From Mesorhizobium ciceri biovar biserrulae WSM1271 (GTDB lineage Bacteria > Pseudomonadota > Alphaproteobacteria > Rhizobiales > Rhizobiaceae), in contig NC_014923.1 in assembly GCF_000185905.1 (NCBI RefSeq), forward strand, positions 248,001 through 312,000: a DNA stretch of 64,000 bases, in the 5' to 3' direction. The notes below the pieces were generated by a model. That model saw only the letters and a list, made by a program, of their open reading frames with translations. It ran no database searches and was not told the DNA's origin. Position numbers and translations under genes: made by a program. Shown here piece after piece: positions 1-64,000 of the stretch; position 1 is the stretch's first letter, and every line of letters starts with the position of its first letter.

Positions 1-629
1 CACGCCTCGGGCGAGAAGGCGATGCGGCCGCCTGCCTTATGCATCTGGTCGAAGAATTCGGTGTCCTCGCCGCCGGTCTGGCCACGCGCCAGGCTGAAGC
101 GGCGGCCGCGCAGGCTGTCCGAGCCCATCCGCAGCAGAACGTTGCAGGTGTAGCCGGTCTGGATCTCGCCGCGCACCCAGACGGGCAAGGTCGAATGGAA
201 ATCGCCGCGCTGCATCCAGTCCGGCGCGTCCGGGCGATAGCGCGCCCTGACCGGGCCGAGCACGGCGGCGGCACCGCTTTGCTGCGCCATCGCGACCAGT
301 TCGGCAAGCCATGGCGTCGTGGCCGTCTCGTCGTCATCGATGAAGGCGACGAAATCCGCGGTGCTCGCATCGAGGCAGGCGTTGCGGGCGATCGAGATGT
401 TGCGCGCCGGGGCGTGCTGATAGTGGATCGGCACCGTCAATTCCCGCGACAGCGCCGCCACCAGGTCACGGGCCGATGGGGTGTCGTCATTGTCGGCGAC
501 GACGATGCGGACATCGAATCCCACCGGCATCTCCATGGCGTCGAGCGAGCGCAGCGTGTCGGCCAGTTCCGGCCGGCGGAAGGTGCAGACGCCGATGTCG
601 ATGCTGCGGTTCTTTGCCGACACCGCCAT
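1..629 (-). CDS. exoM: ExoM-like family 2 glycosyltransferase (3' end outside window)
   Basis: The minus-strand frame from the ATG at 629 stays open to the window edge, giving about 209 residues. The N-terminus reads SIDIGVCTFRRPELADTLRS, followed by a VVADND motif and later FIDDDE, which fit the nucleotide-sugar-binding DxD region of GT2 enzymes. The start resembles S. meliloti ExoM, a succinoglycan glucosyltransferase that extends the lipid-linked repeat unit at the inner membrane. The start codon overlaps the exoA stop by one base (TGATG), so the two are translationally coupled. The order exoL-exoA-exoM matches the S. meliloti exoLAM segment, which is the main support for the name. The exact sugar and linkage cannot be read from sequence. 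Confidence 0.86.
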   Translation of the reverse strand, partial: MAVSAKNRSIDIGVCTFRRPELADTLRSLDAMEMPVGFDVRIVVADNDDTPSARDLVAALSRELTVPIHYQHAPARNISIARNACLDASTADFVAFIDDDETATTPWLAELVAMAQQSGAAAVLGPVRARYRPDAPDWMQRGDFHSTLPVWVRGEIQTGYTCNVLLRMGSDSLRGRRFSLARGQTGGEDTEFFDQMHKAGGRIAFSPEA

Positions 630-1624
630 CAGGCCACTCCTCGTCGCGAGCCGAGGCCGAGAAGCTGCAGCCAGAAGCCGACCGACCAGCCAAGATGCAT
701 GACCATGGCCGAGACACCGGCCAGCGCAACGTCGGCCTTGCGCTGGCGGATAGCCGTCACCAGCCCGTAGCCCAGGCACACCGACGCCCACAGCAGCAGC
801 GGCACCGCCGCCAGCCAGTGCACAAAGGAGAAGGCCGCCAGCAGCACCACCGGGAACACCAGCAGCGGCACCATCTGCCTCACCTTCGGGATGACGCGAT
901 GCTTCAGCACATTCTTGGCACGCCCGCGACCGTAGCCGAGATACTGGAAATAGAGGCCTGAGAGCGAGGCGCGCGGGTAGTAGACCATCTGCGTCTTGCC
1001 GCTCATCCAGATCTTGTAGCCGGCCTTGCGCAGGCGATAATCGAGCTCGGCGTCCTCGTTGTGGCTGAACGTTTCGTCATAGCCGCCGACGGCACCGAAC
1101 GCCGATATCCGCATCAGTGCATGATGGCCGTGATCGATCCACTGTCCCTGCGAAAGATGCCTATGCTTCGAGCCGCCGGTGCCGAGCTTGGAGTTCTGCG
1201 CCGCGGCCGCCGCCTTCTGCACGGCACCGCTGCCGCTGGTGAGCATCGAAACGACAACCGAATCCGCTGATGTAGCCAGGGCTTCCTCGACCAGCCGGTC
1301 GCAATAATCGTCGGGATAACCGCCATGCGCATCGATGCGGATGAGATAGTCGGCACCATCGCCGAAAGTACCGACGGCGAGATTGATCGCCGCGCTCTGG
1401 ATACGCCGCTTGTTGTGGAGCAGGATAACCCGCGGGTCCCTGGCAATGACGTCGTCTACGATGGAAAGCGTGCCGTCGGTGCTGCCGCCGTCGGCGACGA
1501 TGATCCGGGCGCCAAGCCGGGCGGCCGCGGGCCGCAATTGATCGAGCAGCGCACCGATATGGGCGGCTTCGTTCAGGCATGGGATGACGATCAGGCTGGA
1601 TGAGGGTTTTTCCGTCTGCATCAT
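629..1624 (-). CDS. exoA: ExoA-like family 2 glycosyltransferase, membrane-anchored
   Basis: This is a GT2 enzyme of about 331 residues. VIPCLNEAAH lies near the N-terminus, ADGGSTDGT forms the nucleotide-binding loop, and the DAHGGYPDDY region holds acidic metal-binding residues. The C-terminal third has two to three hydrophobic segments (PLLVFPVVLLAAF, VPLLLWASVCLGY and a final one), as in S. meliloti ExoA, which adds a glucose to the growing repeat unit. I chose the ATG at 1624 because AGAGG sits just upstream and the length then matches the 330 residues I recall for ExoA. The ATG at 1663 would add 13 low-complexity residues. It lies between exoL and exoM and ends in a one-base overlap with exoM. 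Confidence 0.9.
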   Translation of the reverse strand: MMQTEKPSSSLIVIPCLNEAAHIGALLDQLRPAAARLGARIIVADGGSTDGTLSIVDDVIARDPRVILLHNKRRIQSAAINLAVGTFGDGADYLIRIDAHGGYPDDYCDRLVEEALATSADSVVVSMLTSGSGAVQKAAAAAQNSKLGTGGSKHRHLSQGQWIDHGHHALMRISAFGAVGGYDETFSHNEDAELDYRLRKAGYKIWMSGKTQMVYYPRASLSGLYFQYLGYGRGRAKNVLKHRVIPKVRQMVPLLVFPVVLLAAFSFVHWLAAVPLLLWASVCLGYGLVTAIRQRKADVALAGVSAMVMHLGWSVGFWLQLLGLGSRRGVA

Positions 1625-1664
1625 CAACCTCTGTCCATCTTGCCCCTGTCCATTCCCGGCCATC

Positions 1665-2837
1665 CTAAGCCAATGCCTCGGCGGGAAACGAACCGGGCAC
1701 GGCCGTCAGGCTGCGCAGACGCTCGACAAGCACACGGCAATCGCTGCGATCGTAGCTCCAGGTTCTCGGGTTGCGCGCCAGAACACGCCCCTTCAGCCTG
1801 GCGAAGCGATGCTCCTCCATCTTGCCTAGCGCGGCTTCGAGCGCTTCGGGCGACGCTTGCGGCAACAGCACGCCGATATCCTGCTGCTTGAGGAACCGCC
1901 CGGTCTCGGTATTGCCCATCGAGATCGGCACCGCGCCGAAACGGCAACCCTCATAGAGCCGGTTGGGCAGAAGCCATTCGGAGTTCTGCCCCGCTTCGAA
2001 GAAATCGATCGCCCAGGAAAAATGGACATCGTTGTAGATCGCCGCCATGTCTTCCGGATTGCGGTAGGGCCCGAGAAACGATAGCCATGGCTCGGCTTCG
2101 ACAAAGCCGTGAAAGTCCGGGAATTCCGACAAAGCCGGACGGCCGCGCAGCACGATCTCGAAGCGGCCCTCCATGCGGCGGGAGAAATCAGCCAGCAGCT
2201 CGAGCGAGCGGCGGCAGCGCAGCGCGCCGAACCAGCCGATCCGCCATGGCGGGCCGACCGGGCTCTCTTCAGCCTCCGGAGCGCCGGGCACAATCGTCGC
2301 GGCCTCGAAATATTTGTTTTCGACCAGCTCGATGGGTGCCGCGACCTGGCCGAACGGCTTGAAATAATTGGCGATGAAGGCAGGCGAACTGGTCACCAGC
2401 AGCTTCACATCCCTGGCCAGAAATCGTTCGGTGGCACGCAGCGCCTTGCCCAGGACATCGTTGCGCAGCACAAGCCGATGAATGTCGAGGCACTCGTATA
2501 CGATCGGAACCGATGCACCGAAGGGTGACCTGGCGCGGCGGGCAAGCGCCAGCATTTCCAGGTTGCGCGCGACGATGACATCCGGCTTTGGCATGCCGCC
2601 CAGCTTCGAGCCTATCGAAACGGCTGCTTTGGCTACGGCCGCGAGGCGTTGGCCGAATCGCCCGTCACGCGTCCCGCCGAGGTCGATCGGGCGCAGTCCC
2701 TCGATATCCGCAATCGGATTCGCGGTGCGACGGAAGCCGGCCAAGGTGACCTGGGCCCCACCTGCCCTGAGCATCGTGATCCGCCGGCGCACCGCCGGGT
2801 CGGAAACGTCGTGCACTAGGTACAAGACATGCAGCAT
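1665..2837 (-). CDS. exoL: ExoL-like glycosyltransferase
   Basis: This 390-residue protein begins MLHVLYLVHDVSDPAVRRRI and continues with AGGAQVTLAGFRR, resembling the N-terminus of S. meliloti ExoL and GT-B (group 1/GT4-like) glycosyltransferases. A C-terminal NRLYEGCRFGAVPI segment fits the donor-binding E-x7-E-like region. ExoL is thought to add a sugar to the lipid-linked succinoglycan repeat. It is the first gene of the minus-strand exoL-exoA-exoM run. A promoter can be drawn upstream on the minus strand (TTGCGA at 2899-2894, TAGCAT at 2876-2871, 17-base spacer), overlapping a TGC-N3-GCA operator. The upstream region is shared with divergent exoT. Assignment rests on family resemblance plus synteny. 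Confidence 0.85.
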   Translation of the reverse strand: MLHVLYLVHDVSDPAVRRRITMLRAGGAQVTLAGFRRTANPIADIEGLRPIDLGGTRDGRFGQRLAAVAKAAVSIGSKLGGMPKPDVIVARNLEMLALARRARSPFGASVPIVYECLDIHRLVLRNDVLGKALRATERFLARDVKLLVTSSPAFIANYFKPFGQVAAPIELVENKYFEAATIVPGAPEAEESPVGPPWRIGWFGALRCRRSLELLADFSRRMEGRFEIVLRGRPALSEFPDFHGFVEAEPWLSFLGPYRNPEDMAAIYNDVHFSWAIDFFEAGQNSEWLLPNRLYEGCRFGAVPISMGNTETGRFLKQQDIGVLLPQASPEALEAALGKMEEHRFARLKGRVLARNPRTWSYDRSDCRVLVERLRSLTAVPGSFPAEALA

Positions 2838-2886
2838 AAAAACTCGACCGCTGTTGGCCCACCCAAGGGAATGCTAGTACAGGTCT

Positions 2887-2901
2887 TGCTGCATCGCAAC
2901 A
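2887..2901. promoter_or_regulatory. TGC-N3-GCA operator candidate, exoL promoter
   Basis: TGCTGC-ATC-GCAACA followed by a T-tract. Read on the minus strand, its TTGCGA forms a -35 element 17 bases ahead of TAGCAT (2876-2871), so the operator would cover the exoL -35 box. The motif recurs at the exoT, exoY, lasso and exoQ promoters. Confidence 0.6.
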
Positions 2902-2927
2902 TTTTTGGTGCGGCGGTTCACGTTTTC

Positions 2928-2942
2928 TGTTGCACTGCAAAA
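2928..2942. promoter_or_regulatory. TGC-N3-GCA operator candidate, exoT promoter
   Basis: TGTTGC-ACT-GCAAAA. TTGCAC (2930-2935) and TAGTTT (2952-2957) are spaced by 16 bases and form a plausible plus-strand promoter for exoT. As at exoL and exoY, the operator overlaps the -35 element. It lies 27 bases from the exoL-proximal site, so two copies fill the divergent exoL/exoT control region. Confidence 0.6.
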
Positions 2943-2972
2943 TTATTGCCGTAGTTTGTGGTCGGCGGCGGT

Positions 2973-3000
2973 CGTGGATTTTCGGGCTCGAAAATCCACG
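2973..3000. promoter_or_regulatory. Perfect 12-bp inverted repeat in the exoT leader
   Basis: CGTGGATTTTCG-ggct-CGAAAATCCACG is a perfect hairpin with a 4-base loop, placed after the predicted exoT promoter and about 10 bases before the likely Shine-Dalgarno sequence (AGGA at 3010). No T-run follows on either strand, so it is not a typical intrinsic terminator. It could be a protein operator or an mRNA leader structure that affects exoT translation. Confidence 0.5.
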
Positions 3001-3022
3001 TAAAAAATCAGGAATCCTGAAT

Positions 3023-4519
3023 TTGGAAGCCAATGCATTCGATCCGCCAGAAGGCTCCTTGCGCAAATCGGTTGGGCGCGGCGCGGTCGTCACGGCCATG
3101 GCGCAATCGGTGCGGGTCGCGACACAGATTCTGTCGGTTATCGTCCTGTCCCGGTTGTTGTCGCCACAGGATTTCGGTGTCGTGGCGATGTGCGCGCCGG
3201 TGCTTGCCTTTATCGCACTGTTCCAGGATTTCGGCCTGACCCAGGCAACGATCCAGAAATCAGGCATCCGGCATGAGGAGGTGAACTACCTCTTCTGGAT
3301 CAATGTCGCCGTCAGCGCGATCCTGGCTTGCGTGCTTGCGGGTGCGGCGCCGCTGGTTGCTGCCTTCTACGGCGAGCCGCGCGTGACAGGTCTGGTGGCT
3401 GCGTTCGGGCTGCAGATCATGGCCTATGGGCTTGGCGCCCAGCATCTGGCGCTCTTGACGCGCCGTATGCAGTTCGGCCGGCTGGCCGTCATCGACGTCG
3501 CCAGCGCCATCGCCGGGCTTGCCGTGTCGATCGCCTGGACCTTCATCGATCGCTCCTATTGGGCCCTGTTTGCCGGCACGCTGACCGGTGCCGTGCTGCC
3601 GACGCTCTGCTACTGGGCGAGTTCGCGCTGGCGTCCGGGCCTGCCGCGCAAGGTCGCCGGCATCGGCGAGCTGATCAATTTCGGCGCCGGCATCACCGGC
3701 TTCAACTTCGCCAATTTCTTTGCCCGCAACCTCGACAACGTGCTGATCGGCAAATATTGGGGCGAGGCGCAGCTCGGCCTCTATGACCGCGCCTACAAGC
3801 TGCTTCTGTTTCCGCTGAGCCAGATCACCAACCCCTTGTCGAAGGTGATGGTTCCAGCACTTTCCAGGCTGAAGGACGAGCCGGATCGCTACCGCAGCGC
3901 CTATCTGCGCGTCATGCCGCTGATCCTGCTGGTGGCGCTTCCCGGTGTCGCCTTCGCCACCGCGATGTCGGATGTGCTGATCCCCTTCGTGCTCGGCGAG
4001 CAATGGCGCGCAAGCGCCTCGATTTTCCTGGCGCTCGGCTTTGCCGGGCTGCTGCAGCCGCTCAACAATCCGGCGGGGTGGCTTTTCGTCAGCCAGGGCC
4101 GCTCCGGCGATTTCATGCGCTGGGGCATCATAACGGCCGTGACGTCGGTGCTGGCTTTCATGCTCGGCCTGCCCTATGGCGCGCTGGGCGTGGCGATCGC
4201 CTATGCGATCAGCGAATATCTGCGGACGCCTTTCCTATGGCTCTATGTCGGCAAGAGCGGACCGCTGCAGGCGCATCATGTGCTGCGCGCGGCAACGCCG
4301 TTCGTGCTTGGCGCCCATCTGGCGCTGGCCGCGATCTGGTTCGTCAAGCCAGCGCTGCCGCAGCAGCATGTCGTCGCCCTGGCCAGCAGCGCCGTGTTCG
4401 CCTACCTCATCACGATCATCATCGCACTGGCATTCGCCTCCGGCCGCGAAGCCTTGCGCGAGGCGCTCAAGATGCTGCCGGCAAGGCTGCCTGCGGCAGC
4501 GCCGCGCGAAGCGCAATAA
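3023..4519 (+). CDS. exoT: ExoT-like polysaccharide flippase (Wzx family)
   Basis: The protein is an integral membrane transporter with many hydrophobic segments (for example TQILSVIVLSRLLSPQDFGV, VAMCAPVLAFIALF and AVSIAWTF). The early FGVVAMCAPVLAFIALFQDF stretch is typical of the oligosaccharide flippase (PST/Wzx) family. Such proteins move undecaprenyl-linked repeat units across the inner membrane. I chose the TTG at 3023, which follows AGGA at 3010 and gives 498 residues, close to S. meliloti ExoT. The frame is open upstream to a TTG at 2930, but that start falls inside the predicted promoter/operator. It is divergent from exoL and followed 52 bases later by the phosphoribosyltransferase gene, probably in one transcript. 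Confidence 0.86.
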   Translation: MEANAFDPPEGSLRKSVGRGAVVTAMAQSVRVATQILSVIVLSRLLSPQDFGVVAMCAPVLAFIALFQDFGLTQATIQKSGIRHEEVNYLFWINVAVSAILACVLAGAAPLVAAFYGEPRVTGLVAAFGLQIMAYGLGAQHLALLTRRMQFGRLAVIDVASAIAGLAVSIAWTFIDRSYWALFAGTLTGAVLPTLCYWASSRWRPGLPRKVAGIGELINFGAGITGFNFANFFARNLDNVLIGKYWGEAQLGLYDRAYKLLLFPLSQITNPLSKVMVPALSRLKDEPDRYRSAYLRVMPLILLVALPGVAFATAMSDVLIPFVLGEQWRASASIFLALGFAGLLQPLNNPAGWLFVSQGRSGDFMRWGIITAVTSVLAFMLGLPYGALGVAIAYAISEYLRTPFLWLYVGKSGPLQAHHVLRAATPFVLGAHLALAAIWFVKPALPQQHVVALASSAVFAYLITIIIALAFASGREALREALKMLPARLPAAAPREAQ

Positions 4520-4571
4520 TTTGGGCGTCTTCGACTGCTACGGACATCTCCTCCAGGACCAGGTCTGAACC

Positions 4572-5594
4572 ATGCACTACCGATCGATCTCCGATATGAA
4601 CGACGCCATCGTCAGGGGCCTGCACCGGCTGCCGCGCGACATCGACCTGGTCGTCGGTGTGCCGAGAAGCGGCGTTTTGGCAGCGACGCTGGTCAGCCTT
4701 GCGGCGAACATTCCGATGACCGATCTCGACAGCTTCCTGGCTGGGCGAATCTACACATCAGGCGTCACCAAGCGCCGGGCCGCTCTCGACCGCAAGGTTT
4801 CCGAGATGCGCAAGGTGCTGGTGATCGACGACAGCGTCGCCGGCGGCAATGCCATGCGCGACGCACGCGCCCGCATCCAGGCTGCGGGCATCGAGGCGGA
4901 CTTCACCTTTGCCGCCGTGTTCGGCCTTGAGCCCCTGCACCAGGAAACCGACCTCGTCTTCGAGGTCGTGCCGCATCCGCGCATGTTCCAGTGGAACTTC
5001 ATGCATCACAAATTCCTGGCGCAATGCTGCGTCGACATTGACGGCGTGCTGTGCCTCGACCCGACAGAGGCGGAAAACGACGACGGCCCGGCCTATGAGA
5101 AATTCCTCAGCGAAGCGCGGCCGCTCCATGTGGCGACCCACAGGATCGGCTGGCTGGTCACCAGCCGGCTGGAGAAATACCGCGCGCTCACCGAGGCATG
5201 GCTCGCCAAGCATGAGATCAAATACGACCAGCTGATCATGCTCGATCTGCCGAGCAAGGCGGAACGGCAACGACTCGGCGCGCATGGCAGTTTCAAGGCC
5301 GATTTCTACCGCAAGTCCGATGCCATCCTGTTCATCGAGAGCGAGCACGAACAGGCGCTGAAGATCACCGAACTGTCAGGCAAGCCGGTGCTGTGCGTCG
5401 AAACGCATATGGTCAGCTTCCCCGACGCGCTGTCGCTGCCGGCACTTGGCCAGGCGGCCCGCAACCTGCCGGCAAGGCTGCGGCAGATCAAGTCGCAAGA
5501 GGGCCGCAAGAGCGCCGCCAAGACCATTGCCCGCGCACTGCTTGGCGCCCGCGGCTACGAGACGCTGAAAAGCCGGGTCAAGCGTCCGGCCTGA
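4572..5594 (+). CDS. Phosphoribosyltransferase-domain protein with a HAD-like second domain
   Basis: The N-terminal half resembles a type I phosphoribosyltransferase: GVPRSG at about residues 29-34 and VLVIDDSVAGG at 82-92, the PRPP-binding loop with its two acidic residues. The second half begins with CVDIDGVLCLD (about 153-163), which looks like HAD motif I (DxD) and suggests a fused phosphatase-like domain. Length is 340 residues, with no signal peptide or membrane segment. It lies downstream of exoT, so a role in sugar-nucleotide or polysaccharide precursor metabolism is possible, but the substrate is unknown. It meets the next gene tail to tail across a GC-rich hairpin. Confidence 0.75.
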   Translation: MHYRSISDMNDAIVRGLHRLPRDIDLVVGVPRSGVLAATLVSLAANIPMTDLDSFLAGRIYTSGVTKRRAALDRKVSEMRKVLVIDDSVAGGNAMRDARARIQAAGIEADFTFAAVFGLEPLHQETDLVFEVVPHPRMFQWNFMHHKFLAQCCVDIDGVLCLDPTEAENDDGPAYEKFLSEARPLHVATHRIGWLVTSRLEKYRALTEAWLAKHEIKYDQLIMLDLPSKAERQRLGAHGSFKADFYRKSDAILFIESEHEQALKITELSGKPVLCVETHMVSFPDALSLPALGQAARNLPARLRQIKSQEGRKSAAKTIARALLGARGYETLKSRVKRPA

Positions 5595-5600
5595 CCTGCT

Positions 5601-5624
5601 CAGGCGGCGTCGTCAGGCCGCCTG
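5601..5624. terminator. Hairpin between convergent genes
   Basis: CAGGCGGC (5601-5608) pairs with GCCGCCTG (5617-5624) around an 8-base loop. It lies just after the stop of the plus-strand phosphoribosyltransferase gene and overlaps the last codons of the minus-strand glycosyltransferase gene. It could act as a bidirectional terminator, although no clear T-run follows. Confidence 0.4.
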
Positions 5625-6692
5625 TCGCGCGCGCTGCTGCATGGCCCTGTCCAGTATCGAGAAGAAGGTGATGAACTGGCGATCGGGATCGAGTTCCGGG
5701 CGCCCGGCGAAGCTGCGAGCGAGACCGGAAAGCCGGTCATATTCCTGGTTGTCGTTCCACAGCCGCCTGACGGCCGCGACCCAATCGGCCAGCGGAGCAT
5801 CGTAATCCAGCACCACGCCACCGGAGCCGACAGCCTCGGGCAGACCGCCGCGCCGCGAACCGATAACGGGGATTCCGCTGCAATGGGCCTCCGAAGCGAC
5901 GCGGCCCCACGCCTCTTCCCACTTGCTGGGAGCAAGCAGGATCTTCGTGCGACCATAGACCGTCTTCATGTCGCTGGTGCGGCTCTCCAGGACGACATTG
6001 CCCAAGGGAGCGATCGTCTGTTCGATCCGCGCCCGGTGATCGTCGTCGAGCTTCCAGCTTTCGACGAACAGGAATGGAATTTCGCGGCAGGCGCCGGCAA
6101 TCCGCACCGCGAGCTCAAATCCCTTTTCCTCATAGGGGTTGATCAGCGTGACGAACTGGCCCGTCGTCGGCGTCGAGTAATGCGCCGGGTTGATGGTTGG
6201 CGGGATCACCGCTGCCTCGATGCCGAATTCTTTTTTGTAGGTTCGCGCGGTGAAGTCCGAATTGGCAATGTAGAGCGCCGAATGCAATTCGCGCAGATCG
6301 CCGCCCAGTTCATGGAACTCGACATTGCGGAGATAAACGACCAAAGGCACGCCCTCCGCCTGCAGCGCCTTGCCGATCGGAACCGATTTGTGACACTGGA
6401 CCACGGCGACATCGGGCTTCAGCCTGTCGACGGCATAACCCGCCGCTTCCCAGGGAAACCAGGCCCGCACCACCGGATAGCCGGGATAGCTGTCGACAAC
6501 CGCCGGCTGCCGCAACAGCTTCATCTTGGCGCGCGCCTTGAAGCCGAAGACACCGTCACCGAACAGGGCGGCGAGCACAGCGGCTTCATGACCGTGCTCG
6601 ATCAGCTGTTCGGCCAGATGATGCGTGCTCGACTGAACGCCGCCACTGAACTCGGGCGGGTAGCCGTTGCCGCCTGCAAAGAGAACTTTCAT
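5613..6692 (-). CDS. Family 4 glycosyltransferase
   Basis: This 359-residue GT-B glycosyltransferase starts MKVLFAGGNGYPPEFSGGVQ, the glycine-rich acceptor-side start typical of GT4. The C-terminal half contains LLAPSKWEEAWGRVASEAH, the E-x7-E-type donor-binding signature, followed by IPVIGSRRGGLPE. I chose the ATG at 6692 because AAGGAG lies 7 bases upstream; the frame is open further but lacks a good ribosome site there. It is presumably a cytoplasmic enzyme adding one sugar to the exopolysaccharide repeat unit. The donor sugar is not readable. It does not correspond clearly to a named S. meliloti exo gene. Confidence 0.85.
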   Translation of the reverse strand: MKVLFAGGNGYPPEFSGGVQSSTHHLAEQLIEHGHEAAVLAALFGDGVFGFKARAKMKLLRQPAVVDSYPGYPVVRAWFPWEAAGYAVDRLKPDVAVVQCHKSVPIGKALQAEGVPLVVYLRNVEFHELGGDLRELHSALYIANSDFTARTYKKEFGIEAAVIPPTINPAHYSTPTTGQFVTLINPYEEKGFELAVRIAGACREIPFLFVESWKLDDDHRARIEQTIAPLGNVVLESRTSDMKTVYGRTKILLAPSKWEEAWGRVASEAHCSGIPVIGSRRGGLPEAVGSGGVVLDYDAPLADWVAAVRRLWNDNQEYDRLSGLARSFAGRPELDPDRQFITFFSILDRAMQQRARQAA

Positions 6693-6766
6693 GATCGGGC
6701 TCCTTGTCGCATCTCGTATTCCTTGCTCGAAGACAACAGGCAAAGGCCGCCGCCTCGCTTTCGACG

Positions 6767-7216
6767 TCAGGCAAGTTTCGGCGGCTCCAGATTGGCGAAG
6801 GGATTGGTACAGGATTGCCAGCCGGTAAACCGGATCGGGTCGTTGGGCGAACTGCGCCAGGCGTAGTCCGTCAGCATATGGAATTCGGCGACGACCCAGC
6901 GGTCGAAATGCAGCAGATCTTCCCGCTTCCGCCGGGGCAGCAAGCGACGCGCGGCGCCCAGTTTGAGCTCCTCCACCAGGGTGACGGCGTCACTCAGTTT
7001 TTCGCTTGGGAAATTCCATGGATTCCTGTCGCGGAACGCCAGCACGAACTGCTGCAGATGCTCGATGCGGATGTTCAACTTGCCAAGATATTTTTCCAGC
7101 GTGACGCGCACCAGATCCTCGTCCGAGAAGGAGGAAACGGTGGCGTAGGCGACCCCCGTCGAAACCACTCCGCCAGCCAAGACGGCCAGGGCCGAGCGTC
7201 TGGAAATCTCGATCAT
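6767..7216 (-). CDS. Small Tat-signal subunit, probable partner of the GMC oxidoreductase
   Basis: This 149-residue protein begins MIEISRRSALAVLAGGVVST, with SRRSALAVL fitting a twin-arginine signal and a hydrophobic stretch after it. It ends 13 bases after the upstream GMC oxidoreductase stop, so the two are co-transcribed. In periplasmic FAD-dependent sugar dehydrogenases a small gamma subunit carries the Tat signal and takes the catalytic subunit across the membrane with it. The size, signal and position fit that role, and the neighbouring enzyme has no signal of its own. The remaining sequence shows no motif I can name, so the call is mainly contextual. Confidence 0.62.
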   Translation of the reverse strand: MIEISRRSALAVLAGGVVSTGVAYATVSSFSDEDLVRVTLEKYLGKLNIRIEHLQQFVLAFRDRNPWNFPSEKLSDAVTLVEELKLGAARRLLPRRKREDLLHFDRWVVAEFHMLTDYAWRSSPNDPIRFTGWQSCTNPFANLEPPKLA

Positions 7217-7229
7217 GCGATACCTCCTT

Positions 7230-8672
7230 TCACGCGATCCGGCTCGCCGCCCGCAAGGACAGCGCTGCCGCGGTCAGGCTCGGGTTGGCGCAGGAGCAGC
7301 TCGGATAGGTGCTGGTGCCGACGACGACCAGGTTTCTGAGCTGATGGTGGATCATGCCGCTGTCGACCACAGAATCGGCCGGGCCGGTGCCCATCCTCAG
7401 CGTGCCCTGGACGTGCGATTCGGTCGGCCGAATGCCGCGGTCGAAGAGCTTTTCGACCGGCAGCGGCGCCAGAAGGTCAGGCAATTTCTCCAGAGCGCGC
7501 GCCATGCCCTTCACCGCGTAGTCCGAAGGCGCCTTGAAGCTGACGAAGGCATTGTCATCCGCGTCAAGCGTGACGTAGTTCTCGGGGTCGAGCAGGTTCT
7601 CGGTGACCACGACCAACGGCAGCGCCTGGCGTAGCCGCCCCTTTTCGGCACGCATTCCGTGCTGCCAGCGGTTCTCGAAATAGACCAGTGCCGCCGCATG
7701 CTCCGATCGGTGAGGACCATCATAGAGGCCGAAATTCAGGCCGGTTGTGATGGTGCTGCCGTCGAAATTGTCGACACCGTCGAGATAGACCTCGAAATTC
7801 CAGCCGTAGGATTCATGCAGGCCGCTGCCGACAAATTCGCCGCCCAGGCCGGATCGCAGCATGATCGCCGCACTCTGGATGGCATTGGCGCCGAGAATGA
7901 AGAGATCGCCGCTGACCTGGTATTCCTTGCCGTCATGGCTGAACGTGACCGAACGGACAGCGCCGCCGACGTGATCGAGCCGGCGCACTTCCGCACCGAG
8001 GCAGACCGAGATGTCGGGATGCTCGAAGACGTGCATCAACCCGTTGTTGACGGTGAATTTGGCGTCGACCGGGCACAGCCAGCAACGCAGATTGGCACAG
8101 CACGAGCTGCGCTGCGCGGTCGGCACGCGAGCCCGCGCGGTTGGCATGACGAAGTGCTGGTCGGGCTGCGCCGCCTTCATCATCCTGTCCGGTGTCGACA
8201 TGCGATGCGGCGGTTGCGGAAACGGCTTCGAGCGGGGCAGCATCGCCGCCATGTCGGGGTCGCCGGAGATCGACATGATGTCTTCCGCGTCGCAGTAGAA
8301 CGGCTCGACGTCGTCATAACTGATCGGCCAGTCATTGCCGATGCCGTAGGTGCTTTTCAGCCGGAAATCATTGGGATGAAATCTTGGCGTCTGCGCGAAC
8401 CAGCAGTTCGTCCCGCCACCCAGTCCGATCGTGTAGTTCCACGGCTTGTCGGAATTGGTCTTGTAGGTCGTCTCGTCTTCGATGTCGGTGTTAACGTTCT
8501 GTTCGAGCTGCCATTCATGGGTGTTGTGGCGTCCCCACTCCAGCACCAGAATGCGCGCCTTTCGGCGCCTGGCGAACTCATGCAGGAAGAAGGCCGAACC
8601 GAAGCCGGAACCGATCGCGACGAGATCGAAATGATTCTTGGTGATTTGCTCCGGCTTTACGTCCAGCACCAT
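7230..8672 (-). CDS. GMC-family FAD-dependent oxidoreductase with a cysteine cluster
   Basis: This 480-residue flavoprotein has the Rossmann start FDLVAIGSGFGSAF (about residues 15-28) and the GMC C-terminal block ending in CANPSLTAAAL. TESHVQGTLRMG contributes the likely catalytic histidine, and the Asn of the NPS block the second catalytic residue. Four cysteines at about 191, 192, 197 and 200 (CCANLRCWLC) match the C-C-x4-C spacing I recall for the [3Fe-4S] cluster of Burkholderia FAD-glucose dehydrogenase and related glucoside 3-dehydrogenases. With the small Tat-type subunit downstream, a periplasmic sugar or glycoside dehydrogenase is likely. No cytochrome subunit is adjacent. It may act on polysaccharide-derived sugars, but that is speculation. 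Confidence 0.8.
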   Translation of the reverse strand: MVLDVKPEQITKNHFDLVAIGSGFGSAFFLHEFARRRKARILVLEWGRHNTHEWQLEQNVNTDIEDETTYKTNSDKPWNYTIGLGGGTNCWFAQTPRFHPNDFRLKSTYGIGNDWPISYDDVEPFYCDAEDIMSISGDPDMAAMLPRSKPFPQPPHRMSTPDRMMKAAQPDQHFVMPTARARVPTAQRSSCCANLRCWLCPVDAKFTVNNGLMHVFEHPDISVCLGAEVRRLDHVGGAVRSVTFSHDGKEYQVSGDLFILGANAIQSAAIMLRSGLGGEFVGSGLHESYGWNFEVYLDGVDNFDGSTITTGLNFGLYDGPHRSEHAAALVYFENRWQHGMRAEKGRLRQALPLVVVTENLLDPENYVTLDADDNAFVSFKAPSDYAVKGMARALEKLPDLLAPLPVEKLFDRGIRPTESHVQGTLRMGTGPADSVVDSGMIHHQLRNLVVVGTSTYPSCSCANPSLTAAALSLRAASRIA

Positions 8673-8764
8673 CAGCTACAACTCCACACAGAAATACGCG
8701 CTCAACCCCAGCGCCCGCAGGCCGTGTGCGGACCGGTCTTGCATCCGGCTGCCAGGGCCCTGTC

Positions 8765-10096
8765 TCATGCCGCCATTCTGCCGATCGAGTGATATTCGAT
8801 GCCGTGGCGGGCGATGACCTTGGGGTCATAGAGGTTGCGGCCGTCGAAGATGACCGGCGTGGTCAGCGCGTCCTTCACCGCGTCGAAGGACGGCGCGCGA
8901 AAGCTCTTCCATTCTGTGGCGATCAGCAGCGCATCGGCGCCGCGAAGCGCCGCCTCCTTGGTGCCGCACAGAAGCAGGTCGTCGCGCAGCCCGTAGATGG
9001 CCTGGCATTCCTGCATCGCCTCGGGATCATAGGCCTGCACATTGGCGCCGGCCTTCCAGAGCGCCTCCATCAGGACGCGCGCCGGCGCCTCACGCATGTC
9101 GTCGGTGTTGGGCTTGAAGGCCAGACCCCAGAGCGCAAAGGTCCTGCCTTTGAGGTTGCCCTTGAAATAGCGGTCCACCTTGTCGAAGAGAACCGATTTC
9201 TGTGCGTTGTTGCGCTCCTCAACGGCGCGCAGCAGCTTGGCGTCGAACTTGACGCCTTCGGCGGTCTTGATCAGCGCCCGCACATCCTTCGGGAAGCACG
9301 AGCCGCCATAGCCGAGGCCCGGATAGATGAAATGGTAGCCGATGCGCGGATCGCTGCCGATGCCCTTGCGGACCTCCTCGATGTCGGCGCCGAGTTGTTC
9401 GGCCAGATTGGCCATCTCGTTCATGAAGCTGATCTTGGTCGCCAGCATGCAGTTGGCGGCATATTTGGTGAATTCTGCGCTGCGCACGTCCATCACGATC
9501 ATCTTCTCGTGGTTGCGATTGAACGGCGCGTAGAGTTCGCGCATCACAGCCTCGGTGTCCTCGCTGTCGGTGCCGACGATGATGCGGTCCGGCTTCATGC
9601 AGTCGGCAACCGCGGACCCTTCCTTGAGGAATTCCGGATTTGAAGCGACATCAAAAGCCAGGTCCTCGCGGCCTCTTTTCTTCAGCGTGTCGGCGATCCT
9701 GGCCTTCACCTTTTCGCAGGTGCCGACCGGCACCGTCGACTTGCCTACGACGATCTTGGGTTTGTCCATTTCGCGGCCGATGGTCTCGGCGACTGCCAGC
9801 ACATATTTGAGGTCGGCCGAGCCGTCCTCGCCCGGCGGCGTGCCGACCGCGATCATCTGGATCTCGCCGTGCCTGACAGCGGCGGCGGCATCCGTTGTGA
9901 ACTTGATGCGGCCGGCGGCATGGTTCTCCTTAACGAGGTTTTCCAAACCGGGTTCGAAAATGGGAACCAGGCCCTGGTTGAGCCGCTCGACCTTGGCGGC
10001 GTCGATGTCGACGCACACCACCTGGTGCCCGACTTCGGCAAGCACCGCCGCCTGCACGAGGCCGACATAGCCAATTCCAAACACCGTCAAATTCAT
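8765..10096 (-). CDS. ugd: UDP-glucose 6-dehydrogenase
   Basis: The enzyme oxidises UDP-glucose to UDP-glucuronate with two NAD+, supplying uronic acid for surface polysaccharides. The N-terminus [20 protein letters not shown] is the NAD-binding GxGYxG loop, and [10 protein letters not shown] carries the catalytic cysteine (about residue 267). [10 protein letters not shown] and [11 protein letters not shown] are further family signatures. Length is 443 residues, usual for the bacterial enzyme (rkpK in S. meliloti). Its presence inside the exo locus suggests the polymer contains glucuronic acid or a sugar made from it, unlike classical succinoglycan. It is on the same strand as exoK, 67 bases downstream. 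Confidence 0.95.
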
Positions 10097-10163
10097 TCGG
10101 TTTCATTCCCATGCAAGGCAGCGGACCGTTTTCGGCCCCGCCGGTTCAAATCGACTTTCCCAA

Positions 10164-11018
10164 CTACTTTACACTGCATGCCAGCGATTCCGGAAATTGA
10201 CAGGGTTCGCCGAGCGCCGTGAAGGCGACCCGCTCGACCTGCAGGGAAAGCTTGCGGCCCGGATCCGCGAACGCTCCCATCCAGCCCTTCATCGTATCGC
10301 TACCCCAAAAGCTGAAGAATATCTTCTGTGCATGGCTGGGCAGCTTCGCCGGGTCGGTAATCGTGTTCACCAGTTGGCCGTTGACGTACCATCGCAAGCT
10401 GTCCTTCTGCCAGACGAAGGCGTAGTCGTTGAAGGCCTTCTCCGTGCCGCCCGGTACGTCGACCAGTTTCTCGTTCTTGCCCTTGCCCGCGATATAGGCG
10501 TTGACCTGCACCTTGGAGGTGTCCTTGGTCAGGACCTCGAAGTCGATCTCGTCCCAGGGCTGCTTGTCGCTTGGACCTATATAGGTGAAGAACGCGGCGT
10601 TGAGGCCGGAGCCGGTATCGGTCTTCAGCCGTGCCTCATAGGTGCCATAGCCGAAGCGCTGCTTGGTCTGGATCTCGCCGCAGACGTAGTCGCGATCCTT
10701 CAGCGTCTGCTTTTCGAAGCCGAGCGACAGCACACCATTCGACAGTTCGACCATATTTTTCGACCAGGTGCAATTCTGATGGCTGCCGTTGCTCCAGCCG
10801 TCGGAAACATACCAGCGCGTGCGGTCGAAGCTTTTGAAATCATCGACAAAGGACGGCGATGTCGGAATGTCCTGGGCATGGGAAGGGGTTGCCAGGAAAC
10901 CGCCAAGAGCAGCCAGCAGCAACGCACCGAGCGACCCCAGCCGCCGGGCGGCTTGTCCGGTCCGATATGCGAGAGGCGGTGCGTCAATTGCCGTCGTAGG
11001 TTTCGGATTCCAATTCAT
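10164..11018 (-). CDS. exoK: Secreted family 16 beta-glycanase, ExoK-like
   Basis: This GH16 endo-glycanase carries WDEIDFE at about residues 155-161, where the first Glu is the nucleophile and the last the acid/base. Starting at the ATG at 11018 (AGGTGAG upstream) gives 284 residues with a long N-region, the hydrophobic segment LGALLLAALGGFLA and cleavage likely after SHA (about residue 48). S. meliloti ExoK is a secreted endo-1,3-1,4-beta-glycanase that trims nascent succinoglycan to lower molecular weight. The same role is likely here, outside the cytoplasm. It lies upstream of ugd and downstream of the coiled-coil gene on the minus strand. The cleaved linkage depends on the polymer actually made. 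Confidence 0.88.
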   Translation of the reverse strand: MNWNPKPTTAIDAPPLAYRTGQAARRLGSLGALLLAALGGFLATPSHAQDIPTSPSFVDDFKSFDRTRWYVSDGWSNGSHQNCTWSKNMVELSNGVLSLGFEKQTLKDRDYVCGEIQTKQRFGYGTYEARLKTDTGSGLNAAFFTYIGPSDKQPWDEIDFEVLTKDTSKVQVNAYIAGKGKNEKLVDVPGGTEKAFNDYAFVWQKDSLRWYVNGQLVNTITDPAKLPSHAQKIFFSFWGSDTMKGWMGAFADPGRKLSLQVERVAFTALGEPCQFPESLACSVK

Positions 11019-11172
11019 ACCAAACTCACCTTTGCGCTGTGTGTCCCCAACCCAAAGTCGACGTTCGAACCGCTCCTGCACGGGCCAACCTTGACCTTCC
11101 TTGTGACCCTCTCGATTGCTTCTGCTTCCCGCCTTGCATCAAATCTGTTGCAACAGTTCCGAGCCTTCACGT

Positions 11173-11568
11173 TCAATCTCTGCCGGCGCCTGCCGGCCAG
11201 GCGAATTCCGCCGCGGCGGCCGAGGAGGCATCCTCGTCAAAGACCGTATCCAGCGAATGACGGAGCTCTTTCATCATGCCGTCCTGGCGCGACAGCGCCG
11301 CGATGCGGCGCTCGCAATTCAGGATCGACTGTGTCAGTGCGCTGACTTCCGAAGACCGCTTGTCGGAAGCAGAGCCGTTTTCCATCGCTTCGACCAGAAA
11401 GGCGGCGTTGGTCGACGTCGTCCGGTAGCGATTCTCAAGCCCGGTTCTCTCGGCCTCGATCTCGGCCGCAATCTGCTCGAACAGCTTTGCCAGACGATCG
11501 AGACGTGAAACATCGGCCTGACGGTCGCGGGCCGGATCCCTTGATCTGAAACCGAATATCGAGGCCAT
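11173..11568 (-). CDS. Uncharacterised coiled-coil protein
   Basis: I do not recognise this 131-residue protein. It begins MASIFGFRSRDPARD and then forms a long charged amphipathic helix region (about residues 17-105) rich in Glu, Arg, Leu and Ala, with heptad-like spacing, ending in an Ala-rich tail. There is no signal peptide or membrane segment. It lies between the lasso-linked glycosyltransferase and exoK, on the same strand as both. A TGC-N3-GCA site lies about 157 bases upstream of its start. It may be a small cytoplasmic scaffold or regulator of polysaccharide synthesis, but nothing in the sequence proves this. Confidence 0.55.
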   Translation of the reverse strand: MASIFGFRSRDPARDRQADVSRLDRLAKLFEQIAAEIEAERTGLENRYRTTSTNAAFLVEAMENGSASDKRSSEVSALTQSILNCERRIAALSRQDGMMKELRHSLDTVFDEDASSAAAAEFAWPAGAGRD

Positions 11569-11724
11569 GAACTCAGGTTCCCGTCATCGCCGGCTTGTGG
11601 GCCGGGCTTCTGGCCGATCCCCGCAGCCGGGGCTCAAAAACTCGTGTTGCGTTGTCGTGCTCCTTTTGAGGGAGAGACATCAGACCAATCCGATCGGGGG
11701 CCAAGTTCGGCTGGTCGTCCACTA

Positions 11725-11739
11725 TGCTGCACCGCAACA
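11725..11739. promoter_or_regulatory. TGC-N3-GCA operator candidate upstream of the coiled-coil gene
   Basis: TGCTGC-ACC-GCAACA matches the motif found at the exo promoters in both half-sites. No convincing -35/-10 pair overlaps it. It lies in the 290-base gap between the coiled-coil gene and the GT2 gene, which otherwise shows nothing I can name. Confidence 0.45.
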
Positions 11740-11858
11740 TAGACTGCCATCGTCGGAGCCGCGAGGCAACCACCCAATTCGTAAACTCATAAATCCGGCC
11801 GAAATGGTTTGCGTGATGACATGCCGCGAGTGGACAAATCGCTGCATCGGGACCGCTC

Positions 11859-12881
11859 TCAGCGTTCCTTGCCCGTGCTGGTTCCGGCCATCAGAAAGCG
11901 CAGCGGCGGCACAGGCTTTTGGCTGGACACAAGGCCGACACGACGAAACAGCGCCTCGAGCTTGTCGGAAGCCACGCCCTGGACGATGGGGACGAGGTTG
12001 GACAGGCTGGCGAAGGCGTAAGCCGCAGCCGAGCCCAGCCCCCGCTCGGCCTTGACGTCAAGGAAATTACGCAGCCGATATTTGTCGCGCACGTGCCGTT
12101 CATGCCGCCGCAGCACCGCCTTCGAGCCTTCCGGCAGGCTGTCGATCGCCAGCAGCGCCAGATCCGCATCGGCCAGACGCTTCAGGTCCTGGGTCTTGTG
12201 GCGGCCGCTCAGGGAATCGGCGCGGACGATGGCGCCGTAGCCGCAGGAGCGAATGACCTTGAACCGCGCCCCGCATGCGACCGCGCGGGCGTAGAGTTCA
12301 TAGTCCTCGCCCAGCCGCAGGCTCTCGTCGTAGCTCAACCCATGGCGGTCGAGGAAGGCACGGCTGATCACCGGCTTCAAAAAGCCCAGTTCGCCCCTCT
12401 GCACGCGGCGCCTGGAGATGTTGCCTTCGACGAAACGCTCGAAATCGAGGAATTCCGGATCGGCGGCAAATTGCGGCGCGACGATTTTCGTCGCGTCGCC
12501 TGTCGCATCATCCCTGATCAGCATGATGTTGTCGGCGGCGAAATCCCAATCGGCGCCGGCAAACAAGTTGCGAAACCGGCCTTCGAGGAAGAAATCGTCG
12601 GCATCGAGAATGCTGATGAACGGCGATTTCGAGCCGGCGATGGCTGCGTTGCGGGCAAAGGAGGGGCCGCGATTGACATCGAGGCGCATCACGGAGAGCC
12701 GCCCGCTGCCATCATCGGCGGATCGTGCGACACCGGCGGTGTCGTCGGTGGAGGCATCGTCGACGACCACGACCTCCGCCACTTCCGGTTCGCGCAATGC
12801 GGATGCGATGGCGACGGCGATTGTCGCTGCGGCGTTTTTTGCCGCGATGATCACGCAGACCTCGGATTTCGTCATCGACAT
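11859..12881 (-). CDS. Family 2 glycosyltransferase beside the lasso cluster
   Basis: This 340-residue GT2 enzyme starts MSMTKSEVCVIIAAKNAAAT, with VVVVDDASTDDT at about residues 37-48 and ISILDADDFF (DxD region) at about 89-98. The frame is open for another 180 codons upstream, but that part is the antisense of the nucleotidyltransferase gene, so the ATG at 12881 is the right start. It follows the nucleotidyltransferase gene on the same strand by 91 bases and is divergent from the lasso operon. It may add a sugar to the exopolysaccharide or decorate the lasso peptide. The neighbours allow either reading. Confidence 0.85.
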   Translation of the reverse strand: MSMTKSEVCVIIAAKNAAATIAVAIASALREPEVAEVVVVDDASTDDTAGVARSADDGSGRLSVMRLDVNRGPSFARNAAIAGSKSPFISILDADDFFLEGRFRNLFAGADWDFAADNIMLIRDDATGDATKIVAPQFAADPEFLDFERFVEGNISRRRVQRGELGFLKPVISRAFLDRHGLSYDESLRLGEDYELYARAVACGARFKVIRSCGYGAIVRADSLSGRHKTQDLKRLADADLALLAIDSLPEGSKAVLRRHERHVRDKYRLRNFLDVKAERGLGSAAAYAFASLSNLVPIVQGVASDKLEALFRRVGLVSSQKPVPPLRFLMAGTSTGKER

Positions 12882-12972
12882 GGATTTGCCTCTCGTACAG
12901 GTAATATCGATTTGCCCTCGCCCCGTACTCGTTCGATGCACTACAGAATTGCCATCAGCATCCAATTTACCT

Positions 12973-14097
12973 TCAGCGACTCGCCGGCCGCTCGAAGATG
13001 CGGCGGCTGATATCGGCGGACGCCGCCCAGCCTGCTTCGGCCAGATAGCGGACCGGCGCGCGGCCGCACAGTTCCCAAAGCACCGTTCGCCGCTGCGGCC
13101 ACCGCAGCGACGGCAGCCACGGCGCGATGACCATGCTGAGCAGATCCTCATTGCCGATGCGCGGCAGGATCCTGGTCGCGCGCTGCGACAGCAGCGTGCC
13201 GGCACCGCCGAGTAGCACGTCGGCGGCGCGCAGGCCAAGCAGCAGCGTGTCGTCCAGACCTTGCGCGGTAGCGGCATCGAGCAAACGCTGCTGATCCGCC
13301 TCGTCGAGGCGGCCGGCGCTGGCGCCGATATCACAGACGTATCCGGCGCAGGGTTCCCGGTTGAAAAGTGCCTTGGCGACGCTGATGCAGGACAAAAGCA
13401 ATGTATCGGCCACCGAGGTGAACGGCACCGTCGCACCGGCGATTTCGACCTGTCGCTTGCGCCGCAGGAACCCGTCCGCGTCGCGCGGGCTTGGCGAGCC
13501 GGGCTGCTGGAGGCGGTAGTGGAGATCGACGGTGGACGACCTCGGCCCGTCGTCCCGGGTCATGTGCTGTTCGCCGAGGAAGCGGACCCACCAGACGGAG
13601 CTCGACTTGCCTGATACCTCATAGCCGATCTTGCGAAGCGCATCACGCGCCCTGAAAAATCCGAGCGGCGAAACCAGGATGTCGACATCGCCCGAGGGCT
13701 TCATAAAATGGTCGTCGTAGAGAAGTTGCTGCTGGAACGGACCCTTCAGAAAAACGAAATCGATCTCGCTGGCGCGCAGCACGTCCTGGATCGCCATCGA
13801 ATCCATGATGCAGGACGCGTTCATCGAAACCGTTTTCCTGCGGTAGGTGTCGAGCCATTGGAAAAGCTTAGTTGGCCTCTGAAGCGCGGGTGCGCGCGAA
13901 AGCGCCTTGAGGACAAAGACGGCGACCTTGTTCAGCCTGGCAATCTCGGCAATTTTTTCACCGTCAAGATGGCGCATCGAAACGTCGCCCGCGCCCGGGC
14001 CGGCGAAAAACAATCGCAGGCAAGCCTGCACATAGGCCACCTCGCCGGCACAGCCGGCGGCGCGCAATCGTTCGTATGAGCCATCCGGCAAGGCCAT
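12973..14097 (-). CDS. Nucleotidyltransferase-family protein of lasso clusters
   Basis: This 374-residue protein has VFLKGPFQQQLLY at about 115-127 followed by PSGDVDILV at about 134-142. This fits the KG...Y...GDxDxLV pattern of the uncharacterised nucleotidyltransferase family (PF14907 type) that accompanies many RiPP clusters. It is divergent from the lasso precursor across a 514-base control region. In the pseudomycoidin system, as I recall, a homologue works after the kinase and decorates the phosphorylated C-terminal residue of the peptide. The kinase and a C-terminal serine are both present here, so the same step is plausible. The acidic pair Asp137 and Asp139 would bind metal. Substrate and product are inferred. 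Confidence 0.75.
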   Translation of the reverse strand: MALPDGSYERLRAAGCAGEVAYVQACLRLFFAGPGAGDVSMRHLDGEKIAEIARLNKVAVFVLKALSRAPALQRPTKLFQWLDTYRRKTVSMNASCIMDSMAIQDVLRASEIDFVFLKGPFQQQLLYDDHFMKPSGDVDILVSPLGFFRARDALRKIGYEVSGKSSSVWWVRFLGEQHMTRDDGPRSSTVDLHYRLQQPGSPSPRDADGFLRRKRQVEIAGATVPFTSVADTLLLSCISVAKALFNREPCAGYVCDIGASAGRLDEADQQRLLDAATAQGLDDTLLLGLRAADVLLGGAGTLLSQRATRILPRIGNEDLLSMVIAPWLPSLRWPQRRTVLWELCGRAPVRYLAEAGWAASADISRRIFERPASR

Positions 14098-14195
14098 TTA
14101 GCGCACAGTCTCCCAAGAAAGCGTTTCGCGCCGACACTTATGCTGCAAGTGCGAAGCAAGCATCACCAAAAACCTCGATGCCGTAAAGCCTTTCC

Positions 14196-14210
14196 TTCTG
14201 CAGTGCGAAT
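14196..14210. promoter_or_regulatory. Degenerate TGC-N3-GCA site upstream of the nucleotidyltransferase gene
   Basis: TTCTGC-AGT-GCGAAT followed by a T-tract. The left half and spacer agree with the exo-promoter motif, but the right half has one mismatch in the core. It lies 99 bases from the nucleotidyltransferase start. Confidence 0.35.
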
Positions 14211-14515
14211 TTTTGCCACCAAAGCGTCTATCGAGGTGGCATCGGAAAGCAGTGAAAACCGCGGTTGAAATGTCCCTTGCCACGTCGGCTTAGGCAATCT
14301 CCGGACGATTTCTCAAATGGAAATTCTTTTCATTAGAGAGGCCTAAATATAGGCACAACGCAAACGGGTTATGCAAGCAAAATCAAATGCTTAAAGAATC
14401 AGCACAGGCGCGATCGTCGTGCACAAGGAATCGGCTAAAAAATGACAAGTTTTAGGCATGCCGCTCATGTGACGACGCCAGCAACCGTAATTGATTAACA
14501 GAAAGTAAAACAGTC

Positions 14516-14556
14516 TTGACTCATAAATGCTGCCGTGCAGCTATTGCATTGCAGCA
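14516..14556 (+). promoter_or_regulatory. Lasso operon promoter with tandem TGC-N3-GCA operators
   Basis: TTGACT (14516-14521) and GCTATT (14540-14545) are spaced by 18 bases and form a good promoter about 65 bases ahead of the precursor ATG. Two operator copies, TGCTGC-CGT-GCAGCT (14528-14542) and TATTGC-ATT-GCAGCA (14542-14556), cover the spacer, the -10 box and the start point, which suits repression. Confidence 0.6.
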
Positions 14557-14611
14557 TAAAAGTGCTGACGGCACTCGACAGGCCGTTTCCAGTCCTAAAT
14601 CGGAGAGTAAA

Positions 14612-14764
14612 ATGGAACAGAATGTTGAAAAGCATGAATATGAAACGCCAAGCCTGACGGTCCATGGTTCGATTGAGACCATCACCCAGGGCGGCGGCGG
14701 CAGCACGGCGATCGACGCATCGTTCCCCGCGCATACGCCGATTGGCGACCTGACGTTCTCCTGA
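14612..14764 (+). CDS. Lasso peptide precursor
   Basis: This 50-residue peptide has the full lasso-precursor pattern. The leader (residues 1-26) contains YETPSLTVHGSIETIT, matching the YxxPxLxxxG...T recognition motif bound by the B1 protein, with Thr25 at the conserved -2 position. Cleavage after Gln26 would free a 24-residue core starting with Gly27. Asp35 is then core position 9, so Gly1-Asp9 closure of a nine-membered macrolactam ring is predicted. The core begins with four glycines, contains His and two prolines in the tail, and ends in Ser50. The kinase gene nearby suggests that this serine is phosphorylated. The ATG at 14612 follows GGAGAG; the open frame upstream to 14516 lies within the promoter. 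The remaining lasso genes follow on the same strand. Confidence 0.9.
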   Translation: MEQNVEKHEYETPSLTVHGSIETITQGGGGSTAIDASFPAHTPIGDLTFS

Positions 14765-14901
14765 GACTTACAGCCGATTCCAGAGTGACATGTTGGGACT
14801 CTGGATTCAAAAGCAGACGTAAGAGGGGTCGGGGGGCCAGCCTCCCGATTTCTCCTGCGCCACCTGGAGATGTCGCAGCGTTTTGTCAGCGAGGTTTGGG
14901 G

Positions 14902-15216
14902 ATGAACGGGGAGCTATCCGACCGTGATCTGGGCGACCACGATAGCGTGTGCGCGACCAAGGATGCCGTGGCTTGCGAGTTCGGAGATGGCTTGGCGCTG
15001 CTCAATCTCAAATCCAATGTCTACTACAGCCTGAATGGCGTCGGCGCCTTCATCTGGGATTTGATCCAGGAACCCCGGTCGATCGGCGACATCCGCAGCG
15101 CCGTGCTTGCGCGCTACAATGTCGACCCGGCGCGCTGCCAGGCCGATGTCGACGCATTGCTGAAGGGCCTGGCCGATAATGGGCTTGCGAGACGGCATCA
15201 TGAGGCACTTGTCTAA
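14902..15216 (+). CDS. Lasso leader-recognition protein B1 (PqqD-like RRE)
   Basis: This is a 104-residue PqqD-family protein. GLALLNLKSNVYYSLNGVGAFIWDLI (described in parts: LNLKSNVYYSLN then AFIWDLI) is the diagnostic strand-helix segment, followed by a winged-helix-like region (IGDIRSAVLARYNVD and ADVDALLKGLADNGL). Such proteins bind the YxxPxL leader motif and present the precursor to the B2 peptidase. The ATG at 14902 follows GAGG by 7 bases. It starts 137 bases after the precursor and overlaps the next gene by 17 bases, so B1 and B2 are separate but translationally linked proteins, unlike the fused B of many proteobacterial clusters. Confidence 0.88.
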   Translation: MNGELSDRDLGDHDSVCATKDAVACEFGDGLALLNLKSNVYYSLNGVGAFIWDLIQEPRSIGDIRSAVLARYNVDPARCQADVDALLKGLADNGLARRHHEALV

Positions 15217-15763
15217 GCCGGTCCAGCACAAGTCCCTGGTTTCACGGGCCCTGGTTTCGCGGGCCTTGTCTTCGCGGGCCACGGCTTTACGGCAGGAACC
15301 GGCGAGAGAAACAAACGTCAAGCAGACGAAGCGCGGGGGAAGCCGGCGCGGGCTGGTCAGGATTTTCTCCCTGAGTGGCTCGGAAATGATCTTCCTTGGC
15401 TATTGCCTGCTGGTGGTGGCGACAGTTCGGCTGGGGCTGACGCTGTTGTCCTACAATCGTGTACGCAGCCTGGTGACGCGCCTCGACGCGCCGCAGTGCG
15501 CCTCAATGGGCGAACTGCGGCGTGTCGCCTGGGGCGTTGCCGCCGCGGCCCGTTTCGTCCCTTACGCCACGTGCCTGACCCAGGCGCTCTCCGGCCAGTA
15601 TATTCTCGCCCGCCAAGGCAATGAATCGACGATACGCATCGGCATCGAACGTGGCACAGGCGAGCAGTTGAAAGCACATGCCTGGCTGGTCAGCGACAAC
15701 CATATCGTGCTTGGCGGATCGATCGACGGCTTCGCCCATCTCGTCGACCACGGCAGCCGATGA
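15200..15763 (+). CDS. Lasso leader peptidase B2 (transglutaminase-like)
   Basis: The C-terminal 140 residues match the lasso B2 cysteine-peptidase family: catalytic Cys125 in YATCLTQALSGQYIL and His160 in KAHAWLVS, with an Asp at 167 as likely third residue. A hydrophobic segment (about 63-84) precedes the catalytic part. It would cut the leader off the precursor after Gln26. With the ATG at 15200 the protein has 187 residues, longer than the roughly 150 of typical B2 proteins. The extra N-terminus carries a five-residue repeat (xLVSR) encoded by 15-base DNA repeats and may be poorly conserved or untranslated. It ends in an ATGA overlap with the cyclase gene. Confidence 0.86.
   Translation: MRHLSKPVQHKSLVSRALVSRALSSRATALRQEPARETNVKQTKRGGSRRGLVRIFSLSGSEMIFLGYCLLVVATVRLGLTLLSYNRVRSLVTRLDAPQCASMGELRRVAWGVAAAARFVPYATCLTQALSGQYILARQGNESTIRIGIERGTGEQLKAHAWLVSDNHIVLGGSIDGFAHLVDHGSR
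15234..15293 (+). repeat. 15-base tandem repeat inside the B2 gene
   Basis: Three clear units (15234-15248, 15249-15263, 15264-15278) and one decayed unit (15279-15293), each like CCCTGGTTTCGCGGG, encode LVSR-type pentapeptides. The length is a multiple of three, so unit gain or loss would keep the frame. Confidence 0.7.
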
Positions 15764-17682
15764 GCGGCGTCGCCGGAATCCTGTTGTGCGGAGCAAACGC
15801 ACCGGCGGTCGCGGCGGCCGACATTCAGCAAATGCTGGCGCGCATGCGCCATCGTGGTCCTGACGGCAGTTCTTGGTGGCTGGACACCAGCATCGCCCTT
15901 GGCCACGCCTGGCTCAACACATCGGATGAAGTCGGTCCGGGCCCTTTGACGATGGCTGGGGGCCGGCTCGCCATCACCGCCGATTGCCGGCTGGACAACC
16001 GTGACGAGTTGCTGGCCAGGCTCGGTATCCGCGACCAGTCGGTAGCCGACGCGATCGTGCTGATGCGGGCCTATCTGCGCTGGGGCGAAGCCTGCCCGGA
16101 GCATCTGCAAGGCGATTTCGCCTTCGCCATCTGGGATGACGAGCGGCAATCGCTGTTTTGCGCGCGCGATCATTTTGGCGTCAAGCCGTTCTACTACCAC
16201 GCGGCGGACCGGCGTTTTGCCTTTGCGTCGGAGATCGGGCCGATCCTCGGCGTCGAGGGTATCCGCGCACGTGTCAACGAGCGCCAGATCTCCGGCTTCC
16301 TGGCCGGGCTTCCCGACGACCCGCAGTCGACCCCCTACAGCGATATATTCAGCCTGCCGGCCCGGCACAGCCTAACCGTTACCGCGCAACAGGTGATGCT
16401 GCGCCGATACTGGCAGATAGAGCCGTCGGCGCGGCCCTTGCGGTCGGATGCATCGGAGGAATTCGCCCATCTGTTCTCGCAATCGGTGCGCAACCGCATG
16501 CGAGGGACCTCGGCGGTCGGAGCAATGCTGAGCGGCGGCCTCGATTCCTCGTCTATCGCCTGTGTCGCCGGCCTGCAGAATGCCGCCGCGCGCAAGCCGA
16601 AGCTGCCAACCTTCTCGCTGATTTTCGAGAAGGGCTCGCCGATGGACGAGCGGCCCTTCATCGATGCCGTTCTCGACCAGCAGAAGGTCGACGCGACGCT
16701 GATCCCGGTTGGCAACTATGCCCCATTTGCCGAATTCGAGCGCGTGCTGGAAGAACAGGAAGGAACGTTCCTGGCGCCGGGCCTGACGCTCACCCGCGGC
16801 ATCTACCGGACTGCCGGCGCCAAGGGCATCAAGGTGCTGCTGGACGGCCATGGTGGCGACGAGGTCGTTTCACAAGGCCACGGCCACCTGCACGAGCTTG
16901 CGAATGGCGGCCGATGGATGGATCTGTGGCGCGAGGTCCGCAGCGCCTCCAACACCTATGGCGACAGCACGCTTGGCCTTTATCTCCAGTTCCTGACCCT
17001 CTACGGGCCGGCCTGGCGCATCGCCAGGCTGAGGCATATGGCCAACCGTGCCCTGAACAAGATCCGCAAGCCCGCGCAAGTTTCGCGCGCACGAAGCTGG
17101 CGCGACCTGATCAATCCGGACCTGGCCAAGCGCACCGAGCTTGTCGACCGGTTTCACCGGGCCGGCTACATGCCGCCCGGCGTCCAGGCCAGCGATGCCT
17201 TGAGCCATCGCTGGATCCTGTCGAACGGCTATGTCCCGCATGCTTTCGAGGTTCTCGACAAAGCCGCCGCCAATTTCGGGGTCGAGCCGCGCTACCCCTT
17301 CTGGGACAAGCCGCTGGTCGAGTTCTGCCTGGCGCTGCCGGGCGAGGAGAAGCTGAGCCACGGTTTTGGCCGCTATGTGCTGCGCCGCGCCATGCAAGGC
17401 GTATTGCCGGAGGCGGTGCAGTGGCGGCGCGACAAGATCGACTTCACTGCCAATCTCGTCAACGGCATGCTGCGCAACCATCGCGACCTCCTGGAACAGC
17501 TGCTGGTCTCGGATGCGAAACGCATCGCCCCTTACGTCAATCTGCCGCAAGTGAGTGCCGCCTATGCGCGGCTGCTGCGCCAGCCCGATCAGGCAGCCCC
17601 CCTGGATGTCCAGTATGTCTGGCGCTCGGCCTCGCTGTCGCTCTGGCTGCGGCAGCTCCAGCATGGCGGGAGCCCCGCATGA
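15760..17682 (+). CDS. Lasso macrolactam synthetase C (asparagine-synthetase-like)
   Basis: This 640-residue protein has an N-terminal class II glutamine amidotransferase-like domain (RHRGPDG at about 28-34, GDFAFAIWD) and a C-terminal ATP-pyrophosphatase domain with the PP-loop SGGLDSSS at about 259-266 and LLDGHGGDEV near 365. It should adenylate the Asp9 side chain of the core and let Gly1 attack it, closing the ring. Residue 2 is Ser rather than the Cys that cleaves glutamine in true asparagine synthetases (MSGVAG against MCGIAG), so it should not make ammonia, which suits a peptide-cyclising role. The start overlaps the B2 stop and its own stop overlaps the kinase start, so the genes are coupled. 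Confidence 0.9.
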   Translation: MSGVAGILLCGANAPAVAAADIQQMLARMRHRGPDGSSWWLDTSIALGHAWLNTSDEVGPGPLTMAGGRLAITADCRLDNRDELLARLGIRDQSVADAIVLMRAYLRWGEACPEHLQGDFAFAIWDDERQSLFCARDHFGVKPFYYHAADRRFAFASEIGPILGVEGIRARVNERQISGFLAGLPDDPQSTPYSDIFSLPARHSLTVTAQQVMLRRYWQIEPSARPLRSDASEEFAHLFSQSVRNRMRGTSAVGAMLSGGLDSSSIACVAGLQNAAARKPKLPTFSLIFEKGSPMDERPFIDAVLDQQKVDATLIPVGNYAPFAEFERVLEEQEGTFLAPGLTLTRGIYRTAGAKGIKVLLDGHGGDEVVSQGHGHLHELANGGRWMDLWREVRSASNTYGDSTLGLYLQFLTLYGPAWRIARLRHMANRALNKIRKPAQVSRARSWRDLINPDLAKRTELVDRFHRAGYMPPGVQASDALSHRWILSNGYVPHAFEVLDKAAANFGVEPRYPFWDKPLVEFCLALPGEEKLSHGFGRYVLRRAMQGVLPEAVQWRRDKIDFTANLVNGMLRNHRDLLEQLLVSDAKRIAPYVNLPQVSAAYARLLRQPDQAAPLDVQYVWRSASLSLWLRQLQHGGSPA

Positions 17683-18665
17683 TGCCGCGCAACGAGCCGC
17701 TCGCTCTATGCAATGATGATGCCTTTTCGCATGGCCGGGTCAAGCGAGAACGCCGCTTCTACCGGGCCTACGGCCTGACCATCGCGTCGGAGGTGACGTT
17801 GCCCGAACTGCAGCCGGCGGCGCCGGGGGCGGCGGATGTCGTGATTGCCGTCGGCGCGATCGACCTGCCAAAGCCCTCGCCCGAAGCCGCGACCGACTTT
17901 CGCTTCGAGCCGGACCGGCAATATCTGGCGTGGCATGCCGTGGGCGCGTTCCTGATCACCGATTCCAGCCGTATCGACATCGAACCGGCGCCCGGCGTCG
18001 ACGACGCGCTGCTCGCGTTTCCGCTGCTTGGTCCGGTCATGGCGCTGCTCTTGCACCGGCGCGGCCTGCTTGTCCTGCATGCCAGTGCCATCGCCGCCGC
18101 CGGCACGAGCGCCATCTTCATGGGTGACAAGGGAGCCGGCAAGTCGACGACCGCAAGTGCGATGATCCGGGCCGGGCATCGACTGCTTACCGATGACGTG
18201 GTGGCGCTGGACCTCGCCAATCCGAGTGAGCCAATGACCGTTCCGGGCTTTCCGCAGATCAAGCTGGCGGCCGACGCCGCGGCGGCGATCTCGCTTGGGG
18301 AAGCGGAAGTGCGGCCGCAAGTGCATGCGGCGATCGACAAGATGCAGCATCGCCTGAACGGTGGCTTTTCGGGCGACGAGGTGCCGGCGACCAGGATCTA
18401 TATCCTCGAGCGCGGCGAAAGGGCTGACATCACGCCCTTGCCCGCCATTGCCGCCCTGCCGGCCATCATCAAATTCTCCTATGTGACGCGCTTCGGCCGC
18501 GCGGCCCTGCCCGGCGACTTCGCGACGGCGCATCTTCGGCAATGTTCATGGATTGCCAACCATATCGGCGTGTACCGGCTGGAAGTCCCGACGGGCCTGG
18601 ACAGGATCGGCGAAGCCGTGGAACTGATCGAAAAGGATCTGTCGGCTGGCAGCCGGCGGTTGTGA
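17679..18665 (+). CDS. HPr-kinase-like peptide kinase of the lasso cluster
   Basis: This 328-residue protein has a Walker A loop GDKGAGKST at about residues 149-157, preceded by LLVLHASAIAA and followed by LLTDDVVALD, the layout of HPr(Ser) kinase/phosphatase C-terminal domains in RiPP clusters. It lacks the usual carbohydrate PTS neighbours. In paeninodin-type lasso clusters such kinases phosphorylate the hydroxyl of the C-terminal serine of the precursor, and this precursor ends in Ser. The start overlaps the cyclase stop (ATGA at 17679). It is followed 8 bases later by the exporter gene. Activity on the peptide is inferred from family and context. Confidence 0.85.
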   Translation: MMPRNEPLALCNDDAFSHGRVKRERRFYRAYGLTIASEVTLPELQPAAPGAADVVIAVGAIDLPKPSPEAATDFRFEPDRQYLAWHAVGAFLITDSSRIDIEPAPGVDDALLAFPLLGPVMALLLHRRGLLVLHASAIAAAGTSAIFMGDKGAGKSTTASAMIRAGHRLLTDDVVALDLANPSEPMTVPGFPQIKLAADAAAAISLGEAEVRPQVHAAIDKMQHRLNGGFSGDEVPATRIYILERGERADITPLPAIAALPAIIKFSYVTRFGRAALPGDFATAHLRQCSWIANHIGVYRLEVPTGLDRIGEAVELIEKDLSAGSRRL

Positions 18666-18673
18666 GCGCAACC

Positions 18674-20518
18674 ATGTCGAAGCCCCCAATCCTTCGCCTG
18701 TCGCTGTTTCGAGAAATTGCCGCCTTCGGCGCCACCATTGCCCGGATCGGCGGCCGGCGAACGTGGACGGCGCTGTTCTTCCTCATCCTCGGCAGCCTGA
18801 CCGAGGGCATTTCGATCCTGCTGCTCGTCCCGCTGCTGCATCTGGTCGGACGTGCCGACCAGGATTTCGCTGTTCGGCTGCCCAACGATGATTTCGTGCG
18901 CTGGCTGGTGCCTGATGGCACGCTGCAACTGACGACCGTGCTTTGCGCGCTGGTCGGGCTTGTTGCGGCGCAGGCGGCGTTCAATCGCTTCAAGTCGGTC
19001 TACATGGCCAAATTGCTGTTCGATTTCATCAATCGCGTTCGCATGAACCTGTTCGAAAGCATCGGCAAGGCGCGCTGGGGCGTTTTTACACGCATGCGCA
19101 GTTCCGATCTCGATCATGCCCTGACCGGCGACATCGACCGCGTCCAGGGCGCGGCTTTCTCACTGCTGATGCTGGTGCAAATCGCCGTTCTTCTGGTCGG
19201 CTATCTCCTGGTTTCCGTGTTCATCTCGCCGGTCATGACGCTGTTTGCCGTGGTCGTCGGCATCCTGATGTTCGTGGCGCTGCGGCCCTTCCGGGCACGG
19301 GCCACTGCCTTCGGCCGTGTGCTGACCGCCAATCGCCAGGACCAGTACCGGACGGTCTCGGAATTTCTCGGCGGCATCAAGGTGGCCAAGAGCCTGAACG
19401 TCGAGGACAGCTATTTCGCGCAGCTGCGGTCGACGCTTGAGAGGATGAAGGCCGACAACATCGACTATGTGCGCAACAGCACCATCGGCACTGCTGTATT
19501 CCAGGTGGCGAGCGTCGTGGGCCTGAGCCTGTTCATCTATGTGGCTTTGGCCCGCTTCAACCTGTCGCTGGCCGAGATCGTCGTCCTGCTCCTGGTCTTC
19601 ATGCGTATCGCGCCGCGCTTCATGGACATGCAGACGCAGGCCCAGCAAGTGCTGATCAACCTGCCCGCCTTTACGGCAATGCGCAGCCTGCAGGCACGTT
19701 TCGACGCCGAACGCGAACCCGGCCATACCGAGTTCGCCGACGCCGGGACACTCTCCCTCAATACGGGATTGAATATTCGCGGCGTGTCCTTCGCCTACGG
19801 AGATGCTGTCGACAAGGCGGTGGTGAGCGGCATTACCTTCGGCCTGCCGGCCGGCAAGGTCACCGCCCTGATCGGGCCGTCCGGATCGGGCAAGAGCACG
19901 ATCGCCGACATGCTGCTTGGCCTGCTGGAGCCCACCACTGGCAAGATGCTTGTCGATGGCGTCGAGATCGATGCCAGCAATCGCCGTCGCTGGCGCGACC
20001 AGGTGGCCTATGTGCCGCAGGACGTGTTCCTCCTGCACGACACGATCGCGGCGAACCTGCGCCTCGCCGCGCCACGGGCCAGCGATGGCGATCTGTGGGC
20101 CGCGCTGCGTCAGGCGCACGCCGGCGAGTTTGTCGAACGGCTCGACCTCAGGCTCGAGGCGGTGGTCGGCGATCGCGGCGTGCGGCTCTCGGGCGGCGAA
20201 CGTCAGCGCATCGCGCTCGCGCGCGCGCTGCTGCGCAAGCCGTCGCTGCTCATCCTCGACGAGGCGACCAGCGCGCTCGACTGGCAGAACCAGTCGCTGA
20301 TCGCCAGGTCGATCGACGGATTACGCGGTACGATGACGATCCTGACCATCGCGCACCGGCCGTCGATGATCGCCTTCGCCGACTGGGTGGTGGCGATGGA
20401 AAACGGCCGTATCGTCGAGGTCGGCCAATATCAGCGGCTGAAGGAAAAAACCGGCAGCCGGTTGTCGAGGATGCTGTTGGGGGAACAGTCGGAGAGCGAA
20501 CCCGCTGATGTGGCGTGA
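18674..20518 (+). CDS. Lasso peptide ABC exporter (fused membrane and ATPase domains)
   Basis: This is a 614-residue half-transporter. The N-terminal membrane domain (about 30-320) has hydrophobic segments such as ALFFLILGSLTEGISILLLV and LLVGYLLVSVFI. The C-terminal ATPase has Walker A GPSGSGKST (about 401-409), signature LSGGERQ (about 505) and Walker B LLILDEATSALD (about 525). It works as a dimer in the inner membrane and would export the mature lasso peptide, also giving self-protection. The frame is open upstream, but the ATG at 18674, eight bases after the kinase stop, is the natural start. It is the last gene of the A-B1-B2-C-K-D operon. A polysaccharide or lipid exporter is the alternative, less likely by context. 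Confidence 0.86.
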   Translation: MSKPPILRLSLFREIAAFGATIARIGGRRTWTALFFLILGSLTEGISILLLVPLLHLVGRADQDFAVRLPNDDFVRWLVPDGTLQLTTVLCALVGLVAAQAAFNRFKSVYMAKLLFDFINRVRMNLFESIGKARWGVFTRMRSSDLDHALTGDIDRVQGAAFSLLMLVQIAVLLVGYLLVSVFISPVMTLFAVVVGILMFVALRPFRARATAFGRVLTANRQDQYRTVSEFLGGIKVAKSLNVEDSYFAQLRSTLERMKADNIDYVRNSTIGTAVFQVASVVGLSLFIYVALARFNLSLAEIVVLLLVFMRIAPRFMDMQTQAQQVLINLPAFTAMRSLQARFDAEREPGHTEFADAGTLSLNTGLNIRGVSFAYGDAVDKAVVSGITFGLPAGKVTALIGPSGSGKSTIADMLLGLLEPTTGKMLVDGVEIDASNRRRWRDQVAYVPQDVFLLHDTIAANLRLAAPRASDGDLWAALRQAHAGEFVERLDLRLEAVVGDRGVRLSGGERQRIALARALLRKPSLLILDEATSALDWQNQSLIARSIDGLRGTMTILTIAHRPSMIAFADWVVAMENGRIVEVGQYQRLKEKTGSRLSRMLLGEQSESEPADVA

Positions 20519-20626
20519 GCCGGCGGCCAGGACGCGTCGCGCCGAAACGGATTCACGCGGCGCTTTGGTCCCTTTGTCTCGAAGGATGTCGTTGCCGCCA
20601 AACCGGCCACGTTTGAGCAGTCTGCA

Positions 20627-20902
20627 TCAATGCAGGCCGCGCCTGGCACCGCCGAGCTTCTCGCTTTCGGCGACCTCGGGTGCGTTCAGTTTGCGCTCGG
20701 CGTCACGAGCTATGTCGGCAGGCGTCGGCGCGCTCCTGGCGATCATGGTGTAGATGAGCACGAAATAGCCGGCCTGAATGGTCACGGCGCAGATGATGAC
20801 ACGCACCAATATCGTGCCTATCGACGCACCGCCCAGCCAGGACCAGCCGACGACGATCGCCAGAGCGAAAATCATCCCGAGGATGAATTTTGGAAGTGCC
20901 AT
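20627..20902 (-). CDS. exoX: ExoX-like exopolysaccharide production repressor
   Basis: With the ATG at 20902 this is a 91-residue protein with two hydrophobic segments (FILGMIFALAIVVGWSWL and ILVRVIICAVTIQAGYFVLI) followed by a charged tail containing DIARDAERKLN. This matches the small inner-membrane ExoX/SyrA family, which lowers exopolysaccharide synthesis by acting on the first glycosyl-phosphate transferase ExoY. It sits divergent from exoY, as in S. meliloti, which strengthens the call. The frame is open to 21088, but the added 62 residues have no family look. The Shine-Dalgarno sequence for 20902 is weak, so the start is uncertain. Confidence 0.75.
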   Translation of the reverse strand: MALPKFILGMIFALAIVVGWSWLGGASIGTILVRVIICAVTIQAGYFVLIYTMIARSAPTPADIARDAERKLNAPEVAESEKLGGARRGLH

Positions 20903-21130
20903 ACCCAACAGCCCATAAACCGGCTCGGGTATTATCGCGATTGCCCCACCCGAGCGCCGTCCCTTGTCATGTGGGCTTGTTAAGGTCGCCCACTCTCGAC
21001 CGGTTGCTTCCGGCCTTTTCCACCTGTCGTCACCGTGACAGGTATAATTTGCAATTCTATTAAGGCGAGCAATAGGCGGCAAGGGCAACTTCGGTTATTT
21101 TTGATCGAGCTTTTGCGATCGACTCTGCCA

Positions 21131-21145
21131 TGTTGCAATGCACGC
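21131..21145. promoter_or_regulatory. Partial TGC-N3-GCA site between exoX and exoY
   Basis: TGTTGC-AAT-GCACGC keeps the TGC-N3-GCA core but loses the outer right half. It lies 229 bases from the exoX start, so its target is unclear. Confidence 0.3.
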
Positions 21146-21436
21146 AACGGGAGCTAGGCCGATATCCTCTCGTCGATATTTTTCAGTAAAATGGCCAATA
21201 TTAAGTAGTATTTTATATGGTTTTGACCAAGCATCACGGCATGATGAAGCACTAGTTTGTACCTCGCCTTGGCAAATAGGTAGGTCCGCCTAAAAACCGC
21301 CCCACAAAGGCCTCTATTTTTTCGGCTGTGCCCATTTATTGTCACAAATGTGCTAAATATGCCGAAATTTGTGCATGGCAAGCTTATTATTTAGTCATTT
21401 CATGACGTGACTATTTCAACGGGGTGGTAAATTGTG

Positions 21437-21466
21437 TGTTGCGCTGCAACATTTTTTTGGTATCGT
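21437..21466 (+). promoter_or_regulatory. exoY promoter with TGC-N3-GCA operator
   Basis: TGTTGC-GCT-GCAACA (21437-21451), then a T-tract, is the best copy of the motif, with perfect 6-base arms. TTGCGC (21439-21444) and TATCGT (21461-21466) are 16 bases apart and form a plausible promoter, with the operator over the -35 box. The predicted leader to the exoY ATG is about 30 bases and contains GGAG at 21492. Confidence 0.62.
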
Positions 21467-21503
21467 GTGGTGAACCATTCGTTCAACGCATGGAGTTTAC
21501 GGC

Positions 21504-22181
21504 ATGAGGGACGTTGCCAAGTCGGCCACCGCGAGCTTTTCGCAGGCTGACATCGATTTTCCGCCGCCGATCGGCGGCCTGCTCAAACGCAGCTTCGATA
21601 TCACCGGTTCACTGATTGGCTTGATCGCCCTCAGCCCGCTATTTGTTATGATAGCGCTGCTCGTCAAGTTTTCCGACGGCGGCTCGATTTTCTACGGCCA
21701 CAGGCGAATCGGGCGGGGCGGACGGATTTTTCCGTGCCTGAAGTTCCGCACCATGGTTCCGGACGGCGACAAGGTGCTGGCAGCCTATCTCGCCACCAAC
21801 CCGGACGCCAACGCGGAATGGATCGCGACCCGCAAGCTGAAGAACGACCCGCGCGTCACCCGCGTTGGAGCAGTGCTGAGGAAACTCAGCCTCGATGAGT
21901 TGCCGCAGATCATCAACATCCTGCAGGGCGATATGAGCCTTGTCGGTCCGCGTCCGGTTGTGCGCGACGAACTAGAGATCTATGGCACATCCGCCGTCTA
22001 CTATCTGAAATCGCGTCCGGGCCTGACCGGCCTGTGGCAGGTCAGCGGCCGCAACGATGTGTCCTATGACAGCCGCGTCGCCTTCGACCGTCACTATGTC
22101 GAGAACTGGTCGCTGTTCGAGGACGTTCGCATCATCATCAAGACCGTCCCGGCCGTCTGGATGTCGCGCGGTTCTTACTGA
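21504..22181 (+). CDS. exoY: ExoY-like undecaprenyl-phosphate sugar phosphotransferase
   Basis: This 225-residue member of the bacterial sugar transferase family starts repeat-unit synthesis by moving a sugar-1-phosphate (galactose in S. meliloti) to undecaprenyl phosphate at the inner membrane. One membrane segment ([20 protein letters not shown]) is followed by [29 protein letters not shown] and GPRPV, the signature blocks of the catalytic domain, and by [19 protein letters not shown]. The ATG at 21504 follows GGAG by 8 bases. It is divergent from exoX and leads an exoY-exoF transcript. Loss of such an enzyme stops polymer synthesis, so this promoter is a key control point. Confidence 0.93.
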
Positions 22182-22269
22182 CCGGCCGGTGGCCAATGCC
22201 AGACATTGGCGTCGGCCATTCGACGCAAGCTCATCGGGCGATGGGGCTATAGCGGATCGGAACGTTGAG

Positions 22270-23547
22270 TTGAAAACAGATTTGTTCGAAACCTTTCGCA
22301 GCGGCCCGGATTCCGGCCGGCTGCGGCGGGCGCGTTTGCTGGCCACATGCCTTGCCATGGCCCTCGTCGTCCCGCACATCGCCGCCGCCGGCGACTATCG
22401 CCTCGGCTCGCAGGACAAGCTCACCATCCGCGTCGCCGAATGGCAGACCGTGGAAGGCACATTCCGTGACTGGTCGGCGGTGAATGGCGAGTACACGGTC
22501 GGTCCATCCGGCACGCTGTCGGTGCCGTTCGCCGGCGAACTGCCGGCCTCCGGCAAGACCACGTCCGAAATCGCGGCGGCGATCGGCGAGGCTTTGCAGA
22601 AAAAGCTCGCTTTGTCAGACAGGCCGGAAGCCTCGGTCGAGATGGCGCAGTTCCGGCCCTTCTACATTTCGGGCGAAGTCCAGAACCCCGGCCAGTTTCC
22701 TTATGTGCCCGACCTGACGGTGTTGAAGGCCATCAGCGTCGCCGGAGGCATCCGGCGAAACGCCGACTACGGCCCCCAGCTCGGCAAGGACCTGGTCACC
22801 GCCAAGGGCATGTTCGACATCTCCGACGACCAGCGCATCCGACTGATCGTAAGGCGCGCCCGCATCGATGCGGATATGGCCGGAAAGGCGAGTTTCGACG
22901 TGCCGAAGGAGGTCGAGGGCGATCCGAGACTGCCAGCCATCGTGGCGGACGAGATGACGATCCTGACAGCGGACCAAAAGGCGCTGAAGCTGAAGCTTGA
23001 AGCGCTCGACGATCTCAAAGGGGTTTTGGAATCCGAGATCGAATCGCTGCAGAAGAAGATCGTCAACCAGCAGCAGCAGGTCGACTTGGCGCAGCAGCAG
23101 CTCGCCAGCATCGGCCCGCTGGCGCAGAAAGGCCTGATCGCCAACGCCCGACTGCTGGATTCGCGCCAGTCGGTTGCCGACCTGCAGGGCAAGATCCTGG
23201 ACTACGAAACCGCCATCCTCACCGCCAAGCAGGCGATCAGCAAGGCGAAGCAGGATGCTATCGATGCCCAGAACACCTTGAGTTCAAGTCTCGCCACTGA
23301 CCGGCAGCAGACCGAAGCCGACCTGAACGAGGCCGCGTTGAAGGTGAACATGCAGAAAGGCCTGATAGCCCAGGCCAGCGATCCCGCGATGGCGGCCGCT
23401 ATGACAAATGATCAGCAGCCGACCCTGCTCTATTCACTGGTGCGCAATGTCGACGGCAAGACCAGCGAAATAGCCGCCAAGGAAGAAACCCCGGTGCTGC
23501 CTGGCGATGTGATCAAGATCAAGCTGGCGCCGCTGGCCAGCCAGTAG
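22270..23547 (+). CDS. exoF: ExoF-like outer-membrane polysaccharide export protein
   Basis: The protein has a signal-like N-terminus (LLATCLAMALVVPHIAAAG), then GDYRLGSQDKLTIRVAEW and a SLBB-type region (YISGEVQNPGQFPYVPDLTV), as in Wza/OPX export proteins. A long coiled coil (about residues 245-350, rich in Gln, Lys and Glu) follows, and the end LPGDVIKIKL closes the domain. Starting at the TTG at 22270 gives 425 residues, close to the 421 of S. meliloti ExoF. It would form the periplasmic/outer-membrane exit for the polymer. It lies 88 bases after exoY. The non-ATG start is inferred from length and from the signal peptide position. Confidence 0.88.
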   Translation: MKTDLFETFRSGPDSGRLRRARLLATCLAMALVVPHIAAAGDYRLGSQDKLTIRVAEWQTVEGTFRDWSAVNGEYTVGPSGTLSVPFAGELPASGKTTSEIAAAIGEALQKKLALSDRPEASVEMAQFRPFYISGEVQNPGQFPYVPDLTVLKAISVAGGIRRNADYGPQLGKDLVTAKGMFDISDDQRIRLIVRRARIDADMAGKASFDVPKEVEGDPRLPAIVADEMTILTADQKALKLKLEALDDLKGVLESEIESLQKKIVNQQQQVDLAQQQLASIGPLAQKGLIANARLLDSRQSVADLQGKILDYETAILTAKQAISKAKQDAIDAQNTLSSSLATDRQQTEADLNEAALKVNMQKGLIAQASDPAMAAAMTNDQQPTLLYSLVRNVDGKTSEIAAKEETPVLPGDVIKIKLAPLASQ

Positions 23548-23574
23548 ACCAACTTCCAACAGATCCGGTGTTTC

Positions 23575-23617
23575 GAGCCAGAGCCTCACCCGACAAACCG
23601 GGATGAGGCTCTGGCTC
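23575..23617 (+). terminator. Strong hairpin after exoF
   Basis: A 14-base perfect inverted repeat (GAGCCAGAGCCTCA / TGAGGCTCTGGCTC) with an inner CCCG/CGGG pairing lies 28 bases after the exoF stop and before the convergent exoQ end. Only a weak T-rich run follows, so it may stop transcription or protect the 3' end. Confidence 0.55.
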
Positions 23618-23736
23618 AGTTGTTTGAACATCTCCCTGCGGAAACTATAATAGCCGTCACGGGATCGAGGCTTCCCGTCCGAGCACATGCTTGCTCAAAA
23701 AGGAAGACCGCCCCCTTCAGCCCGCGAGATGATAAT

Positions 23737-25050
23737 TTATGAGGGACCGGCGCCCGCCGGATGGCCGGCATACCGAGGCCAGTCAGTCTCGCCCCCGGCC
23801 GCGTCAGCCGGCTCCAGAGCCGGCGACCGCCGCCTGCGGGTAACAGGCAGCCGCGCCAGCTTGAAGAAGCTGAAATACATCAGGAAAGAACCCATGATGT
23901 AGGGGTTGAGTATCTCGACCTCGACGAAGGAGCGGATCAGCAGCAGGACCATCACGCCGAAAAGGATCACCGAGTCCGCCTGCCATGCCTTGAAGATCAC
24001 CGCCGAGACGTGGCCGTATAGCGTGCGCAGCATGATCAGCGACACCAGCGTCGCTCCGACGAAGCCGAGTTCGACGAGGGCCTCGATATAGGTGTTGTGG
24101 AAGTGGAAGCCGGTGCGGGTGGTGATGTAGAATTCGTTCCACAGCCGCTCGGCTTCAGCGAAACCCTGCACCCAATAGGCGGCATAGCCGACGCCGAGAA
24201 TCGGCGATTTCTGGACCGTGTTCCAGCCTTGCTCCCACAGGTAGGTTCGCCCGGTGAGCGTCGAATCCTTGCCGAAGAGGCCGAGGACGAAGTCCATCAA
24301 CCCGAGATTCAAGGCGACGAAGGCCGTCACGACCAGCAGGCCGGCGCCGATCAGGAAGATGACCCGGCGATAGCGTCGTGACAGAAGTTTGCTCATCGCA
24401 AGAAGCGCCACCAGCGCCAGAACCGCGGGTATCGAGGCCATCGAGGTGGCGGAATGCGAGGCGACCAGGACATAGGCCGACAGCAGCACGACGGGCACCG
24501 CCAGGATGAAGCTCAGCCGGCCGCGCCTGTAGAACGCAAGGAAGACAACGCAGAAATAGATGCCGAGCGAGCCGACAAAGCCGATCTGGTTCTTGGAGGC
24601 GAAGGCGCCGACGAAGTTCACGGTGCCGTCGAGGACATCCTCGGAATAGTTCCCGACCTTCAGCGAATAGATGAGGACGACAAATATCCCGATCAGCGCC
24701 CCTATGGTCAGCGTGCGCACGCTGACGGTGCGCGCAGCTACGTAGGCGCAGGCAATATGGGAAAAATACTGGACCGACGTCCTTGCGGTGACGCCGGGAG
24801 CCTGCGACCAGAAAACCGAGAAGCAGACATAGGCAGCAAACAGCAGCGGCAGCCAGGCGCTGGACAGATGCCTCACAAACCGCCGGTAGTCGACCAGGAC
24901 GAGCGGGAGCCAGACCGCATAGTAGGCCAGGATCAATATCTGGCCGAAGATGACCGAATAAGAAAACGCCCAGATCGAAACGGCTACGGCAAAGGCGCCA
25001 TAGACCGAATTCTTCTCGGGATCGATCAGCAGGGACTTTGGAATCTTCAT
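23737..25050 (-). CDS. exoQ: ExoQ-like polysaccharide polymerase (Wzy family)
   Basis: This is a polytopic membrane protein of 437 residues with about ten hydrophobic segments and the large periplasmic loop typical of the O-antigen ligase/polymerase family. The loop region contains LTGRTYLWEQGW, ILGVGYAAYW and FHFHNTYIEALVELG, which are family hallmarks. It would join lipid-linked repeat units into polymer on the periplasmic face. I use the ATG at 25050, preceded by GGGA; the frame is open to 25116. In S. meliloti exoQ follows exoF on the same strand, whereas here it is inverted and has its own promoter with a TGC-N3-GCA operator. Confidence 0.86.
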   Translation of the reverse strand: MKIPKSLLIDPEKNSVYGAFAVAVSIWAFSYSVIFGQILILAYYAVWLPLVLVDYRRFVRHLSSAWLPLLFAAYVCFSVFWSQAPGVTARTSVQYFSHIACAYVAARTVSVRTLTIGALIGIFVVLIYSLKVGNYSEDVLDGTVNFVGAFASKNQIGFVGSLGIYFCVVFLAFYRRGRLSFILAVPVVLLSAYVLVASHSATSMASIPAVLALVALLAMSKLLSRRYRRVIFLIGAGLLVVTAFVALNLGLMDFVLGLFGKDSTLTGRTYLWEQGWNTVQKSPILGVGYAAYWVQGFAEAERLWNEFYITTRTGFHFHNTYIEALVELGFVGATLVSLIMLRTLYGHVSAVIFKAWQADSVILFGVMVLLLIRSFVEVEILNPYIMGSFLMYFSFFKLARLPVTRRRRSPALEPADAAGGETDWPRYAGHPAGAGPS

Positions 25051-25124
25051 CTCAGAGTCCCGCCGACACGACCCAGGGCCGGCAAGCCATGAGCCGGCCG
25101 GAATCTTCGCAGACATGGGCGTGC

Positions 25125-25156
25125 AATAAACGGCGTCTCCATTGTGCAGTGCAATA
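25125..25156 (-). promoter_or_regulatory. exoQ promoter with TGC-N3-GCA operator
   Basis: On the minus strand TATTGC-ACT-GCACAA (25156-25142) overlaps TTGCAC as a -35 box, with TTTATT 18 bases further on (25130-25125). The layout repeats that at exoL, exoT and exoY. Confidence 0.5.
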
Positions 25157-25251
25157 TAACCTATTGCGCCCGGCGCTCAATGGCAAATCCGGTCACCTTG
25201 TCTTACAGCGAGGCATCTGCGGAGAGATCAGCCGGTTGCGCGTCCGAGACG

Positions 25252-26079
25252 CTACCAAAGCGCTCCGCCGGTGATCTGGATGTTTTCCATGGTGATGCCC
25301 TTGGCGAGATCCGAGCACAGGAAGACTGCCAAAGCCGCGATCTCCCGCGGCTGCAGCAGGCGCTGCTGCGGGTTGCCCCTGGCGATCTCGGCCATCGCTT
25401 CCTCTGGCGTGCGCCCCTTGCCTTCGCGCTCGACGACCTGCGCCACATTGCGGCGCATCAGTTCGGTCTCGACCCAGGTCGGGCTGATCATAACGCAGGT
25501 GACGCCATGCGCCGCCCCTTCCAGCGCCACGCAGCGGGTGAGACCCAGCAGGCCGGCCTTGGACGCGCAGTAGGCCGGGTTGTCCTTCCACCCGACCAAG
25601 GCGGCCGTCGAGCCAATGTTGACGATGCGGCCCCAGCCGCGCTCGATCATACCCGGCAGCACGGCACGCGTGACGCGGAAGGCGCCGGTCAGGTTGGTGT
25701 CGACGATCTTGTCCCAAAGCGCGTCGGAATGGCCGCAGACCGGCTGCTCGGCGGTGGTGCCGGCGGCGTTGACCAGAATGTCGGCGGGGCCGATGGCCGT
25801 CTCGGCGTCAGCCGCGAAACGGTTGGTGACGTCGCTGTCGCGAACGTCAAGGTGTGCGGCGTGAACTTTCGTTCCATGGGCGGCAAGGGCCGAGCGCACG
25901 CGCTCGATCTCGTCGGCGGCCGGATAGTAGGCGGCATCGGATCTGTCGGCGCCGGCAGGCGCGATGTAGGAGCCGACGGCGACATTGGCCCCAGCCTCGG
26001 CCAAAGCCGTGGCAATGGCGAAGCCCATGCCCGAGAAACCGCCGGTCACGATGGCGCTACGGCCGGAAAGGTTGTTCAT
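25252..26079 (-). CDS. Short-chain dehydrogenase/reductase
   Basis: This is a classical SDR of 275 residues. TGGFSGMGFA is the NAD(P)-binding glycine motif, LVNAAG the structural motif, and the catalytic set is Ser in NIGSTAAL plus YCASK. The ATG at 26079 is used, since upstream codons lack family similarity. It lies 88 bases downstream of acxC on the same strand and is probably part of the same transcript. It may oxidise an alcohol that feeds the carboxylase, for example a secondary alcohol such as isopropanol or a hydroxy-ketone. That is inferred only from position. Confidence 0.82.
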   Translation of the reverse strand: MNNLSGRSAIVTGGFSGMGFAIATALAEAGANVAVGSYIAPAGADRSDAAYYPAADEIERVRSALAAHGTKVHAAHLDVRDSDVTNRFAADAETAIGPADILVNAAGTTAEQPVCGHSDALWDKIVDTNLTGAFRVTRAVLPGMIERGWGRIVNIGSTAALVGWKDNPAYCASKAGLLGLTRCVALEGAAHGVTCVMISPTWVETELMRRNVAQVVEREGKGRTPEEAMAEIARGNPQQRLLQPREIAALAVFLCSDLAKGITMENIQITGGALW

Positions 26080-26167
26080 GGCGCACGGTCTCCGCTTCGT
26101 TTGGGCAGGCAATCAGTCCTGACCGGATTTGGCAATCACAGCGGCGCAGCCCTCCATCGACGAGCGT

Positions 26168-26662
26168 TCAGGACCCCTGAAGCGGTCTGCCCAGCCATTC
26201 GCGATAAAAGCCTTCGAGGTCGGGTTCGAAATCATGCACGATGGGATAACCGGGTGCCGCCGCCTCGACCTCATGCAGCGTCCCGCACTCCGGGCAGATG
26301 AACTCCCGGATTTCCATCCATTCGGGATCAGGGAGATCGCTGTTGGGATAGATCTCGCGCAAAGCCTCCTCGGTGTTGCGCACGTTAATCGCGGCGTTGA
26401 GCTTCCAGTTCTTCCGATAGTCGCCGAAGGAGTGGCCGCATTCGCAGCGGGTAATGCGCTCATCGCCACTCTGGCAGATGAACAGATGGTCCGAGACCGG
26501 CAGCAGGATCGGGTCCTTCCAGGCGACACGATCCTGATAGACGGCAACCATCTTGAAGAAACGGTCGTCATCCTTGTAGGCACTCATGATGCGCCTTGTC
26601 TGCGGCCAGGGCAGCTTGCCGGCGGCCAGATCGCCAAGGACTTCCTTGCTGTATGAGGTCAT
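26168..26662 (-). CDS. acxC: Acetone carboxylase gamma-like subunit
   Basis: This 164-residue protein has two cysteine pairs, CECG (about residues 73-76) and CPECG (about 123-127), that can bind one zinc, as in the small gamma subunit of acetone carboxylase (about 168 residues in Xanthobacter). The DYRKNWKLNA and EFICPECGTLHEVE regions fit that family. The start at 26662 overlaps the acxB stop by four bases. It completes an acxA-acxB-acxC set in the order known from Xanthobacter. The enzyme would carboxylate acetone or a related ketone to a 3-oxoacid with ATP. The substrate could differ, for example another short ketone. Confidence 0.85.
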   Translation of the reverse strand: MTSYSKEVLGDLAAGKLPWPQTRRIMSAYKDDDRFFKMVAVYQDRVAWKDPILLPVSDHLFICQSGDERITRCECGHSFGDYRKNWKLNAAINVRNTEEALREIYPNSDLPDPEWMEIREFICPECGTLHEVEAAAPGYPIVHDFEPDLEGFYREWLGRPLQGS

Positions 26663-28863
26663 GGCTTGGCTCCCGGCGTGAAGATCGATTTGGCGTCGAC
26701 GTTCCAGAAATCGCTGAATTCCTTGGTGAAGCGCGACGACAGCTTGATCGCGCTGGCGTACATTTTCTTCACTTCGGGCGCGAAGTCGGCCTTTCCGACG
26801 CGGCCACGCTCCTTGGCGATCCAATCCGTCACCGGGATCGCCTTAGCCAGGCGCTCTTTGCGCATGGCGGCGCGGCGTTCGACCGTGGCGTCGATATCGG
26901 CGACGGGATAACCGTCTTCATCGTCCTTCAGCACAATTCCGAAAACCTGGTCCGCCGCTTCACGGGTGAGAAAGCCGTTCTCGACATCCCATGCCGTCTT
27001 GATCGGATCGCGCTCCAGCACGTCGCCATAGCCGCCGCCGCCATTGTACGAATGGCTGAAGATGTCGCCGGATTTGTGCGGCGAGGTGATGTAGGGGCCT
27101 TCGACCACGACATGGTCGCCGCCGATGTTCTTCTCGTAGTCGGAGACGTCAGGGTCGATGCCGGGCGAATGCGCCAGCGGTTCGCCTTTTGCCGCCAGTT
27201 CGTGAATGTCTGAGTTGCGCACCGCGCGATGCTTCTGGCAGGTCGGCGCCGGATAACCACCGCACATGCCGCCATTGTCGAACACGCGCGAGGAGTGCTC
27301 GGAGGTGTGGAGCCGCAGATGTGAGGTCTTGTTGATCAGCCAGGTCGAGACGAAGGAACAGCCACCGCGATATTTACCGGCGCCGCCGGAATTCGGCACG
27401 ATCGAACGGCCGATATAGACCATCGGCATCGACTGTTCCCAGACCTCGATGTTGCCCATGTCGGATTCCGGGTTCCAGCCGACATAGGCGGTGTCGAGAC
27501 CGTCCTTGATGGCGAGCGCACCGGACCCGGCGGCAGCGCACTCGAAATGCGCCATGCCGAACGGCGTGCCGTATTGGCTTTCGCCGCCCATCTCGATCAT
27601 CGGGCTGTTGACCTGGCCGACAAAGGCCTCCTCGACGAAGCCGCGCGCGACAAAACTGCGCGACAAAAGCCGCTGGAAAACGCCGTAGGCCGGCAGCAGC
27701 AGCGCCCAAGAGGTGGCGGTGGCCACCATCTCGTTGTCGGGGTTGGTCCAGGTGCCGTGCGGCAGTTTCAGTTCGGTCGCCATCCAGGCACCGTCATTGA
27801 CCAGGCCTTCGAAATTCATGTGCTGGGTCAGCGTCACGAACATGCCGCCATCCATGCCGGCCGGCGTGCAGTTCATCGAATGGTAGCCCCAGGGCTGCGT
27901 GCCCTCGAAGTCCATGGTGATCTTGCCGTCTGACGTGATCTCCATCTCGATCGGGATGTTGTAGAGCCAGTCGGGATCGCCGAGCAGCTGGAAGCCGGGC
28001 TTTCCCGCCGTGACATGGCCGTAGAACGTGTGGCCGCGGTAGATGCCGGGCACGGTGAGCTGGCGGGTGCGGGCGAGCTGGGCGCGACGGCCTTCCTCGA
28101 TGAACTCCTTCGACACCTTCATCCAGTAGTCGAGGCCGATCTCCGAGATGAGCTGCTTGACGCTTTCGCGCATGTCGATGCAGGAGGCGACCTTGGCCTT
28201 CTCGTCGAGCACCCAGTAGATCGGCATGCGCAGATTGCGCTCGCAGCGGATGACGTAGTCGCGCCGGATCTCGTCATTCTCGCCGATCTTCTCGGCGCAG
28301 ACGAACAGGCCTTCGGTGAAGCGCTCCTGCGCCAGGCAGACATCGCCGCCCGGCGTGATGCCGCCGGCTTCCAGTTCGTGGCAGACGGCACCGGCCCAGC
28401 CGACCAGCGTGCCTTCATGGAAGATCGGCACCACATCCATGACATCAGGCACCTGCACGGTGCCGATGAAGGCGTCGTTGTTGGCGAAGATATCGCCTTC
28501 ACGGATTTTCGGGTTTTCCTCGTAATTGTTCTTGATCATCCATTTGATGAAGCGGCTCATCGTATGGACATGCACCATGATGCCGTTGGAGAGCGCGATG
28601 GCGTCGCCTTCGGGCGTATAGATGGCGACCACCATCTCGCCGACTTCGCGCACGCCGGGCGAGGCCGAGATGCGGCGGGCCATTTCGCGAGCCGAGACGC
28701 AATAGGCGCGCAGCTTGGTGTGCAGCGTCTCGAACTTCAGCGGATCCTGGTTGCGCAGCGTGAGTTCCGTGATGCCGTCATAGCAGCCGGTCTCTTCCAT
28801 CAGCCGCTCGGAATCGAGCAGTCTTTCGCGAAGGCGCAGGGCCGAGGCAGGTTTGTCCAACAT
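26659..28863 (-). CDS. acxB: Acetone carboxylase alpha-like subunit (hydantoinase B family)
   Basis: This 734-residue protein belongs to the HyuB/oxoprolinase-B superfamily, near the usual size of AcxB. Recognisable blocks are PEGDAIALSNGIMVHVHTMS, GDIFANNDAFIGTVQVPDVM and YNGGGGYGDVLERDP. In acetone carboxylase this subunit carries the metal site where the activated ketone and carboxyphosphate react. The ATG at 28863 follows GAGGG by about 8 bases. It begins 12 bases after the acxA stop and overlaps acxC. Hydantoinase/oxoprolinase alternatives are disfavoured by the gamma subunit next door. Confidence 0.86.
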   Translation of the reverse strand: MLDKPASALRLRERLLDSERLMEETGCYDGITELTLRNQDPLKFETLHTKLRAYCVSAREMARRISASPGVREVGEMVVAIYTPEGDAIALSNGIMVHVHTMSRFIKWMIKNNYEENPKIREGDIFANNDAFIGTVQVPDVMDVVPIFHEGTLVGWAGAVCHELEAGGITPGGDVCLAQERFTEGLFVCAEKIGENDEIRRDYVIRCERNLRMPIYWVLDEKAKVASCIDMRESVKQLISEIGLDYWMKVSKEFIEEGRRAQLARTRQLTVPGIYRGHTFYGHVTAGKPGFQLLGDPDWLYNIPIEMEITSDGKITMDFEGTQPWGYHSMNCTPAGMDGGMFVTLTQHMNFEGLVNDGAWMATELKLPHGTWTNPDNEMVATATSWALLLPAYGVFQRLLSRSFVARGFVEEAFVGQVNSPMIEMGGESQYGTPFGMAHFECAAAGSGALAIKDGLDTAYVGWNPESDMGNIEVWEQSMPMVYIGRSIVPNSGGAGKYRGGCSFVSTWLINKTSHLRLHTSEHSSRVFDNGGMCGGYPAPTCQKHRAVRNSDIHELAAKGEPLAHSPGIDPDVSDYEKNIGGDHVVVEGPYITSPHKSGDIFSHSYNGGGGYGDVLERDPIKTAWDVENGFLTREAADQVFGIVLKDDEDGYPVADIDATVERRAAMRKERLAKAIPVTDWIAKERGRVGKADFAPEVKKMYASAIKLSSRFTKEFSDFWNVDAKSIFTPGAKP

Positions 28864-28875
28864 GGCGGTGCCCTC

Positions 28876-31035
28876 TCAAGCGTGGGTGTAGTGCAGCAGC
28901 GTCCATTCATCGACATGGACGCGGTCCTGCGGATGAACGACGAGCGTGGTGGCGGGGTGTTCGATGATGGCCGGACCGATGACTTCGTGACCGGGCTGCA
29001 GCAGGTCCATCTCGTAGAGATTGGCCTTGTGCCAGCGTCCGCCGATATAGGCCTCGCGCACGCCCTTGTGCGCGGAAGCCGGATCCGACTTGCCAAGCGG
29101 CCGCTTGAGCAGCACCGGCTTGACCTTGTCGGCGGTGGCGATCAGCCCGAGTTCGGTGATGGTGAAGCCGGCCTCGCCATAGCGCGACACGCGATGATTG
29201 ACCTTGGCGTAGACCGCCTCGAACTCGTCGATAACCCTGCGCATGTCGTCGGCCGAGTTGACCTCAGCCAGCGGCGCCATGACTTCGACATCCTCGAGCT
29301 GGCCGGTGTAGCGCATCATCAGGAACGGCACGGTCCTGATCTTCTCGCGCGCATGGCCGTCGGCGATCATCTCGTCGACCGCGGCCTTGGTCAGATCGTT
29401 CCAGACCGTGGTGACCTTGACGCCGAAGGCGGCCAGCGTCGCCTTATCGGCGCGTGACGGGATGTCGTGCTGCGTCGACACCGAATGCCGGCGCATGAAA
29501 TCAGCCGTGGTGCAGCCGAAGGCGGAGAAGGCGGCCGCAAACTGGAAGGTGATGATGTCCTTGAAGCCGATGCCCCTGGAACAGCCGGCCAGGTGCAGCG
29601 GGCCAGAGCCGCCATAGGACAGCAGCGTGAACTCGGAGGGATGGATGCCCTGGCCCGAAATGACGCGGCGCAGCGCGTTGTTGGCGTCGGCCTCCAGCAT
29701 GTCGATCATGCCTTCGGCGGCTTCCTCCAGACCGACGCCCAGGATGTCGGAGCATTTCTCCTGGAAGGCGCGGCGGGCCTTTTCGACCTGCAGCACGACC
29801 TTGCCGCCGAGGAAATAGTGCGGGTTGAGCCGGCCGAGAATCGCATCGCAATCGGCAATGGTCGGTTCGGTGCCGCCCCTGGCGAAGCAAATCGGACCTG
29901 GATCGGAGCCGGCGCTTTCCGGTCCAAGCGAGACTTTCTTGGTCAGCGGATCGACCTTGAGGATCATGCCGGCGCCGGCACCGATCGTGTCGAGGTGCAG
30001 CGTCGGCACGTTGAGCTTGAAACGATCCATCAGCGGCTCGTTCTCGATCCGCGTCTGGCCGCGCGTGATGACGCCCATGTCGAAGGAGGTGCCGCCCATG
30101 TCCGAGCAGATCAGCGAATCATTGCCGATCAGCTTGCCGACATAGGCAGCACCGAGGATGCCGCCGATCGGGCCGGAGATCATGGTTTCATGCAGGCGCG
30201 GATGGTTGATCGAGGTCAGGCCGCCGAAGGAGAGCAGCGTCTGCACGCCATATTTGAAGCCGTATTTCTTCGAGACGTCCTCGATACCCCTAAGCTGCTT
30301 GCGGCCGCGCGAAGTCGCGTAGGCCTCGATCAGCACCGAGTTCAGCCGCGACTGCTCGCGGATGACCGGGCGGACCTCATGGCTGGTGTAGACGATGATG
30401 TCGGCGCCGGCCTTGTCGACCTCCTCACGGCAGATCTCGGCGATGCGCTTCTCGTGCACCGGATTGACATGCGAGAAGATGGTCATGATGCAGATCGCTT
30501 CGACCTTGTCGGCGATCAGTTTTTTGGCGGCTGCAGAAACCTCGTGCTCATAGAGCGGCAGCACGACGTCGCCGAACTGGTCGATGCGCTCGGTGACCCC
30601 ATGGGTGCGGCGGCGCGGCACCAGCGGATCGGGATGATGGTGGGTGACCGCATGCAGCCGGTCGGCATAGGAATAGTCGGCCCAGGCCTGCAGACCGCGG
30701 CCCATCAGGATCATGTCCTCGAGGCCCTTGGTGGTAATCAGGCCGAGCCGGCGGCCGGTGCGCGACAACAGCGTGTTCAGCATGCCGGTGCCGGAATAGA
30801 GCACGACGTTGACGCCTGAAAACAATGATTCCAGCGAGATGCCCCAGGCATCCGCCGCGTCCTCGGCCGAGGCCAGGAAACCCTCGGCTTCGTTCTTCGG
30901 CGTGGTCGCCGACTTGCCGATCTTGAAGTGGCCGTCCTGATCGACAAGGATCGTGTCGGTCATGGTGCCGCCGGCGTCGATGCCAATCACGATTGGGTTG
31001 CCGACGATGGGGGCGGTGAGATTGGGTTGGGTCAC
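28876..31035 (-). CDS. acxA: Acetone carboxylase beta-like subunit (hydantoinase A family)
   Basis: This is an ASKHA-fold ATPase-like subunit. IVIGIDAGGTMTDTILVD near the N-terminus is the phosphate-binding loop, with ICSDMGGTSFDMGVI further on as the second nucleotide loop. Starting at the GTG at 31035 (GAGG upstream) gives 719 residues, close to the 717 of Xanthobacter AcxA; the ATG at 31080 would overlap an operator-like palindrome. The subunit would make phospho-enolate and carboxyphosphate from ketone, bicarbonate and ATP. It leads acxABC and is divergent from a LuxR-type regulator, instead of the sigma-54 activator AcxR known elsewhere. Confidence 0.86.
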   Translation of the reverse strand: MTQPNLTAPIVGNPIVIGIDAGGTMTDTILVDQDGHFKIGKSATTPKNEAEGFLASAEDAADAWGISLESLFSGVNVVLYSGTGMLNTLLSRTGRRLGLITTKGLEDMILMGRGLQAWADYSYADRLHAVTHHHPDPLVPRRRTHGVTERIDQFGDVVLPLYEHEVSAAAKKLIADKVEAICIMTIFSHVNPVHEKRIAEICREEVDKAGADIIVYTSHEVRPVIREQSRLNSVLIEAYATSRGRKQLRGIEDVSKKYGFKYGVQTLLSFGGLTSINHPRLHETMISGPIGGILGAAYVGKLIGNDSLICSDMGGTSFDMGVITRGQTRIENEPLMDRFKLNVPTLHLDTIGAGAGMILKVDPLTKKVSLGPESAGSDPGPICFARGGTEPTIADCDAILGRLNPHYFLGGKVVLQVEKARRAFQEKCSDILGVGLEEAAEGMIDMLEADANNALRRVISGQGIHPSEFTLLSYGGSGPLHLAGCSRGIGFKDIITFQFAAAFSAFGCTTADFMRRHSVSTQHDIPSRADKATLAAFGVKVTTVWNDLTKAAVDEMIADGHAREKIRTVPFLMMRYTGQLEDVEVMAPLAEVNSADDMRRVIDEFEAVYAKVNHRVSRYGEAGFTITELGLIATADKVKPVLLKRPLGKSDPASAHKGVREAYIGGRWHKANLYEMDLLQPGHEVIGPAIIEHPATTLVVHPQDRVHVDEWTLLHYTHA

Positions 31036-31053
31036 GGTCGCCTCGGGATCTGG

Positions 31054-31075
31054 TCTAGGTTGACGCCAGCCTAGA
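31054..31075. promoter_or_regulatory. Interrupted palindrome upstream of acxA
   Basis: TCTAGG-N10-CCTAGA, in which the inner ten bases are also largely symmetric (18 of 22 positions agree with the reverse complement). It lies between acxA and the divergent luxR-type gene and is a candidate binding site for that regulator. Confidence 0.45.
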
Positions 31076-31153
31076 TTCATTGGATGGCCTCGCGCCATAT
31101 GCCTAAAGACACAATGACGGTTGGGCTGACATCGCCGAGAAAAGGGCATGCGC

Positions 31154-31927
31154 ATGGGCAATATCTGGGCGCCGCTCGCCAAAGCGATCGCCGCCATCGG
31201 CACGGACAGGCATGTCGACTGCCTGATCGACCTGATCGGCGCCGACATCGACCACGACCTCGTCACGGTGACGCGCTATTCGGCGACGCAGACACCCGAA
31301 TTCATCAAGCACCGGCGCTTCTCGGATGAGATGGTCCGGCGCTATCTCCACAATTACTACGTGTTCGACCCGTTCTATGCCTCGTGGCGGCGCGAGCGCA
31401 GGCTGGGCATCATGCCGCTGAAACGGCTCGCCGACGACGAGGCCAAGCGCGGCCAGTACATTGCCGGCTTCCTGGCGCAGTCGGAGATCTGCGACGAGGT
31501 CGGCATCATGCTTGCCGATGCCGGCGACTGGTGCCTCGGCATCTTCCTCGACCGTTCGACCACCTCATTCAAGGACAGCGAGATCGCTTTGCTGGACGAG
31601 CGGTTGCCTGTATTCGAGGCGCTGCATGCGCTCGACATCAAGGCGCGCGGAACCAAATTCTCCCGCACGTCGGCGCCGACAGGCCCCGGCGCCTCGCCCC
31701 GGCAGGAGCCGACGATCCCGGCCAGCCTGTGGCCGGAGCTGTCGCTGCGCGAGCGGGAATTGGTTCAGTTGATCCTCGCCGGCCACCCGACGGCCAACAT
31801 CGCCGAGCGCCTCGGCATCACCGTCGGCACGGTCAAGAACCATCGCCGGCGCATCTACGAGAAGCTCGACATCACCACCGAGCGGGAATTGTTTTTGCAG
31901 TTCTTCCAGCATCAGGCCGATCGCTAG
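31154..31927 (+). CDS. LuxR-family transcriptional regulator
   Basis: The 257-residue protein has a C-terminal LuxR helix-turn-helix: LSLRERELVQLILAGHPTAN, then IAERLGITVGTVKNHRRRIY and EKLDI (about residues 195-240). The N-terminal 180 residues have no clear receiver signature (no conserved phospho-Asp context), and I cannot identify a ligand domain; the aromatic-rich NYYVFDPFYASW part could form a small-molecule pocket. The start at 31154 has AAAGGG at good spacing; 31148 is also possible. It is divergent from acxA with 118 bases between them, so control of the carboxylase genes is likely. Confidence 0.8.
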   Translation: MGNIWAPLAKAIAAIGTDRHVDCLIDLIGADIDHDLVTVTRYSATQTPEFIKHRRFSDEMVRRYLHNYYVFDPFYASWRRERRLGIMPLKRLADDEAKRGQYIAGFLAQSEICDEVGIMLADAGDWCLGIFLDRSTTSFKDSEIALLDERLPVFEALHALDIKARGTKFSRTSAPTGPGASPRQEPTIPASLWPELSLRERELVQLILAGHPTANIAERLGITVGTVKNHRRRIYEKLDITTERELFLQFFQHQADR

Positions 31928-32091
31928 CCGCTCGCTTACCCAGCCGATCCGCCAGCCGAATGCCTGATTTGCAGAGCCGCTCCCTCCGTGAATTGGTGCA
32001 GGGCTTGTCGCCGGAATGGCTCGAAAACTGGCTTCAAAATTCCTCTTGCGGAACGCCGCCGTCCCGGCTTAGTCTCGGCTTCGCACAGAAA

Positions 32092-32108
32092 ATGAAATTT
32101 AATTCCAT
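32092..32108. promoter_or_regulatory. IclR-type operator candidate upstream of the E1 gene
   Basis: ATGAAATTTAATTCCAT is a near palindrome that matches, in 16 of 17 positions, the reverse complement of the site at 45819-45835 beside the iclR-type gene. It lies 104 bases before the E1 start. Confidence 0.6.
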
Positions 32109-32174
32109 TTGTGTGATGCCCGCAAGCCAGTGCAGTGCCCAGGAAAAGTGCCCGGACGCAATCGACTGAGAAAA

Positions 32175-32188
32175 TATTTGATATATCA
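32175..32188. promoter_or_regulatory. GntR-type operator candidate upstream of the E1 gene
   Basis: TATTTGATATATCA contains the perfect palindrome TGATATATCA and differs by one base from the 14-mer at 36126-36139. It lies 24 bases ahead of the E1 start. Confidence 0.55.
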
Positions 32189-32212
32189 TCTACCAGAACG
32201 GAAATAGCTGAC

Positions 32213-34387
32213 ATGGTCCAGCAGACATCGATCCAGCCATCGGCGCCCTGGTTGCGGCTCGACGTCGACGATTCGGACTGGAACGACGCCGAGGTTTCGA
32301 GCGTGGTGCGCTGGTATCAGCAGATGCTGCTCATCCGCCGTTTCGAGGAAAAAGTGCTCGATCTCGCCAATGCCGGGCTGGTGCATGGTCCGGCGCATGC
32401 CAGCATCGGACAAGAGGCGACGGCGGTCGGCGCCATGTCCGTGCTCGGTACGGGCGACCGCATCAACGGCACCCACCGCGCCCATCACCAGGTCTTGGCC
32501 AAGCTTGTCAACGCGCAGACGCCCGGCGGATTCGACCCGTTGCATGACGCTTTCAACCCGGACATGCAGGGCTCGGTGCGCGGCTTGATGGCCGAGATCA
32601 TGGGCCTCAAGTCAGGCTATTGCGGCGGCCGTGGCGGCTCGATGCATATGCGCGACGATGCCTCCGGCATCCCTGGCACCAGCGCGATCATTGGCGGCAA
32701 CCTGCCGCATGCGGCCGGCTATGCGCTGGCCGACAAGCTGCTCGGTACCGGCAACATCTCGGTCGCCTTTTTCGGCGACGGCACGATGATGGCGGGGCCG
32801 GCCTATGAGGCGATGAACATCGCCGCGCTCTACCGGCTGCCGGTGATCTTTTTCGCCGAAAACAATCTCTATGCCGTCTCGACGCACATCAACGAGCAGA
32901 CGCGCGAGACGCGGCTGGCCTCGCGCGGACCTATGCTCGGCTTTCGCGGCATCGAATGCGACGGCATGGATGTGGTGGCGGTCCACCATGCCATGCGCGA
33001 GGCGCGCCGGGCGATCGAGGAAGACGGTGGCCCGGTGCTGGTCGAGGCGCTTTGCTACCGCTTCCTGCATCAGAGCGGCGCGCGCCCGGGTAGCGAATTC
33101 GGCTACCGCACGCGGGCCGAGGAAGACGCCTGGAAAGCGCGCGATCCGCTGGTCACGATGGCGGCTCGCCTGAAGTCGATGGGCATTTTGAACGCTTCCG
33201 ACCTCGGCACACTCGACCAGCGCGTCATGGAGGTGGTCAACACCGCCGCCGATTCGCTCACCGAGATGAGCGGCAACGCGCTGCGCATTCCCGACCATCT
33301 GTGGCCGGACCCAGGCGGCGTCGACAATCAGATACGAGGCGATCTTTCCGAACTCAAGGACGAGCGCTTCCTCGAGATCGAGGACGTGCCGCCTGCCGAT
33401 ACCAGGCCGGTCAAGTTCATGGTTGCCGCCTCCGAGGTCATCGCTCGCGCCATGGAGCAGGACCCGCGCATCATTATCATGGGCGAGGATGTGCACCGGC
33501 TGCGCGGCGGCGTTTCGGGCGCCACAAAGGGTGCGCTGGAACGCTGGCCGGAGCGTGTACTGGCAATGCCCATCGCCGAGAACGGTTTTGTCGGCGTGGC
33601 GCTGGGTGCAGCGCTTTGCGGGCTGCGGCCTATCGTCGAGATCATGTTCGGCGATTTCTGCCTGGTTGCCGCCGACCAGCTGTTCAACGCGGTCAGCAAG
33701 GTGCGCCACATGTTCGGCGGCGGCTTCCCGGTGCCGATCGTGATCCGGGTGCGCGTCTCGCCGCACACCGGCTACGGCTCGCAGCATTCGGGCGATCCGT
33801 CCGGCCTGTTCGCGCTGTTTCCCGGCTGGCGCATCGTCGCCCCGACGACGCCCTTCGACTATATCGGCCTGATGAATTCGGCGCTGAAATGCGACGATCC
33901 GGTCGTCGTCATCGAGCATGTCGAACTGTTCCCGAGCGAAGGGCCTGTGCCTGCGGATGACCGCGATTATTGCGTGCGACTCGGCAAGGCGAAAACCGTC
34001 AGGCCGGGCAGTGCCTGCACCTTGCTCACCAGTGCCAGCATGGTCGCCGTCGCCAAGCAGGTGGTCGAGGAGACCGGCGTCGATGCCGAGATCATCGACC
34101 TGCGCAGCCTCGATCCGACCGGGCTCGACTGGCCGATGGTGGAGGCCTCGATCCGCAAGACCAACCGGGTGGCCGTCGTCGAGCAGGTGCAGCGTGGACT
34201 GTCGCTTGGCGGACGGCTGACACAAGAGATTCAGGATCGCGTGTTCGACTATCTCGATCACGAGATCCTGCATGTGACGGGAAGCCTCTCGGCTCCCGTC
34301 GTATCGGCCCCGCTCAACCGCGCCGCACTGGGCGGCGCTGATAAGCTCAAGGCCGCGCTTCAATCCCTCATTGCCGTGGGTGGATAG
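32213..34387 (+). CDS. Fused alpha-beta 2-oxoacid dehydrogenase E1 component
   Basis: This 724-residue protein joins the two E1 chains. Residues to about 340 are the alpha part with the thiamine-diphosphate motif (GDGTMMAGPAYEAM ending in FFAENN) and MLLIRRFEEKVL. From about 400 the beta part follows (MGEDVHRLRGGVSGATKG, PIAENGFVGVALGAAL, RVSPHTGYGSQHSGDPSGLF). It would decarboxylate a 2-oxoacid, or cleave acetoin, and pass the acyl group to a lipoyl E2. No E2 or E3 gene adjoins it. The ATG at 32213 is used; the frame is open to 32135 but crosses the operators. It is followed 46 bases later by a solute-binding protein gene. Confidence 0.86.
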   Translation: MVQQTSIQPSAPWLRLDVDDSDWNDAEVSSVVRWYQQMLLIRRFEEKVLDLANAGLVHGPAHASIGQEATAVGAMSVLGTGDRINGTHRAHHQVLAKLVNAQTPGGFDPLHDAFNPDMQGSVRGLMAEIMGLKSGYCGGRGGSMHMRDDASGIPGTSAIIGGNLPHAAGYALADKLLGTGNISVAFFGDGTMMAGPAYEAMNIAALYRLPVIFFAENNLYAVSTHINEQTRETRLASRGPMLGFRGIECDGMDVVAVHHAMREARRAIEEDGGPVLVEALCYRFLHQSGARPGSEFGYRTRAEEDAWKARDPLVTMAARLKSMGILNASDLGTLDQRVMEVVNTAADSLTEMSGNALRIPDHLWPDPGGVDNQIRGDLSELKDERFLEIEDVPPADTRPVKFMVAASEVIARAMEQDPRIIIMGEDVHRLRGGVSGATKGALERWPERVLAMPIAENGFVGVALGAALCGLRPIVEIMFGDFCLVAADQLFNAVSKVRHMFGGGFPVPIVIRVRVSPHTGYGSQHSGDPSGLFALFPGWRIVAPTTPFDYIGLMNSALKCDDPVVVIEHVELFPSEGPVPADDRDYCVRLGKAKTVRPGSACTLLTSASMVAVAKQVVEETGVDAEIIDLRSLDPTGLDWPMVEASIRKTNRVAVVEQVQRGLSLGGRLTQEIQDRVFDYLDHEILHVTGSLSAPVVSAPLNRAALGGADKLKAALQSLIAVGG

Positions 34388-34433
34388 AGCAACGCATTGC
34401 CACAAAGATCTGACAAGAAAATGGGAGAATGAA

Positions 34434-36038
34434 ATGGACATGACGATCCTACCAAGAGCCAAGACCAGGGCGACGATGCTGGCGGCCGTGCTGCTGGCCA
34501 CCAGCGCCTTCTGGGCGCCTGCCACCTTCGCGCAGGACAGCAAGCCGCTGGTCATCGCGCGTAACATCGACCTCAATTCGCTCGATCCGCACCGCGCCTT
34601 CTGCGACACCTGCCAGATCTACAATTCCAGCGTCTACGAATCGCTGCTGACGCTGGACAAGGACAACAAGCTGATCCCGCTGCTCGCCTCGAAGTGGGAA
34701 GGCAATGCCGACCAGAGCAGCTTCACCTTCACGCTCGACCCGGCCGCCAAATTCTCGGACGGTTCGCCTGTCGAAGCCAAGGACGTCAAATGGTCCTGGG
34801 AGCGGCTGAAGAACCTCAAGGGCAGCGCCTCGTTCCTGATGGACAATGTCGCCTCGATCGAGACTCCGGACGCGCATACGGTCGTCGTCAAGATGGTCGC
34901 GCCGAGCTCCGAATTCCTCAACATCGCGGCGGCGCCCTACGCAGCGGTCGTCAACAGCAAGGTTGCTTCCGAAGCCGGCGCCAAGGCCGATGCGGACGCT
35001 TCGACGACAGACAATGCCGAGGCCTGGTTCCTGGCCCATTCGGCCGGCAGCGCGCCGTTCGTGCTGAAATCCTATGAGCCCAATTCGGAACTGCGGCTGG
35101 CGCGCAACGACAAGTACTGGCGCACGGCGCCGGCGCTGAGCGAAGTCGTCATACGCCAGACCAAGGATGCGGTGGCGCAGGCGCAGATGCTGCAGAGCGG
35201 CACCGCCGATATCGCCATGCAGATCGACCCGGACACGGCCAAGACGATGACCGGCAGCGACGTCAAGATCGAGACCGTGCCGTCCTACAACTTCATCTAT
35301 GTGGCGCTGTCGCCCGGCGCCAAGGCCAACAAGGTGCCGCTGACGCCCGAAGTGCGCGAGGCCATTTCGCTCGGTCTCGACCGTCCTGCTATCCTCGACT
35401 TCACCATCGGCTCCGAGGGTCAGCTGATCAGCGCGCCGATCCCGCTCGGCTTCCCCGGCGGTTCGGGCTTCGAGGCGCAGCCCTATGACGTTGCCAAGGC
35501 AAAGGAACTTCTGGCCAAGGCCGGACATGCCGACGGCTTCGAGATGGAGGCGGCGTTCCCCGGCATGAACGTCTACGGCGTCGATCTCTCGCTCTTGATG
35601 CAGAAGGTCCAGCAGGATCTGGCCAAGATCAACATCAAGCTCGACCTGCAGCCGATCCCCTTCGCCAATTGGCGCGAGCGCGTCAATGGCGACGGCATCC
35701 CGATGACGGCGGTGTTCTACGCGCCGGACTATTACGGCACCTCGCAATACATCGACTATTTCGCCATGACGAAGGGCAGCCCTTGGTCGCGCCGTGCCGG
35801 CGCGGAGCGCGACCCGTCGGTGCTCAACCCGAAGGAAGCGGATATCTACAAGGCAGCCCTTGCGGCAAGCGGCGACGAGGCCGCCAAGCTGTGGCACCAG
35901 GCCGGCGAGGAGATGATCAAGGACAGGATCATCCTGCCGCTGATCAGCCCGAACCTGATCCTGGCCTACAAGTCGGACGTCAAGGGCGTGCGCTACAGCG
36001 CCTGCTGCAACCTGCCGCTGGCAGAACTCAGCCACTGA
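34434..36038 (+). CDS. ABC transporter solute-binding protein, family 5
   Basis: This 534-residue periplasmic binding protein has a signal peptide (MLAAVLLATSAFWAPATFA, cut before QDSKP). Family-5 (dipeptide/oligopeptide/nickel type) blocks include LVIARNIDLNSLDPHRAF, YESLLTLDKDNKLIPLLAS, FSDGSPVEAKDVKWSW and VREAISLGLDRPAI. GGGAGA precedes the ATG at 34434. The matching permease and ATPase genes lie about 8 kb away on the other strand (41751-45714), and both transcripts carry the same IclR-type operator candidate, so they probably form one uptake system. The ligand may be a sugar acid or a short amide rather than a peptide. Confidence 0.88.
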   Translation: MDMTILPRAKTRATMLAAVLLATSAFWAPATFAQDSKPLVIARNIDLNSLDPHRAFCDTCQIYNSSVYESLLTLDKDNKLIPLLASKWEGNADQSSFTFTLDPAAKFSDGSPVEAKDVKWSWERLKNLKGSASFLMDNVASIETPDAHTVVVKMVAPSSEFLNIAAAPYAAVVNSKVASEAGAKADADASTTDNAEAWFLAHSAGSAPFVLKSYEPNSELRLARNDKYWRTAPALSEVVIRQTKDAVAQAQMLQSGTADIAMQIDPDTAKTMTGSDVKIETVPSYNFIYVALSPGAKANKVPLTPEVREAISLGLDRPAILDFTIGSEGQLISAPIPLGFPGGSGFEAQPYDVAKAKELLAKAGHADGFEMEAAFPGMNVYGVDLSLLMQKVQQDLAKINIKLDLQPIPFANWRERVNGDGIPMTAVFYAPDYYGTSQYIDYFAMTKGSPWSRRAGAERDPSVLNPKEADIYKAALAASGDEAAKLWHQAGEEMIKDRIILPLISPNLILAYKSDVKGVRYSACCNLPLAELSH

Positions 36039-36051
36039 GCAAAACAATACG

Positions 36052-36072
36052 GGGAGGCGACAGTCGCCTCCC
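36052..36072 (+). terminator. Hairpin after the solute-binding protein gene
   Basis: GGGAGGCGA-cag-TCGCCTCCC is a perfect 9-base stem 13 bases after the stop codon, followed by TGTTCTCC. It is a plausible intrinsic terminator with a weak U-tract. Confidence 0.55.
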
Positions 36073-36125
36073 TGTTCTCCATCCCGGAAGGCCAGCAAAT
36101 CCTGTTCTTCCAACATCACATTCAA

Positions 36126-36139
36126 TATATGATATATCA
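36126..36139. promoter_or_regulatory. GntR-type operator candidate upstream of the aminotransferase gene
   Basis: TATATGATATATCA carries the TGATATATCA palindrome and lies 18 bases ahead of the chosen start. It shares 13 of 14 bases with the E1 site and nine (TATATGATA) with the sequence beside the gntR-type gene. Confidence 0.55.
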
Positions 36140-36157
36140 ATGAGCGGAGACCTCGTC

Positions 36158-37387
36158 ATGCCTTCCCTGATCAACTCCAAGGACCAGTTGCTGCGCGAGC
36201 GTGCGGCCTCGGTCATTCCGGGCGGCATGTGGGGACACATGGCGACGCGCTATCTCGGCTCCGCCTATCCACAATTCTTCGAACGCGCCGACGGCTGCCG
36301 GGTCTGGGACGTCGACGGGCACGAATACATCGACCTGATGTGCAGTTGGGGGCCCAACATTCTCGGCCACCATCATCAAGCGGTCGAAGAGGCGGCCGAG
36401 CGGCAGCGTCGCCTCGGCGATGCGATGAACGGCCCCGGCGAGGTATTGGTCGAACTGGCGGAACTGCTGGTCAAGACGGTCGCGCATGCCGACTGGGCAA
36501 TGCTGCAGAAGAACGGCACCGACGCCACCACGGCCTGCGTGACGATCGCGCGCGCCGGCACCGGCCGACGCAAGGTGCTGGTCGCGCGCGGCTCCTATCA
36601 CGGCGCCGTGCCGTGGTGCACGCCATCGCTGGCCGGCGTCACCGCCGAGGACCGCGCCCATCTGATCCATTTCGACTACAATGACGTCGCCAGCCTCGAA
36701 GCGGCCGTCGAGCAGGCCGGCAACGATCTCGCTGCTGTCGTCGTCACTGCCTTCCGGCACGACATCGCCCGCGACCAGGAACTGCCGACCGCCGCCTTCG
36801 CCAAACGGGCGCGCGAACTCACCACCGCTGCCGATGCGGCATTGATCGTCGACGATGTGCGCGCCGGCTTCCGCATCGACCTCGCCGGTAGCTGGGAGCC
36901 GCTCGGCGTACGGCCGGACCTGTCCGCCTTCTCGAAGGCGATCGCCAATGGCTATCCGCTGGCCGCCATCACAGGCACCGACCGGTTTCGCGAAGCCGCG
37001 ACAAAGGTCTATGTGACGGGTTCGTTCTGGTATGGCGCCGTCGCAATGGCCGCGGCGATCGCCACCATCAGCACACTGCGCGATACCGACGCCGTCACCC
37101 ACATGACACAGGCCGGCGACAGGCTGCGCTCAGGCCTCGATGCTGCAGCGAAGAAGCATGGTCTTTCGCTGCGACAGACAGGTCCGGTGTCGATGCCGAT
37201 GGTGCTGTTCGACGGCGATACCGAATTCAAGCTGGCCAACGCCTTCTGCTCGGCCGCCTTGCGCGAAGGCGCCTATTTCCATCCCCGGCACAACATGTTC
37301 CTGAGTGCTGCGCACACCGCAAAAGATATAGATCTCGCCCTGCAGGCTGCCGATGCGGGCATGGCCGCCGCGGCGCAGGTGGCGTGA
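36158..37387 (+). CDS. Class III PLP-dependent aminotransferase
   Basis: This 409-residue enzyme resembles the glutamate-1-semialdehyde aminomutase branch of class III aminotransferases. Blocks are VIPGGMWGHMATRYLG, DVDGHEYIDLMCSWGPNILG, the pyridine-facing Asp in LIVDDVRAGFR, and DLSAFSKAIANGYPLAA with the PLP lysine. The ATG at 36158 has GGAG 8 bases upstream and leaves the operator outside the gene; the ATG at 36140 is an alternative. A true HemL role is unlikely given the catabolic context. It probably moves an amino group to or from a beta- or omega-amino acid related to the transported compound. It is convergent with the gntR-type gene. Confidence 0.82.
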   Translation: MPSLINSKDQLLRERAASVIPGGMWGHMATRYLGSAYPQFFERADGCRVWDVDGHEYIDLMCSWGPNILGHHHQAVEEAAERQRRLGDAMNGPGEVLVELAELLVKTVAHADWAMLQKNGTDATTACVTIARAGTGRRKVLVARGSYHGAVPWCTPSLAGVTAEDRAHLIHFDYNDVASLEAAVEQAGNDLAAVVVTAFRHDIARDQELPTAAFAKRARELTTAADAALIVDDVRAGFRIDLAGSWEPLGVRPDLSAFSKAIANGYPLAAITGTDRFREAATKVYVTGSFWYGAVAMAAAIATISTLRDTDAVTHMTQAGDRLRSGLDAAAKKHGLSLRQTGPVSMPMVLFDGDTEFKLANAFCSAALREGAYFHPRHNMFLSAAHTAKDIDLALQAADAGMAAAAQVA

Positions 37388-37420
37388 CCGGCGCCAATGC
37401 GGTGGAAAGGAACAAACTGT

Positions 37421-38158
37421 TCAGCCGGTGGCCGACACCAGTCGGCCGTTCTGCGCAGCGCGGCGCAGTTCCTCCGGCGTGACCGCGCCGTCGTTCAGCC
37501 GTTCGAGAACCTTGACCAGCAGGCGGCCGCCTTCGATCATGTCCTGCTGAATGCCCTTGCGCACACCGTTCTCGTCGCGCGCCCGCAGCGCTTCAAGAAT
37601 GTCGAGATGCCGGTGGCGGCCGTCATAGGTCGGCCGGGCGTGCGGGTACTGGTAGTTCACCAGCGGTCCGTTGCGCAGCCAGATTCCCTCGATGATGGCC
37701 AGCAGCTCCGGCATTTGCGCCGCCTGGTAGATCGAGTGATGGAATTCCCAATTGTCGCGGACGGCTTCGAACCAGCGGCCATTGTCCTCGTTGGCAATGA
37801 GTTTCTCATGCACCGCCGCCAGACGGTCGATCTCGCGCGGCTCGATGCGCGTCGTTGCCGCGGCACCCGCCATGCCTTCGAGATGCAACCTGATGCTGCG
37901 CAGTTCCAGATACTGAGCCAGCGACAGCTGGGCGACAGTGATCGAACGGCCAGCCTCCATCTCCAGGCCTTTTTCGCGCACCAACTGCATCAGCGCCTCG
38001 CGCACCGGCGTCTCAGACACCTGAAGGCTGGCGGCAAGGTCGCGGATCTTGAAGCGATGGCCCGGCCAGAAACGGCCTTCCATCATGGCACGGCGAAGCT
38101 CCTCATAGACACGCGTCGTCAGATTGTCGCGCGCGATCGGCGCGATAGAAGCAGTCAC
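37421..38158 (-). CDS. GntR-family (FCD type) transcriptional regulator
   Basis: The 245-residue protein has an N-terminal winged helix (LTTRVYEELRRAMMEGRFWP, FKIRDLAASLQVSETPVREA) and a C-terminal all-helical FCD ligand domain (about 95-220) with histidines that can hold a metal (FHHSIYQAA, GRHRHLDI). The GTG at 38158 is preceded by GGAGAG at 6 bases, while the longer open frame starts within the divergent otnK-like region. Its neighbours and the TGATATATCA sites suggest that it controls the E1 and aminotransferase transcripts and its own promoter. The ligand is unknown, perhaps a four-carbon sugar acid. Confidence 0.86.
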   Translation of the reverse strand: MTASIAPIARDNLTTRVYEELRRAMMEGRFWPGHRFKIRDLAASLQVSETPVREALMQLVREKGLEMEAGRSITVAQLSLAQYLELRSIRLHLEGMAGAAATTRIEPREIDRLAAVHEKLIANEDNGRWFEAVRDNWEFHHSIYQAAQMPELLAIIEGIWLRNGPLVNYQYPHARPTYDGRHRHLDILEALRARDENGVRKGIQQDMIEGGRLLVKVLERLNDGAVTPEELRRAAQNGRLVSATG

Positions 38159-38211
38159 ATCCGCTCTCCGTTCTTGCAACAGCGCAGGCGTCGCCTGCGT
38201 CGCGTGGCTTG

Positions 38212-38225
38212 TGTATATGATACCA
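38212..38225. promoter_or_regulatory. GntR-type operator candidate, gntR/otnK intergenic region
   Basis: TGTATATGATACCA shares TATATGATA with the aminotransferase operator. It lies between the divergent gntR-type and otnK-like genes and could serve both. Confidence 0.45.
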
Positions 38226-38289
38226 CGAATGGCCTGACCACCGACATGAGACAAGCCGCCCCGAAACCGGCAGACATGAGACGGGCCGC

Positions 38290-39642
38290 ATGACCGCGTC
38301 GATGCCTTCCTTGCTGTTCGGCGCCATTGCCGACGATCTGACCGGCGGCACCGAGCTGGCGTCGATGCTGGTCGCGCGCGGCATTCCGACGGGATGCACG
38401 GTCGGGCTGGACGCGCCGATCTCATCAGGCAATCTTGCCCATGTGATCCTGCTGAAGACCCGCGTCATCGCAGCCAGCGATGCGGTGCGCCAGGTGCTGG
38501 AGGCCGCGGACCGGCTGGTCGAAGCTGGCGCGCGGCAGATCTTCTTCAAATATTGCGCCACCTTCGATTCGACGCCCGCGGGCAATATCGGTCCTTGCGC
38601 CGAAGCGCTGCTCGAGCGCCTTGGCGGCGGCGTCACACTGTTCGCCCCTGCGCTGTGTGAGACTGGGCGCACCGTCTATCAGGGGCATATGTTCGGCGGT
38701 CCCCAGCTGCTTGCTGAGTCGCCCAAGCGCTTCGATCCGCTGACGCCGATGACCGATTCCAATCTGGTTCGCGTGCTGCAGGCGCAGAGCAGGGGCAAGG
38801 TCGGGCTGGTGCCCTATCTCGTCGTCGACGCCGGCGCTGGAGCCATCCGAAGCGCTATACGAGCACACAGCGCGCGTGGCGAGACGCTGCTGGTCACCGA
38901 CACCATCCGCGAGCGCGATCTGGCGGCGATCGCGGAAGCCACCTTCGACCTGCCGCTGATGACCGGTAATTCCTCAGTCGCCGCGCATCTGCCACCGGCC
39001 TGGCTCACGCATGGGCTGCTGGATTCAGGCGATCTCGTTGCCACCAGCCTGCCGGCCGTCGAAGGGCCGGCAGCGGTGCTGGCCGGCAGCGTCGCCGACC
39101 GCACCATCGAACAGCTCGAGCGTTTTGCGCAAAACAATCCACTGCTGACGATTGACCTTGCCAGCGCCTTTGCCGGCGCCGATGTCATGGCCGAAGCGCG
39201 TACCTTCGCCCAACGGCATTTGCCCGGCGCGATGATCGCCATTGCTACGACAGCGCCGCAAGCGACCGTCGAAGCGCTGCAGCAGGCGCACGGCCGCGAT
39301 ATGGTGGCGGCAAGGGCGGAAGAGATCCTGGCCGGGATTGCCCAGATTCTGGTGCGCGAACTCGGCGTCCGCCGGCTCGTCGTCGCGGGCGGCGAGACCG
39401 CCGGTTCGGTGGCGAAGGCTCTCGGCATCGACCGGATCGCCATGGGCGCCTATGAGGGCCCCGGACTGTCGCGCGCCATCGCTCACCTCCCCGGCCGGCC
39501 TTCCGATCCGCTGGCGCTGATGCTGAAATCGGGAAAGCTCGGCGGCCCGGATATTTTCGCCGACGTCCTGCAAGACATGACACGGCCGAGCACTATTGCG
39601 CCGGCGATCGACACATGGCCACCGGCAAGGAGAGCATCGTGA
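38290..39642 (+). CDS. otnK: Four-carbon acid sugar kinase, OtnK-like
   Basis: This is a member of the DUF1537 family (450 residues). The N-terminal FGAIADDLTGGTELASML is the substrate-side motif and the C-terminal half has LVVAGGETAGSVAKALG, the nucleotide-binding glycine loop. Family members phosphorylate 3-oxo-tetronates (or related 2-oxo acids) at C4. It overlaps the next gene by one base, and that gene is an OtnC-like aldolase, the usual partner that decarboxylates the phosphate to dihydroxyacetone phosphate. No adjacent LtnD-type dehydrogenase is seen; an SDR in the region may substitute. Confidence 0.82.
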   Translation: MTASMPSLLFGAIADDLTGGTELASMLVARGIPTGCTVGLDAPISSGNLAHVILLKTRVIAASDAVRQVLEAADRLVEAGARQIFFKYCATFDSTPAGNIGPCAEALLERLGGGVTLFAPALCETGRTVYQGHMFGGPQLLAESPKRFDPLTPMTDSNLVRVLQAQSRGKVGLVPYLVVDAGAGAIRSAIRAHSARGETLLVTDTIRERDLAAIAEATFDLPLMTGNSSVAAHLPPAWLTHGLLDSGDLVATSLPAVEGPAAVLAGSVADRTIEQLERFAQNNPLLTIDLASAFAGADVMAEARTFAQRHLPGAMIAIATTAPQATVEALQQAHGRDMVAARAEEILAGIAQILVRELGVRRLVVAGGETAGSVAKALGIDRIAMGAYEGPGLSRAIAHLPGRPSDPLALMLKSGKLGGPDIFADVLQDMTRPSTIAPAIDTWPPARRAS

Positions 39643-40280
39643 TGGAACTCGAAATCGAACGCACGAGCCTGATCACCGCGACGCAGACGCTGGACGCCAG
39701 CGGGATGAATGTCGGCACCACCGGAAACATCAGCGTTCGCACGACAGGCGGCATGCTGATCACGCCGACGGGAATAGCCACAAGCGCCTTGCGGCCGGAG
39801 CAGATGGTGGGGATGCAGCTCGATGGATCCTGGGACGCTGCGTTCCGGCCGTCGAGCGAATGGGAGATGCACGCCGAAATCTACAAGGCGTTTCCCGAGG
39901 CCGGCGCCGTCGTGCATGCCCATCCCGACCATTGCGTGGCGCTGTCGTGCCTGCGTGAACCGCTGCCACTGTTCCACTACATGGTGGCGGGCTTCGGCGG
40001 CGATGATGTGCGCTGCTCGGGCTATGCGCTTTTCGCGTCAAGCGAACTGGCCAAGGTTGCCGTCGTCGCGCTCAAGGACCGCACGGCTTGCCTGCTCGCC
40101 AATCATGGCATGATCGCCTACGGCGGCGATCTCGACACGGCGCTCATCCGCACCATCAAGCTGGAAACCCTGGCGCGGCAGTACCTTTTGGCGCGCAGCG
40201 CCGGCACGCCGGTGCTCATCGAGGGCAGCGAGATCCCCGCCATTCGCGGGCGCTACAAGAATTACGGCCAGCAGAAGTAG
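39642..40280 (+). CDS. otnC: Class II aldolase-family decarboxylase, OtnC-like
   Basis: The 212-residue protein has the zinc-binding pattern of class II aldolases: GNISVR near residue 30, EMHAEIYKAFPEAGAVVHAH with the HxH pair (about 75-96), and a third His in LLANHGMIAYG. In the tetronate pathway OtnC turns 3-oxo-tetronate 4-phosphate into dihydroxyacetone phosphate and CO2. The start overlaps the kinase stop (TGATG), with AAGGAG upstream; a GTG at 39639 is an equal alternative. Fuculose-phosphate aldolase is another family option, but the kinase partner favours OtnC. Confidence 0.83.
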   Translation: MELEIERTSLITATQTLDASGMNVGTTGNISVRTTGGMLITPTGIATSALRPEQMVGMQLDGSWDAAFRPSSEWEMHAEIYKAFPEAGAVVHAHPDHCVALSCLREPLPLFHYMVAGFGGDDVRCSGYALFASSELAKVAVVALKDRTACLLANHGMIAYGGDLDTALIRTIKLETLARQYLLARSAGTPVLIEGSEIPAIRGRYKNYGQQK

Positions 40281-40287
40281 CCGGCCG

Positions 40288-40375
40288 AGCAATTCCAGAA
40301 AAGGTGAAGCGGTTTCCCGGGAAAAGCGCATAGCGCTTTCCCCAGGGGATTGCCCCAAAACAAGGAACGGCTCTT
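40288..40375. repeat. Rhizobial-type intergenic palindromic element
   Basis: The otnC to CoA-transferase gap holds AATTCCAGAAAAGGTGAAGC followed by a hairpin formed by GGGAAAAGCGC and GCGCTTTCCC, then CCCAGGGGATTGCCCC. It resembles the mosaic intergenic repeats frequent in Mesorhizobium and relatives, and shares an AAAAG-GTG-AGCGGTTT core with the element at 58978-59020. Confidence 0.5.
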
Positions 40376-40443
40376 CGCCCTCTTGAAGAACCATTCAGTC
40401 GACCTGCAAATGCGAGACGAAGGCCCGTCAGGCTCCATGAAGA

Positions 40444-41715
40444 TCAGGCGGGGATCGGTTCGGCGGCCGGCGTATAGACGCCGATGGCGCCGGTGCCGAT
40501 CAGCTGGTCGATGATCTCGGCGCTATAGCCGAGCACGTCGGCCAGCACGGCAGCTGTGTCCTGGCCCAGCATCGGCGGCGCGGTGAAGTCCGCGGTCAGC
40601 TGCGCGGCAAGTCCCTGCGCCGGGCGCACCATGGCGACGGAGCCGAGATGCGGATGCGGCAAGGTCTGGACGAGGCCACGCTCGCGCACATTGGAACTGT
40701 CGAAGACTTCCGGTATCGATTTTACCGTGCCGGCCGGCACGCTGGCGGCGGCACAGGTGGCCATCCAGTGGTCACGTGGCTTGGTCTTGAAGACGGCGGC
40801 TAGTTGCGGGATCAGCGCCTCACGGTTGGTGGCGCGCGCCCCTGCTTTGATGAAGCGCGCATCCCCAGCCAGATGTGGCAGATCAACGACCTTCTCGCAC
40901 AGCGCCGCGAACTGGCGGTCATTGCCGACCGCCAGCGCAAAGCTGCCATCGGAGGCTTCGAATATCTGATAGGGAACGACCGTCGGATGGGCATTGCCGT
41001 AGCGGGCGACCTCTTGGCCGGTGTTAAGGTAACCGCTGCCGACATTGATCAGCAGGCTGAGCGCGCAGTCGATCAGCGACAGGTCGAGGAACTGGCCCTT
41101 GCCGGTCGTCGCGCGCTCGTAAAGCGCCGCCAGGATCGACTGCGTGGCGACCATGCCGCAGACGATATCGGTGATGGCGACGCCGACACGCATCGGTTCG
41201 CCATTGCTCTCGCCGGTGATGGCCATGAGGCCGCTTTCGGCCTGCATGACGAAATCATAGCCGGGCCGTCCGGCATCGGGTCCGGTCTGGCCGTAACCGG
41301 AGATCGAACAGTAGATCAGGCGCGGGTTTGACGCGCTCAGCTCCTTGAACCCAACGCCGAGCCTATCGGCGGTACCTGAGCGGAAATTCTCGACGACGAT
41401 GTCGGCCTTCGCCGCCAGCTCGCGCACGATCGCCAGCCCCTGCGGGCTTTTCATGTCGAGCGCGATGCTCTGCTTGCCGCGATTGGCGCAGAGATAGTAG
41501 GTCGAGACACCCTTGTAGCTCGGCACCGACCACGCCCTGGTGTCGTCGCCGCCGTCGATGTTCTCGATCTTCCAGATCTCGGCGCCGAGATCGGCAAGGC
41601 TCATCGTTGCCCACGGCCCGGCCAGCACACGCGAGAGGTCGAGAACCTTGATGCCTTCGAGCGGCAAGCGCGCGGGTTCTGCCGTACCGGCATTCGCGGA
41701 ATGGTCCTCAGTCAC
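40444..41715 (-). CDS. Type III (CaiB/BaiF) CoA-transferase
   Basis: This 423-residue enzyme moves CoA between carboxylic acids. Family marks are [20 protein letters not shown] near the N-terminus, [23 protein letters not shown] and [14 protein letters not shown], where the Asp is the residue that forms the covalent acyl intermediate. GTG at 41715 is chosen because AGGA sits about 9 bases upstream; a TTG at 41721 is too close to it. It lies 35 bases downstream of the ABC-transporter operon on the same strand, so uptake and CoA activation of one acid are probably co-expressed. The acid is unknown. Confidence 0.85.
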
Positions 41716-41750
41716 GATCAAAATTCCTTCGGGTGAATTCGGCAGGCCAC

Positions 41751-42782
41751 TCAGACAGCCCTGAAAGTGTTGACCGGCTCCGGGAAATGGCAGGCGACGC
41801 GATGCGAACCACCGGCCGGATCGAGCGGCGGTTCGACGGCAGCGCAGATCGCCTGCGCCTTGAAGCAGCGCGTGCGGAAGCGGCAGCCGGATGGCGGGTT
41901 GAGCGGGCTCGGCACATCGCCGCTCAGCACGATGCGCTCGCGCTTGCGCTCCTTCTCGGGATTGGCGAGCGGCACCGCCGACAGCAGCGCCTGGGTGTAG
42001 GGATGCAGCGCCCTCGAATAGAGTTCGGCCGCCGGCGCGATCTCGACGATCTTGCCGAGATACATCACCGCCACCTGATGCGAGATGTGGCGCACGACGG
42101 ACAGATCATGCGCTATGAACAGATAGGAGGTGCCGAAGGATTGCTGGATGTCCTTGAGCAAATTGAGCACGCCGGCCTGCACCGAAACGTCGAGGGCCGA
42201 AACCGGCTCGTCGAGGATCACCACTTGCGGATTGAGTGCCAGCGCGCGGGCGATGACGACACGCTGGCGCTGGCCGCCGGACAGTTCGTGCGGATAGCGC
42301 TTGCCATGCTCGGGATTGAGCCGCACCAGTTCGAGCAATTCGGCGACGCGCGCGCGGCGGTCGGTCGCCGACATGTCGCTCATGCGCAGCGGCTCGGCGA
42401 TGTTGTCGGCAATGCGCATGCGCGGATGCAGCGACCCGTAGGGATCCTGGAAGACGAGCTGGATGTAGCGCCGCATCAGGCGCATGTCTTCGTGATTGAG
42501 CGCGAGCAGGTTCTGGCCACGGAACCAGCTTTCGCCGCTGGTCGGCTCGATCAGCCGCATCAGGCAGCGCCCGAGGGTCGACTTGCCGCAACCGGATTCA
42601 CCGACCAGACCCAGCGTTTCGCCTGGTGCTACGTCGAACGAGACATCGGCGACCGCACGGACATGGGCAACGGCACGGTCGAAGACGAGGCCGCCGCGAA
42701 CCGGAAAGTCCTTGACGAGATGGCGAACAGAAAGCGCAGCCGCCGGTTTGGTTTCCGCCTGGAGTTGCTCCGCTGCGCTCAT
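41751..42782 (-). CDS. Dipeptide-type ABC transporter ATPase (DppF-like)
   Basis: This 343-residue ATPase has Walker [10 protein letters not shown], the signature [17 protein letters not shown], Walker [13 protein letters not shown] and the C-terminal oligopeptide-family extension with a cysteine cluster ([16 protein letters not shown]), which in related transporters can bind an iron-sulfur cluster. It pairs with the neighbouring DppD-like ATPase as the energising heterodimer. Its start overlaps the stop of that gene by four bases. The transporter imports the ligand of a family-5 binding protein, most likely the one at 34434. Confidence 0.9.
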
Positions 42783-43855
42783 GGGGCCACGTCTCCACTG
42801 TCCAGGCTCGCCGCCGCCAGCACAGCACTGTGGAAGGGCGGCAAGGTCGTCGCGAAATGACAGGCCGAGAACCGGCCGCCGACATCGTGCAAAGGCGGGT
42901 CCTCGGTCCGGCAGCGTGCCGCGGCATAAATGCAGCGCGGATGGAAGGCGCAGCCGCCCGGCAAGCGCCCAAGTGCGGGCGGCGAACCGTCGATCGAGAA
43001 CAGCCGCTCGCGGCTTTCCTCGAGGTTGGGGATCGAGGCGATCAGGCCACGCGTGTAAGGATGGCGCGGATCGGCGAACAGCTCGGATACGCCTGCCTGT
43101 TCGACGACACGGCCGGAATAGACGACCGCGACGCGGTCGGCATGGCCGGCGACGACGCCGAGATCATGGGTGATCAGCACCAGGCCGAGGCCGAGCCGTT
43201 CCTGCAGCGAGCGCAGCACGGCCAGGATCTGTGCCTGCACCGTGACATCGAGCGCCGTGGTCGGTTCGTCGGCAATCAACAGGTCAGGATCGTTGGCGAC
43301 GGCCATGGCGATAACCGCGCGTTGGCGCATGCCGCCGGAGAATTCATGCGGATACTGGTTGACCCGGCGCTCCGGCTGCGGGATCGCCACCAGATGGAGC
43401 AATTCGACCGCGCGCGCCATCGCCTGTTTGCGTGTCACGCGATGATGCAGCCTGACCGCCTCGGCAATCTGGGCGCCGACGGTCATCACCGGATTGAGCG
43501 AGGACAGCGGGTCCTGAAAAATCATGGCGATGCGCGCGCCCCTGATCTTGCGCATCTCGCGCGCCGGTTTGCCGACCAGTTCGTCGCCGTTGAAGCGGAC
43601 CGAGCCGGTGACCACCGCGTTCTTTGACGTGAGGCCGAGCGCGGCGAGCATGCCGACGGACTTGCCCGAGCCGGACTCACCGACAATGCCGACCACTTCG
43701 CCCTTGGCGACGTCGAGGTCGATCCCGCGAACCGCTTCGAACTGACTGCCGGCCTTGCGGAACCCGACCCGCAGACCGCGTATGGACAGCAGCGGCTCGC
43801 GCTCGCCCACCTTGTCGACTGCGCCCGGTGGCGCTGAGGAAATCTGTGCGCTCAT
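42779..43855 (-). CDS. Dipeptide-type ABC transporter ATPase (DppD-like)
   Basis: This is the second ATPase of the importer, 358 residues. Walker A is GESGSGKSV, the signature [17 protein letters not shown], Walker [13 protein letters not shown] and the C-terminal cysteine region [14 protein letters not shown]. The ATG at 43855 lies 3 bases after the permease stop, so the operon is tightly packed. DppD and DppF types differ in the residue after the lysine-serine pair and in the C-terminal tail, which supports the two separate calls. Confidence 0.9.
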
Positions 43856-43858
43856 CGC

Positions 43859-44701
43859 CTAGTCCGACCTTGGATCGAGAATGTCGCGCAAGCCGTCGCC
43901 TATGAAGTTAAAGCCGAGCACGATGGTGAGGATGGCGACGCCGGGACCGAAGGCGATCCACCATTGATAGAAATGAACGGCGCCATCGGAGATCATCGAG
44001 CCCCATTCGGGTGTCGGCGGCGTGGCGCCGAGGCCGATGAAGCTGAGCGACGCGGCAAGCAGCACGACCTGGCCCAAATCCATTGTCGCGCTGATCAGCA
44101 CCGGGGTCCAGCAAAGCGGCAATATGTGCGTGAACAGCACGCGCCGCGGCCTGGCGCCGGCGGCGATTGCCGCCTCGACATGCTCGCGCTCCTTCACTTC
44201 CAATACCTGCGCCCGCATCAGCCGGGCGTAGACGGGCCACCAGACGAGCACCATGGCGATGGCGGCATTGCCGAGGCCTGGTCCGAGCGACGCCGCGACG
44301 GCCATGGCCAGCAGCATCGGCGGAAAGGACAGAGTGACGTCGACAAGCCGCATGATCGCCGCGCCGGTCAATCCGCCGACGAAGCCGGAAATGGCGCCGA
44401 GCAGCGAGCCTATGATCACTGCAGAGACGACGACCAGAACCGCGATCGGCAGCGAATGCGCGGCCCCGTGCAGAGTGCGGGCCAGCACATCGCGGCCGAG
44501 TGCGTCGGTGCCCAGCCAATGCGCCCAGCTTGGCGCCTGAAGCCGCCGCGCCACCATTTCGAGCGGATCGAACTGCACGACCAGGTTGGCGAATACGGTC
44601 ATGAACAGCCAGAACAGGATGACGACCGTGCCGATGACCAATGGCGCGGTCAGCCATTCGGGAACCGTCGAGGAGCGGGACTTGGTGACGACGACTGCCA
44701 T
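43859..44701 (-). CDS. Dipeptide-type ABC transporter permease (DppC-like)
   Basis: The 280-residue inner-membrane protein has about six hydrophobic segments. LGTDALGRDVLARTLHGA is the DppC-type motif and EAAIAAGARPRRVLFTHILP the EAA loop that contacts the ATPases. The ATG at 44701 overlaps the last base of the DppB-like gene stop. It forms the membrane channel with that protein. Confidence 0.92.
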   Translation of the reverse strand: MAVVVTKSRSSTVPEWLTAPLVIGTVVILFWLFMTVFANLVVQFDPLEMVARRLQAPSWAHWLGTDALGRDVLARTLHGAAHSLPIAVLVVVSAVIIGSLLGAISGFVGGLTGAAIMRLVDVTLSFPPMLLAMAVAASLGPGLGNAAIAMVLVWWPVYARLMRAQVLEVKEREHVEAAIAAGARPRRVLFTHILPLCWTPVLISATMDLGQVVLLAASLSFIGLGATPPTPEWGSMISDGAVHFYQWWIAFGPGVAILTIVLGFNFIGDGLRDILDPRSD

Positions 44702-45714
44702 CAGCTCAACCTCACGCGCGGATTGGCCACGACATAGAGTATATCGGTGATAAGGTTGGTGACCAGGAAGGCAAGGCCGCCGACGATGGTGACGCCGATG
44801 ATCGCCGGGAAGTCGAGCGCACGCGCTGCCTCCACGGCATAGGATCCCATGCCCGGCCAGGAGAAGATGGTTTCGGTCAGCACCGCGCCGGTGATCAGAT
44901 AGGCGAAGGAATAGCCGATGACGGTCAGGGTCGGCACCATGGTGTTGCGCAGCGCATGGACGATGACGACGCGGAATTCGCTCGCCCCCTTGGCGCGCGC
45001 GGTAAGCACGAACTCGCGGCTCATCACATCAAGCATGTTGGCGCGCACCAGCCGCGATATGGTGCCCGAAACCGTCCAGCCGAGGACGAAGGCCGGCAGA
45101 AGCAGGTGCCAGAGCGCGTCCTTGAAGACGGTCCAGTCGCCAGCCAGAAGCGAATCGATGGTCAGGAAGCCGGTGATGCCGGGCGGCAATGCCAAGCGGG
45201 CATCGACCCTGCCCGGCCCCGGCAGCCAGTTCAGCATGACGGAGAAGATGAACAACAGGCCGAGCCCCGACCAGAACACCGGCAGCGAAGAGCCTAACAA
45301 GGCGAACAGCCGCGCGCCATGGTCGATCAGGCTGTTGCGGAAATAGGCGGCCAGCACACCAAGCACGATGCCGAGCGTGGTGCCGAAGATCATCGCGGCG
45401 AAAACCAGTTCGAGCGTTGCCGGCAAGCGGTAGAGAATGTCGGTGCCGACATTGCGCTTGGTGATGAACGAGGTGCCAAGATCGCCGCTCAGCAGATTAC
45501 CAAGATATATCATATAGCGTTCCGGCAAAGGACGATCGAGACCCCAACGCGTCTTGGCGGCGGCCACCACTTCGGGGTTGCTCATCTGCTGTTCGGCGAC
45601 AATCGCGGTCAGCGGATCCCCCTTGGTCACCGTGGTGATCAGGAAGGCGATGGTGACGATGCCGAGCACCAGAAACGGCATTGCGATAAGCCGGCGCAAA
45701 ATATAGCGAGACAC
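44701..45714 (-). CDS. Dipeptide-type ABC transporter permease (DppB-like)
   Basis: This is a 337-residue permease that opens the minus-strand operon. YILRRLIAMPFLVLGIVTIA is the typical DppB N-terminal segment, and the EAA region reads LTARAKGASEFRVVIVHALR. The GTG at 45714 is chosen because AAGG lies 9 bases upstream; the frame is open to 45813, but those residues have no family look and run toward the operator. An IclR-type site lies 105 bases upstream of the start. Confidence 0.88.
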   Translation of the reverse strand: MSRYILRRLIAMPFLVLGIVTIAFLITTVTKGDPLTAIVAEQQMSNPEVVAAAKTRWGLDRPLPERYMIYLGNLLSGDLGTSFITKRNVGTDILYRLPATLELVFAAMIFGTTLGIVLGVLAAYFRNSLIDHGARLFALLGSSLPVFWSGLGLLFIFSVMLNWLPGPGRVDARLALPPGITGFLTIDSLLAGDWTVFKDALWHLLLPAFVLGWTVSGTISRLVRANMLDVMSREFVLTARAKGASEFRVVIVHALRNTMVPTLTVIGYSFAYLITGAVLTETIFSWPGMGSYAVEAARALDFPAIIGVTIVGGLAFLVTNLITDILYVVANPRVRLS

Positions 45715-45818
45715 GTGGCTACCTTCACAAGGAGGGGCTTCGTAAGATGGCACAAGGCGCTGGGACATGCCATCGACGGAAACATATTGACAGCCCGCGA
45801 AAGCCGCTGTCAATATAA

Positions 45819-45835
45819 ATGGAATTTAATTTCAT
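45819..45835. promoter_or_regulatory. IclR-type operator candidate between the dpp-like operon and the iclR-type gene
   Basis: ATGGAATTTAATTTCAT is a quasi-palindrome (ATGRAATT and AATTYCAT arms) in the divergent promoter region. It is nearly the reverse complement of the site at 32092-32108. Confidence 0.62.
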
Positions 45836-45900
45836 TTTTGATCGACAGTGCCGACGTCACCGGCCCGACAGGCGGACGACGACGCCAGAAAGACCTCAGC

Positions 45901-46710
45901 GTGCGCAAGCGAGCCACCAGGGACGAGACGGAGCTTGAAGGCGAAGGCGCACAGCTTTCGTCGTCGCTGGTGCGCGGGCTCGGCATCCTGCGCGCCTTCC
46001 GGCCGGGCGACGCCTCGCTCGGCAACCAGGACATCATTGCCCGCACCGGCCTGCCCAAGGCCACGGTGTCGCGCATCACCTATACGCTGAGCGCGCTCGG
46101 CTACCTCCTGTACGACAAGGATCTCGGCCGCTACAGCTTGGGGTCGGCTACCGTGGCGCTCGGCTATTCGGCGCTCAGTTCAAGCGCCGTCGTGCACGTC
46201 GCCCGGCCGCTGATGCAGCCGCTGGCCGATTTGACGGGGGCGGCGGTGGCGCTCGGCACGCGCGACAGCCTCAACATGGTGTATCTCGCCAATTGCCGGT
46301 CGGAGAGCCTTGTCACGCTGCGGCTCAACCCGGGCTCCTATCTGCCGATCTGGAAGACATCGATGGGGCTGGCCTATGCGGCGGCCCTTTCACCCGAGGA
46401 GCGCGTCAGCCTTGTACGGGCTTTGCAGGAGGCGGAGCCGGACAAGGCAGCGATGATCGCGGCGGCGATCGACGATGCGATCGCCCAATATGCACGCCAG
46501 GGCTATGTGACGTCGTTCGGCGCCTGGCACAGCTACATCCATGCAGTCGGCGTGCCGTTCCGCCCGCGTGACGGCTCGCCGCTGGTTGCCATCACCTGCG
46601 GCGGCATCGGCGAGATCATCACCGAGGACCGCGCGCATGCCGAGATCGGACCGGCGCTGGTGGCGATGGTGAAAGCACTGGGCGACCAGCTCGAGGGAAT
46701 TCCCGTGTAA
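45901..46710 (+). CDS. IclR-family transcriptional regulator
   Basis: This 269-residue regulator has an N-terminal winged helix (SSSLVRGLGILRAFRPGDAS, TGLPKATVSRITYTLSALGY) and a C-terminal effector domain (about 90-265) with SMGLAYAAALSPEER and AITCGGIGEII. The GTG at 45901 is chosen because it directly precedes the conserved part, though its ribosome site is weak; TTG codons upstream are possible. It is divergent from the ABC-transporter operon. The effector is probably the transported acid or its first metabolite. Confidence 0.85.
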   Translation: MRKRATRDETELEGEGAQLSSSLVRGLGILRAFRPGDASLGNQDIIARTGLPKATVSRITYTLSALGYLLYDKDLGRYSLGSATVALGYSALSSSAVVHVARPLMQPLADLTGAAVALGTRDSLNMVYLANCRSESLVTLRLNPGSYLPIWKTSMGLAYAAALSPEERVSLVRALQEAEPDKAAMIAAAIDDAIAQYARQGYVTSFGAWHSYIHAVGVPFRPRDGSPLVAITCGGIGEIITEDRAHAEIGPALVAMVKALGDQLEGIPV

Positions 46711-46846
46711 TCCCGGCACGGGATTGGCCCAGACGATCGGGCTGCATGCCGGCTTGAACTTGCCTGGTGGGGGCAGCACAGTCGCCGCCGACGGCATGGC
46801 GCTCGCATTGTCAGTCCATCGGGTTCAGGTGACGGGGGGAGATCGG

Positions 46847-47599
46847 ATGCCGATGAATTTTGCAGGACGGTTCAGCGATCGGGTGGCGGTCATCACCGGT
46901 GGCGCATCGGGCATTGGTCTGGCGGTGGCGCAGAGGATTGTCGAAGAAGGCGGACGGGTTTCGGTCTGGGATCGCGATCCCGCCCAGATCGAACAGGCCA
47001 AGGCCGTCATCCCCAGTCTTCACGGCATCGCTATCGACGTTGCCGATGCCGCTGGCGTGGAGCGCGCTGCCCGGTCAACGCTCGAAGCGCTTGGCGGTGT
47101 CGATATCCTGGTCACCAGCGCGGCGATCACCGGGCCGAACATGACGACCTGGAACTATTCGGCGGAAGATTGGCAGAAGGTCATCGACATCAACATCAAC
47201 GGCGTCTTCTACTGCAACAAGGCGCTCGTGCCGCACATGCTCGAGCGCAACTATGGCCGCATCGTCAACATCGCCTCGATCGCCGGCAAGGAAGGCAATC
47301 CCAACGCCTCCGCCTACAGCACGTCCAAGGCCGCGGTGATCGGCCTGACCAAGTCGCTCGGCAAGGAACTGGCCAAGACCGGGGTGACGGTCAATTGCGT
47401 CACGCCGGCGGCCGTGCGCACCGCGATCTTCAAGCAGATGAGCCAGGAGCACATCGACTTCATGCTGTCCAAGATACCGATGGCGCGCTTTGGCGAGGTC
47501 GACGAGGTGGCGGCGCTGATCTGCTGGATCGCCTCGGAAGAGTGTTCGTTCACGACGGCCGCCGTGTTCGACGTTTCCGGCGGCCGCGCCACCTACTGA
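46847..47599 (+). CDS. Short-chain dehydrogenase/reductase
   Basis: This is a classical 250-residue SDR with VAVITGGASGIGLAVAQRI, the NIASIAG catalytic Ser region and YSTSK. The ATG at 46847 is preceded by GGGGGGAG at 5 bases. It follows the iclR-type gene by 136 bases on the same strand. It might oxidise a hydroxy acid at the head of the tetronate-like pathway, since no LtnD-type dehydrogenase is present, but that is a guess from context. Confidence 0.85.
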   Translation: MPMNFAGRFSDRVAVITGGASGIGLAVAQRIVEEGGRVSVWDRDPAQIEQAKAVIPSLHGIAIDVADAAGVERAARSTLEALGGVDILVTSAAITGPNMTTWNYSAEDWQKVIDININGVFYCNKALVPHMLERNYGRIVNIASIAGKEGNPNASAYSTSKAAVIGLTKSLGKELAKTGVTVNCVTPAAVRTAIFKQMSQEHIDFMLSKIPMARFGEVDEVAALICWIASEECSFTTAAVFDVSGGRATY

Positions 47600-47712
47600 G
47601 GCAGAACGAATCTCAATTCCACGTGACGGTGCAACGGATGGAGCATGCGGGCGTATAGTTGGACGCCTCGAATCGACAAGTCGCGACAAGGTAGCGGGAA
47701 CCATGACACGGA

Positions 47713-49092
47713 ATGCAGCCGTCAGGCGGGAGTTTGCTACTTTTGCTTAGAGCCGAATCTGCCGCACTGTCCGACGATGAGCTTCTGGACCGCTATCAGC
47801 GCGCCGCCTTCGATTACTTCCTCGATAACGTGAACCCCGAAAACGGACTGGTCGCAGACACATCGCGGCCAAATTCGCCGGCCAGCATCGCTGTCGTCGG
47901 CTTCGCGCTGTCCAGCTATCCGATCGGCGTCGAGCGCGGCTGGATGACGCGCGATGCCGCCGCGAAGCTGACGCTGGCCGCGCTGCGTTTCTTCTCGACC
48001 AGCCGGCAAGGCAATAGCGACGACGTCACCGGCCATAAGGGTTTCTACTACCATTTCCTCGATATGCGGACCGGCCTGCGCGTCTGGCGCTGCGAACTGT
48101 CGATGGTGGATACGGCGTTGCTGATATCAGGCATGCTGGTGGCGAGCGCTTATTTCTCCGGTGACGATGACGAGGAAGCCGAAATCCGCCAACTGGCCGA
48201 GGCGCTCTACCGGCGCGTCGACTGGCGGTGGGCACAAGGTTCAAGCCCGACCCTGCGGCAAGGCTGGAAGCCAAAGAGCGGCTTTCTGCACTATGGCTGG
48301 GAGGGCTACAACGAAGCGACGATCCTCTACGTGCTGTCGATGGCCTCGCCTGACAGTCCAACCTCGGATAACAGCTACGAGGGCTGGACGGCGACCTATC
48401 AGTGGGAAAACATCTACGGCTACGACGTGCTGTATGGCGGCCCATTGTTCATGCACCAGTTCTCGCATGCCTGGATCGATTTCGCCGGCATCCGCGACGC
48501 CTTCATGCGCGAGAAGAACTCGGACTATTTCGAAAACAGCCGCCGCTCGACCTATCTGCATCGCGACTATGCGCGCCACAACCCTTACGGCTATGACGGC
48601 TATGAAGAGAACCTTTGGGGACTTTCGGCGGGCGACGGGCCGGGCGGCTTCCGCACCAGCGTGGAGCGACAGCGCCGGCGGTTTTCCGGCTATGCCGCGC
48701 GCGGCGCTCCGTTCGGGCCCGATGACGGGACGATCGCCCCTTGGTCCTATCCGGCATCACTGCCTTTCGCGCCGGAGATCTGCCTGGCGGCGCTGCGCCA
48801 TCTCGGTGATCGCTACCCCGAGGTGATCGACAATTTCCGGCTGCCGAGCGGCTTCAATCCGACATTGGCGAACCGGCGTAAATTCGGGAGGCACGGCTGG
48901 GTGTCGGAAGGCCACTATGGGCTGGATCAGGGTATCGTGGTGATGATGATCGAGAACCATCGGTCAGGGCTGATCTGGAAGCTGATGCGGTCCAATCAGC
49001 ATATCCGTCGCGGCCTGCACAAGGCCGGATTCAATGGCGGCTGGCTGTCTCAGCCGGCAAGCCCGGCGTCAGGTGGCGGCAATGTCGCGTGA
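47713..49092 (+). CDS. Glycoamylase-domain (GH144-like) glycoside hydrolase
   Basis: The 459-residue protein shows the (alpha/alpha)6 glycoamylase domain pattern (PF10091 type): DYFLDNVNPENGLVADTSR, GFALSSYPIGVERGWM, TGHKGFYYHFLDMRTGLR, ELSMVDTALLISGML, HYGWEGYNEATILYVL and PLFMHQFSHAWIDF. Characterised relatives (GH144) cleave beta-1,2-glucans, and rhizobia make cyclic beta-1,2-glucan. No clear signal peptide is seen, so it is probably cytoplasmic unless the start is further upstream. Its end overlaps the next flavoprotein gene by 11 bases, so the two are coupled. Confidence 0.78.
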   Translation: MQPSGGSLLLLLRAESAALSDDELLDRYQRAAFDYFLDNVNPENGLVADTSRPNSPASIAVVGFALSSYPIGVERGWMTRDAAAKLTLAALRFFSTSRQGNSDDVTGHKGFYYHFLDMRTGLRVWRCELSMVDTALLISGMLVASAYFSGDDDEEAEIRQLAEALYRRVDWRWAQGSSPTLRQGWKPKSGFLHYGWEGYNEATILYVLSMASPDSPTSDNSYEGWTATYQWENIYGYDVLYGGPLFMHQFSHAWIDFAGIRDAFMREKNSDYFENSRRSTYLHRDYARHNPYGYDGYEENLWGLSAGDGPGGFRTSVERQRRRFSGYAARGAPFGPDDGTIAPWSYPASLPFAPEICLAALRHLGDRYPEVIDNFRLPSGFNPTLANRRKFGRHGWVSEGHYGLDQGIVVMMIENHRSGLIWKLMRSNQHIRRGLHKAGFNGGWLSQPASPASGGGNVA

Positions 49093-50614
49093 CCGGACCA
49101 GGATCACCGCCTTCCCCGTCGACAGCAACGACATCAGTCTGATCGCGAGCGCCCATCCGCCGCACTGGAAGAACCCGCAGCCGGACGGTCCCTACAACCT
49201 CGTCGTCATCGGTGCCGGGCCGGCTGGGCTGACTGCCGCCTACGAAGCGGCCGGCCTCGGCGCAAAGGTCGCGCTCATCGAGCGCAATCTGATCGGCGGA
49301 ACTTGCGTCAATGTCGGTTGCATCCCGTCCAAGTCGATCATCCGCACCGCAAGGCTTTATGCCGACATGCGCGATGCCGAGAATTTCGGCGGCGACATGC
49401 CGGACCGTCTTCACGTCGACTTTCCGCGCGCCATGACGCGGATGCGGCAGATCCGGCAGCGGATCAGCCGCGCGGATGCCGCCGATAGGCTGGTTTCCGA
49501 AGGCATCGACCTTTATTTCGGCGAAGCGCTGTTTTCCGGACCGGACGCTGTCACGGTCGCCGGACAAACCTTGCGTTTCAGGAAGGCGCTGATCGCGACA
49601 GGCGCGCGCCCGAGGCTGCCGACGATTCCAGGCCTTGCCGAGGCCGGCTATCTCAGCAACGAGACCATGTTCGAGCTCACGGAGTGCCCGAAGCGGCTTC
49701 TGGTCATTGGCGGCGGACCGCTCGGCTGCGAGGCGGCGCAGGCCTTCTGCCTGCTCGGTGCCAAGGTCATCCTGGCGCAACGGGAACCGATGTTCCTGCC
49801 CGGCGAGGAACGCGACGCCGCCCAGATCCTTTCGGACGCGCTGGCGCGCGAAGGTGTCGAGGTTCGCCTCAACACCGAGGTGGTAGCGGTGCGAACGGAA
49901 GGCGGCAAGAAGCTCGCCGATCTGGTGTGCGACGACATCACGACAACGATTTCCGTCGACGAGATCATCACCGGCATCGGCCGATCGCCCAATGTCGACG
50001 GCCTCGACCTGGAAAACGCCGGGGTGGCATACGATGCCGACGGTATCAAGGTGGACGATTATCTCCGCACCACAAATCCGCACATCTATGCGGCGGGCGA
50101 TGTCTGCCTCGCCTACAAATTCACCCACACCGCCGAGGCCACAGCTCGCATGGTCGTGCGCAATGCCCTGTTTCTCGGACGCAGGAAACTGAGCGAGCTG
50201 GTCATTCCGTGGTGCACCTACACCGATCCGGAGATCGCCCATGTCGGCCTCTATCCGGCGGAGGCGCGCCAGAACGGCATCCCGGTCAAGACTTATACGG
50301 TGCTGATGCACGATGTCGCCCGGGCGGTCATGGACGGCGAGGAGGAGGGTTTCGTCAAAATCCACGTCAGGGAAGGGTCCGACCGCATCCTGGGCGCCAC
50401 GGTCGTCGCCAGCCATGCCGGTGAGATGATCAATGCGGTGTCGCTGGCCATCAAATCGGGCATGGGATTGCGTGCGCTGGCCGACGTCATCCATCCCTTC
50501 CCGACGCAGGCGCTAGGCATAAAGATGGCCGGCGACGCCTATCGGCGGACAAGGCTCACCTCATCATGGAAGCATCTGGCGGGCCGCTGGTTGGCGTGGT
50601 CCAGGCGATGGTGA
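49082..50614 (+). CDS. Mercuric-reductase-like FAD/NAD(P) disulfide oxidoreductase
   Basis: This is a class I flavoprotein of 510 residues. VVIGAGPAGLTAAYEAA is the FAD loop, GGTCVNVGCIPSK the redox disulfide (Cys-x4-Cys), LLVIGGGPLGCEAAQ the NAD(P) loop and IYAAGDV the second FAD motif. The C-terminal dimer domain ends with HPFPTQALGIKMAGD, not with the vicinal cysteines that bind Hg(II) in MerA, so it is unlikely to be a true mercuric reductase. The ATG at 49082 has AGGTGG upstream and lies inside the end of the hydrolase gene. A dihydrolipoamide dehydrogenase role is not supported by E2 genes nearby. Confidence 0.82.
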   Translation: MSRDRTRITAFPVDSNDISLIASAHPPHWKNPQPDGPYNLVVIGAGPAGLTAAYEAAGLGAKVALIERNLIGGTCVNVGCIPSKSIIRTARLYADMRDAENFGGDMPDRLHVDFPRAMTRMRQIRQRISRADAADRLVSEGIDLYFGEALFSGPDAVTVAGQTLRFRKALIATGARPRLPTIPGLAEAGYLSNETMFELTECPKRLLVIGGGPLGCEAAQAFCLLGAKVILAQREPMFLPGEERDAAQILSDALAREGVEVRLNTEVVAVRTEGGKKLADLVCDDITTTISVDEIITGIGRSPNVDGLDLENAGVAYDADGIKVDDYLRTTNPHIYAAGDVCLAYKFTHTAEATARMVVRNALFLGRRKLSELVIPWCTYTDPEIAHVGLYPAEARQNGIPVKTYTVLMHDVARAVMDGEEEGFVKIHVREGSDRILGATVVASHAGEMINAVSLAIKSGMGLRALADVIHPFPTQALGIKMAGDAYRRTRLTSSWKHLAGRWLAWSRRW

Positions 50615-50797
50615 CATTCCGGCAGCCTGCCGCAGCTGGTGCGTCGGACATTCGGCGACGATGCGGCGCTTGACGAAAGCCTCGTCGACCATCTCGGATA
50701 TCCCAAACGTCGGTGCCATCCAGAGGTTAGCCGGCTCTATATTTCCGCGGATCCTGCGGGCCCTGCCGACCGCGACTCCAATTTCGTGGCTGCCCTG

Positions 50798-51772
50798 TCA
50801 GGGTGCGTGCAGAAGTTCTTGCCGAATGGGCTCGAGATAGGTTTGCGGATGCAAGCGTCCCCAAACATGGTCGCGCTCGGTCAGGTGCTTAACCTGCTCT
50901 ATCCAGCGCCTCGGCGCATCAGGGTCCCTGACCTCATGCCAGTCGTCGACGATAATGACCGGCAGACCCTGATAGAGCGGGTCGAGCGGCGAGGTCTTGG
51001 TGACGACGATGCAGCCGAGATAAAACAGCTCCCATGTCCTATGGCAGTCCAGGCCGTTGCCTTCGGTGGACAGCACAAGCGGGTATTGCGAGTACAGTTG
51101 CCAGATCGAGCGCTGCGAGACGCGTTTCGTCAGGAAATCGACATGCGGACATCCGCGCAGGGCATCAAGCAGTTCCCGGCGCTGTCTCGAGCCATTGCTG
51201 ATGCTGAAATCAGAGAACAGTCTGGGCGGGCGGCGGTCCACATGATCCTGCCGGGCGCGTATGATTTCCAGTTGCTTCACAAGCCCTTCCGGCGTGGCGA
51301 AGGACCGAGGCGTGTGAAGATCGAGCCCGATCGGGAAAGGCTTGACCCTGGGGTGAGTGCCGTCACAATTCTGGCTGTACCAGGAGACCAGGAAGGGGTT
51401 GGCGAGAAGCTGGTCGACGGTGTCCTTCGCCAGATCCGACGGCACCGAAGCATCGCCATCGGTCGTCAGCAGCGTGAACGGTGCCGTGATCGTCGGCAAC
51501 ACGATCCTGACGAACGTGTCGAGATCACAGGTTTGCGCATCCCTGGACAAGGTGCTCAGACGCAGCCAGACGATGCCATGTGCGCCGCTGTAATGCTGGC
51601 GGAAAAATGCCTCGCTCTGTGTCGATGCGGTTGACGCGTTGCGATACCAGCGCGGCCCGGCGAAATCGCAGAAATGTCCGATCCCCTGCGACCACAGCAC
51701 GGGCGGAACGCCAAGAAATCTCAGCGCCCTGGAATAGACGGCTCTTTTGACTGCCCTTCGCAACCTGCCCAT
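50798..51772 (-). CDS. Putative glycosyltransferase, exostosin-like
   Basis: The 324-residue protein has no signal peptide. Features are VPPVLWSQGIGHFCDF, a middle LLTTDGDASVP, KPFPIGLDLHTPRSF, RLFSDFSISNGSRQRR and LSTEGNGLDCHRTWELFYLG, a layout like the exostosin/GT47-type C-terminal domain (nucleotide-sugar binding near E-G-x-D-x-H). It probably makes part of a surface glycan, but the family call is tentative. The ATG at 51772 follows AGGAG by 6 bases; the TTG at 51778 is less likely. It is isolated, with the plus-strand flavoprotein ending 183 bases away. Confidence 0.6.
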   Translation of the reverse strand: MGRLRRAVKRAVYSRALRFLGVPPVLWSQGIGHFCDFAGPRWYRNASTASTQSEAFFRQHYSGAHGIVWLRLSTLSRDAQTCDLDTFVRIVLPTITAPFTLLTTDGDASVPSDLAKDTVDQLLANPFLVSWYSQNCDGTHPRVKPFPIGLDLHTPRSFATPEGLVKQLEIIRARQDHVDRRPPRLFSDFSISNGSRQRRELLDALRGCPHVDFLTKRVSQRSIWQLYSQYPLVLSTEGNGLDCHRTWELFYLGCIVVTKTSPLDPLYQGLPVIIVDDWHEVRDPDAPRRWIEQVKHLTERDHVWGRLHPQTYLEPIRQELLHAP

Positions 51773-51984
51773 GGGCAACTCCTAGCGCGGATGCCAATAC
51801 CGTTGCAACGTGCTGCCCGACATATTCGCCTTGAGCGGAACAAAGGCCAAAAGTTTCCCCGCAATACCCCTTCCGGCTCCGGAGAACCCAACTTACGACA
51901 GGCGCAGCCGCCGGCGAGGCTCGATCTACAGACTTGATTATGACAAAGGTCGAAGGGCTTGCGGTCGGCGCAAGGCCGCACGTC

Positions 51985-52560
51985 TCAATCGTGCAATTCC
52001 CGCGATATCGGCGGCCCCACCGAAAAGCCGGAGAATGTGACCTCGAAGCCCTCGCGTTGCGGCGAACAGCACATCATGCCGACATCGACCGTCCTGGAGA
52101 TCGGAAAGTAGGCGAGCCGCACAGGCTTCCAGTGGCCGTCGGAAGCATCGAGATACTGGACACGGATCGTTTCGGCGTAACGGGTCAGCCGGATCCTGAC
52201 GCCGCCCGGACCGGCATGAATGGCGACCAGCGACCAGTCTGACGTGTCGTTGGTGACCACGACGGAGAAATAGGCAAGGCCGTCGGTGTACTCGATACCG
52301 GCCTTGATCCAATGGGTTTCGCTGAGCCGGACCATCAGCCCTGCCTGATCATAAAGCACCTCGTAGTCGCCTTTGACGGTGACCTCGGCGGTGAAATCGC
52401 CTTCGACGGGCCGGTGCAGGAAGTGGCCATTGTCGCGCCAGAAACCGTAGAAGGTCTCGCGCCAGAAATCGGTCTCCTTGCCGGTGCGCACACGAACGCT
52501 GTCGCCGTCGATAGAATGGTGCGGCGGCGGGTTAAGCCAGGTCAGGTCCTGCACTGTCAT
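51985..52560 (-). CDS. DUF1349-like beta-sandwich protein
   Basis: This 191-residue protein resembles the DUF1349 family (concanavalin-like fold): DFWRETFYGFWRDNGHFLHR, VKGDYEVLYDQAGLMVRLS, WIKAGIEYTDGLAYFSVVVT and the closing GMMCCSPQREGFEVTFSGF. Function is not established; such proteins are often linked to carbohydrate use. The ATG at 52560 is used and the longer frame to 52590 is possible. It follows the aldehyde dehydrogenase gene on the same strand, but a strong hairpin lies between them. Confidence 0.7.
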   Translation of the reverse strand: MTVQDLTWLNPPPHHSIDGDSVRVRTGKETDFWRETFYGFWRDNGHFLHRPVEGDFTAEVTVKGDYEVLYDQAGLMVRLSETHWIKAGIEYTDGLAYFSVVVTNDTSDWSLVAIHAGPGGVRIRLTRYAETIRVQYLDASDGHWKPVRLAYFPISRTVDVGMMCCSPQREGFEVTFSGFSVGPPISRELHD

Positions 52561-52617
52561 CCTTCGCGCCGCTCCAATCCAGATGTGCATGGTGGGGTTG
52601 CCGGCGTGGTCGGCAGT

Positions 52618-52642
52618 GACCGATCAGCCCGGCTGATCGGTC
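52618..52642 (-). terminator. Hairpin after the aldehyde dehydrogenase gene
   Basis: GACCGATCAGC and GCTGATCGGTC form a perfect 11-base stem with a 3-base loop, 10 bases beyond the stop on the minus strand. A third GATCAGCC copy lies next to it at 52650. The U-tract is weak. Confidence 0.5.
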
Positions 52643-52651
52643 GACGGCCGA

Positions 52652-54091
52652 TCAGCCTGCGAATGTATAGGCCGTCTTCACCGTGGTGTAGAACTCCGCC
52701 GCATAGTGGCCCTGCTCGCGCGGCCCATAGCTCGAACCCTTGCGGCCGCCGAAGGGAACATGGAAATCGACACCCGCCGTCGGCAGGTTGACCATCACCA
52801 TGCCGGCCTCCGAATTGCGCTTGAAGTGCGTGGCATGCTTGAGGCTCGAGGTGCAGATGCCGGAGGTCAAGCCGAAGGGCGTGTCGTTGGCAACGGAAAG
52901 CGCCTCGTCATAGTCCTTGACGCGAATGACGCTGGCGACAGGCCCGAAAATCTCCTCGCGCGAACTGCGCATGGCGTTGGTCGCCTCGGTCAGCAACGCC
53001 GGCTGCAGGTAGAAGCCCGGCGTCTTGCGGTCGAGCCGCTCGCCACCGAAGGCGAGCGTGGCACCTTCCCTGACGCCGATGGCGATATAGTCCTCGTCCT
53101 GCTTCAGCTGCGTCGCGTCGACGACAGGACCGATCTGGGTCTGCGCGTCGAGCGCATCGCCGATGACCAGTTTGCTCATGCGATCCTTGAGGGCGTCGAC
53201 GAAGCGGTCGTGAATGCCGTCAGCCACAATCAGCCTGGACGAGGCGGTGCAGCGCTGGCCGGTCGAGAAGAAGGCACCATTGAGCGCGCAATCGACGGCG
53301 ATCGCGAGGTCGGCATCGTCGAGCACGACCAGCGGGTTCTTGCCGCCCATTTCAAGCTGGAACTTGCGCATGTGTTCGATGCTTGCCGCAGCGACGCGCT
53401 TGCCGGTGCCGACCGAGCCGGTGAAGCTGATGGCGTTGACATCGGGACTGTCGAGCATCGCCTGACCGACGACCGAGCCCTTGCCCATGACGAGATTGAG
53501 CACGCCCTTCGGCAGGCCGGCGCGATGCAGGATGTCGACGATGGTCCAGGCGCTCTCGGGAACCAGCTCCGCAGGCTTGAAGACGACGGTGTTGCCGTGT
53601 GTCAGCGCCGGGGCGATCTTCCAGGCCGGAATAGCGATCGGAAAATTCCACGGCGTTATGATGCCGACCACGCCGACCGCCTCGCGCGTCATCTCGACGC
53701 CGACGCCCGGCCGCACGCTCGGCACGACCTCTCCGGTCAAACGCAACGTTTCGCCGGCAAAGAAGTCGAATATCTGGGCGGCGCGAATTGTCTCGCCGAT
53801 GCCTTCGGCCAGCGTCTTGCCTTCCTCTCGCGCCAGATTGCGGCCGATCTCGTCCTTGCGCGCCAGAATCTCGTCGGAGGCCTTTTTCAACACCGCGTGA
53901 CGCGCCAGCGGACCGGAGCGGGACCAAGCCGGGAACGCTGCCTTGGCCGCAGCGATCGCCTGCTGGGCCTGTTCGACACCCGCCGAGGCATAGTCGCCGA
54001 CGACGTCGCCGGTATCCGAGGGGTTGATGTTGCGCGAACCGGCATCGCCGACCCACTCGCCATCGATGAGGTTCTTTCGAAACAGCGTCAT
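52652..54091 (-). CDS. Aldehyde dehydrogenase, 2-oxoglutarate-semialdehyde type likely
   Basis: This NAD(P)-dependent aldehyde dehydrogenase of 479 residues has GIITPWNFPIAIPAWKIAPA, the glycine motif FTGSVGTGKRV, LEMGGKNPLVVLDDADL with the general-base Glu, and FFSTGQRCTASSRL with the catalytic Cys. It resembles the branch that oxidises 2-oxoglutarate semialdehyde, but other semialdehydes are possible. The ATG at 54091 follows AGGA by about 9 bases. It is divergent from the tetR-type gene with a matching operator candidate, so it probably belongs to the same catabolic regulon as the flavoproteins downstream. Confidence 0.86.
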   Translation of the reverse strand: MTLFRKNLIDGEWVGDAGSRNINPSDTGDVVGDYASAGVEQAQQAIAAAKAAFPAWSRSGPLARHAVLKKASDEILARKDEIGRNLAREEGKTLAEGIGETIRAAQIFDFFAGETLRLTGEVVPSVRPGVGVEMTREAVGVVGIITPWNFPIAIPAWKIAPALTHGNTVVFKPAELVPESAWTIVDILHRAGLPKGVLNLVMGKGSVVGQAMLDSPDVNAISFTGSVGTGKRVAAASIEHMRKFQLEMGGKNPLVVLDDADLAIAVDCALNGAFFSTGQRCTASSRLIVADGIHDRFVDALKDRMSKLVIGDALDAQTQIGPVVDATQLKQDEDYIAIGVREGATLAFGGERLDRKTPGFYLQPALLTEATNAMRSSREEIFGPVASVIRVKDYDEALSVANDTPFGLTSGICTSSLKHATHFKRNSEAGMVMVNLPTAGVDFHVPFGGRKGSSYGPREQGHYAAEFYTTVKTAYTFAG

Positions 54092-54302
54092 ATCGTGTGT
54101 TCCTGCTTGTTGGCCGCGCGGGCATCTGTCTGAACTGGTATTTGCCAGACAATTGCCTCGCGGGAAAGCAAACAGTGAACCGCCAGCCGCGACAAAAATC
54201 CCCGTGCCTGCGCCGCGCGGATGGCGGGCGACGACGATTCCCCATCGAGCCTCGATGCAGCCAACCTCCATCGTGCATCAATCCGCTTGGGCCGATTCGT
54301 CC

Positions 54303-54316
54303 TGTACACTTATGTC
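54303..54316. promoter_or_regulatory. TetR-type operator candidate, tetR / aldehyde dehydrogenase region
   Basis: TGTACACTTATGTC. Its reverse complement matches the site at 55170-55183 in 11 of 14 positions (GACAyAwrTGTACA). It lies 27 bases from the tetR-type start. Confidence 0.5.
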
Positions 54317-54342
54317 CATAGCCTTGATTTGCCTGAGGCAGC

Positions 54343-55020
54343 ATGTCATGCGTCGTGTCGATGGCAGCTCTCGAAACGACGATTCAGCGCGCCGGCGCCA
54401 CCGGCAACATCAAGGCCACTCGCGAAGACTGGCTGAAGCTTGCGCTTGAAACGTTGATCTCTGACGGAGTCGAACGCGTCCGCGTGCTGACGCTTGGCCA
54501 GAAGCTCGATGTGTCGCGCTCCAGCTTCTACTGGTATTTCAAGAGCCGGCAGGATCTGCTCGATCAGTTGCTGGACTACTGGCGGCAGACGAATACCAAA
54601 TTTATCGTGGAACGCGCCAGGCGGCCTTCCGCCACCGTCATACGCGGGGTGATGAGCATTTTCGAATGCTGGGTGGACGAAAGGCTGTTCGACCCCCAGC
54701 TGGATTTCGCGATCAGGGCCTGGGCCCGTCGCTCGCCCGCCATCAGGCGCGCCTTAGACGAGGCCGACGAGGAGCGTGTCAACGCCATACGCGACATGTT
54801 CATGCGTCACGGCTACGACGAGGAGGATGCCTTCGTGCGGGCCCGCGTGCTGTATTTCATGCAGATCGGCTATTACTCGCTTGAGCTCAACGAGCCGATG
54901 AGCAGCCGCCTGCCTCACGTCGCCGGTTATCTGCGCAGCTTCACCGGCCAGGAGCCTCCGGCGGAGGATGTCGAGGACTTCTCGCGCTATGTCGAGAAGA
55001 CGCTTTCGCGCAACCGATAG
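54343..55020 (+). CDS. TetR-family transcriptional regulator
   Basis: This 225-residue protein has an N-terminal helix-turn-helix (DWLKLALETLISDGVERVRV, LGQKLDVSRSSFYWYFKSR, the last block being the family hallmark) and an all-helical ligand domain. GAGG precedes the ATG at 54343, with a short 4-base spacing. It is divergent from the aldehyde dehydrogenase gene and lies just upstream of the methyl-amine flavoprotein genes. It probably represses both directions until a metabolite binds. Confidence 0.85.
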   Translation: MSCVVSMAALETTIQRAGATGNIKATREDWLKLALETLISDGVERVRVLTLGQKLDVSRSSFYWYFKSRQDLLDQLLDYWRQTNTKFIVERARRPSATVIRGVMSIFECWVDERLFDPQLDFAIRAWARRSPAIRRALDEADEERVNAIRDMFMRHGYDEEDAFVRARVLYFMQIGYYSLELNEPMSSRLPHVAGYLRSFTGQEPPAEDVEDFSRYVEKTLSRNR

Positions 55021-55169
55021 TACGGCCCGGCCGCCGCGGCCTGACGATTTCGCTTCGCGCATCGGCCCAATAGCAAGCACGGTTGCTGCCGACAGCAGCA
55101 GAGGAGCCCTCTGCCGTATCGGCGCAGAGCGGCGTCACGGGCGCTCATTCCGCTGCCCGCCAACCTCTA

Positions 55170-55183
55170 GACACATATGTACA
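55170..55183. promoter_or_regulatory. TetR-type operator candidate upstream of the dehydrogenase gene
   Basis: GACACATATGTACA is a partial palindrome around ACATATGT, 44 bases ahead of the dehydrogenase ATG, and pairs with the copy at the tetR-type gene. It contains an ATG (55177) that I reject as a start. Confidence 0.5.
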
Positions 55184-55227
55184 ATACCGATAGGGTACTC
55201 CACACTGGCTGGGCGGAGTGCGACAGG

Positions 55228-57639
55228 ATGAAATCCCAATATCGGGCGATCGTCATCGGCGGCGGCGTGGTTGGAGCCTCGGTGCTCTATCACCTGGCGA
55301 AGTTCGGCTGGAGCGACGTCGCGCTGATCGAACGCGAGGTGCTGACCGCAGGGTCGAGTTGGCATGCGGCCGGCGGGTTCCATGCGCTGAACGCCGATCC
55401 CAACATCGCCGCCCTGCAGGCCTACACGATCGACTTGCTCTCCGAGGTCGAGAAAGAATCGGGCCAGAGCATCGGCATGCACATGACCGGTGGCATCTCG
55501 GTCGCCTCCGCGCCGGAGCGCTGGGAATGGTTGAATGCGTCATACCGCATCTTCCAGACCATGGGCATCGACGATGTCCACCTGGTCGGAGTCGATGAGA
55601 TCAAGCAGCGCTGCCCGATTCTCAACACCGATGGCATGCTGGGTGGACTCTATGCCGCGCGCGAAGGCCATATCGATCCCTCGGGCGTCGTGCACGCCTA
55701 TGCCAAGGCAGCCAGGCTGCGCGGCGCCGATATCATCGAGCACAACCGCGTGCTGGCACTCAACCGCCGCGCGGACGGCGGCTGGGACGTAGTCACCGAG
55801 AAGGGCACGGTCATTGCCGAACACGTCGTCAATGCCGGCGGGCTGTGGGCCAAGCAGGTCGGCCGGATGGCCGGCATCGACCTGCCGGTGTCGCCGATGG
55901 AGCACCATTATCTCGTCACCGAGGCGCTGCCCGAAATCCAGGCGCTGGACAAGGAATTGCCGCTGATCGTCGATCTCGAAGGCTTCACCTACATGCGCCA
56001 GGAACAGAAGGGCCTGCTGCTCGGCATCTACGAGATCAACCACAAGCACTGGAACATGGATGGGGCGCCGTGGGATTACGGCATTGAACTGATCCAGGAA
56101 GACACCGACCGCATCGCCGACGAGTTGGCCCTCGGCTTCAGCCGATACCCCTGCCTGGAGAATGCCGGCATCAAGCGCTGGGTGAACGGCGCCTTCACCT
56201 TCTCGCCAGACGGCAATCCGCTGGTCGGCCCGGTGCGCGGGGTTCCCAATTACTGGGTGGCGTGCGGCGTCATGGCCGGTTTCCTGCAAGGCGGCGGGGT
56301 CGGCAAGTCGCTTGCCGAATGGATGATCCATGGCGAGCCGGAAGCCGATGTCTACGGCATGGACATCGCCCGCTATGGCGATTTCGCCTCCAACCGCGAA
56401 TACATCAGGCAGACCACCGGGCAGTTCTATTCGCGCCGCTTTGTCATGAGCTATCCCAACGAGCAGTTGCCGGCGGGGCGGCCCTTGAAGACAGCCGGCG
56501 CGCATGACGCGATGGATGCCGCCGGCGCGCGCTGGGGCAATTCATGGGGCATGGAAGTGCCGCTCTATTTCGCGCCGCATGGCTTCGTCGAGACACCGAC
56601 GCTGAAGCGCTCCAACGCCTTCGACATCGTCGCACAGGAGTGCCGCAAGGTGCGCGAGGGCGTCGGTCTGCTCGATATCACTGCCTTCTCACGCTACGAA
56701 ATCGCCGGGCCGCAGGCGGAAGCTTGGCTCGACCGGCTGCTTGCCTGTGCGCTGCCCAATCCGGGTCGCGCCAAGCTCGCGCCTATGCTCGGCGAAAACG
56801 GCAAGCTCAAGGGCGACCTCACCGTCTTCAACTGGGGCGATGGCTCCTGGTGGATCATGGGATCCTACTATCTGCGGCAGTGGCATATGCGCTGGTTCGA
56901 GCAGCATATGAGCGACGGCGTCACCGTCCGCGACATTTCAGACGCGGTCGTCGGTTTCTCGCTGGCTGGTCCCAATGCGCGAATGCTGCTTGAGCGCCTC
57001 ACACATCAGGACGTTTCGCACGAGGCCTTTGGCTTTCTAGCCTGCAAGACATTGGATGTCGGGCTGGTGCGGGCCAAAGTCGGGCGGCTCTCGGTCATCG
57101 GCGAACTCGGCTACGAGATCCATTGCCAGGCCAATGAGCACGCAGGCCTGCGCCGCGCGCTGCTTGCCGCAGGCAGCGATCTGGGCGTCACCGAATACGG
57201 CTTCGGCGCGGTCAATTCGCTGCGGCTCGAAAAGAGCTTTGGTATCTGGTCGCGCGAGTTCACGCAGGACTATACGCCCGATGAGACCGGGATGGACCGC
57301 TGGATCGCTTTCGACAAGGGCGATTTCATCGGCCGCGAGGCGGCCCGGAAGGAGCTGAAGGCTTCATCGAGGCGCACGTTGGTGACGCTTGAAATCGACG
57401 CGGTGGACGCCGATGCCAGCGGTTACGAGCCGGTCTGGTATAGAGGCAAGCTTGCTGGCTTCGTCACCTCGGGCGGCTACGGCCATACGGTCGGCAAGAG
57501 CCTCGCCATGGCGCTGGTCGAGCGCGAGGTGGCTGATATCGATACGCAGTTGACAACCCACATCGTCGGCGTCGAAAGAGGTGCGCGCGTCATCGCCTCG
57601 TCGCCATACGATCCACTGGGCAAGGCGATGCGGGCATGA
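55228..57639 (+). CDS. Dimethylglycine/sarcosine dehydrogenase-like flavoprotein
   Basis: This 803-residue enzyme joins an N-terminal FAD-binding DAO domain (AIVIGGGVVGASVLYHLA, then GSSWHAAGGFHALN, where the His is the covalent flavin site of this family) to a C-terminal GcvT-like folate domain (GVGLLDITAFSRYEIAGPQA, GELGYEIHC). It would demethylate dimethylglycine, sarcosine or a related N-methyl compound and pass the methyl group to tetrahydrofolate. I chose the ATG at 55228, right before the FAD motif; the frame runs back to 55177, inside the operator. It precedes soxBDAG by 82 bases and is probably co-transcribed. Confidence 0.87.
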   Translation: MKSQYRAIVIGGGVVGASVLYHLAKFGWSDVALIEREVLTAGSSWHAAGGFHALNADPNIAALQAYTIDLLSEVEKESGQSIGMHMTGGISVASAPERWEWLNASYRIFQTMGIDDVHLVGVDEIKQRCPILNTDGMLGGLYAAREGHIDPSGVVHAYAKAARLRGADIIEHNRVLALNRRADGGWDVVTEKGTVIAEHVVNAGGLWAKQVGRMAGIDLPVSPMEHHYLVTEALPEIQALDKELPLIVDLEGFTYMRQEQKGLLLGIYEINHKHWNMDGAPWDYGIELIQEDTDRIADELALGFSRYPCLENAGIKRWVNGAFTFSPDGNPLVGPVRGVPNYWVACGVMAGFLQGGGVGKSLAEWMIHGEPEADVYGMDIARYGDFASNREYIRQTTGQFYSRRFVMSYPNEQLPAGRPLKTAGAHDAMDAAGARWGNSWGMEVPLYFAPHGFVETPTLKRSNAFDIVAQECRKVREGVGLLDITAFSRYEIAGPQAEAWLDRLLACALPNPGRAKLAPMLGENGKLKGDLTVFNWGDGSWWIMGSYYLRQWHMRWFEQHMSDGVTVRDISDAVVGFSLAGPNARMLLERLTHQDVSHEAFGFLACKTLDVGLVRAKVGRLSVIGELGYEIHCQANEHAGLRRALLAAGSDLGVTEYGFGAVNSLRLEKSFGIWSREFTQDYTPDETGMDRWIAFDKGDFIGREAARKELKASSRRTLVTLEIDAVDADASGYEPVWYRGKLAGFVTSGGYGHTVGKSLAMALVEREVADIDTQLTTHIVGVERGARVIASSPYDPLGKAMRA

Positions 57640-57721
57640 CCGATCGAACGGGTGACGTCGGTGCGGAAGACCATGCGATGATCCACGTTTCTTTCCGAAA
57701 ATCAGGCCTGTCCGGCACGTC

Positions 57722-58975
57722 ATGACCACACGCTATTCCGCCTTTTCGCTGTTCAAGGAGGGCCTGGCCGGCCAAACCGGCTGGCAACCGGCGTGGCGCT
57801 CGCCCGAGCCGAAACTGTCCTATGATGCGATCGTCATCGGTGGCGGCGGCCATGGGCTGGCAACGGCCTATTACCTGGCCAAGAACCACAACATCACCAG
57901 CGTAGCGGTGCTGGAAAAAGGCTGGATCGGCGGCGGCAACACCGGCCGCAACACCACCGTGGTGCGCTCCAACTACTATTATCCGGAGAGCGTCGAGCTC
58001 TACGGGCTGGCGCACCGGCTCTATGAGGGATTGTCGAAAGAGCTCAACTACAACGTCATGCTGTCGCAACGCGGCATGGTCAATCTCTGCCACTCGACCC
58101 GCGAGATGGAGATCGGCGCCCGCACCGTCAACGCCATGCAGATCAACGGCATCGATGCGGAGCTGTTTTCGCCTGACGATGTGCGCCGGGTGGCGCCGAT
58201 CTACAATTTTTCACCGGACGCACGCTTCCCGGTGTTCGGCGGTATCTGGCAAGGCAGGGCCGGAACGGCACGCCATGATGCGGTCGCCTGGGGCTATGCG
58301 CGGGCCGCAAGCCGACTCGGCGTCGACATCATCCAGAACTGCGAGATCACCGATTTCATCATCCAGGGCGGCCGCTGCCGTGGCGTCCAGACCTCGCGTG
58401 GCGCGATCCGTGCCGAGCGTATCGGCATGGCGGTGGCCGGGCATTCTTCGGTGCTGGCGGCCAAGGCCGGCTTCCGCCTGCCGATCAATTCCTATGCGCT
58501 GCAGGCCTGCGTTTCCGAGCCGGTCAAGCCAATCCTCGACACGGTGGTGCTGTCGCCCGGCTGCGGCGTCTATGTCAGCCAGTCGGACAAGGGCGAGATC
58601 GTCATCGGCGGCGGGCTCGACCGCATCCCCTCCTACGCGCAGCGCGGCAATCTGCCTACGCTGGAGGGGGTGATTGCCGGCCTGCTGGAGATGTTCCCGA
58701 TCTTCGGCCAGCTCAAGCTGATGCGGCAATGGGCTGGGATCGTCGATGTCGTGCCGGATTCCTCGCCGATCATCGGCCCCTCGCCGCTGCCCGGCCTGTT
58801 CCTCAATTGCGGCTGGGGCACGGGCGGCTTCAAGGCCATTCCCGCAGGCGGCACGCTGCTGGCGAACCTGCTGGCGACTGACGAACACAACCACATCAGC
58901 CGTCCGTTCGACCTTGATCGCTTCGCCAGCGGGCGCCTGATCGACGAAGCGGCCGGCTCCGGCATCGCGCACTGA
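57722..58975 (+). CDS. soxB: Sarcosine oxidase beta subunit
   Basis: The 417-residue protein has YDAIVIGGGGHGLATAYYLA for FAD binding and GWIGGGNTGRNTTVVRSNYY, the segment that carries the covalent FMN site and folds with the active centre in heterotetrameric sarcosine oxidase. GIVDVVPDSSPIIGPSPLPG and GWGTGGFKAIPAGG close the FAD domain. The enzyme turns sarcosine and oxygen into glycine, methylene-tetrahydrofolate (or formaldehyde) and peroxide in the cytoplasm. It starts the canonical B-D-A-G order. Confidence 0.93.
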   Translation: MTTRYSAFSLFKEGLAGQTGWQPAWRSPEPKLSYDAIVIGGGGHGLATAYYLAKNHNITSVAVLEKGWIGGGNTGRNTTVVRSNYYYPESVELYGLAHRLYEGLSKELNYNVMLSQRGMVNLCHSTREMEIGARTVNAMQINGIDAELFSPDDVRRVAPIYNFSPDARFPVFGGIWQGRAGTARHDAVAWGYARAASRLGVDIIQNCEITDFIIQGGRCRGVQTSRGAIRAERIGMAVAGHSSVLAAKAGFRLPINSYALQACVSEPVKPILDTVVLSPGCGVYVSQSDKGEIVIGGGLDRIPSYAQRGNLPTLEGVIAGLLEMFPIFGQLKLMRQWAGIVDVVPDSSPIIGPSPLPGLFLNCGWGTGGFKAIPAGGTLLANLLATDEHNHISRPFDLDRFASGRLIDEAAGSGIAH

Positions 58976-58977
58976 TA

Positions 58978-59020
58978 CATGTCGCCCAAAAGTGCGCAGC
59001 GGTTTTGGGAGAACGACATG
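58978..59020. repeat. Rhizobial-type palindromic element inside the sox operon
   Basis: CATGTCG / CGACATG and CCCAAAA / TTTTGGG form nested arms around GTGCGCAGCGG, with a 4-base bulge. It starts 3 bases after the soxB stop and resembles widespread Mesorhizobium intergenic repeats. It could act as an mRNA hairpin between soxB and soxD. Confidence 0.6.
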
Positions 59021-59045
59021 CATAAAGACGAAGATTGAGGATTTT

Positions 59046-59312
59046 ATGCAGCTTTTCCCTTGCCCATTCTGCGGCCCGCGCGACGAAACCGAATTCCACT
59101 ATGGCGGCGATGCCGGCAATGCGCGGCCGGATGGCGCCGATGTGCCGATCGATCGCTGGGCTGATTACCTCTATCTGCGCACCAACCCGAAAGGCACGGC
59201 GCGCGAAATCTGGGTTCACATGAACTGCGGCGAGTTCTTCGTCATGGAGCGCGACACCGTCACCCACAAGGTGCTGTCCTCGGCCGCACTCGGCGGGGAG
59301 CACGTCGCGTGA
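59046..59312 (+). CDS. soxD: Sarcosine oxidase delta subunit
   Basis: This 88-residue protein starts MQLFPCPFCGPRDETEFHY, with the CPFCG pair (residues 6-10) and Cys in HMNCGEFF giving the zinc site of the delta subunit. DRWADYLYLRTNPKG is a further family block. The ATG at 59046 follows GAGG by 7 bases. It ends in a four-base overlap with soxA. Confidence 0.93.
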   Translation: MQLFPCPFCGPRDETEFHYGGDAGNARPDGADVPIDRWADYLYLRTNPKGTAREIWVHMNCGEFFVMERDTVTHKVLSSAALGGEHVA

Positions 59313-62185
59313 CCGCCTCGCGCCTTGCCACCGGCGGCAGCGCCATCGACCGCTCGCGCCTGATCCGCTTCAGCTTCGACGGCACCACCGTGCAAGGCTT
59401 TGCCGGCGACACCATCGCCTCGGCGCTGCTGGCGGGTGACGTCGCGGTCGTCGGCCGCAGCTTCAAATATCACCGGCCGCGCGGCATATGGGGCGCCGGC
59501 GTCGAGGAGCCAAATGCGCTGGTCGATATCGGCGGCTCGCGGGCGACGCCCAACACGCGCGCCACGACCGAGCCGGCGCGCGACGGACTGGTGGCGAAAA
59601 GCGTCAACGCCACGCCCAGCGCACTGGCCGACCGCAACGCCTTCCTGGACCGTTTTGCGCGCTTCATCCCGGCCGCGTTCTACTACAAGACCTTCATGTG
59701 GCCGGACTGGCACAGGTTCGAGCCGCGCATCCGCGCCATGGCGGGGCTGGGCACAGTCGATGCCGACTGGACCTCGCCCGGCATGGCCGACCAGATCAAC
59801 CATCATTGCGACGTGCTGGTGGTGGGCGCGGGGCCGGCAGGGCTGGCGGCGGCAAGACTGGCGTCCGGTGCTGGCCTGACCGTCACACTGGTCGACGACC
59901 AGCAGAGCCCCGGCGGATCGCTCGGCCATCGTGCCGCGGAGATCGACGGCAAGCCGGCGGCCGTATGGGTCAAGGAGACGATTGCCGGGCTTGCCGCTGG
60001 CGGTCACCTCATCCTGCCTTCGACCACCGCCTTCGGCATTTACGACCACAATCTGGTCGGGCTGAACCAGCGTCATCTCGACGGCCGGCCGGATACGCTG
60101 TGGCGCGTCAGGCCGCGCCAGATCGTGCTGGCGACCGGCGCCATAGAGCGACCGCTGCCCTTCGCCAACAATGACCTGCCGGGCATCATGTCGGCGGATG
60201 CGGCGCTCGCCTATCTCCGGCGCCACGCTGTGCTGGTCGGCCGCCGCATCATCGTCGCAGCCAACAATGACAGCGCCTATGAGGTGGCGGGGGCGCTTGC
60301 CGAGGTCGGCGCCGAAGTCAGGCTTGTCGATATCCGGCGTGACGGCACGCCTGCGGCGGCGGCCAATGTCCGGCTGATCAAGGGGCGTTCTCTCGCATCC
60401 GCCAGCGGCAAGCTGCGCGTCGACGGGGTGACGCTCGACGACGGCACGAGGTTCGATGCCGATTGCGTTGTGGTCTCGGGCGGCTGGACGCCGACCATTC
60501 ATCTCTTCGGCCAGGCCAAGGGCAAGCTCGCCTGGAGCGATGCGCGCGCGGCCTTCCTGCCGGGCGAACCGGTCGGCGGTATCGCCGTGGTCGGCGCCGC
60601 AGCCGGCGCGGTCTCCTTGTCGGAGGTGTTTGCCGGCGTGGAAAAGGCATTCGCCGGCAAGGAAAACGCGGCAACACCACGCAGCACCGGGCCGGAGGCG
60701 ACGGACGGCATTCTCCCGGCCTGGCCGATGCCGGGCTCGAAAGGCCGCATCTGGATCGACTATCAGAACGACGTGACGGTGAAGGACGTCGAGCTGGCCG
60801 CACGCGAAAACTTCGTCTCGGTCGAACATCTGAAGCGCTACACCACGCTCGGCATGGCGACCGACCAGGGCAAGACCTCCAACCTGCCCGGGCTGGCGCT
60901 GATGGCAGGGATTACCGGCCGCACGGTGCCGGAGGTCGGCACCACCACCTACCGGCCGCCGTTCACGCCGGTGCCGCTGGCAAGCTTTGCCGGCGCGCGC
61001 GTCGGTGAATTGATGGCGCCGGTACGGCGGCTGCCGCTCGAAAACGTCCATCGCGCCAGCGGCGCTGTCTTCCAGGAATATGGCGGCTGGCTGCGGCCTG
61101 CTCATTATGGCGGCAACGCGGACGCGGAACGTTCGATCGCGGACGAGGCGCGACGTGCGCGCCAGTCGGTCGCGCTGTTCGATGGTTCGACGCTCGGCAA
61201 GATCGAGGTGATCGGGCCGCAGGCGGCGGCGTTCGTCGATTTCCTCTACTACAACACCATGTCAACATTGAAACCGGGCCGCTGCCGCTATGGCTTCATG
61301 CTGTCTGAGAACGGCGTGGTCTTCGACGACGGCGTGCTGGTGCGGCTGGACGAGCATCGCTTCATCGTGTCGTGCTCGTCCTCGCATGTCGCCGCCGTCC
61401 ATGCGCGGCTGGAGGAATGGCGCCAGGACCGTTTTGGCCGCAGCGCCGTCTACATCCACAACGCCACACCGGACATGGCGACACTGACCGTTTCGGGGCC
61501 AAATGCCCGCAAGCTGCTGGAAAAGCTGCATCTTGGCCTCTCGCTCGACGATGCCGACCTGCCGCATATGGCGATCGGTCATGGCACTTATGCCGGCGAC
61601 GAAGTCCGCATCGCCCGCGTCAGTTTCACCGGCGACAGGAGCTACGAGATTTCGATCCGGGCCGACCACGCCGAGCCGCTATGGGCGCATCTGCGCGAGG
61701 CCGGCCAGGCGCTCGACGCCATCGTCATCGGCCTGGAGGCGCTGATGATCCTGCGTGCCGAAAAGGGTTTTATCGTCATCGGCAAGGACACCGACGGCAC
61801 CACATTGCCGCATGATCTCGGCGTCCACGGTCCGCGGGCCAAACGCAAGACCGAGTTCGTCGGCCGACGCTCATTGTTCACCGAGGAGGCGTCGCGTGAC
61901 AATCGCATGCAGCTTGTCGGGCTGGCAGTGCCGCAAGGCGAAGCACCGCTGCCGACCGGCGCGCATGGCATCAAACGGATCGACGGCAGATTGCGCAGCC
62001 AGGGCTTTGTCACCTCGAGCTACCAGAGCCCGACGCTTGGCCGCCCGGTTGCGCTTGGGCTGATAGAGCGCGGCGCGACGCGGCACGGCGAGACGATCGA
62101 CATCCAGTATCTCGGCAAGATCAGCAAGGCGACGATTACCGCCCCTTGCGCCTTCGACCCGGCAGGAGACCGGCTGCATGCGTGA
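59309..62185 (+). CDS. soxA: Sarcosine oxidase alpha subunit
   Basis: This 958-residue subunit has an N-terminal ferredoxin-like part (FDGTTVQGFAGDTIASALLA, FKYHRPRGIWGAG), an NAD-binding Rossmann part (DVLVVGAGPAGLAAARLASG) and a C-terminal GcvT-like folate domain (from about 610: GKIEVIGPQAAAFVDFLYYN, ITFxG-type blocks and VIGLEALMILRAEKGF). The GTG at 59309 has GGGGAG 8 bases upstream. It carries the NAD and folate sites of the tetramer and links the two half-reactions. The C-terminal region is shared with the dehydrogenase at 55228. Confidence 0.93.
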   Translation: MTASRLATGGSAIDRSRLIRFSFDGTTVQGFAGDTIASALLAGDVAVVGRSFKYHRPRGIWGAGVEEPNALVDIGGSRATPNTRATTEPARDGLVAKSVNATPSALADRNAFLDRFARFIPAAFYYKTFMWPDWHRFEPRIRAMAGLGTVDADWTSPGMADQINHHCDVLVVGAGPAGLAAARLASGAGLTVTLVDDQQSPGGSLGHRAAEIDGKPAAVWVKETIAGLAAGGHLILPSTTAFGIYDHNLVGLNQRHLDGRPDTLWRVRPRQIVLATGAIERPLPFANNDLPGIMSADAALAYLRRHAVLVGRRIIVAANNDSAYEVAGALAEVGAEVRLVDIRRDGTPAAAANVRLIKGRSLASASGKLRVDGVTLDDGTRFDADCVVVSGGWTPTIHLFGQAKGKLAWSDARAAFLPGEPVGGIAVVGAAAGAVSLSEVFAGVEKAFAGKENAATPRSTGPEATDGILPAWPMPGSKGRIWIDYQNDVTVKDVELAARENFVSVEHLKRYTTLGMATDQGKTSNLPGLALMAGITGRTVPEVGTTTYRPPFTPVPLASFAGARVGELMAPVRRLPLENVHRASGAVFQEYGGWLRPAHYGGNADAERSIADEARRARQSVALFDGSTLGKIEVIGPQAAAFVDFLYYNTMSTLKPGRCRYGFMLSENGVVFDDGVLVRLDEHRFIVSCSSSHVAAVHARLEEWRQDRFGRSAVYIHNATPDMATLTVSGPNARKLLEKLHLGLSLDDADLPHMAIGHGTYAGDEVRIARVSFTGDRSYEISIRADHAEPLWAHLREAGQALDAIVIGLEALMILRAEKGFIVIGKDTDGTTLPHDLGVHGPRAKRKTEFVGRRSLFTEEASRDNRMQLVGLAVPQGEAPLPTGAHGIKRIDGRLRSQGFVTSSYQSPTLGRPVALGLIERGATRHGETIDIQYLGKISKATITAPCAFDPAGDRLHA

Positions 62186-62717
62186 TCTCGCGGAAAAATG
62201 GTCCGTTGCACCGGACTGGCAGGGCGCGGTCATCGCCACGCCGGGCCTTGCGATACGAGCAGTCCTCGACCTCTCCCAATTGCTGGTCAGCGGCGATCTC
62301 GACGCATGGGCGCGAGTATCTGGCGTGGACCGCACTGGTGTCGGAGCCTTTGGCACCGCACAAGGTGACCGCTATGCGGCGCGGCTGGCGCGCGACCGGC
62401 TGCTGATCGTCTCGAACAGCCCGCTTGCCATCGCCTCGGGCTGGCACACAGACGGGTTCGCGGTGACGGCGATCAGCGCCGGGCTGCAAATGTTCGAGGC
62501 CGAGGGCACGGCGCTCGACGCTTTCATCGCGCGTGGAACGACGCTCGATCCCAGCCAAGCGAGCGCCAGTGCAGCGCTCTCATTCGCAGGCATCAGCGCC
62601 GTCGTCTATCGCCGTGACGGCAAGCTGCGCATCCATGTCGATCGCGGTCTTGCCGCCTATCTCTGGACATGGATGGAAATTGCCGCCGGCAACATCGCCG
62701 CAGGATCAGCGAAGTAG
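62178..62717 (+). CDS. soxG: Sarcosine oxidase gamma subunit
   Basis: This 179-residue protein is the small gamma subunit that helps assemble the tetramer. It overlaps the end of soxA by 8 bases, the usual coupling. Blocks such as VGAFGTAQGDRYAARLARDR and LDPSQASASAALSFAGISAV fit the YgfZ/GcvT-related gamma family. It ends the operon, with the next gene convergent. Confidence 0.87.
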   Translation: MRDLAEKWSVAPDWQGAVIATPGLAIRAVLDLSQLLVSGDLDAWARVSGVDRTGVGAFGTAQGDRYAARLARDRLLIVSNSPLAIASGWHTDGFAVTAISAGLQMFEAEGTALDAFIARGTTLDPSQASASAALSFAGISAVVYRRDGKLRIHVDRGLAAYLWTWMEIAAGNIAAGSAK

Positions 62718-62731
62718 CCGGTTACGGCTGG

Positions 62732-63217
62732 TCAGAGTGTGAACGACCAGAACAGGCAGGCCAGCGTCGCGGCGGCAAACACGACGAAGAACAGGCTGCG
62801 CAGCAGGACGTTGCGGCGCAGCTCGTTCATGACGAAGTGACAACCGACGATCGCCGCGGCAAACAGGAACCGCCAGTTCAGCAATGTCCACACGGCGCTG
62901 CCCTGCCCGAACGCCCATCTGGCGACCAGACAGCCGACGATGGTCGCAAACAGTGCGATCACGGTCCAGAAAAGGGCATCGGCGGCATGGGTCAGGACGA
63001 TACCGGCCGCCCTTATCGGCAGGATCATCATCAGCATCGCGCTGAAGAAATAGACGGCGGCAATCGGGATGAACACGCCGGCGTCGGCAATGCCGTCAAG
63101 GCGCCTGACGCCGATCGCGCCATAGGGATAGCCGTGCCTGGCGACAGCCAGGCTCAACGCCATGAGCAAGGCGGTCAGCACGGCGACCAATGCGAAGGAT
63201 GTGAGGGCTTTGCTCAT
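62732..63217 (-). CDS. Small multi-pass membrane protein of unknown function
   Basis: The 161-residue protein has about four hydrophobic segments: ALTSFALVAVLTALLMALSL, VFIPIAAVYFFSAMLMMIL, ALFWTVIALFATIVGCLV and LFFVVFAAATLACLFW. No functional residue pattern is visible and I do not recognise the family. It is convergent with soxG and separated by 118 bases from the FMN reductase gene, so it is probably an independent unit. Confidence 0.65.
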   Translation of the reverse strand: MSKALTSFALVAVLTALLMALSLAVARHGYPYGAIGVRRLDGIADAGVFIPIAAVYFFSAMLMMILPIRAAGIVLTHAADALFWTVIALFATIVGCLVARWAFGQGSAVWTLLNWRFLFAAAIVGCHFVMNELRRNVLLRSLFFVVFAAATLACLFWSFTL

Positions 63218-63335
63218 GACGTTCCTGTCCCAGACGAATCAGACAGGAACGGTTTTAACGGTCGGTCGTAAATTGCGCGTAAGCGGGGGCGCTGCCCTCA
63301 CGGATTTCGTTCAGTTCAATCTGGCTGACGACAGG

Positions 63336-63896
63336 CTATTCAGCGGCGATCCGGCCTGCCGAACGATTGGCCAGCACAAAGCCGACCTCGTCGACCGCCT
63401 GCGCCGCACGCTTAAGGATCGCCTCGGAGCGCAGCACGCCGTCGGTGAAATCCTTGTCGGTGGCGTAGACGGCGGTGGGCAGCGCAAAGGCCTCGAAGAA
63501 GCCGAACAGCGGCCGCAGCTGATGCTCGACGATCAAGGCATGGCGCTCGCCACCGCCGGTCGCCGTCAGCACGATGGGCTTTCCCCGCAATGCCGCCGGA
63601 TCGATCAGATCGAAGAAATGCTTGAACAGGCCGGTATAGCTGCCCTTGTAGGTCGGCGAGCCCACGACAAACACGTCGGCGGCGAGGATTTGTTCCAGGA
63701 TCGCGTGCGCCTGGCCGTCGAGATCGCGGGCCCATTTCGCCGTTCCCAGCGACGGCCCGAGATCCTCGATATCATAGGTGCTCGCCGATAGGCCGTGGCT
63801 GGCGGCGATGTCCCTGGCGACCAGATCGACGAAGGCGCGCGTCTTTGACGGCCTGGTGATGTTGCCGGAAAAGCCGACGACTGTTGGGTTTGACAT
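63336..63896 (-). CDS. NAD(P)H-dependent FMN reductase (MsuE/SsuE-like)
   Basis: This is a 186-residue flavodoxin-fold enzyme. VVGFSGNITRPSKTRAFVDL is the FMN phosphate loop, DVFVVGSPTYKGSYTGLFKH the middle block and PIVLTATGGGERHALIVEHQ the second flavin contact, as in the MsuE/SsuE family. It makes reduced FMN for two-component monooxygenases that release sulfite from sulfonates. A further minus-strand gene ends just upstream and may encode the monooxygenase partner. Confidence 0.85.
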   Translation of the reverse strand: MSNPTVVGFSGNITRPSKTRAFVDLVARDIAASHGLSASTYDIEDLGPSLGTAKWARDLDGQAHAILEQILAADVFVVGSPTYKGSYTGLFKHFFDLIDPAALRGKPIVLTATGGGERHALIVEHQLRPLFGFFEAFALPTAVYATDKDFTDGVLRSEAILKRAAQAVDEVGFVLANRSAGRIAAE

Positions 63897-63959
63897 GGCA
63901 GTGGGCCTCTTGAATGGTCGAAGGTTTGACGTGGCGGGCCGCCAGCCCGCCGGTGGAAA

Positions 63960-64000
63960 TCAGCTCCAGGCGTGCAGCGGCGGATTTTCGCCGTTGAGGA
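63960..64000 (-). CDS. 3' end of an unidentified minus-strand gene
   Basis: Only the last 12 codons lie in the window (LNGENPPLHAWS, then TGA). They fit the tail of a coding region upstream of the FMN reductase gene, possibly its monooxygenase partner, but too little is visible to name it. Confidence 0.35.
   Translation of the reverse strand, partial: LNGENPPLHAWS

Follow-up and report, generated by a model that had tools for sequence, protein, structure and literature searches.

A predicted lasso peptide operon conserved in the exopolysaccharide locus of Mesorhizobium

Described lasso peptide systems

Paeninodin (PadeA-K) and the SyanK and ThcoK systems possess B1, B2 and C proteins, an HPr-like kinase and a precursor ending in Ser, and lasso kinases are described with a His-Lys-Asp-Asp motif (PMC9266682). 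Pseudomycoidin, from Bacillus, combines a kinase with a nucleotidyltransferase (PsmK and PsmN), and its C-terminal Ser is phosphorylated and hexosylated; PadeK and PsmN are precedents for tailoring by these two types of enzyme (PMC9266682). According to this review, what phosphorylation and related modifications do for lasso peptides still awaits explanation. In Bacilli, paeninodin-like lasso genes embedded in capsular polysaccharide loci and LPP peptides have been described, with a kinase, an NTP transferase and an MsbA-like transporter, and in P. alginolyticus a joint rise of one lasso gene and one EPS gene is reported (PMC13381572). A limited literature search found no study of a lasso peptide of Mesorhizobium.

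The locus analysed here lies in a window of 64,000 nucleotides of Mesorhizobium ciceri biovar biserrulae WSM1271 (contig NC_014923.1, positions 248,001 to 312,000). Similar to paeninodin and the SyanK and ThcoK systems, it encodes B1, B2 and C proteins, an HPr-kinase-like protein and a precursor ending in Ser, but it differs from them in its core, in an added nucleotidyltransferase, in its position in an exopolysaccharide (exo) locus and in its genus-wide conservation. The pairing of kinase and nucleotidyltransferase is shared with pseudomycoidin, a likeness drawn from the description of that system and not from the Psm sequences. With the capsule-locus lasso clusters and LPP of Bacilli, the locus has in common the embedding among polysaccharide genes, the kinase, the NTP transferase and the MsbA-like transporter (PMC13381572). 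Unlike these, it belongs to a different phylum, the genes scanned include neither an SpI peptidase nor a second RRE, and its tie to polysaccharide genes could be followed through a genus in which empty sites and promoter boxes were also found. The chemistry of the predicted product is of a known kind, and its genomic setting is unusual.

Genes of the lasso operon

Positions 14612-20518 form a lasso peptide operon with the gene order A-B1-B2-C-K-D, an assignment that family-model scores place far beyond chance; in profile searches the precursor, B2 and C exceeded the NCBIfam cut-offs. B1 (14902..15216, +; start uncertain) encodes a predicted leader-binding protein of the PqqD/RRE type (Pfam PqqD, 3.1e-20), which matches the lasso PqqD models of NCBIfam with scores below their strict cut-offs. 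B2 (15200..15763, +; alternative ATG at 15179) encodes a transglutaminase-like leader peptidase (NF033537, 63.9 against a cut-off of 33), in which Cys125 and His160 are invariant (9/9 aligned). C (15760..17682, +) encodes an asparagine-synthetase-like macrolactam cyclase (NF033535, 794.7 bits, cut-off 525). D (18674..20518, +) encodes an MsbA/HepA-like ABC exporter with ABC_tran and ABC_membrane matches, whose best NCBIfam model is the HepA family, below its cut-off. The joints B1/B2, B2/C and C/K overlap, K and D are 8 nt apart, and A and B1 137 nt. A candidate RNA element in this last interval was rejected: the hairpin near 14775-14805 barely beats shuffled sequences (z -1.4, 20/200 as good) and is poorly conserved.

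K (17682..18665, +) encodes an HPr-kinase-like protein, whose match to Pfam Hpr_kinase_C (30 bits) is below the gathering score of 33.3, yet significant by its E-value of 4.5e-7. Its residues His133, Lys154, Asp171 and Asp172 are invariant in 13/13 aligned proteins and fit the His-Lys-Asp-Asp kinase motif. Together with a precursor ending in Ser, these are the features of a paeninodin-type system, and K is predicted to phosphorylate the C-terminal Ser of the precursor.

The RRE protein (B1), peptidase (B2) and cyclase (C) that mark a lasso cluster were all detected with Pfam and NCBIfam. LPP loci are instead recognised by an SpI-like signal peptidase and no cyclase; here the cyclase is present, and the genes scanned from 10164 to 25116 include no signal peptidase. 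A preliminary description of this DNA had proposed the same six genes, with starts and stops overlapping through most of the operon, an ABC exporter, and a kinase linked to the C-terminal Ser. All six lie where it placed them, the family models agree, and the Ser is present in 92/92 precursors compared. That description was to fall if the 14902 protein lacked an RRE match, the 15760 protein a lasso cyclase match or related genomes a conserved precursor; each was found, the precursor in 94/94 same-genus loci examined.

Precursor and predicted product

Gene A (14612..14764, +; ATG start) encodes a precursor of 50 aa that scores above the cut-offs of NF033528 (38.9 bits, cut-off 33) and NF033521 (24.6, cut-off 19). 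It consists of a leader of 26 aa, with the YxxPxL...G motif and the Thr at -2 that had been noticed before, and a core of 24 aa (codons 14690-14761), GGGGSTAIDASFPAHTPIGDLTFS, with Gly1, the ring acceptor Asp9 and the C-terminal Ser24. Lasso peptides carry an N-terminal Gly and an Asp or Glu at core position 7-9. In agreement with this rule, G1 and D9 are invariant in 92/92 precursors, as are F12, P13, T16, P17, T22, F23 and S24. The precursor is under purifying selection, with a dN/dS of 0.02 for the leader and 0.19 for the core. This estimate rests on the 92 precursors that start with ATG and 'MEQ', a set without L249 and L267; for C, D, K, the nucleotidyltransferase (NTase) and GT2, a random 400 pairs were used. 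The predicted product is a threaded peptide of 24 residues with a Gly1-Asp9 ring, whose C-terminal Ser is predicted to be phosphorylated and is probably also glycosylated, like the paeninodin and pseudomycoidin group. The computed [M+H]+ is 2258.07 for the lasso form and 2338.04 with one phosphate; for the phospho-hexose form, M is 2499.08.

Divergent nucleotidyltransferase and exo neighbours

A divergent gene (12973..14097, -) encodes a PF14907 nucleotidyltransferase (Pfam 3.7e-30), predicted to be a PsmN-like tailoring enzyme. It was found in 93/94 lasso loci, the 94th (L188) being on a short contig, and it is absent or a stub in 34/34 evaluable exo loci of lasso-less species, having been lost along with the operon. 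It belongs to the lasso unit as a seventh gene, which gives the unit the nucleotidyltransferase that distinguishes the pseudomycoidin type. The extent of 14612-20518 given earlier was correct for the six genes but left this one outside. The motif K118-G-P and the residues D137/D139 are invariant (8 aligned), and a fold search returned nucleotidyltransferase-fold matches, among them a weak one to FKRP (E 0.014 at best), solved with CDP-ribitol.

On the same side lie a GT2 glycosyltransferase gene in the exoU position (11859..12875, -; Pfam 9e-23) and exoK, encoding an endo-beta-glycanase (10164..11081, -; NF052392, 445 bits, cut-off 350). Beyond D are genes for an ExoX-like small membrane protein (20627..20902, -; NF052519, 2.1e-9, below cut-off) and an exoY-like sugar transferase (21504..22181, +; Bac_transf, 7.8e-63). 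The published gene order is exoQFYXUK (PMC8227245). The lasso genes had been placed between exoK and exoX, which is right for the exo locus and for the exoX side; towards exoK, the gene next to the unit is the GT2 in the exoU position, and the unit therefore lies between exoU and exoX.

That the GT2 serves only to tailor the lasso peptide was rejected, because it is retained in 34/34 evaluable lasso-less loci. A wider role, in which the peptide is joined to a glycan and the NTase and GT2/ExoU build or attach a sugar on the phospho-Ser, so that the EPS or a lipid-linked fragment bears a peptide tag or cap, seems improbable. An NTase-GT2 fusion ORF in L099 (L099:5234-7465:-), the weak FKRP similarity and the invariant C-terminal Thr-Phe-Ser would fit it, but the GT2 persists in species without the unit, and we know of no peptide in rhizobial EPS. 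Pseudomycoidin does carry a hexose on phospho-Ser (PMC9266682), whereas the EPS of an M. loti exoU mutant is truncated (PMC8227245), and ExoU therefore already has a role in EPS.

Distribution, conservation and loss

The lasso unit is present in 103/146 Mesorhizobium species genomes and absent from 43/146. Of the 103 lasso-bearing genomes, a count that includes the window's own, 94 loci were examined. The order A-B1-B2-C-K-D-exoX is kept in 94/94, and ugd-exoK-hyp131-GT2-NTase-A-B1-B2-C-K-D-exoX-exoY-exoF in 91/94, the exceptions being one locus with no match to exoK and two that lie on short contigs; the 92-94 loci compared are related to one another and hence not independent. Eight of the 43 genomes without C had no exoK match; of the 35 taken, L174 has a contig too short to judge, which leaves 34 evaluated. 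In 34/34 the exo locus is intact without the lasso unit, with exo genes retained around a short gap, some deletion scars, and stubs of D adjoining in 7/34, or in 6/34 with a larger database, which shifts the E-values. Since the exo locus persists in these species, EPS synthesis does not require the lasso unit.

On a tree of these genomes the lasso state shows 7 label changes, one of which is not real because L174 was counted as lasso-less, and L235 is a lasso-bearing species inside a lasso-less clade. C has diverged in step with its exo flanks (Mantel r 0.89; 0/999 permutations as high; 90 loci). C matched 2/72,556 plasmid records (E <= 1e-60), neither of them rhizobial. Outside the genus, exo linkage was found in 6/8 genomes, including two other families, with NTase, exoY-like and exoK-like genes at most about 18 kb from C; L099, whose C has 44% identity, shows these neighbours too. 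In the genomes outside the genus exoK does not keep a constant place with respect to the unit, and the exoK match of G849 contains a stop.

A recent mobile insertion that reached the exo locus by chance would account for the 43 genomes without the unit and for L235, but it is very improbable given the identical position in 94/94 loci, the exo neighbours outside the genus, the deletion scars, the plasmid search and the shared divergence of C and flanks. A mobile island was rejected by the fixed position, the plasmid search and the C-flank agreement, and the non-mobile setting claimed earlier holds.

The losses also bear on a reading in which the product is simply a narrow-spectrum antimicrobial, D serves as its immunity pump and the exo position is a frozen accident of vertical descent. 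The encoded ABC exporter, the repeated loss and the exchanged variants would fit a dispensable competition trait; L249 and L255 have an identical divergent core and are mutual nearest cyclases, with differing flanks. We nevertheless regard this as rather unlikely, in view of the constrained core with nine invariant residues, the recurring exo linkage outside the genus and the PhaR-like boxes described below. Near-unchanged retention in the exo locus by most sister species suggests, without proving it, a function connected with the exopolysaccharide coat rather than an ordinary antibiotic.

PhaR-like promoter boxes

PhaR is a repressor of exopolysaccharide genes in Sinorhizobium. In S. meliloti, it binds the exoY, exoL and exoH promoters (PMC12542648). 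We built a matrix from the 18 sites whose promoters are listed as 'Efficient' in the part of a table consulted, where binding is given per promoter and not per site. Two overlapping PhaR/AniA-like boxes (14525-14545 and 14539-14559, +) precede A. They score 16.1 and 21.1, whereas no site of the reversed window exceeds 12.8, and they lie in a conserved block that begins at about -128 and extends to the start codon. Scores of at least 12.8 occur in the 140 bp upstream of A in 90/92 loci, against 3.7% of random 140-bp stretches. A third box (14193..14213, score 15.3) lies in the divergent promoter towards the NTase, where a score of 12.8 is reached in only 35/92 loci. The box of the exoY-like promoter (21434-21454) scores 16.3, and the best-scoring site lies at about -70 in 92/93 loci.

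The window's eight sites scoring at least 15 all lie between 2.8 and 25.2 kb, in the exo region, and 20 simulated windows had 0-2 each. In other genera a box was found in 2/4; the A-NTase intervals of L099 and L186 lack one. A stricter pattern gave 50 genome matches, against 22 for the pattern read backwards. The three phasin-like genes, which should have been its positive control, had no match within 20 kb. The exact 11-mer TTGCAGCATAA, which occurs twice in 6.69 Mb and both times here, at first resembled a box private to this locus; it was replaced by the matrix, its 9-base core being on neither side in 29/92 loci. The boxes, the divergent NTase and the genus-wide conservation with deletions are additions to the preliminary description.

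Proposed role of the lasso unit

Gene identity, precursor anatomy, conservation, selection, linkage and empty sites were read from the DNA. From them we infer each chemical step, the control by PhaR and a role at the EPS layer. It is reasonably probable that the seven genes yield one modified lasso peptide, made and exported with EPS via the PhaR-like boxes and acting at the EPS layer. In its favour are the family matches, the constrained precursor, the exo linkage within and beyond the genus, the agreement of C with its flanks, the NTase-GT2 fusion of L099 and the boxes. Against it stand the exo loci that persist without the unit, the shifting place of exoK outside the genus, the weak boxes towards the NTase and their lack in L099 and L186, the failed phasin control, the matrix scores in distant loci and the Nostoc locus described below. 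B1 would bind the leader of A, K would phosphorylate the C-terminal Ser24, B2 would cleave after Gln(-1), and C would form the Gly1-Asp9 amide, its ring enclosing the threaded tail of what would be a 24-residue class II lasso peptide. The NTase would probably put a hexose or sugar-phosphate on the phospho-Ser, and D would export the finished product. Production and export together with exopolysaccharide appear most likely. The unit would be switched with EPS through the predicted boxes, and the peptide would therefore be released during EPS production and act at the EPS layer, on the matrix, neighbours or plant.

More tentatively, a phospho-glycosylated lasso peptide could belong permanently to the EPS programme of rhizobia, under PhaR repression shared with the exo genes, made and exported when carbon goes to EPS, and serving as a matrix component or surface signal, possibly read by the legume or neighbouring rhizobia. 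If true, this would be a non-antibiotic function for phosphorylated lasso peptides. The EPS of M. loti is read by the plant receptor EPR3 (PMC8227245), and the unit lies near-unchanged within this locus in 103/146 species genomes of Mesorhizobium, some of whose members are legume symbionts. Species with and without the unit at one intact locus form a natural experiment, in hosts amenable to ordinary gene deletion and nodulation assays.

Distant relatives

Distant relatives of the cyclase occur in cyanobacteria, with 37-39% identity, and the Mesorhizobium precursor and cyclase score above the cut-offs of NF033528, named 'lasso_cyano', and NF033535. Around the Nostoc relative L103, six flanking ORFs were scanned and none is a polysaccharide gene. 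Five distant loci, of which four are cyanobacterial and one belongs to Pyrinomonadaceae, likewise score 12.2 to 17.9 with the PhaR matrix.

Lasso peptide operon

The genome holding the window comprises 6.69 Mb in two contigs, the window lying on contig 1. It harbours six genes in one direction at 14612-20518, encoding the lasso peptide precursor (A), a PqqD-type protein (B1), the leader peptidase (B2), the macrolactam cyclase (C), a kinase (K) and an MsbA/HepA-like exporter (D). The precursor, B2 and C exceed the cut-offs of NCBIfam models for lasso proteins, and K was detected as an HPr-kinase relative with a score under the Pfam gathering threshold. Residues His133, Lys154, Asp171 and Asp172 of K are conserved without exception in an alignment of 13 sequences, in line with the His-Lys-Asp-Asp motif described for lasso kinases (PMC9266682). 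The closest named relatives of the genome belong to Mesorhizobium, among them M. ciceri WSM4083, whose C is 99% identical.

The precursor consists of the leader MEQNVEKHEYETPSLTVHGSIETITQ and the core GGGGSTAIDASFPAHTPIGDLTFS. The core contains no Cys, and a nine-residue ring would be formed from Gly1 and Asp9. The 92 precursors that begin with 'MEQ' all share G1, D9, F12, P13, T16, P17, T22, F23 and S24; the whole precursor is identical to that of the window in 25 and the core in 31 (the window's own counted). The remaining two of the 94 loci examined also possess a precursor, divergent in L249 and with a non-ATG start in L267. The leader has a pooled pairwise dN/dS of 0.023 and the core one of 0.19 (0.33 within the ring, 0.135 elsewhere), compared with 0.18 for C and 0.12 for the neighbouring glycosyltransferase GT2. 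Such low dN/dS, together with this invariance, would not be expected of an arms-race peptide.

Nucleotidyltransferase gene

A seventh gene, assigned by Pfam to the PF14907 nucleotidyltransferases (NTase, 12973-14097), is divergent from A and separated from it by 514 bases. It was present beside the operon in 93 of the 94 loci, the 94th being on a short contig, and all 34 evaluable loci without the operon either lack it or keep a stub. The predicted model of NTase (mean pLDDT 72.8) resembles other nucleotidyltransferases, MenT1, TM1012 and ANT(2'')-Ia among them, and has a weaker likeness to FKRP. The pair of K and NTase may correspond to the kinase and nucleotidyltransferase that are reported to phosphorylate and hexosylate the C-terminal Ser of pseudomycoidin (PMC9266682). 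In locus L099, from another genus, NTase and GT2 domains share one 743-aa frame beside the lasso operon (5234-7465, minus strand). Two order-level relatives, G609 and G643, encode NTase inside a 750-aa open frame, perhaps the same fusion.

Location in the exopolysaccharide locus

The gene exoK was called above cut-off, an ExoX-like protein was detected below cut-off, and exoY, exoF and exoQ were assigned by Pfam domains. The gene order described for M. loti is exoQFYXUK (PMC8227245). GT2 (11859..12875, minus strand) is by position the putative exoU, and the lasso unit, NTase included, therefore lies between exoX and exoU. The exo region also contains a phosphoribosyltransferase-like gene (4572-5594, borderline Pfam score) and a GMC-oxidoreductase-like gene (7230-8672). 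Riburonic acid is reported in the exopolysaccharide (EPS) of M. loti (PMC8227245), and both genes are candidates for its synthesis.

PhaR-like boxes

The last ~128 bases upstream of A are strongly conserved. In S. meliloti, PhaR/AniA is reported to bind the exoY, exoL and exoH promoters and to repress EPS genes (PMC12542648). A weight matrix was built from 18 sites of promoters marked as efficiently bound in Table 3 of that work. Eight sites in the 64 kb score >= 15 (2884, 2925, 11722, 14193, 14525, 14539, 21434 and 25139), all in the exo region at 2.8-25.2 kb; the best score in the reversed window was 12.8, and 20 simulated windows had 0-2 sites >= 15. Scores >= 12.8 were found on the A side in 90 of 92 loci (against 3.7% of random 140-bp stretches), on the NTase side in 35 of 92 (against 5.9% of random 240 bp) and in 5 of 34 lasso-less gaps. 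Two of four loci from other genera have a box (L184 and L185, not L099 and L186). Two results call for caution: five distant loci (G+C 39-54%) score 12.2-17.9 with this matrix, and a stricter pattern, with 50 matches in the genome against 22 when read backwards, had no match closer than 20 kb to any of three phasin-like genes. Outside the lasso unit, strong boxes at 2884-2945, 11722-11742, 21434-21454 and 25139-25159 lie near several exo transcription units and suggest that EPS control in this genus is tied to PHB.

Distribution within the genus

Of 146 genomes from the genus, 103 carry C (E <= 1e-100; the window's own counted), and gene order was examined in 94 of these 103. A-B1-B2-C-K-D-exoX occurs in this order in all 94. 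The full order ugd-exoK-hyp131-GT2-NTase-A-B1-B2-C-K-D-exoX-exoY-exoF, where hyp131 is a flank gene, was present in 91, the exceptions being two short contigs (L188, L250) and L244, which lacks an exoK match. A second collection, with strains partly shared with the first, contained the precursor in 64 of 64 near loci, 61 of them labelled Mesorhizobium. Across 90 loci, divergence of C tracks that of the flanks (Mantel r 0.89, a value reached by none of 999 permutations).

The cyclase is broken in two of the 94 loci. These decaying units have C in two frames (L267), or C rearranged and a stop in B2 (L268); the precursor frame is still open in both.

Loci without the lasso unit

Among the 43 genomes lacking C, exoK was found in 35, and 34 loci were evaluated (L174 was too short). 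All 34 lack A, B1, B2, C and K but possess exoK, GT2, exoY, exoF and exoQ; 25 have a match to ugd, 31 to hyp131 and 32 to exoX. The gap between GT2 and exoX measures 120-702 bases in these 32 and 7315-7839 bases where the site is filled (93 loci); in the two loci without an exoX match, GT2 and exoY are 1168 and 1179 bases apart. C-terminal scraps of D remain next to exoX in six or seven of the 34 (two scans), and L149 still matches NTase over its N-terminal 27 residues.

In a FastTree tree of the exo flanks (133 rows), the lasso label changes 7 times, or 6 without L174. Loss is the simplest reading of lasso absence in the genus, since the four outside rows carry the unit, but these rows are on long branches, and absence could be original in the deepest lasso-less clade (9 loci), which has other genes before GT2.

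A full unit is present in L235, from a species whose exo flanks fall inside a lasso-less clade, and was either regained or kept there alone. L249 and L255 share the divergent core GTGGDTALDGVFPIHTPKGQLTFS despite different exo flanks, and their cyclases are each other's nearest, 17% apart. Because of both cases, the unit seems to have sometimes been exchanged in place.

Relatives outside the genus

The biosynthetic kind is already known; the setting is unusual. Lasso genes within capsular polysaccharide loci have been reported in Bacilli, as has a lasso gene rising together with an EPS gene (PMC13381572). Among the papers listed on lasso peptides in Mesorhizobium and other rhizobia or in connection with exopolysaccharide, mostly from outside subscription journals, none was seen to describe this cluster. 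Apparently new are the clean empty sites, the PhaR-like boxes, the profile of selection and how widely the unit is fixed at the exo locus across a rhizobial genus.

Relatives outside the genus are rare: C was found in four genomes from other genera of the family (sample of 394, E <= 1e-70), four from elsewhere in the order (397) and one from elsewhere in the class (385). Eight of these were tested for exo linkage, G211 being a 4.5-kb contig. NTase, exoY-like and exoK-like genes lie within ~18 kb of C in six, arranged as in the window in G609 and G643; in G315, G331, G415 and G849 either exoK or exoY sits elsewhere, and the exoK match of G849 contains a stop. G755 and G922 have no NTase or exoK match and an exoY-like gene solely on other contigs. 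No polysaccharide genes were detected among six flanking ORFs scanned in the Nostoc locus L103. In a Pyrinomonadaceae MAG (L107) the lasso relative has glycosyltransferase genes and one for polysaccharide synthesis as its neighbours. Polysaccharide linkage thus recurs, yet is no rule for all relatives. In the polysaccharide locus of L107 the kinase is followed by a further lasso-like precursor, from 12176 onward.
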